A DNA stretch of 64,000 nt from assembly GCF_016461825.1 (NCBI RefSeq), contig NZ_JAEMNU010000113.1:164071-228070 (forward strand). The letters are read 5' to 3'. The notes below the pieces were generated by a model. The model worked only from the letters and a program-made list of their open reading frames with translations, was not told where the DNA came from and did not search any database. The translations under genes were made by a program, and so were the position numbers. The DNA is from Rugamonas violacea. GTDB taxonomy: Bacteria; Pseudomonadota; Gammaproteobacteria; Burkholderiales; Burkholderiaceae_D. Shown piece by piece: positions 1 through 64,000 of this stretch (the stretch's first letter is position 1; every line of letters starts with the position of its first letter).

Positions 1-34
1 GCATCGGCGGAACGACGGGTTTTTAGAGGTGCTT

Positions 35-2494
35 TTAGGCACGGAAGAGGTTCAGCAGCAACCACGTCGGCAAGCCGAGATACAACGCCGCGCGGCCGCC
101 GCGCTCCAGCCAGCGCCGGGTGTCGAGCGTCCGCCTGGGGCGCAACAGCGCCACCAGCAGCGTCGCGACTTCGATCACCGCCCGCAGCAGCGTGGCGCTG
201 AGCACCACGCCGATGGCCCAGGCCGCCCACCACAGCGCGAAGGCGCTGAGATAAGCCTTCAGGCCGTAGCTGAGGTACTCGCCGAACGCGCTGCCGTAGG
301 CGATGTGCTGATGCAGGTGGAAGGCCGGAATGGCCAGCGCCAGCGGCAGCAGGACGAACTTGCTGAGCGGATGGTCGAGCTTCCAGCGGCGCAGCGCCAA
401 GCGCGCTTGCGCATATACGCACATCATCGCGCCGCTACGCTGCGCAAGCGGCGGGCCGCCGGCGCCGGCGATTGCCTCGGCGAAGGCGATGGGGTTGGCC
501 AGCGCCAGCCCGTAGCGCCAGCGCTGGCCCGAGGCCAGGCGCAAGGCCGCGCCGGGGCCGGGGATCGGCAGACGCCACAATTCGACGGCGAGAATCTCGT
601 TCAAGCCCAGTTCGATGCGCTGCGCGCCACGGCTCAGCACCAGGCTGCCATTGTTGATCGTGGCTTGCGCGGCAAAGGCCAGCAGCACGCACCAGGAAGC
701 GGCCTCGGGGGCCAGGAAAAGCCCGGCAAACATGCGGATCTGCGCCAGCGTGTTGGTCCGCAAGGAATCGTTGAGCAGCAGCGCCACGCACATGGCGAGC
801 AGACTGAGGCGCGCAATGGCCCGCAACAGGCCGGCGGCAAGGCGGGCGGCGGGCGGCAACACCGCGACCCTGAGCGGGAAGACCATGGCCAGCTGCGCCC
901 CCGGCGCAAGGTGGTCGGCTTGGCCGCGCCCCAGGGCGAGGAGCGGCGCCGCCGCCAGCAACAGCAGGAATGCGCCGGCGGCGGCGCCGACCCAGTCGCC
1001 CCAGCGCACCATCAGCGTGGCTGCCGGCCGGCGCAGCGCCACGTCGGCGATCAGCAGCGCCGGTTCGCCCATGCGCGTGCCTGCGAGAATGCTGCCGCTG
1101 GCGTCGATCACCGCGCTGTAGCCGTTGCTGGTGACGCGAAATTGCGGCAGCCGCGTTTCGATGCTGCGGAACGCCGCCACCGCCTGGTGCAGTCGCGCGC
1201 CCTGCCGGTCGGCGCTGAACCAGGAATCGTTCGACATGGTCAGGATCGCCTGCGCGCCCAGACGGGCGCCGTCGATGGCCAGGCCGGCATCGACATCGTC
1301 GAGGCAAATCAAGGGCAGCACCGGGATCTCGCGGCCATCGGCAAGGCGCAGGGGGAAGACCCGCGCGCCGTTGCCGGCGCGCCAATTGCCGGTCCACGGC
1401 AGTTGACGCCGCAATGCCGCCCCGTCCAGCCAGGCCGGCACGTATTCGGTGAACGGGAACAGCCGCGTCTTGCGATAGAAACCCAACAGGCCGGTGCCGG
1501 GCAGCACGAAGGCGGCCGCGTTGTATTCGCCGGCGCCGTCGCGGTCGTAGGTGCCGAACACGAAGGGCACGCCGGCGGCAGTCACGTTGGCGAGGATCTC
1601 GCGATCGAACTCGGCCCCGGCGTCGCTCTTGGGCTGGCCGAAGGTGGTGGGATAGGCCGTCTCCGACCACAGCACCGCGTCGGCGTGCTGCCGCACCACG
1701 GCGTCGTAGCTCATCGCGAAATGGGTGTCGAGCACCTCGCGCACCACCGCGTAGCCGCCCTTCTGCCGGCGCTGGCCTTCGTAGTCGACGATGTTGGTTT
1801 GTATTAATCCCATGCGCAGCGGCTTGCCGCTCGGTGCCGGCTCGGCGGACAGCACCGCCAAGCCGTAGCCCGCCAACAACAGCGGCGCCAGCGCCGCCAG
1901 CGCGAGTGGTTGGGCGAGCGCGCGCCAGCCGTCGGCGCGGCGCGCGTGCGCCGCCGCGACCGCCTCGTTGGCCAGCAACAGCAGCAGCGTCAGGCCGGCG
2001 CCGCCGCCCACATCGGCGGCCTGGCGCAGCAGCCGCGAGGGATACAGGCCATAGCCGAGCGTGTCGCCGAGCAGCCGGGGCAGCAGCCATTCCGCCGCCA
2101 CCCAGGCCGCCGCCCCCGCCAGCGCGCGCAGCAGCGGGCCATGCCGGCGTCCGGCCACATGGCGCGCCAGCGCGAAGGCGATAAATTGCGGCTGGAACAG
2201 CGGCGCCGCCAGCAACAGCAGCGCCAGGCCGCTGGCCTCGCCGACCTGGGTGTAACGGCCCAGCGCGGTGCCGAGCCAGGCGAAGACGGCCGCCGTGAAA
2301 GCCAGCGACATCGCATAGGCGCAGCCCAGCGTACCGGCCAACGTGCGGCGGGCGTCCAGTACGCGCAACCACGGCACCAGCAGCACGAAGCCGAGCAGCC
2401 AGCCGAGGCCGCCACGGGCATACAGGGCCGACATGACCGCGCTGGCCAGGATGCCGGCGAGGATGCCCACTTTGGAAGAGCTCAATAGCTTCAT
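35..2494 (-). CDS. Apolipoprotein N-acyltransferase-like membrane protein with long C-terminal extension
   Basis: The first half resembles Lnt: several N-terminal hydrophobic helices (about residues 1-215) followed by a carbon-nitrogen hydrolase domain. A full nitrilase-type triad is readable: Glu near 277 (WSETAYP), Lys near 341 (FYRKTRLFPF) and Cys near 396 (LPLICLDD), close to the spacing of E. coli Lnt. Lnt moves an acyl chain from phospholipid to the N-terminal Cys of lipoproteins at the periplasmic face of the inner membrane. At 819 aa it is much longer than the usual 500-550 aa. The extra C-terminal part has more hydrophobic helices and a soluble stretch I do not recognise. The start is the Met at 2494, 5 bp after the stop of the upstream gene; the frame stays open further upstream, but that part is antisense to another gene. 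The extension and the neighbours suggest a specialised acyltransferase rather than the housekeeping enzyme; this is inference. Confidence 0.78.
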   Translation of the reverse strand: MKLLSSSKVGILAGILASAVMSALYARGGLGWLLGFVLLVPWLRVLDARRTLAGTLGCAYAMSLAFTAAVFAWLGTALGRYTQVGEASGLALLLLAAPLFQPQFIAFALARHVAGRRHGPLLRALAGAAAWVAAEWLLPRLLGDTLGYGLYPSRLLRQAADVGGGAGLTLLLLLANEAVAAAHARRADGWRALAQPLALAALAPLLLAGYGLAVLSAEPAPSGKPLRMGLIQTNIVDYEGQRRQKGGYAVVREVLDTHFAMSYDAVVRQHADAVLWSETAYPTTFGQPKSDAGAEFDREILANVTAAGVPFVFGTYDRDGAGEYNAAAFVLPGTGLLGFYRKTRLFPFTEYVPAWLDGAALRRQLPWTGNWRAGNGARVFPLRLADGREIPVLPLICLDDVDAGLAIDGARLGAQAILTMSNDSWFSADRQGARLHQAVAAFRSIETRLPQFRVTSNGYSAVIDASGSILAGTRMGEPALLIADVALRRPAATLMVRWGDWVGAAAGAFLLLLAAAPLLALGRGQADHLAPGAQLAMVFPLRVAVLPPAARLAAGLLRAIARLSLLAMCVALLLNDSLRTNTLAQIRMFAGLFLAPEAASWCVLLAFAAQATINNGSLVLSRGAQRIELGLNEILAVELWRLPIPGPGAALRLASGQRWRYGLALANPIAFAEAIAGAGGPPLAQRSGAMMCVYAQARLALRRWKLDHPLSKFVLLPLALAIPAFHLHQHIAYGSAFGEYLSYGLKAYLSAFALWWAAWAIGVVLSATLLRAVIEVATLLVALLRPRRTLDTRRWLERGGRAALYLGLPTWLLLNLFRA

Positions 2495-2499
2495 GGTGT

Positions 2500-3177
2500 T
2501 CAGCGGCCCGGTTTGGCCGGTTCCGTCGGTGTGGGGAGGACGATGCGGCGGATCGGCAGTCCGGGCGGGGCCAGCTCCGGCGGCACGACGCGGTCGGCCG
2601 GCATGGCGATCGGCTGCTTGGCGGCGTCGTACAGTTGGAAGTCGGGGGCAAACATCAGGATGGCTTCGATGCGTTGGCCGTCGTCGGTCGCCTGGTGGTG
2701 GCGGACGTAGCCTTGCGGCAGCGCAAAGTCCTCGGGCACCGCCAGTCCGACCAGGGGCGGACGGGTGCCGGGTGGCGAAAAGGCACCGAGGCCGGTGTGC
2801 ACGCCGCGTTCGTGCAGGCGCTCGATGACTTCGCCCATGCTCGGCGTCTCGCCACGGGACACGTAGCTTTTCAGGTCGCGCGTCGGGTCGGCGTCGCCCT
2901 CCGGCGCGGCTGGCGGCGGCCTTACCATGGCCGCTGGCACGGCCGGCGCCGGCACCGGCGCGACGGCCGCCGTTGTGCTCGCGGCGGCTGGCGCTGCGGC
3001 GCTGGCCGCCGCCGCGCCAGAGTCGGACGGCATCGCCAGAAACCACAGCAAGCCGACGCCGCCGACGGCAAGCAGCAGCGCGATGGCCAGATAGCCCGGC
3101 CGTGAACGCCAGGCGTGAGCGCCACCGGGCGTATCGCTACGGCTCGGTGGCTGCTCGGGACGGGGTGGCTTGTCCAA
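2500..3177 (-). CDS. Single-pass membrane protein, unknown function
   Basis: This 225 aa protein has a short basic, proline-rich cytoplasmic N-terminus and one hydrophobic helix at about residues 29-48. An Ala/Pro-rich linker and a soluble C-terminal domain of about 130 residues follow, presumably periplasmic. I recognise no catalytic motif. The most upstream usable start is a TTG at 3177. The same frame continues back to the TGA of the SGNH hydrolase gene only eight codons away, so no upstream ATG is possible. It sits between a secreted hydrolase and the Lnt-like gene with gaps of 21 and 5 bp, so the three are probably co-transcribed and may act on the same envelope substrate. Confidence 0.6.
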   Translation of the reverse strand: MDKPPRPEQPPSRSDTPGGAHAWRSRPGYLAIALLLAVGGVGLLWFLAMPSDSGAAAASAAAPAAASTTAAVAPVPAPAVPAAMVRPPPAAPEGDADPTRDLKSYVSRGETPSMGEVIERLHERGVHTGLGAFSPPGTRPPLVGLAVPEDFALPQGYVRHHQATDDGQRIEAILMFAPDFQLYDAAKQPIAMPADRVVPPELAPPGLPIRRIVLPTPTEPAKPGR

Positions 3178-3198
3178 GGGATAGTCGATGCCCCGGCG

Positions 3199-4287
3199 TC
3201 AAGGCGCCGCTACGTTGAAGACCGATACCGCCCAGCCCATGCGCTCGTGGCCGTACTGGTTCCAGATCGGGCTCTTGCCGTTCGAGAACGAACTGTAGCG
3301 CGCCACCCCGTTGCCGGTGCTGCCGCCCAACAGGCCGGCGCTGACGGTGCTGCCGTTGTAAGTCGGGTGGGTGTCGTCCGATTGGATATAGTCGTAGCTG
3401 CTGCTGGCCGAGACGAAGTGGGTATTGGCGTCGCGGATGGTCGAGCGCAGGGTCGAGTTGATCCGGGTGACATAGCTGGACTGGCTTTCGCCGGCGACAT
3501 AGCGCAACGCGTCGGAGTCGATCTTGCCGTCGCCGTTGCTATCGTAGTCGGCGCCCATGTACTGGGCAAAGTTATCCGCACACATGAAACCCTTTTGACG
3601 CGCGACGTCGCACATCATGTGGTTGATTCTGGCCATGGAGAGCAGGAACTTGTCCTGCATTTTCACGGTGGCGCCGCTCGATGGGTCCTTGCAGGAACTC
3701 TGCGTATTGTCCGCCGTATAACCCGGGTAGTGGAGATTGGAGATGATCTTGGCCTTCACTCCAGCATAGGCGTTGGCGTTGATGTAGTCCATCGCGGCCG
3801 TCACATAGGTCTTGCAGTTGGCCTCCGCCGTCGTCAGCACGCTGTCGTCGCAGGTGCCGGTTTGGCCCTTGAAGCTGGTGCGGGCCTGCAGGCCGTCGTT
3901 GCCGCACATTTCGAAAGTGACCACGCGGGTGTTACTGGCTTGCATGTACGAGCGCTCGGCGACGATCTTGTTGTTGTACACATCGGAGGCGATGGCGCCG
4001 GATTTGGTGCGGCGCACGCTCTCGATGGCGGCGTTCCAGTGCGCCGAGAGGTATTCCGCATCCACCGTCGGCGCCGAGTATTTGGCCGCGTTGACGGTCG
4101 AGCCGTTGTAGCCGGCATAGATCGAATCGCCGTAGGCCACCACGCGGTACTTGCTGGTGGTGCCGGGCCGGTCGATGGTCCACGAAACGTTTTGATTCAG
4201 GGTGCTGGCCGCAGCCTGTGCCCCAAGGGTAAGTAGGGCAAGAGCTGGCAATAAGGTACGCAAAGAATGCTGCAAGCGGGTGTGCAT
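3199..4287 (-). CDS. Secreted SGNH/GDSL-type hydrolase
   Basis: This 362 aa protein starts with a signal peptide (basic start, hydrophobic core, likely cleavage after AQAAA near residue 27). The SGNH blocks are visible: the catalytic Ser55 in AYGDSIYAGY, a GND at 129-131 (oxyanion hole Asn) and the C-terminal DDTHP with Asp304 and His307. The family hydrolyses esters, including acetyl and acyl groups on glycans and lipids; the substrate cannot be read here. A calcium-loop-like DxDxNGDGxID stretch lies at 247-257. Mature cysteines could form disulfides. GGAG sits about 7 nt before the ATG. It is the first gene of the unit leading to the Lnt-like acyltransferase, which hints at acyl-group editing in the envelope (inference). 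Confidence 0.85.
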   Translation of the reverse strand: MHTRLQHSLRTLLPALALLTLGAQAAASTLNQNVSWTIDRPGTTSKYRVVAYGDSIYAGYNGSTVNAAKYSAPTVDAEYLSAHWNAAIESVRRTKSGAIASDVYNNKIVAERSYMQASNTRVVTFEMCGNDGLQARTSFKGQTGTCDDSVLTTAEANCKTYVTAAMDYINANAYAGVKAKIISNLHYPGYTADNTQSSCKDPSSGATVKMQDKFLLSMARINHMMCDVARQKGFMCADNFAQYMGADYDSNGDGKIDSDALRYVAGESQSSYVTRINSTLRSTIRDANTHFVSASSSYDYIQSDDTHPTYNGSTVSAGLLGGSTGNGVARYSSFSNGKSPIWNQYGHERMGWAVSVFNVAAP

Positions 4288-4764
4288 GTAGTGTCTCCGG
4301 TCATTGGGTTTTCAAGATGGCATTTTTAGTGATTTTCATCCCACGCTACGACATACAGGAACTTTGGCCGCACGCGCCATCACATCGCGACAGCCAAGTT
4401 GCCAGCGCTAAAAAAATCACGAAGTTGACAAACAGTTCACATTAGCATCATGTCCAGTTTTTGTATTCCTTTGCCGGCGCATTGGCTCGCCAGGACAACA
4501 AAAAATCGCCAAACGGCGGTCCTCTGTCGCGCCGCAACCACAACCGTCCGGCGACGGACGCACACGCCGGCCGGCGCCCGACCGTTCATGGTCACAAGGC
4601 GAGCAACTGACGCACTTTGCCGCTTCGGGCATCAACTATTTTTTTGGGGAATTCAAGGTCGCTACCGACGTTGATAGGGCCGGCACAATGGCTGAGCAGA
4701 CAGCTCAAGTGAGGGATCGCGCGGCGTTCAGGAAGGAAGAAAGCAGAAGTCTCGGTAAAAAAAA
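4288..4764. other. Intergenic region, no gene seen
   Basis: About 480 bp between the SGNH hydrolase start and the terminator of the small secreted peptide gene. It is richer in A and T than its surroundings and must hold the minus-strand promoter for the hydrolase unit. I could not fix -35/-10 boxes with confidence. Short open frames here lack credible start signals or protein-like composition. Confidence 0.5.
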
Positions 4765-4793
4765 CGCCTGGCATGAGGGGATCATGCCAGGCG
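4755..4793 (-). terminator. Rho-independent terminator
   Basis: A perfect 12-bp stem (CGCCTGGCATGA at 4765-4776, complement at 4782-4793) with a 5-nt loop. On the minus strand it is followed by a run of eight T. It lies about 30 bp past the stop of the small secreted peptide gene and is oriented to end that transcript. Confidence 0.9.
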
Positions 4794-4822
4794 ATGTGCT
4801 TACCAAAAAGCGCTATTCACGC

Positions 4823-5023
4823 TTAGTATGGGACGCTGCAATTGGCATCTTTGTATTTACCCCAAGTCGGTTGCGCCGTCCAACCGCTGCCAATCTGGAA
4901 ATTGGAACAAGCGCGCTCTCCGGTCACCTTGCTGGTATACCAAATGTACGGTGCCGGGCCGGCGAAAGCGCTAGCGGCGCAGGCCGCAGCCAGCAGAGCT
5001 GCAATAGTGAGTTTCAATTTCAT
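4823..5023 (-). CDS. Small secreted peptide, unknown function
   Basis: This 66 aa product has a clear signal peptide (MKLKLTIAALLAAACAASAF, cleavage expected after AFA at residue 21). The mature peptide is about 45 residues, aromatic-rich, with two cysteines (near 38 and 62) that could form one disulfide. GAGGAA precedes the ATG at good spacing and a strong terminator follows, so it looks like a real, separately transcribed gene. I do not recognise the family. It could be a periplasmic or extracellular small protein. Confidence 0.75.
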   Translation of the reverse strand: MKLKLTIAALLAAACAASAFAGPAPYIWYTSKVTGERACSNFQIGSGWTAQPTWGKYKDANCSVPY

Positions 5024-5208
5024 CGCGTTTCCTCATAGAAATGGCCTCATGGCCAGGGAATTAATATCCTACAATAAATATTTCCAATTGGCTATGTTTT
5101 CCTATTTAATATCTTCATTACCGAGCAGAATTACCTCGGCCTCGGCCTTGGCTGCGGCGGGCATCCGCTCAGGCAAAGGTGGGCGGCCTGCGCCCCGGCG
5201 CGCCGGGT

Positions 5209-6120
5209 CTAATTACACACGTCAACATTGCCTGCGAACAGGGAACCGACCCAGCCCGCAAACACATTCACCTTGGGCGAGGCCATGCGCCCCTGCGGAT
5301 AAAGCAGTGAGATCGGCATGGGCGTGGGCGGCCAAGCGCCCAGCACTTCGACCAAGGCGCCGCTGTCCAGATGCCGCCTGACCTGATAGGCGGCGACCTG
5401 CGCCAAGCCCAGGCCCTGCAGGGCGCAGCAAACGTTGGCGTCGGCATCGTTGACCGCGATCGGCCCCGTCACGTCAACCTTCACCACCTCATTGTCGACG
5501 ATGAAATCCCAGTCGAAGGCGCGGCCGGTGCGGCCCGAAAAGTGAACGATGCCTCGGTGCGATCCGAGCTCATCGATACTGGCGGGCCGGCCGTATTTTT
5601 CCAAATACGCCGGTGCGGCGCAGGTGATGAAACGCATGCTGCCGACCTGTCGGCCGATCAAGGCCGAGTCCTGCAATTGCCCCACCCGCAAGGCGCAATC
5701 GATGCCCTCCTGGGTGATGTCGACCAGCCGGTCGCTCAGGCTGATGGTCAATTCGACTTGCGGGTAGAGCGCGTGGAACTGCGCCAAGTGGGGCAGCACC
5801 AGCGTGCGCCCCACCGTGCCGGGCAAGTCTATCCTCAGTTTGCCCTTGGGTATCTTGGAACCGGGGCCGCGAAACGACAGCTCCGATGCATCGATCGCAC
5901 TCAATATCTCGATGCAGCTCTTGAAGTACTCGGCGCCGTCCGGGGTCAAGGACAATCTGCGCGTGGTGCGAAGCAACAGTTGCGTGCCGAGGAAGGCTTC
6001 CAGACTTTTTAAGGTCGCGGTGAGCGAGGCGCGCGGCAGGTCCAGCGTTTCCGCCGCCTTCGAGAAGCTGTTTGCCTCGACGATGCGCACAAACGTTTGC
6101 ATGGCTTTGATCTTGTCCAC
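5209..6120 (-). CDS. LysR-family transcriptional regulator
   Basis: This 303 aa protein has the N-terminal winged helix-turn-helix of the family at about residues 1-60 (FVRIVEANSFSKAAETLDLP; LLLRTTRRLSLT). A periplasmic-binding-protein-like effector domain follows to the C-terminus. Length is normal for LysR regulators. It is divergent from an MFS pump gene across a 124-bp gap, the usual arrangement for a LysR protein controlling its neighbour and itself. The effector is unknown. Confidence 0.92.
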   Translation of the reverse strand: MDKIKAMQTFVRIVEANSFSKAAETLDLPRASLTATLKSLEAFLGTQLLLRTTRRLSLTPDGAEYFKSCIEILSAIDASELSFRGPGSKIPKGKLRIDLPGTVGRTLVLPHLAQFHALYPQVELTISLSDRLVDITQEGIDCALRVGQLQDSALIGRQVGSMRFITCAAPAYLEKYGRPASIDELGSHRGIVHFSGRTGRAFDWDFIVDNEVVKVDVTGPIAVNDADANVCCALQGLGLAQVAAYQVRRHLDSGALVEVLGAWPPTPMPISLLYPQGRMASPKVNVFAGWVGSLFAGNVDVCN

Positions 6121-6156
6121 GTGCCGCCCTTCGATTGTTCATGAAATCTGAATTGT

Positions 6157-6175
6157 ATAGGCGCATTGTGCCCTA
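6157..6175. promoter_or_regulatory. Candidate LysR operator
   Basis: An imperfect inverted repeat (TAGGcgc...gtgCCCTA) lies in the gap between the divergent LysR and MFS genes, with T and A ends as in LysR-type boxes. The assignment rests on position and partial symmetry only. Confidence 0.3.
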
Positions 6176-6244
6176 ATTATCTATTGCTCAGTTTTACCTA
6201 CAATCACCTCAGTCCAACATCTCCCCACCACTGAGGAAAAACAC

Positions 6245-7462
6245 ATGAACCACACCACCACGCTGGAATCCGACATCTCGCCGGGCATGGTCTTGCTGCT
6301 TGCCGCCGCATCGGGCCTGATCGTCGCCAACCTGTACTACGCGCAAACCCTGGTCGGCCCCATCAGCGCCGCCACGGGCCTGTCGGCACAAGCCGCCGGC
6401 CTGATCGTCACGCTGACCCAGATCGGCTACACCCTCGGCCTGCTGTTCATCGTCCCGCTGGGCGACCTGCTGGAAAACCGCCGCCTGATTGTCGGCGCAC
6501 TGATCTTCACCGCGTTCGCCTTGCTGACCGCCGCCCTGAGCAGCAGCGCATGGGTCTTTCTGGCCGCCGCGCTGGCGATCGGCCTCGGCTCGGTCGCCGC
6601 GCAAATCCTCGTGCCGTTTGCCGCCCACCTGTCGCGCGAAGCGACGCGCGGCCAAACCGTCGGCAAGGTGGTCAGCGGCCTGCTGCTCGGCATCATGCTG
6701 GCCCGTCCCCTCGCCTCGCTGGTGGCCGACCAGACCAACTGGCACGTCGTGTTCGCCGGCGCCGCCGTGCTGATCGTCATGCTGGCCGTCGTCCTGCGCG
6801 CCAAACTGCCGCAGCGCATCCCGTCGGCGCCGATGTCCTATCCAGCGCTGATGGCATCGCTGTGGGCCTTGTTCACGACGACCCCGGTGCTGCGCCGCCG
6901 CGCCGCCTACCACGCCGGTTTGTTTGGCTCGTTCAGCCTGTTCTGGACCGTGACGCCGATGGTGCTGGCCAGTCCGGCGTTCCACCTGTCGCAAACCGGC
7001 ATCGCCATCTTCGCCCTGGTCGGCATGGCCGGCGCCGTGGCCTCGCCGCTTGCCGGCCGGCTGGCCGACTCCGGCCACACGCTGCCGGCGACCGCCGCCG
7101 CGCTGCTGCTCGGTGTCGTCGCTTTCGCCCTGCCCATGTTCGCGGCCGGCACGCGCCCGGTCGCCTTGGCGCTGCTGGTGGCCGCATCGATTGTTCTGGA
7201 TATGGGCGTGGCGGCCAATCTGGTGCTCGGCCAGCGGGCCATCTTCAGCCTTGGCGCCGAAGTGCGCAGCCGCCTCAACGGCATCTACTTTGCCTTGTTC
7301 TTTGCCGGCGGCGCCCTGGGTTCGGCCTTGGGCGGCTGGGTCTTCGCACAGTACGGCTGGCATGCCGCGCTGTTGACCGGCATGGCCTTCCCGGGCCTGG
7401 CGCTGCTGTACTGGGTCGGCGAGTATGTCGAGCATGCCGCCGCCGGGCGCCAGACGGCGTGA
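6245..7462 (+). CDS. MFS transporter, probable drug or metabolite efflux
   Basis: This 405 aa protein has about twelve hydrophobic helices, typical of the major facilitator superfamily. The loop after helix 2 carries a variant of the MFS motif (PLGDLLENRR). A conserved-looking GKVVSGLLLGIMLARP stretch near residues 140-155 is common in LysR-linked efflux pumps. GAGG is placed just before the ATG. It acts in the inner membrane with proton antiport expected; the substrate is unknown. It lies immediately downstream of the biosynthetic operon in convergent orientation, with only 10 bp between the two stops, so a link to export of the product is possible but not shown. Confidence 0.88.
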   Translation: MNHTTTLESDISPGMVLLLAAASGLIVANLYYAQTLVGPISAATGLSAQAAGLIVTLTQIGYTLGLLFIVPLGDLLENRRLIVGALIFTAFALLTAALSSSAWVFLAAALAIGLGSVAAQILVPFAAHLSREATRGQTVGKVVSGLLLGIMLARPLASLVADQTNWHVVFAGAAVLIVMLAVVLRAKLPQRIPSAPMSYPALMASLWALFTTTPVLRRRAAYHAGLFGSFSLFWTVTPMVLASPAFHLSQTGIAIFALVGMAGAVASPLAGRLADSGHTLPATAAALLLGVVAFALPMFAAGTRPVALALLVAASIVLDMGVAANLVLGQRAIFSLGAEVRSRLNGIYFALFFAGGALGSALGGWVFAQYGWHAALLTGMAFPGLALLYWVGEYVEHAAAGRQTA

Positions 7463-7472
7463 GCGTAGGACA

Positions 7473-8627
7473 CTAGCTTTCGTTTGTTTGAATGAAACGG
7501 TTGCCGCCGCCAATCTCGTTGGTGTGGTAGATGCGCTGGCACGGCGCGCTATCGGACGCATCGGCCGCCCGCTTGGCGCCGGAAAAACTCCAGACCGTGT
7601 AGTGCTGTAGGCCGTCGCGGCTGGCAATCGCATAGGGCAATGTGCGCACATCGATGGCGCCGGCGCCAAGTTCGCGCAAGCCCCGCACCAGCGCGACCTT
7701 GTCTTGCTGCTCATCCTGACCCGGCACAATGCGGTTGGCGACCGCCGTGTAAATGATGGGCTGAGCGGTATCGCCGTCATCGACCGGCGACACCGGCAAA
7801 ATCGTTTGCAACGCGAAGCGTCCACCGACCTTGAGCAAAGCCAGCATGTTTTTCAAGTAATTGCGCGGTGACGCCACCCGGTCCAGCACCATGGTGGAAA
7901 TGACAAAATCCTGGGACTGCGCCGACAAGCCGAATTCGCGCTCCATGTTGGCCCGGTCGATATCGACTTGCGCCATGCGCGCCGTCAAGCCACGCTGGCG
8001 CGCGTGCTGCACGAACCAGGGGCTCAATTCCAGCCCTGTCATGCGGGCGCCCGCCTGCCGTAGCGCCTGCAGCACTTCGCCATTGCCAAAGCCCAGGTCG
8101 ACGCCGGCCAAGCCTCGCAAGTCTTGCAGTCCCAGCACGCAGGCCATCACATCGGCATTGATACCGCGCGACGCATAGCAATCGCGCGCACCTTCGAGCG
8201 CATAGCGGCAGAAGCCGTCCCGGCCCAAGCTGCCCGGCGCGTGGCTTGCCAGGAAGCGGCGCGAGGCCGCCATCAAGTCCGCGTCGAGTCCGGCGAGTTG
8301 CGCCAGGAGCACTTCCGTGTCCTGCGCCGCCGCCGCAAGGACTGTTTTGACTACGCTGGCGCTCACCGGCTGCTGCGCGGTCTCCCGTTCGGCCACGAAG
8401 GAGTCGATCTCCTGGCGGGCGCTGGCGATGCGCAGCCAGCCGTGTTCCAGCGTGCCGTCGGCGCAAGGCTTGGCGCCGAAACGCTGCTGCGTCAGCTGCG
8501 GCTGATTCAAGTGCGCGATCGGCTGTGCGGTCGCGGCGGGACCGGCCGGCGCGGCCGCCTGGTTCCGGCGTCGCCGCAGCGGTTCGGGCGTTAAAGCATC
8601 GCCGTCATTCAGTTCGCTATTCTGCAT
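7473..8627 (-). CDS. Class I SAM-dependent methyltransferase
   Basis: This 384 aa protein has a Rossmann-type SAM-binding motif at about 175-184 (GVDLGFGNGE), the acidic end of strand 2 (TGLELS) and a motif IV/post-motif region (FVISTMVLDR; LKVGGRFALQ). An extended N-terminus of about 130 residues is not recognised. It is the last gene of the NRPS/PKS operon, 50 bp after the stop of subunit C, so tailoring methylation of the peptide or a building block is likely. O-, N- or C-methylation cannot be told apart. The ribosome-binding site before the ATG is weak, and co-translation with the upstream gene is plausible. Confidence 0.8.
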   Translation of the reverse strand: MQNSELNDGDALTPEPLRRRRNQAAAPAGPAATAQPIAHLNQPQLTQQRFGAKPCADGTLEHGWLRIASARQEIDSFVAERETAQQPVSASVVKTVLAAAAQDTEVLLAQLAGLDADLMAASRRFLASHAPGSLGRDGFCRYALEGARDCYASRGINADVMACVLGLQDLRGLAGVDLGFGNGEVLQALRQAGARMTGLELSPWFVQHARQRGLTARMAQVDIDRANMEREFGLSAQSQDFVISTMVLDRVASPRNYLKNMLALLKVGGRFALQTILPVSPVDDGDTAQPIIYTAVANRIVPGQDEQQDKVALVRGLRELGAGAIDVRTLPYAIASRDGLQHYTVWSFSGAKRAADASDSAPCQRIYHTNEIGGGNRFIQTNES

Positions 8628-8677
8628 GGTTGCTACGTCTCGTAAGTGTTGTCGTTGTGTCGGGAGCTGACGCCGGA

Positions 8678-11600
8678 TCAGTCTTCCTGCTCCAGCAATT
8701 GCTTCAGCTGTTGCGCCGTCAGTCCTGTCAGATCCTCACCATGCAGCGCCACGTCTTCCGCCGCGAACTGTGCCAGACGCAGCTCGACCAGCCGGGCCGC
8801 CAACCGCTTCAGGGTCGGATGCTGCAGCACGTCCGGCACCGGCAAGTCGATGCCATAGTCGATGCGCGAGCGCGCAGCCAGCTGCAACACCAGCAAGGAA
8901 TGCCCGCCCAATTCGAAAAAGTCGTCGTCGCGGCCGACGCGCGGCACGCCCAGCAGCTGCTGCCACAGGACCGCGAGCATGGTTTCCGTCTCTCCCTGCG
9001 GCGCCTGATAGGGGCGCGCGGCAAAGCTGGCGTGATCCGGCGGAGGCAGCGCCAATCGATGCAGCTTGCCATTTTCGGTCAGCGGGAAGCGCTCCAGCGC
9101 GACAAACGCACGAGGCAGCATGTATTCCGGTATCGACGCTGCCAACCAGGCGCGCAAAGCCGCCGCGTCCAAGGTTGCGCCTGCGTGCGGCGTCAAGTAG
9201 GCGACCAGGCATGGCTGGCCCGTGGCGTCCGGCCAGGCCAGCACGGCCGCTTGCGCCACCGCCGCGTGCTGCTGCAAGGTCTGCTCGATTTCACCCAGTT
9301 CGATGCGGTGGCCGCGCAATTTGACCTGGAAGTCGTTGCGGCCCAGGTAATCGAGCACGCCATCGGCGCGCCAGCGGCCCAGGTCGCCCGTGCGGTACAG
9401 GCGGCCGCCCGCGCGGCGGCCGTGGGCGTCGGCGATGAAGCGTTCCGCGTTCAGCTGCGCGCGCCCCCAGTAACCGTGCGCCACCCCGGCGCCGCCGATG
9501 CAGATTTCCCCCACCGCGCCCGGCGGCACCAGTTGCCCGCCCGCGTCCAGCAGGTACACCTGGGTGTTGTCCAGCGGCCGCCCGAGCGGCACCACGCCGC
9601 CATGCTCGCCCAATTGCGCCGTATAGCGCGCCAACATCGACCAGATGGTGGTCTCGGTTGGACCATACGCATTCCACAGCGCCCCCACCAGCGTGTGCAG
9701 CTGGCGCGCCAGCGCGGCTGGCAGCGCTTCGCCGCCGCTGATCGCTTTCAGTCCGGGCGCGCCATGCCAGCCGGCGTCGAGCAGCATGCGCCAGACGCTG
9801 GGCGTGGCCTGCACCAGGGTCGGCCCATGCGCGGCCAAGGCTTGCGCCAACGCCGCCCCGTCGGCCGCCGTGTCACGCCCGATCAGCACCACGCTGCCGC
9901 CCGTCGTCAGCGGCAGATACAGCTCCAGCGCGGCGATGTCGAAACCGATCGTGGTCAGCGACAGCACCCGCTCGCCCCGGCCGAGCTCCAGCGCGCGCCC
10001 CATCGCCGACAGCAGATTGAGCACGCCGCCATGCGCCACCAGCACGCCCTTCGGTTTGCCGGTCGAGCCGGAGGTGTAAATCATATAGGCCGCTTGCCCG
10101 GGCACCGGCGGCAAGCACGGATTGGTGTCCGCCATGCCCGCCAGCGTGGCGCCACCTTCTGCGCCATCCAGAAGCACGCGCGTCAATGGCAGTGGCGCGA
10201 TGGCTGCCAGCGCCTCCTCGCACAGCAGCGCCACCGGCGCGCTGTCGCTCAACATGTACGCCAGACGGTCGGCAGGATAGGCTGGATCGAGCGGCACATA
10301 GGCCCCACCCGCCTTTAAAATCCCCAGCAGGCCGGCGATCATGCCGGCCCCGCGTCCGGCGCAAATGGCCACCCGCGCACCGGGCCGCACCCCGGCCGCC
10401 AGCAACGCATGGGCGATCCGGTTGGCCTGCCGATTCAATTCGCCATAGCTCACTTGCTGCGTGCCCTCCAACGCGGGCGCGTCCGGCTTCGCCTGCGCCT
10501 GACGTTCGAACAACTGGTGGATCAGCGCCGCTTCTTCGTATGGGTGGGCGGTGTCGTTCCAGCCCTCGGTCAGCAGCGCGCACTCCGTCGCCGACAACAG
10601 CGGCAAGGCGCACACCAGCGTCTCCGGCGCCTGCGCCAACGCGTCGCACAGCGCCGCCAGCGCCGCCGCCAGATAGCGCGCCACCTGATCCGGGTCGATG
10701 CCCGGCACGCACAGCGCGGTCAAGGTAAATCCATTGCCAAGGTCGTCGACCGAGACGGTCAGCGGATAATTGCTGCGCTCCTGCGCGTGCAGCACCTGCG
10801 CGCCATCCCACAGCAGCGCGCCTTCCTTGCCGCCCGGGCTGCTGTGGCGGTAGTTGAGCAGCGCGGTAAACAGCGGCATCCCCGCCGGCATGGCGCTGCA
10901 ACGCTGCGCCAGTCCCAACGACGCCTGTTCGTGGGCCAGCAAGCCGGCCAGCGCTTGCTGGCATGCCCGCACCGCCTGTAACACCCCGGCGCCGCCCAGC
11001 CGCAGCCGCAATGGCAGCGTATTGATGTACATGCCCAGTGCGGCGCTAGCGCTACCGCCCTGCAGGCGGCCCGACAGCACCGTGCCGAACACCACGTCAT
11101 CGCGGCCGGCACACTGCGCCAGCACTTGGCCAAACGCGACGTGGAACAACACCGCCGGCGCCATGCCAAGCCGGCGCGCTTGCAGGCGCAACGCCGCCTG
11201 TGCTTCATCGTCGAGCCTCAGCCGCGCTTCGCGCACCTGCTGGCCGCCGCCGCGCACATCCAGCACGCCGAACGGCGCTGTCGGCTCGGCCACATCGCCC
11301 AGCATGGCGCGGAAGTAGGCTTCGTGCCGCTCTTGCGGCGCCGCCAGCGTGCGGGCGATGAAGGCGCGGTAGCTGTGCCGCGCCAATGGCGGCGCCAGTT
11401 CGCGTCCGGCCAGCAGCTCGCCGATTTCCCCCATCAGCAGCTCCAGCGTGACATGGTCGCAGACCATATGGTGGTATAGCAGCGCCAGCAGCCAGCGGCC
11501 CGTGCCGGGTTCCGCCATGCATTGCAGCGCCAGCAGCGGCGCCTGCCGCACATCGATGCGGATGCGCGCCGGGTCGCTGTGTTCAAGCAGCTGCGCCAGC

Positions 11601-14600
11601 GCATCGGCGCTGGCGTTGGCGTTGGCGTTGGCGTTGGCGTTGGCGTTGGCGTTGGCGTTGGCGTTGGCGCTGGCGTTGGCGTTGACATCGGCATCGGCAT
11701 CCGCGTTGGCGTCGGCATCGACCACCAGCAGTTCCAGCGCCACACTGCGCTGCACTACCTGCACCGGGCGCTCCAGTCCTTCCCACTGCACCGAGGTGCG
11801 CAGCACTTCATGCCGCTGCAATACCCCCTGCAACGCCTCGACAAAGCCGTCGAGCGCGGCACGGCCTTCAAAGCCCAGCACCAGGCGCTGCAAATAGGCG
11901 TCGCCTGTCGTTTGCAGCAAGTGATGGAACAGGATTCCCTCCTGTAGCGGTCCAAGCGGATAAATGTCGGCGATATTGGCCGCACCGCCCGGCACCCGCG
12001 CGGCGATGCGCGACAGGCCGGCGGCGTCCACATCGGCCAGCGGCACCATGTCCGGTGTGATGACGCTGCAGCCCGGCGGGATCAGCGCGCCGCCCTGCCC
12101 GATTCCGTCTGCTTCCACGCCATCCTGGCGCGCCGTAGCCAGCGCTTGCGCCAACGCGCGCAACGTCGGCTGCGCAAACACCGTGCGCACCTCGGCCTGC
12201 CAGCCCTGCTCGCGCAAGCGCTCCATCATCCGCACCACCAGCAGCGAATGGCCGCCCAGCTCAAAGAAATGGTCGTCGCGGCCGACCCGCTCCAGGCCCA
12301 GCAGCTCCTGCCACAGCAATGCCAGCGCCTGTTCGGCCGGTCCCAGCGGCGCCACGTACTCCCGGCTCGCCACCGCCTGCTGGTCCGGTTCCGGCAGCGC
12401 CGCCCGGTCCACCTTGCCGTTCGGCGTCAGCGGCCATTGCGCCAGCATGACAAAGGCCGACGGCAGCATGTAATCGGGCAGTTGCCCGGCCAGCGCGGCG
12501 CGCAGTGCGGCCGGATCAGCGCCTTCCCCGCCTTCCGCACCTTGTAAATAGGCCACCAGCCGTTGACCGCCCGCGCCGTCCGGCCGCGCCATCACCAGCG
12601 CCTCCCCCACCCCGGCGCAGCGCGCCAGGCGCGCCTCGATCTCGCCCAATTCGACGCGGAAGCCGCGAATCTTGACCTGGCCGTCCAGCCGGCCCAGGAA
12701 CTCCAGATTGCCGTCGGCCCAATAGCGGGCCCGGTCGCCGGTGCGGTACATCCGTCCCGCCTGCCCGTCCGTGAACGGATAGGGCAGGTAGCGCTCGGCG
12801 TTGAGTTCATCGCGGCCGTAATAGCCCGCGCTCAGGCAGGCGCCGCCGATGTACAGGTCACCCGCCACACCCACCGGGCATGGTTGTAGCGCCTCGTTGA
12901 GCACGTAATAGCGCGCATTCTGGATCGGTTTGCCGTACGGGATACTGCGCCAGGCCGGATCGACCGCGCCGACCCGGTAATAGTTCGACCACACCGTCGC
13001 CTCCGTGGCGCCGCCCAAACCGATCACTTCGCAGCGCGGGAAGGCGCGGCGCAGCGCATCGGGTAACTCCAGCGGAATCCAGTCGCCACTGAAGAACGCC
13101 AGCCGCAACGCACCGCTGCCCGCTCCTTCGCCCTCGCCCGCGTCCTCGGCCGCACTCTCAGCCAGGTAAGGCAGCAACTGCTGGCAAACGGCGGGGGCGG
13201 AATCCCAGAACGTTACCGCTTCGTCCCGCAGCACCGCCACCAGGCGGCGCGGATCGGCGATTTCCTCGCGGCTGGCGATGCGCACCACCCCGCCCGCCGC
13301 CAACAAGCCGAAGATGTCATACACCGACAAATCGAAGCAGAACGAAGTGGTAAACAGCACGCGGTCCTGCGGCCCCACCGCGAACGTGCGGTTGACCCAT
13401 TCGATCAAATTGATGACGGGGCGGTGCTGCACCATCACGCCCTTGGGCAGCCCGGTCGAGCCGGAGGTATAAATGATGTATGCCAGGTGTCCGGCATGCA
13501 GGTCCAGCGCGGCGGGGTCGGGATTGGCGTACGCTGCGGCGCTGTCGCCTGGCTCCAGCGCCAGCAGCGGCAAGCCAGCCCGCACCGGCGCCAGCGCCTC
13601 CAGCTGGACCCGCTGCGCCACATCGCACAGCAGCGCCACCGGCGCGCTGTCGCTCAACATGTAAGCCAAACGGTCGGCCGGATAGGCCGGATCGAGCGGC
13701 ACATAGGCCCCACCCGCCTTTAAAATCCCCAGCAGGCCGGCGACCATGCCGGCCCCGCGTCCGGCGCAAATAGCCACCCGCTCTCCGGGCCGCACCCCGG
13801 CCGCCAGCAACGCATGGGCGATCCGGTTGGCCTGCCGATTCAATTCGCCATAGCTCACTTGCTGCGCCCCCGCCAGCGCGAGCGCGTCCGGCCGCGCCTG
13901 CGCCTGACGTTCGAACAACTGGTGGATCAGCGCATCTTCGTCATAGGGGCACGCGGTATCGTTCCAGCCGTCGATCAGCAGTGCGCGCTCGGGCACCGAC
14001 AACAGCGGCAAGGCCGCCGGCGCCGCCGTGCCATCCTGCGCCATCGCGCCCAGCAATGTCATGAACGATGCCGCCAGCCGCTGCGCAGTCGCCGCATCGA
14101 ACAGGTCGCAGGCATATTCCAAGTCGCCCGTCACGGCGTCCGGCGTTTCGTTCAGTGACAGCGTCAAATCAAATTTGCTGACGCCCTGATCCACCGGCAA
14201 TGCCTCCACACACAATCCGGGCAATTCCAACGCCGCCGAACGCGGCGTGTTGTTCATCGTAAACATGGTCTGGAAGATCGGGCTGTGGCTGATACTACGG
14301 GGCGGGTTGAGCGCCTCGACAATCTGTTCGAATGGTAAATCCTGGTGCTGGTATGCCGACAACAGCGCCTGCTTGGCCTGCTGTAGCAGCGCATCAATGT
14401 CGTGCGCCTCGGCGATCCGCAAGCGCAGCGGCAAGGAATTGACAAAGAATCCGATCAATGGCTCCAGTTCGCTGCGCTGGCGGTTTGCCACCGCCACACC
14501 CAGCACCACGTCGCCTTGGCCGCAATAGCGCGCCAGCAACAAGCCCCAGGCACTCACCAATAGCATGAACAGGGTGCACTGGCGCCGCTGCGCCAGCGCA

Positions 14601-15437
14601 CGCAGTTCGACCAGCAAGTTGGGCGGCAAGGCCAGCGCCACTTTGAGGCCCGCATGAGCGGGTGCCGCCGGACGCGGCCGGTCGGCAGGGAAAGCCATCA
14701 CCAGCGGCGCATCCGCCAGCTGTCTACGCCAGTATTCCTGCTGCTGGCTCAGACGCTCGCCGCTCAGCCAGCCACGCTGCCAGGCTGCATAATCGGCGTA
14801 CTGGACGGCCAGTTGCGGCAGCGGGTCGGCCGGTCCAGTGCTGAAGGCGCGGTACAACTGCGTCACCTCCCGTAGCAGCACGCCTATCGACCAGGCATCG
14901 GAAATGATATGGTGCTGGGTCAGCAGCAGCACATGTTCCTCATCAGCCGTACGCAGCAACAGGCCGCGCATCAGCGGACCGGCCGCCAGGTCGAACGGCA
15001 GGGCACAGTCGTCGACGCGCTGTCGCTCGACCGCGCTGTCCAATTCGCGGCCATGCAAATGACGCAGCTCACAGTGTCGAAGCGGGCAACCGGCGCCGGG
15101 CGGCGCCACCTTTTGCACTGGCGCCTCGCCGTCGAACACGAAGGTGGTGCGCAGAATTTCGTGGCGCGCCACCACCGCATCCAGGCTGGCTTGCAATGCA
15201 GCGACGTTCAGCGTTCCGGACAGCTTCAACGCCACGGCGATATGATAGGCGGCACTGGCCGCATGGTCGTACTGGTCCAGGAACCACAAGCGCTGCTGCG
15301 CCCATGACAAGGGCAGCGGCGCGCCGCGCGGCGCAACCGGTATCGCCGGCGCCTCCTGGCCGTGCGCCGTCGCCAGTTTTTCCTGCAAGCGCTTGCGTAA
15401 CAGCGCCTGTTTGAGCTCCTCCCGGGAGCGTTCCTTG

Positions 15438-15445
<8 letters not shown>
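8678..15445 (-). CDS. NRPS subunit C: C8-A8-T8-dual C/E9-A9-T9
   Basis: This is a 2255 aa two-module NRPS. C8 begins near residue 43 with HHIISDAWS near 180. A8 spans about 505-1010; its pocket (FDLSVYDIFG, FWDSAPAV, FFSGDWIP, GGATEATVW) places it in the PchE/HMWP2 cysteine family, with residues DLYDFSLVWK read by eye. T8 has Ser1067. The second C domain begins near 1158 with HHLLQTTGD, the dual condensation/epimerisation signature, plus HHMVCD near 1323; it should epimerise the residue loaded by A8. A9 spans about 1638-2120 and reads DILQIGAIWK, glycine-like. T9 has Ser2183. There is no thioesterase or reductase domain. The chain ends in a helical tail (LTGLTAQQLKQLLEQED). The start is GTG at 15445, overlapping the stop of subunit B, with AGGAG upstream. 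Its N-terminal helix is basic, as in docking domains. Confidence 0.95.
9260..10510. repeat. Glycine-like A domain block, copy 1 (A9)
   Basis: Near-identical to 40970-42230. This copy lacks the monooxygenase insertion that follows the A8 motif in A1. Confidence 0.85.
10230..12600. repeat. Long near-identical block, copy 1 (A-tail, T, dual C/E, A-head)
   Basis: This block in subunit C reads almost base for base like 31250-33560 in subunit A, covering the end of one A domain, a T domain, the dual C/E domain and the start of the next A domain. The length difference is mostly the Asn-Ala repeat. Confidence 0.85.
11605..11720. repeat. Hexanucleotide tandem repeat (Asn-Ala) in C domain of subunit C
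   Basis: Tandem GTTGGC units with interruptions, encoding alternating Asn-Ala (and Asp-Ala) residues, lie just before the HHMVCD motif of the dual C/E domain. The unit is 6 bp, so copy-number change keeps the frame. Confidence 0.95.
12250..13930. repeat. Cysteine-family A domain block, copy 1 (A8)
   Basis: Near-identical at DNA level to 15655-17330 and 29870-31560. Small in-frame indels occur in a Gly/Glu-rich loop between the FWDSAPAV and FFSGDW motifs. Confidence 0.85.
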
Positions 15446-26429
<10,984 letters not shown>

Positions 26430-26452
26430 GCTCTTGTCCTTGATAGCGAATG

Positions 26453-45688
<19,236 letters not shown>

Positions 45689-45757
45689 ATATCCCCGATG
45701 ATGTTGAATGAGTAAGGTCCGGCGCTGCCAGAGTTAGCGATATTGCCGATATTGCCG

Positions 45758-46522
45758 TTACGCCGCCCGCTGGACGGCCAGCGCCCGAGCGATGCTGTCG
45801 GCGATGGCGATGGCGGCGCCGGCGTTGTGCAGGAAGAAGTGGCCGCCGTCGAACCACTGCACGCCGCGGAAATCGTCCGCTTCCAGCGCCCAGTTTTCGA
45901 TGCCGTCGAGCGTAGCCGCTTGGTCGTCACGGCCAGCCAACACCGTCAGCGCGACCGGCAGCGCCGGCCGACGCTGGTAGCGGAAGTCGTCCACCAGCGC
46001 GAAATCGGCGCGCAGCATCGGCATCACCAGCGCCATCAGCTCGGCGTTGCCGAGCACTTCTGCCGGCGTGCCGTTATAGCCGCGCAGCGCCTCGATGAAT
46101 TCACGGTTGGGCAACAAGTGCAGCCCCTTGGCTTCGCGGCCGAGCGACGGCGCACGACAACCCGAGACGAACAGGTGCGACGGCAGCGGCAAGCGGCGCA
46201 GGCGCAGCGCTTGCGCCACCTCGAACGCCATCAAGGCGCCCAGGCTATGGCCGAACAGCGCGAACGGCCGCGCCGGCTGGTTGGCGACGGCCAGCGCCAA
46301 CTCATCGACCAGCGGCTGCAGCGCGCGCCGTGGCGCCTCGGCGATGCGCCCGCCACGGCCGGGTAATTGGATGGCGCATACTTCGATGTCGGGACCAAGC
46401 AGGTTTTGCCAGCCCGCATACACCGCCGCGCTGCCGCCGGCATAGGCAAAGCAATACAGGCGCATGCGGCCCGGCTGGGTGGCGCGGCGCACCATCCAAG
46501 GCGCGGTATTCAACACGGTCAT
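45758..46522 (-). CDS. Type II thioesterase
   Basis: This 254 aa alpha/beta hydrolase has the nucleophile elbow FGHSLGA, an Asp in LAGRDDQ and the catalytic His in FDGGHFFL, the order seen in free-standing thioesterases of NRPS and PKS clusters. Such enzymes act in the cytoplasm to clear wrongly loaded or stalled acyl groups from carrier domains. A GTG lies three codons upstream, but GGAG is spaced 8 nt before the ATG at 46522, so that start is preferred. It lies 69 bp upstream of subunit A. Because no thioesterase domain ends subunit C, a role in product release cannot be excluded. Confidence 0.92.
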   Translation of the reverse strand: MTVLNTAPWMVRRATQPGRMRLYCFAYAGGSAAVYAGWQNLLGPDIEVCAIQLPGRGGRIAEAPRRALQPLVDELALAVANQPARPFALFGHSLGALMAFEVAQALRLRRLPLPSHLFVSGCRAPSLGREAKGLHLLPNREFIEALRGYNGTPAEVLGNAELMALVMPMLRADFALVDDFRYQRRPALPVALTVLAGRDDQAATLDGIENWALEADDFRGVQWFDGGHFFLHNAGAAIAIADSIARALAVQRAA

Positions 46523-46535
46523 GCTGTCCACTCCA

Positions 46536-47264
46536 TCAATTGGCGCGCGCGCTGCGCTCAGCCCGGCCTTCCTGCAATTCTTTGTCCACCAGCGCGTTGA
46601 TCACCTGGATCGTGCTTTTCTGCTCGAAAGCATCGCGCTTCTCGGTGCCGCGCACAAAATTGCTGACGCGCTCGTACAGGCTCGGCGTCTTGTGGAAGTA
46701 GAACGGCGCCGTCATATATTTTCCGCCAACGAACACGGTGGGGATCTGGCCGATGCGGTAGCGCTCCTCCATCGCCACGGCGGCGGCGACGCGCGCATCG
46801 ACGTCGGCCGAGCGGTAGGCGGCGATGAATTTCTGCCGGTCGAGACCTTGGGCCGCCGCGAAATCGAACACCTGCTGCTCCTTGCGCAGCTTGTTGCCGT
46901 CGGCGTGAATCGCCTTGAACACCGCGCCGCGCAAGGCCTCGCCCTTGCCCAGCGCCTCCAGCGTGTAATACAGCCGCTGATGGACGTCGCCTTTTTTACC
47001 GAACGCCACATGCACACGTTTGATCGCCACCTCGTTCGCACGCGGCGCCGCCCAGGCGTTCAGCATCGGATCGAAGATATTGCAATGCGGGCAAGGGTAG
47101 GAAAAGAATTCCAGCACTTCGACCCGGCTGCCCATATCGGTCTGGTGCGGCACGCGCACCATGGAAAAATCGACCGTGCTCACCGGCGCCTCCGGGCTGG
47201 CGCCGGCGACCCCGAGCACGCCGCACAACAGCGCGGCGCTCAAGACAGAATGGATATGGCGCAT
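46536..47264 (-). CDS. DsbA-like periplasmic thiol oxidoreductase
   Basis: A signal peptide (likely cleaved near GVAGA) is followed by a thioredoxin fold with the CPHC active site (FFSYPCPHCNIFDP) and the cis-Pro loop (GQIPTVFVGG), both typical of DsbA. The start at 47264 has AAGGAG 6 nt upstream; an upstream in-frame ATG at 47279 overlaps the exporter stop and its codons contain that ribosome-binding site. DsbA proteins form disulfides in exported polypeptides. A dedicated copy inside an NRPS operon, between the exporter and the thioesterase, is unusual. It may act on the peptide product or on an envelope partner (inference). Confidence 0.88.
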   Translation of the reverse strand: MRHIHSVLSAALLCGVLGVAGASPEAPVSTVDFSMVRVPHQTDMGSRVEVLEFFSYPCPHCNIFDPMLNAWAAPRANEVAIKRVHVAFGKKGDVHQRLYYTLEALGKGEALRGAVFKAIHADGNKLRKEQQVFDFAAAQGLDRQKFIAAYRSADVDARVAAAVAMEERYRIGQIPTVFVGGKYMTAPFYFHKTPSLYERVSNFVRGTEKRDAFEQKSTIQVINALVDKELQEGRAERSARAN

Positions 47265-47275
47265 GGCAAGCTCCT

Positions 47276-48898
47276 TCAATGGACAGTCAGTTCATGCAAC
47301 CGGCCTTCGTCCAATTTGACGATCCGATCGGCGCAGTGGAAATATGCATCGTCATGGGTGATGGCCAGCACGATCTTGCCGCGCCGCTTCAGTTCCGGCA
47401 GCAACTCGGTATAGAACACGCGCTTGAATTCGGGGTCCTGGTCGGCCGCCCACTCATCGAACAGATAGATCGGGCGGTCTTCCAGGTAGGCCGCCACCAA
47501 GGCCAGCCGCTTGCGCTGGCCGGCGGACAAGTCGATGGTGCTGAAACGGCCTTGCTCGACCCTTACCTTGTGCGCCAGGCCCAACTTGCCGAGATAGGCA
47601 TTGGCCCGTTCCGACCAATCGCCGGCGCCGCCGTCCAGCACATGCTCGAACAGGTGGAAGTCGGCGAACACGGCGGAAAAATGCTGGTGGTAGGCTTCGC
47701 GGTTGGCGCCATCGACGCGCCGTCCGTTGAGTTCGATCGCGCCCGCGCCCGGTTCATAGAATCCCAACAGCAGCATGGCCAGCGTGGTCTTGCCACTGCC
47801 GTTGCCGCCCACGATAAAGACGGTCTCGCCTTCGCGCACCTCGAAGTTCAGCGGGCCGATGCTGAAGCTGCGGCCGTCGCTTTCCTGGTATTCATGGTAC
47901 AGGCCGCGCAGCGCCAGGTGACACGGCCCGCCATCGCCGAAAGGCTGGGCGCCGGCGGCGGCGGCGGCGGCGGCCGGCGGCGCCAAGCGCCCGTCCAGCT
48001 GTTCGATCTTGCGCAGCGCGATGGCGCCCTGGCGCATGGACGGCACCGCCGCCATCATCGAGCCGATCGGCCCCAACAAATACAGCAGGATCAGCGCATA
48101 CTGGCCCAGCATGGCCTCGTCCGGCGCCGCCAGCATGGGGCGCATCAGCAGCAGGCCGCCGACGATGAGGAAAAACAGCAGCGTGCCGAAATTGGTGACC
48201 AGCGTGAAGCCCGTCATCGCCGCCACGAACAGCTGGCGGAAGCGCTGGGCGGCGGGCCGCGCCAACTCGCCGAGGAAAAAAGCGCGCCGGCGCGCGTTGA
48301 GCTGCAGCTCCTTGCTCCCCGCAATCATGTTAAAGACATTGCGGTTGACCACGTCGAGCTGCTGGCGCAGCGCATCGGCATGGCGCACGGGAATGCGCTG
48401 CGCCAGCAGATAGCAAACCAGCCCTGCCAGCAGCGCCACCACCAGCATGGTAAACAGCTCGCTCGACAGCCAGGCCAGGTAGGCCAGACAGGCGCAGACC
48501 AGCACGATGTCGCTGATCATCAGCGGCAGCGTGTGCAGCGCCTGGGTCACCGTCATGATGTCGCCGGTCAGGATGGTCTGCAATTCCGCCCGGCCGATCT
48601 GCTGCTGGCGCGCCAGCGGCGTGGCCAGCAGCTTGGCGCTCAGTTCCATGCGCAGGCGCAGGCTGGCCGTCTGCGTGATGCGGATCAGCATCACGGTGGC
48701 GCCGGAGCGAAATATCAGTGTCGCCACGCACAGGCCGATGAACATCCAGGCCAGCTCGGCGCCGCTGCTGATGCCGCTGATGCCTTCGCCGATCACGGTG
48801 ATCAGGCCGGCGCTGCACAAGCCGCCCAGGATCGCCGTGGCGACGGCCAGCGCCAGCCGAGGCCAGACGCCGCCGAACAGATACGCCATGCCCTTCAT
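47276..48898 (-). CDS. SyrD/PvdE-type peptide-export ABC transporter
   Basis: This 540 aa protein fuses an N-terminal six-helix transmembrane domain (about 1-300) to an ATPase domain. Walker A is GGNGSGKTT near residue 366, the signature is DLSAGQRKR, and Walker B runs into DEWAADQDP, the form seen in the cyclic-peptide/siderophore exporter family. PvdE moves a pyoverdine precursor to the periplasm and SyrD exports lipopeptides, so this protein probably exports the product across the inner membrane. The frame is open 31 codons further upstream, but the Met at 48898 has a purine-rich GGAAGGTGG before it. It is the first gene of the large operon. A low-complexity Ala stretch links the two domains. 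Confidence 0.93.
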   Translation of the reverse strand: MKGMAYLFGGVWPRLALAVATAILGGLCSAGLITVIGEGISGISSGAELAWMFIGLCVATLIFRSGATVMLIRITQTASLRLRMELSAKLLATPLARQQQIGRAELQTILTGDIMTVTQALHTLPLMISDIVLVCACLAYLAWLSSELFTMLVVALLAGLVCYLLAQRIPVRHADALRQQLDVVNRNVFNMIAGSKELQLNARRRAFFLGELARPAAQRFRQLFVAAMTGFTLVTNFGTLLFFLIVGGLLLMRPMLAAPDEAMLGQYALILLYLLGPIGSMMAAVPSMRQGAIALRKIEQLDGRLAPPAAAAAAAGAQPFGDGGPCHLALRGLYHEYQESDGRSFSIGPLNFEVREGETVFIVGGNGSGKTTLAMLLLGFYEPGAGAIELNGRRVDGANREAYHQHFSAVFADFHLFEHVLDGGAGDWSERANAYLGKLGLAHKVRVEQGRFSTIDLSAGQRKRLALVAAYLEDRPIYLFDEWAADQDPEFKRVFYTELLPELKRRGKIVLAITHDDAYFHCADRIVKLDEGRLHELTVH

Positions 48899-49196
48899 CG
48901 TCCACCTTCCGCAATCATCAAAAATTGATCCGCTGTCGGCAGCTTGCAAGGCACTCAACAAATGCCTGCGCCGCTCCCCCCTGGATGCCACCGATGCCTC
49001 TTACCGCTTGCAAATTGAATGTGACTAATGTGATATATCTTGCATTGCCGAAAGTTTAACGTTGCTATATAAGGAAAGTAAATATACAAATTGAAAAAAT
49101 TTCTTTGTTGTAAAAAAGAACATTTTCAATAGGATTATTTGCAAATATCACAAGATTTGCTGATATGCTCCGACTTACTTTCGCCTTATTACCCAC
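48899..49196. promoter_or_regulatory. Divergent promoter region of biosynthetic operon and TonB receptor
   Basis: A 298-bp gap, strikingly AT-rich between 49020 and 49160 compared with the surrounding coding DNA, separates the exporter and receptor starts. It should hold both promoters. No convincing 19-bp Fur box was found by eye. Confidence 0.55.
49141..49160. promoter_or_regulatory. Inverted repeat, candidate operator
   Basis: GCAAAT, 8 nt, ATTTGC: a perfect 6-bp dyad 36 bp before the TonB receptor ATG, at the edge of the AT-rich stretch. It does not match a Fur box. The bound protein is unknown. Confidence 0.3.
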
Positions 49197-51374
49197 ATGC
49201 CCCGCTACCGCTACCCGCCGTTTTCAAGCTTCACCCTGACCGGGCTGGCTCTCTGCCTACAGTCCGCCTTGCATGTCCATGCCGCCGAGAGCGAGACGCC
49301 GATCCAGATCGAAGTGCGCGGTTCCGCCACGCAGTACGACGCGCGGCGCGAGGACACCTCGACCCGCATCGTGGTCACCCAAGAGGAAATCCGCAAATAC
49401 GGCGACGGCACCCTGGCCGACGTGCTGAAGCGCCAGCCGGGCATCTCGATCAGCGGTGGCGCGGCCGGCCGTGGCGGTGAAATCCGCATGCGCGGCCTGG
49501 GCGCCGGCTATACCCAGATCCTGCTGAACGGCACGCCGGCGCCGGGCAACTTCACGCTCGACTCGCTGGCGCCCGAACTGGTGGAAAAAATTGAAATCCA
49601 GCGCGCCGCCACGGCCGACTTGAGTGCGCAAGCGATCGCCGGCAGCATCAACATCATCCTCAAGCGCAAAGTGCAGAGTGCGCAACGCGAGCTGAAACTC
49701 CGCGCCGAGCATTCCAACGTATTCTTTTCGCCCGGCGCGACGCTGCAAATGTCCGACAAGGCCGAGCGCATGTCGTACACCGTCGGTGCGGAAGTGCGCA
49801 ATGGCCGCTTCGAACAGGCTTACGAACAGCTTGAGGATGGCTGGGATGGCGCCGGCCGCCAGGTGTTGCAGCGCAAGGTCGCGCGCCAAAACAATGGCAG
49901 CTTCCGCTCACTGTCGCTGACGCCGCGCATCAACTGGACGCTGCGCAACGGCGACACGCTGAGCTGGCAATCGTTCGTCCGCTCGCAGCGTTCGCATAGC
50001 CAGTCCGAGGGCACGTGGAGCGCCACCCCGGCCGAGGCCCTGCCCGCCTATCCCTTCGACCGCAGCCGGCCGGAAGATCAGCGCAGCCAGCTGCGCACCG
50101 ACTTGACCTGGAACCGCACGTTGGAGCAAGGCCAAAAGCTGGAAGCCAAGTTCGGCCTGGACGCCGGCCGCCAACGCAGCCGCGAGCACGATGCCGGCTA
50201 TGGCCAGGCGCGGCAGCCGAGGCTGGACCGCGACGTGCGCAATGCCAACGACGGGCGCGGCGCCACGTCGACCGGCAAATACAGCGAGACCTATGAGAGC
50301 GGGCACCAGTTCAGCGCCGGCTGGGACGTGGCGCAGCAGTCCAGCGAGGTGGCGCGCGATAGCCTGGAAACGCTGGACCCGGGCGCCGCGCCGACGCCGG
50401 AGCAGCGCCGTTACGACGCCACGCTGCGCCGGCTGGCCGTCTACGCGCAAGACGAATGGAGCATCACGCCGCGCTGGTCGACTTACCTGGGCCTGCGCTG
50501 GGAATCGCGGCGCAGCCGCAGCGCCGGCAGCGACTTCGGCGCCATCGGCAACGCCACCAATGTGCTGAGTCCGATCATCCAGAGCTTGTGGAAACTGCCC
50601 GACAGCAAGCAGGATCAGCTCCGCCTGGCGCTGAGCCGAACATACCGTGGCGAAGACCTGGAACGCCTGATGCCGCGTGTGACGCGCTCGCTCAACAATA
50701 GCCAAGTGGCGCCCGACCGCACCGGCAATCCGGCGCTGCAACCGGAGCTGGCATGGGGCATCGACGCCGCGCTGGAACGCTACGGCAGCGACGGCGCCCA
50801 GATGAGTGTTGCCGTGTACGCGCGCCGGATCAGCAATTACATCCACGACGACACCAAGCAGGTGCAGGGACGCTGGCTTGCCCTGCCCGTCAACGATGGT
50901 CGTGCGCAGTCGCGGGGAATCGAATTCGACGCCAAATTCCCGCTGCGCAGCCTGCTGCCGACGGTGGACAAGGTCGATATGCGCTTCAATCTGACGCGCA
51001 ACTGGTCCAGCGTCAGCAATGTGCCGGGGCCGGACAACCGCCTGGCCAGCCAGACCCCGCTGACCGCCAATGCCGGTCTCGATTACCGCTTCAATGCAAG
51101 CGTCAGCGGCGGCGCCAACTTCACTTACCGCAGCGGCGGCCCGCAGCGCCTTTCCGCCAGCACCAGCAGCTATTCCTCCGTCAAGCGCGAGCTGGACATG
51201 TATGCCCTGTGGAAGCTGGCGCCGCGCGCCCAGTTGCGGGTGACGGCGGTCAACCTGCTGGCCGAGCCGGCCACCGAAGTGACACGCTACACGGACTCCG
51301 GCGGCAGCTTGCGCAATACCGCCGTCTACCCATTCAGCGCCATATTGCGGCTGACGCTGGAGCTGCAATTGTGA
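49197..51374 (+). CDS. TonB-dependent outer membrane receptor
   Basis: This 725 aa protein has a signal peptide (cleaved near HVHAA, residue 30) and a short TonB-box-like stretch (PIQIEVRGS). A plug domain follows (TRIVVTQEEIRKYGDGTLAD; IRMRGLGAGYTQILLNG; AGSINIILKR) and then a long beta-barrel ending LRLTLELQL. There is no N-terminal signalling domain, so it is a plain importer and not a sigma-regulating transducer. Such receptors bring ferric siderophores, other metal complexes or glycans into the periplasm using ExbB-ExbD-TonB energy. Its divergent position next to the exporter and NRPS operon, near exbB and exbD, suggests uptake of the cluster's own product in metal-bound form. Substrate identity is inference. 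Confidence 0.92.
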   Translation: MPRYRYPPFSSFTLTGLALCLQSALHVHAAESETPIQIEVRGSATQYDARREDTSTRIVVTQEEIRKYGDGTLADVLKRQPGISISGGAAGRGGEIRMRGLGAGYTQILLNGTPAPGNFTLDSLAPELVEKIEIQRAATADLSAQAIAGSINIILKRKVQSAQRELKLRAEHSNVFFSPGATLQMSDKAERMSYTVGAEVRNGRFEQAYEQLEDGWDGAGRQVLQRKVARQNNGSFRSLSLTPRINWTLRNGDTLSWQSFVRSQRSHSQSEGTWSATPAEALPAYPFDRSRPEDQRSQLRTDLTWNRTLEQGQKLEAKFGLDAGRQRSREHDAGYGQARQPRLDRDVRNANDGRGATSTGKYSETYESGHQFSAGWDVAQQSSEVARDSLETLDPGAAPTPEQRRYDATLRRLAVYAQDEWSITPRWSTYLGLRWESRRSRSAGSDFGAIGNATNVLSPIIQSLWKLPDSKQDQLRLALSRTYRGEDLERLMPRVTRSLNNSQVAPDRTGNPALQPELAWGIDAALERYGSDGAQMSVAVYARRISNYIHDDTKQVQGRWLALPVNDGRAQSRGIEFDAKFPLRSLLPTVDKVDMRFNLTRNWSSVSNVPGPDNRLASQTPLTANAGLDYRFNASVSGGANFTYRSGGPQRLSASTSSYSSVKRELDMYALWKLAPRAQLRVTAVNLLAEPATEVTRYTDSGGSLRNTAVYPFSAILRLTLELQL

Positions 51375-51393
51375 TGCAAGCGCGTCCCGGCCA

Positions 51394-51419
51394 CCGGAGC
51401 TGACCGGGATCCGCTCCGG
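51394..51419. terminator. Possible bidirectional terminator hairpin
   Basis: CCGGAGC at 51394-51400 pairs perfectly with GCTCCGG at 51413-51419, in the 66-bp gap between the convergent receptor and MbtH genes. No T-run follows, so intrinsic termination is uncertain. Confidence 0.35.
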
Positions 51420-51440
51420 CCAACCATCCGGCCGCCGGGT

Positions 51441-51656
51441 TCAAGCGCCCATGGCTTGGCGCAGCGACAGTGGCCGCATGTCGGTCCAGACTTCGTCCAC
51501 ATACGCCATGCACGCCTCTTTCGGGCCGCGCTTGCCGGCCAGGCGCCAGCCTGCCGGCACCGCCTTTTCCGCCGGCCACAACGAGTACTGCTCTTCGTCA
51601 TTGATCAGCACTTCGTACAATGCTTCGACCTCGGTTTGATGTTCAATTTGCGACAT
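51441..51656 (-). CDS. mbtH: MbtH-like protein
   Basis: This 71 aa protein has the family pattern clearly visible: [15 protein letters not shown], and the C-terminal [11 protein letters not shown]. MbtH-like proteins bind adenylation domains in the cytoplasm and are often needed for their solubility and activity. AGGAG lies 5 nt before the ATG at 51656. The frame is open far upstream, but that stretch is antisense-like composition within the peptidase gene. It is the last gene of the exbB/exbD operon, not of the NRPS operon, so it may serve both the large assembly line and the smaller NRPS genes to the right. Confidence 0.95.
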
Positions 51657-51772
51657 ATCTGCTCCTGTATTTCTGGCTGCTAGCCAGCGACGCGAAAAAA
51701 CCTGAGGCGCCACGCCTATCGCGGGCGGCGGAAAAAAGTACCTGCCTGCCCGCCCGGCTAGGGCGGTAAGCA

Positions 51773-54097
51773 TCAATCGATGCTGCGCACCCGCACCGCC
51801 ATCATGCGGTCGCTCCAGCCGCCGGGGCGGCTCATGACGCCAACGGGCCGCGTGGCGGCCACGCCGGGCGGCAAGCCGTAGGTGGTATCGGTGACATGGA
51901 CGCTGACCGGATGCGCGCGCCGCGTCAGCAGTTCCACCCGCAGCGGCTGCGCGCCCATGCCGTAGGCGTCCAGACGCCAGTTGTCGCGCGCATCGCTGCT
52001 GTACACGCGCCCATTGACACTGGCCTGCAGCACCCCGTCGCCCTCCAGCTCCACCGCCAGGTGCGGCGCATTGCGCTGCGAATGGACTCGAAGCACGATG
52101 CGCCGGCCCTCGCCGGCGGCGCTCACGCTGTCGATTTCGATGACTGGCTGCGGCAGCCGCAAATCTTCGCCCTTGCCGGCCCACTGTTTCACATCGTAGC
52201 CGGGGTACAGGTCGGGCAGCACATGCTGGCGCGCGCCGGCACCGAGGATGGCGGCGGCCCAAGGATGCATTTCCGCGTCTTCCGAGGTCCAGACCGGACC
52301 AGGCTCGCCGTCCTGCTGCACATAATCGAGGTGCACTGGTCGCGGATTGGCGGCGTCGAAGCCGCCGGCCCTGCCCGCCACACCCAACAGCAGAACGCCG
52401 GCCGCCAGCAGCGCCGCGCCGCACCAGCGTGGCCAAGCCGCCAACGCCGCGCTGCACAGGCCCATGGTCAGCACGATGGGCAGCACGCAGACCGCCAGCA
52501 TGGCCGGCGGCAGTGCCGCGTGAAGCGTGGCGATCAATGGCGTCATCAGCAGAAGCGCCGGCAGCAGTCCGAAAAATTGCAGCGCCGGGCGCGCCGCCGG
52601 CCGCACCGCGCCGCACAGCAACCACGCGACCGACAGCAGCAACGCGGCCAGCGGCCAGGCCAGCACAAAGGTGGCGCCGGGCGCCGCCACGGTGGCCGCC
52701 AGCAGCAACGCGCCCCAAACCAACGCGGCGCCCAGTGTCAGTTCCAACACCCGCAGCCAACGTCCCAACCAGCGCAGCATCAGCATGGCGCCGCCGCACG
52801 CCAGCAGGCAGGCGCTGCCCAGATACCAGTACGAGTCCTTCAGAAATCGCGCCAGTTCGCGCTCCGCTTGCAGCTGGCCGCCGGCCAACCAGGCCAAATG
52901 CACCAGGCCGGCCAACAAGGCCAGCAGCGGCAGCCAGGCCAACGCCGCCAGCAGCGTGCGCCACGGCCGCGCCTCGCCCTTGCGCACGGCGAGCACCAGC
53001 ACCCCGGCCAGCGCGCACAGCACCAGTACCGTGATGGCCGTGGCCCACGCCGCCGGATAGGCCATCAGCCAGCGCCCGGCCAGATCGAAGTAGACGCTGT
53101 CGCCGCCGGCCAGCGCGCTCAGGTCGGCATCGCCGAAATGCCGCGCCAGCGCCAGCAGACTGTCGCCGTGCTGCTGCAAGGCCGCCTGGTCCAGCGCGGA
53201 CGGCGTATCCTGTTCGCTGTGGTAACGGTGGGCGCCTTCGATCGCCGCGAAATTCAGGCCGGCCATGCCGGCCCGGCGGAAGGCGCCCATGTCGGTGGGA
53301 TTGCCGAGGAAGCGGTAAACCTCATACATCAGGGAATTGGCATGGACCCGTTGTAGCGTGCGCAAGCCGCCGATCAGCTGTGCATTGCCGGGGCTGGTTT
53401 CGAACAGCAGCATGGGACCGCCATTGCCGCGGTATTCGAAGTTCAGCGCCAGGCCGACGTCGCGCGCCCACGGGTGGGCTTGCACGAATGCTTCGGCGCC
53501 CAGGGAATTGACTTCCTCGCCGTCGCTGAACAGCACGATGATGTCATTGCGCACGCTGGCGCCGGCGCGCAGTGCGCGCAAGCCTTCGATGATGGCGGCG
53601 ACGGCGGCGCCATCGTCGGCCGCGCCGGGCGACACGGGCACCGTGTCGTAGTGCGCCACCAGCAGCAGCGCCTTGCCGGGCCTGCTGCCGGGCAGACGCG
53701 CCACGATGTTGTGCACCATCCCGGCCGTGTAATGATCGGTGCCGATACTGAAACTGCTTTGCACCTGGGGCGACCAGCCCTGCGCCGCCAACTCGCGCAC
53801 CAGTTGCGCGCGCACCTCGGCATGGGCGCCGCTGCCGGACGGGTGCGGCACGCGGGCTATGCCGGCCAACGTGCGCATGGCGCGTTGGGCCGAAAACACG
53901 CCCGGCGGCGCGTCCACGCCGGCCGGCGCCGCGCGCCAATTGGTCAGCGCCAGGATCAGCGCGATGGCGACGACGGCCATCAACGCAAGGGCCGGCCGGA
54001 ACGGATAGACACTTGCTTCAGCCGCGACACCGCGCTCCGCCGGCCGCGCCCGCATAGACGCCGACGACGACGGCGCTTCCACCACTTGGCTGCTCAA
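51773..54097 (-). CDS. M28-family metallopeptidase with multi-pass membrane region
   Basis: This 774 aa protein has an N-terminal helix (about 36-52) and then an M28 zinc aminopeptidase domain. Candidate metal and catalytic residues are in [24 protein letters not shown] and HRYHSEQD. After residue 350 come about eight hydrophobic helices and a C-terminal soluble domain, a layout like vacuolar membrane proteases. The active domain is probably periplasmic. The start is a TTG at 54097 with GGAGG 4 nt upstream; an internal ATG at 54055 is the alternative. In an operon with exbD, exbB and mbtH, it may trim the peptide or process an envelope partner; the substrate is unknown. Confidence 0.85.
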
Positions 54098-54167
54098 ATC
54101 GCCTCCATTTTCAGTATCAAGAATCTAAATCGCGCTGCGGCATGGCCGCCACACCGCGCGCGCCAGC

Positions 54168-55409
54168 TCAGCCGGGGGGCCGGTCCGCCGCCAGCAGCAC
54201 GGAATAAAAGGTCAAGCCCACGCTGTTGTACAGTTTTAACAGCACGGTATTGCGGCCCTGCCGCAAATGCACACGGCGCCGGCCCTCACTCAAGTTCATC
54301 CCGGCGATATCGTCCTTCAGGTTCAGGTAAGGCGTGCGGTACCAGCGCTTGTCCTCGTTTCCGCTCTGCCAGACCAGCCGGTCGTTCAGCCACAGCATCG
54401 AATCATCGTCCGCGCCTATCATTAACCACAAGTCCCGTTCGCGCTCCATGTACACCTCGGTGTAGGCGTAATACACGGCGTTTTCCGAACTGTCCGGCGG
54501 CACTCGCGGATAGGCGGGTCCGCTGACGTATTGCCATTGCAGCAGGCGGCCGGCCTGGCCACGGTAGACGCCGTCCAGGTCGACCACTCTCTCGGGCGGA
54601 TAGTCGCGCGCCATGCTGGCCGCACCGGCACCGGCGAAGGGGCCGATCAGATACCAGGCGTCGAGGTAAACGCGGTCGGCATAGGCAGCCCCGGCGCCGG
54701 CCTTGCGGCCATAACCCAGCCGGGCGCTGCCGACATCGAAGCTGGGCGCCAACACGCCGTAGTGGCGCGCGTCGCGGAATTTGGCGCCGCTCACGTCGGC
54801 GGTCCCGCCCGGCGCCGGCGCGGGCGCCGCCTCGGACAAGGCTGCGCCGCCGGCGCCAACCGCGCCGCGCCCCGGCACGCCGGGCAGCGGCACACCGTCG
54901 CGGCGCTGCGCCAGTTGCAGCTGGCGGCGCGCCGCCAACTGCCGCGCGCGTCGTTCGAGCTGCGCCACCGTCTGGGCGACGCCGGCCGGAGGCGCAGACA
55001 CCGGCGCGGCGCGGTCGGTTTCCCGCACCTGCCTTAAGGCTTGCGCCAGCGGGATCGCCAGCAGGCCCGCCAATTCCCGGGCGCGGTCCGCCTGGTCCGC
55101 CTGTTCGATCGCCCGCAACAGCGCCTGGGCCTGCGCCAGCGCATCTTGCGGCTGCGCCGCCGGGGGCGGTACGGCGGCGTTGGCATCGAGGCTGCGCAAC
55201 ACCGCCGCCATCGATTCGACCTGGCGCCGCAGCGTCAGCTGGCCGGCGCGCTGCTCGGTCGCTTGCAGACGCTGCCGCTCGGCCGCTTGCCGGCTGTGGC
55301 CGTCCTGCAGCGGCCCATGCCAATACAAGCCCGCCGCCAGCAGCGCATGGGCGGCCAGTGAATAGGGCAGGTAACGGCGCCAGCCCGCGCCGCCGGCCAG
55401 ATCGCTCAT
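54168..55409 (-). CDS. Membrane-anchored protein of unknown function, partner of ExbB/ExbD
   Basis: This 413 aa protein has a short cytoplasmic start, one hydrophobic helix at about 14-30, and a long Gln/Arg/Ala-rich, likely coiled-coil periplasmic stretch to about residue 190. A C-terminal beta-rich domain follows (DAWYLIGPF; WLMIGADDDSMLWLNDRLVW; GRNTVLLKLYN). That domain is reminiscent of PA14 or carbohydrate-binding modules. The ATG at 55409 overlaps the exbD stop in an ATGA, so the two are translationally coupled. It occupies the place where tonB would be expected, but no TonB C-terminal domain is recognisable. Function is unknown. Confidence 0.65.
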   Translation of the reverse strand: MSDLAGGAGWRRYLPYSLAAHALLAAGLYWHGPLQDGHSRQAAERQRLQATEQRAGQLTLRRQVESMAAVLRSLDANAAVPPPAAQPQDALAQAQALLRAIEQADQADRARELAGLLAIPLAQALRQVRETDRAAPVSAPPAGVAQTVAQLERRARQLAARRQLQLAQRRDGVPLPGVPGRGAVGAGGAALSEAAPAPAPGGTADVSGAKFRDARHYGVLAPSFDVGSARLGYGRKAGAGAAYADRVYLDAWYLIGPFAGAGAASMARDYPPERVVDLDGVYRGQAGRLLQWQYVSGPAYPRVPPDSSENAVYYAYTEVYMERERDLWLMIGADDDSMLWLNDRLVWQSGNEDKRWYRTPYLNLKDDIAGMNLSEGRRRVHLRQGRNTVLLKLYNSVGLTFYSVLLAADRPPG

Positions 55410-55834
55410 GGCGAATCGAGCGTGCGCAAGGCGATGTTGACCAAGCCTTCGAACTGACACAATTCCACCACCCGGACCACATGCTGGTAGGACGCGCGGC
55501 GGTCGCCATCGATGCGCACCCGGCGCGTCGGGCGGGCCGCCGCTTCCGCCCGCAGCAGCTCATGCAGCGCCTGCGCCGAAACCAGCGTTGCCGCCACATA
55601 GACTTTACCGTCGCGCGCCACCGTCAACACCAGCGGCGCGCTGGACTGCTCGCCGGCGTCTAGCGAAAAGTCGGCCGCAGGCAGGACGATCGGCAGCTCC
55701 TTCTGTTTGCGGTGCATCTCCTGTTGCTTGAACGAGGTGGCCACCATGAAAAACATCAGCAGGAAAAAAATGCAATCAATCAGCGCCACCAGGCTGATTT
55801 CCGGCTGCTCTTCGTCCCCCAGGTCAATGCGCAT
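55406..55834 (-). CDS. exbD: ExbD/TolR-family biopolymer transport protein
   Basis: This 142 aa protein has a short N-terminus and then a single helix carrying the key Asp (ISLVALIDCIFFLLMFFMVA). A periplasmic domain follows with the usual late motif (VRIDGDRRASYQHVVRVVE). With ExbB it forms the proton-driven motor that powers TonB-dependent uptake. The start at 55834 overlaps the last codons of exbB by 11 bp; the upstream extension of the frame is antisense-like and not used. The exact subfamily (ExbD or TolR) is inferred from the receptor nearby. Confidence 0.88.
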   Translation of the reverse strand: MRIDLGDEEQPEISLVALIDCIFFLLMFFMVATSFKQQEMHRKQKELPIVLPAADFSLDAGEQSSAPLVLTVARDGKVYVAATLVSAQALHELLRAEAAARPTRRVRIDGDRRASYQHVVRVVELCQFEGLVNIALRTLDSP

Positions 55835-56552
55835 GCGGCACCGCCTGCAACACCATGCCTTGCGCGCCGCCGCGCTCAAACGCCTCGGCCGCCGCCTGCA
55901 GGCGCTGGATGGCCTGTTCCAGCGCCAGTCCCAGTGCGGCGACGCGGTTCTTGAAGTAATGGTGCAGACATAGGGCCGGCAGCGCCAGCGCCAGCCCGGC
56001 CGCCGTGTTTATCAGCGCCTTGGAAATGCCGCCCGCCAGCAACGCGGGATCGCCCATGGCGCCGGAGAATGCGATCACGTGGAACGACTCGATCATCCCG
56101 ATCACCGTTCCCAGCAAGCCAACAATGGGGGCGATGGTGGCCACCGCTCCCAGCAGGTAAGCCTTGTGCTGGTGGGCGCGCAATTCCAGTGATGCCAATG
56201 CGGCCGCGCCCTCGCCCGCCGCAGCCGGCGCCGCGCCACGGCGCGCCAACAGGTAGACGATCATGCGCGCCAGCGTGCTGTCGGCATCGGCCACCCGCGC
56301 CTGCAATTCCTCGAACTGCCCGGCCCGCCACAGCGCCAGCGCCTCCTCCAGCAGGGCGTCCGGTGCGATGCGATTGTTGCGCAAATGCAGCAGCCGCTCT
56401 ATCGCCACCGCCAGCGTCAGCAACGACATCACGCCGATGACGATGATCCCCACGCCGCCGTGGGCCAGTTGGCCGACCATGTCCTGCGCTTGCGCCGACG
56501 TGGCCGCGGCTGCGGTCGCGCTGAGGGTGAAAAACCGCAAGGCAATCTTCAT
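55824..56552 (-). CDS. exbB: ExbB/TolQ-family proton channel protein
   Basis: This 242 aa protein has a cleavable-looking N-terminal signal (ending TSAQAQ), a first membrane helix (about 35-55) and a cytoplasmic loop. The conserved second and third helices carry TIAPIVGLLGTVIGMIESF and ALINTAAGLALALPAL. It forms the channel part of the ExbB-ExbD motor in the inner membrane. An internal ATG at 56552 with GGAA upstream is chosen over the longer frame. It is the first gene of the exbB-exbD-unknown-M28-mbtH operon, divergent from the NRPS-D group across a 198-bp gap. Confidence 0.88.
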   Translation of the reverse strand: MKIALRFFTLSATAAAATSAQAQDMVGQLAHGGVGIIVIGVMSLLTLAVAIERLLHLRNNRIAPDALLEEALALWRAGQFEELQARVADADSTLARMIVYLLARRGAAPAAAGEGAAALASLELRAHQHKAYLLGAVATIAPIVGLLGTVIGMIESFHVIAFSGAMGDPALLAGGISKALINTAAGLALALPALCLHHYFKNRVAALGLALEQAIQRLQAAAEAFERGGAQGMVLQAVPHAH

Positions 56553-56653
56553 CGGGCGTTCCAATATACACAAGGTTGCGAAATTTTCAATCCGGTTAGC
56601 CTAACAGATTCCGCCAGGCATGACACGGCGCCCCATCGCTTTTTTTTGCAATA

Positions 56654-56681
56654 TTGACAAAATAAATAGTCAAGGTACACT
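56654..56681 (+). promoter_or_regulatory. Sigma70-type promoter candidate
   Basis: TTGACA at 56654-56659, a 16-bp spacer and TACACT at 56676-56681, 70 bp before the ATG of the plus-strand unit. A TTGAC...GTCAA dyad (56654-56673) overlaps the -35 and spacer and could be an operator. Confidence 0.5.
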
Positions 56682-56750
56682 CGCGATTTTCCGGTCCCGG
56701 CGCCGGTGCCAATCTGCCGCACGGTTCCACCATAACGACAAGGCCGGCCA

Positions 56751-57728
56751 ATGAGACTGCCAGTAGCGCAACCCTGCGTCATCTCGTATCTGCACCATGC
56801 GAATTACCTGGCGGTCGCGGAAACCGACCCGCGCTGCCGCGACCACCTGGTCAATTATTTTTATCAGTTGCATACGCGCCACAATAACGCGCCCGGCGTC
56901 GGGCCGGAACAGCTGGTCGATTTCCACAGCCCGGACGGCATGTATCCACGCTATCCCTTCGTCTCCAATGCCTACCTGGGGGCGCCCCTGCTGCAGCGCT
57001 TGGGCGGCGGCATCGTCGAACAGGCTTGCGCCATATTGGACAACGGCGCCTATATCGAGGCCACCCTCGATGAATTTTTTCTGCGCGAAAAAAACGCTTA
57101 CCAGAGCCAGTACTATCCCCATCCGAATCTGCTGTTCGGCTATTCGGCGGAGTCCCGGGTGTTCCATGCGCTGGGTTTTAACCGCGCCATGGCCTACACC
57201 GAATATGCCATCGGCTACGACGAAATGCGCCAGGCGTGGAACCAGCGCATGGGGCTGTCGATCCTGAGCCTGGCGCCGACCGGCGACTACCTGAACACCC
57301 AGCCGTTCAATCCGGCGCTGGTAAGGACCTGCCTGCAAGACTTCCTGGCCGCGCGCAACAGCTTCCTCAGTTACGACCCGCCCGGTAGCGTCTTCGGTCG
57401 CGCCACCTATGCCGAGGCGGTGGCCATGGTGGAGCGCAAGAATGGCGCGGCCATCGATATCCGCCCGTGGTGCGTGTTTCACGAACACAAGCGCCGCCTG
57501 CTGGCGCTGCATGAGTTCCTCTGCGACGGGCGAGAACGCCAGCCCGCCGCTGGCACGGCAGCGCTTCTGCTGCAGCTGGTCGGCCATTTCCATCAGCTGC
57601 GCAATCACTTGCTGGAAGCCTGCTGGAGCGGCGCGCAGGTCAAGCGCGCCGCGCTGGAAAAAAATGTCGGACGCATCGAAGCGATCGAAGAAGAAGCGAT
57701 CGGCGCGCTGATTGCCGCGCTGGACTGA
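56751..57728 (+). CDS. Protein of unknown function in NRPS context
   Basis: This 325 aa cytoplasmic protein has no signal peptide or membrane helix. I do not recognise the family with confidence. The stretch VEQACAILDNGAYIEATLDE followed by FFL, and then HPNLLFGYS, loosely recalls papain-fold proteins of the BtrH type, but no clear Cys-His pair can be assigned. AAGG lies 7 nt before the ATG. It is first in a plus-strand unit, 19 bp before the small NRPS gene, so a role in loading, modifying or transferring that protein's substrate is plausible. Confidence 0.7.
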   Translation: MRLPVAQPCVISYLHHANYLAVAETDPRCRDHLVNYFYQLHTRHNNAPGVGPEQLVDFHSPDGMYPRYPFVSNAYLGAPLLQRLGGGIVEQACAILDNGAYIEATLDEFFLREKNAYQSQYYPHPNLLFGYSAESRVFHALGFNRAMAYTEYAIGYDEMRQAWNQRMGLSILSLAPTGDYLNTQPFNPALVRTCLQDFLAARNSFLSYDPPGSVFGRATYAEAVAMVERKNGAAIDIRPWCVFHEHKRRLLALHEFLCDGRERQPAAGTAALLLQLVGHFHQLRNHLLEACWSGAQVKRAALEKNVGRIEAIEEEAIGALIAALD

Positions 57729-57747
57729 ACCCTGCCACAGGATCCCG

Positions 57748-60495
57748 ATGAACCTTCCTCACTTGCTGCAATGCGCACGACGAGCCGGCTGGCGGCCCCG
57801 CACAGATGGCGCCAATTTTGCTGTCATCGCCGATATGGCCCTGCGCCGCCGGCTAGAACAGGCCGGCGCGCAGATCGAAGACATCCTGGCCTGCCCCGCG
57901 GCGGCGCACCGCGCGCCGCCCGCGACGCCGGCCGCAGACGCCGCGACGCCAGTCCACCCCACCCTGCCGTTCGACCATCCGCCCGGCGCGCCGGCCGCGC
58001 CGGCCCATCATGGCTTCACCATCGGCGCCGATCTGAGCGCCGCCTTGCGCGGACTCGGCGCTGGCGACGCACTGCCGCTGCTGGCGGCCTGCCGGCTGTT
58101 GCTGTCCCATTACGACAGCGCCCGCACCATCGTGCTGGCCATGCCGGTGTATGGCGCGGCAGACGCCGACTGGCCCCATGGCGCGCGCGCGCCGGTGGCG
58201 CTGGCCTGGCGCAGCGCCACGCTGGAGCGCAGCGACGACTGCCACGCGCTGCTGCGGCGGCCATTGGGCGCCGTCGCGGCCGATGGCGCGGCCAATGGGG
58301 CGGCCAATGGGGCGGCCAATGGGGTCGCCGCCATGCTGCTGGACCTGCCAGGTTTGCTACCCGATGTCGCTGGCGCGGACGCCGCACCGCCCTCGCCCGC
58401 CACCTCGCCCGACACCGCCTCCGGCGCCCAACTGGCGCTGCGCATGGTGCCCGGCGCCAGCTGCCTGTACGCCTGCTTCGAATATGACAGCGCCCGCTTC
58501 AGCGCCGACACCGTGGCGCGCCTAGCCACGCAGCTGCAAGTACTGCTGGCCGCGCTGTGCCAAACGCCTGGCCGCAATGTGCACGAACACTGGCTGCTGG
58601 ATGCGCAACAGCAGTGCCAGCTGGCCGCCTGGAACGCGACGGCGGCCGTCATGCCGGTGGCCGATGTCCATGCCGCGTTCGCCCGGCAAGCGCGCCGCAC
58701 GCCGCACGCCGCCGCGCTTCGCTGGGCCGGAACGAGCATCAGTTACGCCGAACTGGAACAGCGTGCCAGCCTGCTGGCGCAGCGGCTGCGCCAAGCCGGC
58801 GTGGCGGCCGAATCGATCGTCGGCGTGTGCCTCGAACGCGGACCGTGGCTGCCGATCGCCCTGCTTGCCATCCTCGCGGTGGGCGGCGTGTATTTCCCGC
58901 TCGACCCGTCCTACCCGCCGCAGCGCCTGCGCCTGATGCTGGACGATGCCGCCCCAGTCCTGGTGCTGAGTGAGAGTGGCGTCCTGGCGCGGCAGGGCGC
59001 CACCAGCGCCGGCTGGCGCGATCTGGAACAAGCCTGGCCCCTGCCGGCGCTCGCGCTCACTCCCGAGCCGCAGAAAACCGCCGCGCTCACGGCGCCGGAC
59101 CGGCTGGCCTACCTGGTCTACACCTCGGGCTCGACCGGCCGGCCCAAGGGCGTGGCCGGCACGATGAAGGCGCTGGCAAACCGGCTGGACTGGATGCACG
59201 GGCGCTTTCCATGCCAGGTCGGCGAGCGCTGCGCGCAAAAAACCTCGATCGGCTTTATCGATTCGCTCACCGAAGTGCTGACACCCTTGCTGGCCGGCGG
59301 CACGCTGTCCATCCTGGCGGCGCACCAGACCCAAGACACCGACGCGCTGTGGGAGGCGCTGCAAACAGAACGCATCGAACGGCTGGTGCTGGTGCCGTCG
59401 CTGCTGCGCGCAATGCTCGACAGCGCTCCGGCGCCGCTGAGCCACAGCCTGAAGCTAATCGTCAGCAGCGGCGAGGCGCTGCCGCCGCCGCTGGCGCAGC
59501 AGGCGCTGCGGCGCCTGCCCGGCGTCACCCTGCTGAATTTGTACGGTTCGTCCGAAGTGGCCGGCGACGTCAGTTTCCATCCCTGCCAGCCGGGCGCGGC
59601 CAGCGTGCCACTGGGCCGCCCCGTCGCCAACACGGCGCTGTACCTGCTCGACGAGCAATTGCGCCCAGTGCCACCCGGCGCCCAAGGCGAGCTGTACGTG
59701 GCCGGCGCACATCTGGCGCGCGGCTACCTGAACCGCCCCGGACTGACCGCCGAGCGCTTCATCGCCGCCCCCTTCCACTTGCCGTTCGCCGGCGCCGGCG
59801 CACGCCTGTACCGCACCGGCGATCTGGCGCGCCAGCACGCCGACGGCAGCATCGAGTTCTGCGGCCGCCAGGACAGCCAGGTCAAGGTCAACGGCGTGCG
59901 CATCGAACTGGGCGAGATCGAGAGCGCCCTGTCCGCCCTGCCGGGCGTGCGCCAGGCGCTGGTGCTTGCCCATGCCGATGCGCGCCACGGCGTCCAGCTG
60001 ACCGCCTATGCCGCCATGGCCGGCGACGGTGATGGCGGCGATGACGGCGGTGGCGGTGGCGGTGGCGACGGCAACGGCGGTGGCGCCGCGCGGCTGCGCG
60101 CGCAGTTGGCTGAGCGCCTGCCGGGCCATATGCTGCCGGCCCACTTCATCATCCTGCAACGCCTGCCGTTGCTAGCGAATGGAAAAATCGACCGCTTGGC
60201 GCTGCCCGCGCCATCCGCCGACGGCGTGCCCTACGCGGCGCCGCGCAACGACGACGAAGCATGGCTGGCCGGCTTGTGGGCGCAAACCTTGGGCCGCGAC
60301 CGGATCGGCGTCGACGACGATTTTTTCGCCTTGGGCGGACACTCACTGCTGGCCATGCAAATGCTGGGTAAGATCCGCCAGCGCGGCCGCACTGCCACCC
60401 TGCACACACTATTCGAAGCGCCCACCGTGGCGCGCCTGGCGGCCGCCCTCAACACGAGCGCCAGCGCGCCGCACACCTTGCTGCAATGGGACTGA
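57748..60495 (+). CDS. Small NRPS: degenerate C-A-T, unusual A domain
   Basis: This is a 915 aa protein. Residues about 85-300 resemble the C-terminal half of a condensation domain but lack the HHxxxDG motif, so it is probably not a working C domain. The A domain (about 310-830) has YTSGSTGRPKG, YRTGDLAR and NGKIDR. Its pocket starts FIDSLTEVL, so the Asp that normally holds the alpha-amino group is shifted one place; I read IDTVVSLGDK, similar to the beta-alanine code. T has Ser866. The A8-A9 hinge carries a Gly/Asp-rich run, and an NGAA-type repeat lies in the C remnant. The Met at 57748 with AGGA upstream is chosen over an upstream in-frame start. No thioesterase is present. It probably loads a beta-amino acid for another protein. 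Confidence 0.9.
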   Translation: MNLPHLLQCARRAGWRPRTDGANFAVIADMALRRRLEQAGAQIEDILACPAAAHRAPPATPAADAATPVHPTLPFDHPPGAPAAPAHHGFTIGADLSAALRGLGAGDALPLLAACRLLLSHYDSARTIVLAMPVYGAADADWPHGARAPVALAWRSATLERSDDCHALLRRPLGAVAADGAANGAANGAANGVAAMLLDLPGLLPDVAGADAAPPSPATSPDTASGAQLALRMVPGASCLYACFEYDSARFSADTVARLATQLQVLLAALCQTPGRNVHEHWLLDAQQQCQLAAWNATAAVMPVADVHAAFARQARRTPHAAALRWAGTSISYAELEQRASLLAQRLRQAGVAAESIVGVCLERGPWLPIALLAILAVGGVYFPLDPSYPPQRLRLMLDDAAPVLVLSESGVLARQGATSAGWRDLEQAWPLPALALTPEPQKTAALTAPDRLAYLVYTSGSTGRPKGVAGTMKALANRLDWMHGRFPCQVGERCAQKTSIGFIDSLTEVLTPLLAGGTLSILAAHQTQDTDALWEALQTERIERLVLVPSLLRAMLDSAPAPLSHSLKLIVSSGEALPPPLAQQALRRLPGVTLLNLYGSSEVAGDVSFHPCQPGAASVPLGRPVANTALYLLDEQLRPVPPGAQGELYVAGAHLARGYLNRPGLTAERFIAAPFHLPFAGAGARLYRTGDLARQHADGSIEFCGRQDSQVKVNGVRIELGEIESALSALPGVRQALVLAHADARHGVQLTAYAAMAGDGDGGDDGGGGGGGDGNGGGAARLRAQLAERLPGHMLPAHFIILQRLPLLANGKIDRLALPAPSADGVPYAAPRNDDEAWLAGLWAQTLGRDRIGVDDDFFALGGHSLLAMQMLGKIRQRGRTATLHTLFEAPTVARLAAALNTSASAPHTLLQWD
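58282..58326. repeat. 12-bp tandem repeat in small NRPS
   Basis: Three to four copies of GCGGCCAATGGG encode Ala-Ala-Asn-Gly units in the degenerate C region of the small NRPS. Confidence 0.9.
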
Positions 60496-60500
60496 ACACC

Positions 60501-62102
60501 ATGCCTGCCAACGATTTCGCCGACAATCCCATCGTCTACTGCCTCATCACGGACCGCTTCCACAACAGCCGTCCGGGCCGGCCGCCCAGTTACGGCCGCC
60601 TGGGCGACCCTGCCGCCTTCGGCACTTTCCACGGCGGTGATTTCGCCGGCGTGCGAGCGCGCCTGGAGGAAGGCTGGTTTTGCCGCCTGGGTGTCAACGC
60701 GCTGTGGATCAGCGCACCGTATGAACAGATCCACGGCTGGGTGCCGGGCACCAACGATGAATTCCGCCACGAGGCCTATCACGGCTACTGGCCGCTCGAT
60801 TTTACGGTGCCCGACGCCAGCTTCGGCACCGAGCAGGAGTTCCAGGCCATGGTAGACGCAGCCCACGCGCGCGGCATCAAGGTGATTCTGGACGTGGTAT
60901 TGAGCCATGCCGGCTACCCCGACCTCAACACCTTCCAGCAATTCCTGCCAGGCGCGGTGCGCGCCGGCTGGGAACAGGCCGGGCCGGCCGAATTTGACGA
61001 CTACCTCGACACCGCCAGCCCCGCGCTGGCCGACTGGTGGAGTCCCGACTGGGTCTGCGCCAAGCTACCCGGCTACGATCCGGGCGGCGACGATGATTTG
61101 ACCCGGCTGCTGTACGACCTGCCCAAATTCCGCACCACCGAAACCCGGCCGCTACCGCTGCCGCGCTTCCTCAAACACAAGGCCGGCACGCGCGCCGTCG
61201 AACAGCCGGGCCAGACGGTGCGCGGTTATCTGGTCGGCTGGCTGGCCGATTGGGTGCGCCGCTATGGCGTGGACGGCTTCCGCTGCGACTCGGCCAAGCA
61301 TGTCGAACTGCCGGCCTGGCAAGCGCTGAAACAAGCGGCGACGCAGGCGCTGTCCGCCTGGCAAACCGATCACGGCGTCGCGCCGGTGCCGTTTTGGATG
61401 ACCGGCGAAGTGTATGGACACGGCATCGAGCGAAGCGCCTACTATGAACACGGTTTCGACAACCTGATCAATTTCGACTTCCAGCATGAGGCGCGGGCGC
61501 TGCTGGAGCAAAGCGACACGCTGGCCGGCGACAGCCTGGCGCTGTTCCGCCTCGAACGGCTGTACGCGGCCTATGCCGAGCAGTTGGCGTCGGCGCGCCA
61601 CAATGTGCTGTCCTACCTGTCCTCCCACGATACCGAGTTGTTCTCGCGCGATCGACTGATTGATGGCGGCACCGTGCTATTGCTGGCGCCGGGCGGCGTG
61701 CAGATTTATTACGGCGACGAGAGCGCCCGCCCAGCCGGCATGGCCAGCCCCAGCGATCCGGTGCAGGCGACGCGCTCGGACATGAACTGGGATACGCTGG
61801 ATAGCCAGGTGCTGCGCCATTGGCAATTGCTGGGCGCCTTCCGCGCCCGCCATGTGGCGCTGGCGGTTGGCCGGCACCGCCGCCTGTCCAGCACACCTTA
61901 TGCATTCCACCGCCACCATGCCAAGTCGGGCGACCAGGTGGTGGTGGCCATCGGCCAGCCCGGCGACGTCACGCTCGACGTGGCCGCCATCTTTGCCGAC
62001 GGCCAGGTGCTGCGCGACGCCTATACCGGCGAACGCGTGACCGTGCGCGCCGGCTGCGCCGCGCTGCGCATGGACCAAGTGCTGCTGCTGGAAGCCATCT
62101 GA
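60501..62102 (+). CDS. GH13 alpha-amylase-family enzyme
   Basis: This protein of about 533 aa is a GH13 (beta/alpha)8 enzyme. The catalytic residues are readable: nucleophile Asp263 in GFRCDSAKH, acid/base Glu303 in TGEVYG and transition-state Asp377 in SSHDTEL. The early GVNALWIS and VILDVVLSH motifs are also present. There is no signal peptide, so it is cytoplasmic, unlike secreted amylases. An ATG at 60486 overlaps the NRPS-D stop; the ATG at 60501, right after that stop, is used here. Either start means coupling to NRPS-D. The family cuts or transfers alpha-glucosyl units, so it could glycosylate or handle a sugar for the metabolite, or be a passenger gene. Its true substrate is unknown. 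Confidence 0.88.
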   Translation: MPANDFADNPIVYCLITDRFHNSRPGRPPSYGRLGDPAAFGTFHGGDFAGVRARLEEGWFCRLGVNALWISAPYEQIHGWVPGTNDEFRHEAYHGYWPLDFTVPDASFGTEQEFQAMVDAAHARGIKVILDVVLSHAGYPDLNTFQQFLPGAVRAGWEQAGPAEFDDYLDTASPALADWWSPDWVCAKLPGYDPGGDDDLTRLLYDLPKFRTTETRPLPLPRFLKHKAGTRAVEQPGQTVRGYLVGWLADWVRRYGVDGFRCDSAKHVELPAWQALKQAATQALSAWQTDHGVAPVPFWMTGEVYGHGIERSAYYEHGFDNLINFDFQHEARALLEQSDTLAGDSLALFRLERLYAAYAEQLASARHNVLSYLSSHDTELFSRDRLIDGGTVLLLAPGGVQIYYGDESARPAGMASPSDPVQATRSDMNWDTLDSQVLRHWQLLGAFRARHVALAVGRHRRLSSTPYAFHRHHAKSGDQVVVAIGQPGDVTLDVAAIFADGQVLRDAYTGERVTVRAGCAALRMDQVLLLEAI

Positions 62103-62125
62103 CGGCGCGGTGCCCGGCGCCGCAC

Positions 62126-63247
62126 TTATTCGAACTGGGCCAGCAACTCCCGCAACAGGGCCAGTTCGGCGGCGCGGATCGGTGCCAGCAAGGCCTGGCC
62201 GGCCGCCGGGCCGCTGCGCAGTTTGATATTCACCAGCGCTTTCCAGTCATCGGCCAAGGCGCGCGCCTGCAGTTGCAGCGCACGTTGCGGCACCTCATGC
62301 CCATGCACCTGCGCCGCCAGCGCCGCCGCGCAGACATACAAGATGGACTGGCTGTTCAGGTAGGCCAGCACCAGGCCGGCCGCCTCGTCGGCGCCTAGCT
62401 GGGCGGTCAGGCTGGCATGGATATGCAGCACGGCACTCAGCTTGGCGTCCATCAGCGCATCGATGGCCTCCAATGCCTGCAACAGGTGCGCGCGCAACGC
62501 CGCCGCCACTTCCGGCAGCGCCGCCGCTTGCCTTCCCGGTATGCGCGACATGACTTGCAAATCGCCCGACGGTCGCCCGCCGCCGCCGGGACCATGCAAA
62601 CGGTGGTAATACTGGACGCTCAGCGCGTGTTCGTAATAATTGCAGTGCACATCGCCCAGTAAATCGGTCAGCGCTTCGCTCTGCGCATGGGCCGGATCGA
62701 ACAGCAAGGCGGGGATCGGCGTCGCTTCCTGTGCGCCGTCGCGGCGCAGGCGGATATTTTTCCCGACGAAGCAATTGACTTTTTTTACGAACGGCAGCAA
62801 CTGGGTATTCCCGAACAGCACCAGGTTGCCGCTGGCTTCGTGGCAGCCTTTCACCACCAACAGGTCCAAGCCATGCAAGCCATTGATGGCGTGCGACACA
62901 AAGAAGTTCTTCATGGCCGGCACCAGCACGGGATGGCCTTGCCGCACATGGGATGCCATTTGCGCCAGCAAGTCTTCCTGCGCCGGCTGCGCGCTCAGGC
63001 GCAAGCCCAGCCAGCGCTCCAGCACCTGTTCTTCGAAAATATCCAGGTAGGCGATCGCCGAGGGCCGCAAATCCGGCCGCGCCAGCGGGTAGTGCAAGCC
63101 GGCGTAATACATCGCCATCAAAATGTCGAAATGCAGCGGGCCGAAGGCATTGCAAGCGTGCGCCCGGGCCAGCTGCTGGCAGTACAGGCCATCATGCGCA
63201 TAGGTCAGCCCGTTGACCAGGGGATGGATACTGTCGATTTCTATCAT
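62126..63247 (-). CDS. Protein of unknown function downstream of an NRPS
   Basis: This 373 aa soluble protein has no signal peptide or membrane helix. I do not recognise the family. A central stretch (HVRQGHPVLVPAMKNFFVSH) and the preceding region have the rhythm of the unknown protein at 56751, but no clear homology can be claimed. The C-terminal third is helical and Ala/Leu-rich. AAGGA precedes the ATG at 63247, and it lies 28 bp after the stop of the partial NRPS, so the two are co-transcribed. It converges with the GH13 gene across 23 bp. Confidence 0.7.
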   Translation of the reverse strand: MIEIDSIHPLVNGLTYAHDGLYCQQLARAHACNAFGPLHFDILMAMYYAGLHYPLARPDLRPSAIAYLDIFEEQVLERWLGLRLSAQPAQEDLLAQMASHVRQGHPVLVPAMKNFFVSHAINGLHGLDLLVVKGCHEASGNLVLFGNTQLLPFVKKVNCFVGKNIRLRRDGAQEATPIPALLFDPAHAQSEALTDLLGDVHCNYYEHALSVQYYHRLHGPGGGGRPSGDLQVMSRIPGRQAAALPEVAAALRAHLLQALEAIDALMDAKLSAVLHIHASLTAQLGADEAAGLVLAYLNSQSILYVCAAALAAQVHGHEVPQRALQLQARALADDWKALVNIKLRSGPAAGQALLAPIRAAELALLRELLAQFE

Positions 63248-63275
63248 GGGTTTTCCTTGTCAGCTGGCCCGGGGC

Positions 63276-64000
63276 TCAGCATTCGTCGTATTCGTCCAGT
63301 TGGTCGTCCGCCACGCGCGCCGCCGCCAACGCGCGCGCCAGCGCGGCCACCGTGGCATCCTCGAAGAACGCCCGCAGCGCCACTTTGACGCCGCAGCGCT
63401 GCCGCACGGCGGCCAGCAGCGCGGTCGCCAGCATCGAGTGCCCGCCCAATTCAAAGAAGTCGTCGAGGCGGCCGACCCGTGGCACATCCAGCACTTCACG
63501 CCACAGCTGGGCCAGCAGCTGTTCCAGTTCGCCCTGCGGCGCCGCGTATGGCAGCGCCGCCGTGGCCGCCGCTTCCGGCGGCGGCAGCGCCTTGCGGTCG
63601 ATCTTGCCGTTGGCGGTCAGCGGCAACGCCGCCAACGCCATGAAGGCGGCCGGTATCATGTAGTCGGGCAGCAGCGCGGCCAGCGCCGCGCGCAATGTCG
63701 GTGGCGGCGTCGCCGCGCCATCGGCCATCACCACATACGCCAGCAGACGCGCCTGCTCGCCGCTCTCGGCCACCACCAGCGCCTGGCGTACGCCGTCGCA
63801 GCCCAGCAAGCGCTGCTCGATTTCCCCCGGTTCGATGCGGAAGCCGCGCAGCTTGATCTGGTGGTCGTTGCGGCCGGCGTAGGCCAGGTCGCCATCGGCG
63901 CGCCAATAACCCAGGTCGCCGCTGCGGTAGAGCCGGCGCATGCCTTGGCCATCCGGGTCGGCCCACACGAAACGCTCGGCATCCAGTTCCGGCCGTTCGA
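63276..64000 (-). CDS. NRPS, 3' end only (A domain C-terminus and T domain)
   Basis: The reading frame is open to the right edge of the window, so only the last 240 or so residues are visible. They hold the end of an A domain (ERPELDAERF, YRSGDLGYW, IKLRGFRIEPGEIEQ, LPDYMIPAAF, NGKIDRKALP) and a T domain with FFELGGHSML, its Ser codon at 63434-63436. The protein ends VADDQLDEYDEC with no thioesterase domain. It starts a minus-strand unit with the unknown protein at 62126. Substrate specificity cannot be read because the pocket lies outside the window. Confidence 0.92.
   Translation of the reverse strand, partial: ERPELDAERFVWADPDGQGMRRLYRSGDLGYWRADGDLAYAGRNDHQIKLRGFRIEPGEIEQRLLGCDGVRQALVVAESGEQARLLAYVVMADGAATPPPTLRAALAALLPDYMIPAAFMALAALPLTANGKIDRKALPPPEAAATAALPYAAPQGELEQLLAQLWREVLDVPRVGRLDDFFELGGHSMLATALLAAVRQRCGVKVALRAFFEDATVAALARALAAARVADDQLDEYDEC

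Follow-up and report, generated by a model that had tools for sequence, protein, structure and literature searches.

Two unrecognised proteins beside thioesterase-less peptide synthetases as candidate BtrH-type carrier-protein partners

At the far end of the DNA analysed here (the window, a stretch of 64,000 nucleotides covering bases 164071-228070 of its contig), two peptide synthetases (NRPSs) without a thioesterase each adjoin a protein of no recognised family. The original prediction that each of two unknown proteins sits beside an NRPS gene held, with P1 lying upstream of a small NRPS and P2 downstream of a four-module NRPS, each co-directional with its synthetase. By profile comparison the P1 family is a distant relative of BtrH, the acyl-carrier-protein:aminoglycoside acyltransferase of butirosin biosynthesis, and P2 is probably BtrH-like as well. 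A plausible reading, which in our view falls just short of probable, is that the two proteins are detached BtrH-type (papain-like) carrier-protein partners, P1 acting on the PCP of the small NRPS and P2 on the last PCP of the four-module NRPS.

The genes form two convergent groups (Table 1), P1, the small NRPS and GH13 on the forward strand and the four-module NRPS followed by P2 on the reverse. The predicted genes are real, and their third-position GC is high. The small NRPS may start at a TTG at 57712, overlapping P1, or at the first ATG at 57748, 19 bp past the P1 stop, and the GH13 start overlaps or abuts the small NRPS stop. P2 lies 28 bp behind the four-module NRPS on the same strand and meets GH13 tail to tail, 23 bp apart. 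Three promoter-like sites were found by consensus match alone in 56400-63300, against 0.8 expected, and the one upstream of P1 stands back to back with another pointing at the ExbB gene. Sequence past 64 kb reveals that what had been described as a partial NRPS is only the last part of a gene that encodes 4,332 aa and reaches contig position 240344, 12.3 kb beyond the window, with a GT4 glycosyltransferase gene some 380 bp further on and divergent from it.

Table 1. Positions of the P1 and P2 gene groups in the window
Feature	Position	Strand	Basis or remark
Promoter-like site TTGACA-16-TACACT	56654..56681	+	upstream of P1; consensus match only
P1, BtrH-like family, 325 aa	56751..57728	+	
Small NRPS, up to 927 aa: condensation C-terminal stub, adenylation domain, PCP	57712..60495	+	
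GH13 alpha-amylase-family protein, 538 aa	60486..62102	+	PF00128 match, motifs
P2, putative distant BtrH-like protein, 373 aa	62126..63247	-	
Four-module NRPS, 3' end (end of last A domain, last PCP)	63276..64000	-	Pfam

Domain analysis with Pfam (E ≤ 1e-5) resolves the four-module NRPS into four C-A-PCP units and no other domain, and neither this protein nor the small NRPS contains a thioesterase match, including after the last PCP. The condensation part of the small NRPS aligns only with Pfam positions 392-455 of 456, at an E-value of 0.024 that is below the cut-off, and we therefore rejected its assignment as a normal elongation module, the condensation domain being only a stub. Specificity codes were read from alignments with the window's own Ser- and Thr-type domains as anchors, giving IDTVVSLGD(K) for the small NRPS and DATKVGEVG, DATKVGEVG, DGGVVVGVY and DILQVGAIW for the four modules in turn, with one letter of the last taken from a second alignment. 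Set against VDWVISLADK, which we take to be a beta-alanine code, the first of these faintly suggests a residue of beta-alanine type, while known codes would faintly hint at Asn, Asn, an unassigned third residue and Gly for the four-module protein. A further code, DILQLGM[IV]WK, presumably Gly-like, recurs in L087 and L088, two of the P1-fused modules described below.

P1 and P2 had been described as unrecognised, and the database searches agree, with neither assigned to a housekeeping family. P1 has no Pfam family even at E ≤ 1 and no NCBIfam or PDB match, its best PHROG match being insignificant (E 0.37); P2 likewise stays below the Pfam cut-offs and is matched in neither NCBIfam nor the PDB, its best PHROG match being insignificant too (E 0.088). 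A tblastn search of plasmids returned two Paenibacillus relatives of P1. The gene in Paenibacillus sp. 37 is divergent from an adjacent line of four NRPS genes, the last protein of this line having a PCP at its end, while that in P. cellulosilyticus is surrounded by genes for free carrier proteins, AMP ligases and a methyltransferase. The genome-wide pattern scan for the P1 family also gave one relative, in Paenibacillus cellulosilyticus. With a profile built from three sequences, P1-family matches (E ≤ 0.001) numbered 17, 10, 16, 8, 5 and 10 in the six genomes searched from the genus of P. cellulosilyticus, all six being positive. In the host phylum a 28-sequence profile found a single genome among 398, through the window's own gene alone, and P1 as a single query found only its own genome among 60 related ones. 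Viral contigs held no P1-family match, and the PDB gave no significant match to the family profile (8 chains, E 0.11-0.64).

P1 itself does not reach the Pfam cut-off for BtrH_N (PF14399), and neither does its Paenibacillus sp. 37 relative, P0001 (E 1.7e-4, 22.3 bits, cut-off 29.7), while 10 of 28 P1-family members match BtrH_N at E ≤ 0.01, the best at 9.1e-6. The relationship is clearer between profiles: that of the P1 family (46 proteins) aligns with five BtrH proteins at an E-value of 8.6e-6 over 256 columns, the helical part included. Pfam identified BtrH_N in seven of the 143 genomes searched from the class, and five of the proteins so found (L043, L044, L046, L047 and L048) were our BtrH reference set, L045 having been missed in the choice of ORFs and L049 being partial. 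Altogether 30 profiles were compared: BtrH, the fused-type set, P2, GH13 and 26 gene families of the loci under study, the BtrH and P2 sets recurring among these 26. Once BtrH and the fused-type set are put aside, the best match of the P1 family has an E-value of 0.076.

The active-site positions of BtrH are unevenly kept in the P1 set. None of the 46 proteins shares a cysteine at a fixed position, 11 having any cysteine in the zone, and the sole one of P1 in that zone, Cys9, is out of register with the BtrH catalytic cysteine. A catalytic-type histidine before the G-Y-D strand, His124 in P1, is kept in 35/46 and missing in 11/46, and Asp/Asn107 is kept in 38/46; in the helical part, Gly216 is invariant (46/46) and His246 and Lys247 are nearly so (45/46 and 43/46), while P1 also has Gly130. 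The fused-type set (L082, L084, L085, L086 and L087, all fused, and the stand-alone L081) has a cysteine at the BtrH-like place in five of its six members, L086 lacking it, and the histidine in all six. P1 is, by this alignment, without the nucleophile, and the loss of the cysteine favours a docking role or other chemistry. AlphaFold models of P2 alone and of P1 with one relative had pLDDT values of 41.6 and 43.4, too poor for use.

Fusions connect the P1 family to carrier proteins. The P1 profile matches inside seven large proteins (L082-L085, L086, L087 and L088), near the C-terminus and after a carrier motif. L082-L085 are alike in length and motifs; Pfam covered L082, L086, L087 and L088, confirming a carrier domain in all four and finding a thioesterase match in none. 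L082 and L086 are polyketide synthases (PKSs) whose final carrier domain is followed by BtrH_N over cut-off (E 1.7e-7 and 8.1e-8, respectively). L088, its front cut by the contig end, reads A-PCP-domain, with BtrH_N under cut-off (E 0.0043), and its fused domain is P1-like and Cys-less; L087 opens with the latter half of a condensation domain (192-455), continues with A and PCP and then carries a domain of the Cys type, unlike P1, with no BtrH_N match by Pfam. Acyltransferase-like and FkbH-like genes lie upstream of L087, which has a complete start codon preceded by an in-frame stop, and its half condensation domain is therefore real. The idea of a condensation stub common to L087 and L088 was withdrawn, since only L087 has a true start. 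As far as the sequences go, L087, its Cys-type domain apart, is the protein that most nearly parallels P1 with the small NRPS, uniting in a single chain much of what two adjacent genes encode in the window; these two genes look like a split counterpart of the A-PCP-domain fusions in Paenibacillus-type genomes. Stand-alone P1-type genes also lie 28 bp behind an NRPS (L101) and 42 bp behind a PKS (L097), both of which stop 8 aa after their last carrier domain.

Carrier proteins are also enriched near P1-type genes, occurring within 8 kb at 20/40 P1-type loci and 3/34 controls (p 1.3e-4); when A and KS domains are admitted with carriers, the counts are 23/40 and 6/34 (p 7e-4). Each locus was counted as one P1-type gene with 8 kb on either side; the 40 loci lie around matches of the three-sequence profile in six genomes, leaving aside matches that were short and partial as well as L088, where the domain occurs only in fused form, and the 34 control regions were hand-picked in the same genomes. 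Some loci share a contig, L089 and L090 being adjoining pieces of one contig counted twice, and those from related genomes are not independent of one another. A looser count, with a wider net at the P1-type loci than at the controls, gave 21/40 against 3/34 for carriers and 24/40 against 6/34 for any of the three domains, and the earliest count, which left out weak small carriers, gave 22/40 P1-type loci. All 20 small carrier-like ORFs listed lie at P1-type loci, and L093 and L117, two of the 18 loci first called carrier-free, later yielded a small carrier. Among 70 of the 189 neighbours at those 18 first-pass loci, none of the best 25 of 82 families occurred in more than 4/70. In the final count, the 8 kb on either side of the P1-type gene contained none of the three domains at 17/40 loci, and the link to carriers is thus strong yet not universal. 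The part of the original prediction that saw a functional set here is supported in part, P1 being tied to carrier enzymes by the fusions and the neighbourhood counts of its family.

Plasmids of Enterobacter and Pantoea encode one and the same relative of P2, a plasmid of Deinococcus encodes another, and a Klebsiella plasmid carries a partial copy. The neighbourhood analysis suggested for the unknown proteins placed two of these near carriers, the Pantoea relative following a carrier protein and an acyl-CoA dehydrogenase and the Deinococcus relative having a carrier protein 8 kb away; at the Enterobacter copy IS26 occupies that place and no carrier gene is annotated nearby. P2 as a single query found only its own genome among 74 of the genus, and its profile only its own among 398 genomes of the host phylum and none among the six Paenibacillus-type genomes. 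In 392 genomes of the host family the profile gave its own gene and three short weak matches (E 6.6e-4, 0.004 and 0.008), which we did not count as relatives, and the genome-wide pattern scan and viral contigs gave no match.

Direct BLAST and HMM searches for a P2-BtrH relationship were not significant. In profile comparison P2 matches the BtrH sets with E-values of 0.0017-0.0045 at a probability of just 8-15%; its own family apart, P2 ranks these BtrH sets together with the fused-type set highest among the 30 profiles (E 0.0017-0.0031, probability 10-15%), ahead of the next at 0.044. In the reverse direction the probability is 7.7% against BtrH and 26.8% (E 0.0007) against the fused-type set. 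Within this weak match, hhalign places Cys23 of P2 on the BtrH cysteine. Cys23, in a GL-x-C motif, and a G-x-PVLVP stretch are invariant in all three aligned proteins, and the position of the histidine is held by Asp in the window, His in Pantoea and Lys in Deinococcus. As P2 lacks the histidine and P1 the cysteine, neither protein of the window has an intact Cys-His pair. The notion that P1 and P2 form one family was dropped, neither the direct comparison nor that of the P1 family with P2 being significant.

If P1 and P2 are detached partners of this kind, the adenylation domain of the small NRPS would activate one amino acid (of beta-alanine type, by its code) and load it onto the PCP, to which P1 would bind, helping to pass the aminoacyl group to an acceptor. 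P2 would lift the peptide from the last PCP of the four-module NRPS via Cys23, onto water or an amine, and between them the two proteins would stand in for the missing thioesterases. Both would be expected to have a papain-like fold and to take part in acyl transfer on these putative substrates, and the two pairs may serve one product. In its widest form the proposal would make BtrH-fold proteins a widespread and unrecognised alternative to thioesterases, fused or detached, which release or transfer chains at the ends of NRPSs and PKSs and include a Cys-less branch (P1) with other chemistry; here two synthetases with no release domain would be served by one Cys-less member and one Cys-bearing, His-less member, which might complement each other as halves. 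We regard this general claim as doubtful.

The same observations can be read without catalysis. P1, and perhaps P2, might be relatives of BtrH that have no catalytic role and instead dock or gate, binding a loaded carrier and steering it to a partner, with no acyl-enzyme formed. The absence of the nucleophile from stand-alone P1-type proteins, in which the helical C-terminal part is well kept, would fit such a role, as would the L087 locus, where the fused domain is of the Cys type and a separate P1-type gene encodes a Cys-less protein. Nevertheless, His124 and Asp/Asn107 are conserved beyond what a dead scaffold needs and the P2 cysteine is kept in all three proteins, so that we think this somewhat unlikely. 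A chance placing of two unrelated accessory proteins near NRPS genes, with only a superficial likeness to BtrH, strikes us as improbable: P1 on its own has no family match, the link of P2 to BtrH is weak and the P1-type loci without carrier, A or KS neighbours are many, but the fusions and the carrier enrichment speak for a link of P1-type proteins to carriers, and BtrH ranks first in profile matches against unrelated families.

Other alternatives concern how far the gene set extends. The original prediction held it to be separate from the large lipopeptide line, and our results do not support this. The last protein of that line (8678-15535) ends in a PCP and an acidic tail, ...DLTGLTAQQLKQLLEQED, and, like the four-module NRPS, has no thioesterase; the four-module NRPS starts with a basic helical head, ...IEVLRRELLLRRLGKS..., ahead of its condensation domain, as though to accept a chain. 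The acidic tail might dock on this head, and the two resemble the tail and head at the junction inside the lipopeptide line. That line could then finish with the four-module NRPS and take in the entire group as one pathway, in which P2 would release the joined product and the small NRPS add a residue in trans. The genes between the two (MbtH-like, ExbB/D and TonB-receptor genes, all three read from sequence, and exporter genes) would suit a single pathway, yet the match of tail and head was judged by eye alone, and some 48 kb, with other gene groups, separate the last lipopeptide gene from the four-module NRPS; we hold a single pathway to be quite possible while leaning against it. GH13, which the original prediction had counted in the functional set, is tied to the NRPS genes by position alone, and its conserved partner is the GT4 gene outside the window. 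It is a clear family member (PF00128, 93.3 bits against a cut-off of 22; motifs DVVLSH, GFRCDSAKH and LSSHD), and its identification as MalS (NCBIfam PRK09505) was rejected at a best score of 524 bits against a cut-off of 790. Among 60 genomes, its own included, close copies (E below 1e-100) occur in only two others, G028 and G027. The GH13-GT4 pair adjoins in these two congeners, at L040 and L041, with 49 and 53% identity to the GH13 of the window and 44 and 44% to the GT4 past its end, beside HlyC-like, HlyD-like and C39-peptidase ABC exporter genes in L040 and an HlyC-like gene in L041, a setting that is microcin-like by its gene content. GH13 and GT4 may be a sugar-tailoring pair that this cluster, like microcin-like clusters of related genomes, has recruited, an explanation with real appeal that we would still not expect to hold: P2 and the 13-kb NRPS separate the two genes here, which belong to different transcripts, and a storage-polysaccharide role is equally likely.

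Our preferred reading, of P1 and P2 as detached BtrH-type partners, would matter beyond this locus. Some NRPS and PKS lines, these included, have no recognisable release domain, and if the P1 and P2 families release chains, 'hypothetical proteins' with 5-17 matches in each of the six Paenibacillus-type genomes searched would gain a testable role, and the products of release-less clusters could be better predicted. A small detached transfer enzyme could, if real, serve for adding amino acids to peptides, and any activity of the Cys-less members would imply chemistry different from that of BtrH. Among the matches listed for literature on BtrH with NRPS or release, there is no report of a P1-type NRPS partner.

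Several known systems offer points of comparison. BtrH works on an acyl carrier protein, according to PMC10318531, and the P1 family resembles it both in the length of the alignment and in the enrichment of P1-type genes beside carrier proteins. P1 differs in having neither a Pfam match nor the catalytic cysteine and in its partner, an NRPS A-PCP protein; P2 differs in having the cysteine and not the histidine. DarE of dialkylresorcinol clusters is listed as a 'BtrH-like peptidase' in PMC3949708, and the true BtrH_N proteins L043, L044 and L046 adjoin genes that read as ketoacyl-synthase-like; these three keep both Cys and His, unlike the proteins of the window. In PMC2922099, 'New_papain' and BtrH transacylases of ACP-bearing peptide-ligase operons are predicted to have a papain fold and lie next to ACP and acyl-CoA dehydrogenase genes. 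The Pantoea P2 relative, with its carrier-protein and acyl-CoA dehydrogenase neighbours, may be likened to these by its gene setting. In the andrimid pathway AdmF, which is transglutaminase-like, links groups bound to carriers beside a free-standing NRPS step. By analogy, the window would also place a protein of papain/transglutaminase type beside a stand-alone NRPS step. Legends of PMC13151354 and PMC3826127 label the transglutaminase-like protein of this pathway TG. With respect to type I NRPS thioesterases (TE), the fused P1-type domains take the C-terminal place of a TE, with no thioesterase match in the four fused proteins covered by Pfam.

The double-glycine-type leader and Ser/Thr-rich tail read from a small ORF in a congener genome (L041:7607-7966, minus strand), with HlyC-like genes and a GH13-GT4 pair close by, suggest that it is possibly a new microcin. 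Within the window, the large lipopeptide line shows one adenylation-domain code, DLYDFSLVW, common to three of its domains, and its last protein lacks a thioesterase. The genes adjoining this line and those around the MbtH-like protein are listed in the table, together with a gene past the window end (L003); Pfam gave no match for the 430-aa protein among them.

Features of the window and of the sequence past its end (L003)
Feature	Position	Strand	Basis	Setting
Large lipopeptide line: FAAL-like at its start, followed by NRPS, a protein with a KS, and NRPS	8678-45688	-	sequence reading	
Type II thioesterase-like protein	45758-46531	-	sequence reading	adjoins lipopeptide line
DsbA-like protein	46536-47279	-	sequence reading	adjoins lipopeptide line
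ABC exporter	47276-48991	-	Pfam	adjoins lipopeptide line
TonB-dependent receptor-like gene	49197-51374			close to MbtH-like protein
MbtH-like protein	about 51441-51660	-	sequence reading	
M28 peptidase gene	51773-54097			adjoins MbtH-like protein
430-aa protein	54168-55460	-		flanked by M28 peptidase and ExbD-like genes
ExbB/ExbD-like genes	55406-56573			close to MbtH-like protein
RHS-type repeat protein	L003:4995-7082	-	sequence reading	contig end, past GT4 gene

Two loci of Paenibacillus-type genomes hold tight groups of genes related to P1, the BtrH-like protein beside the small NRPS: four genes at L093 and three at L100, and small carrier-like proteins accompany both groups. Also in Paenibacillus-type genomes, a BtrH_N-type domain forms the extreme C-terminal end of the polyketide synthases at L082-L085 and L086, among which the Pfam scan covered L082 and L086 only; this end of a polyketide synthase is the position usually occupied by a thioesterase.
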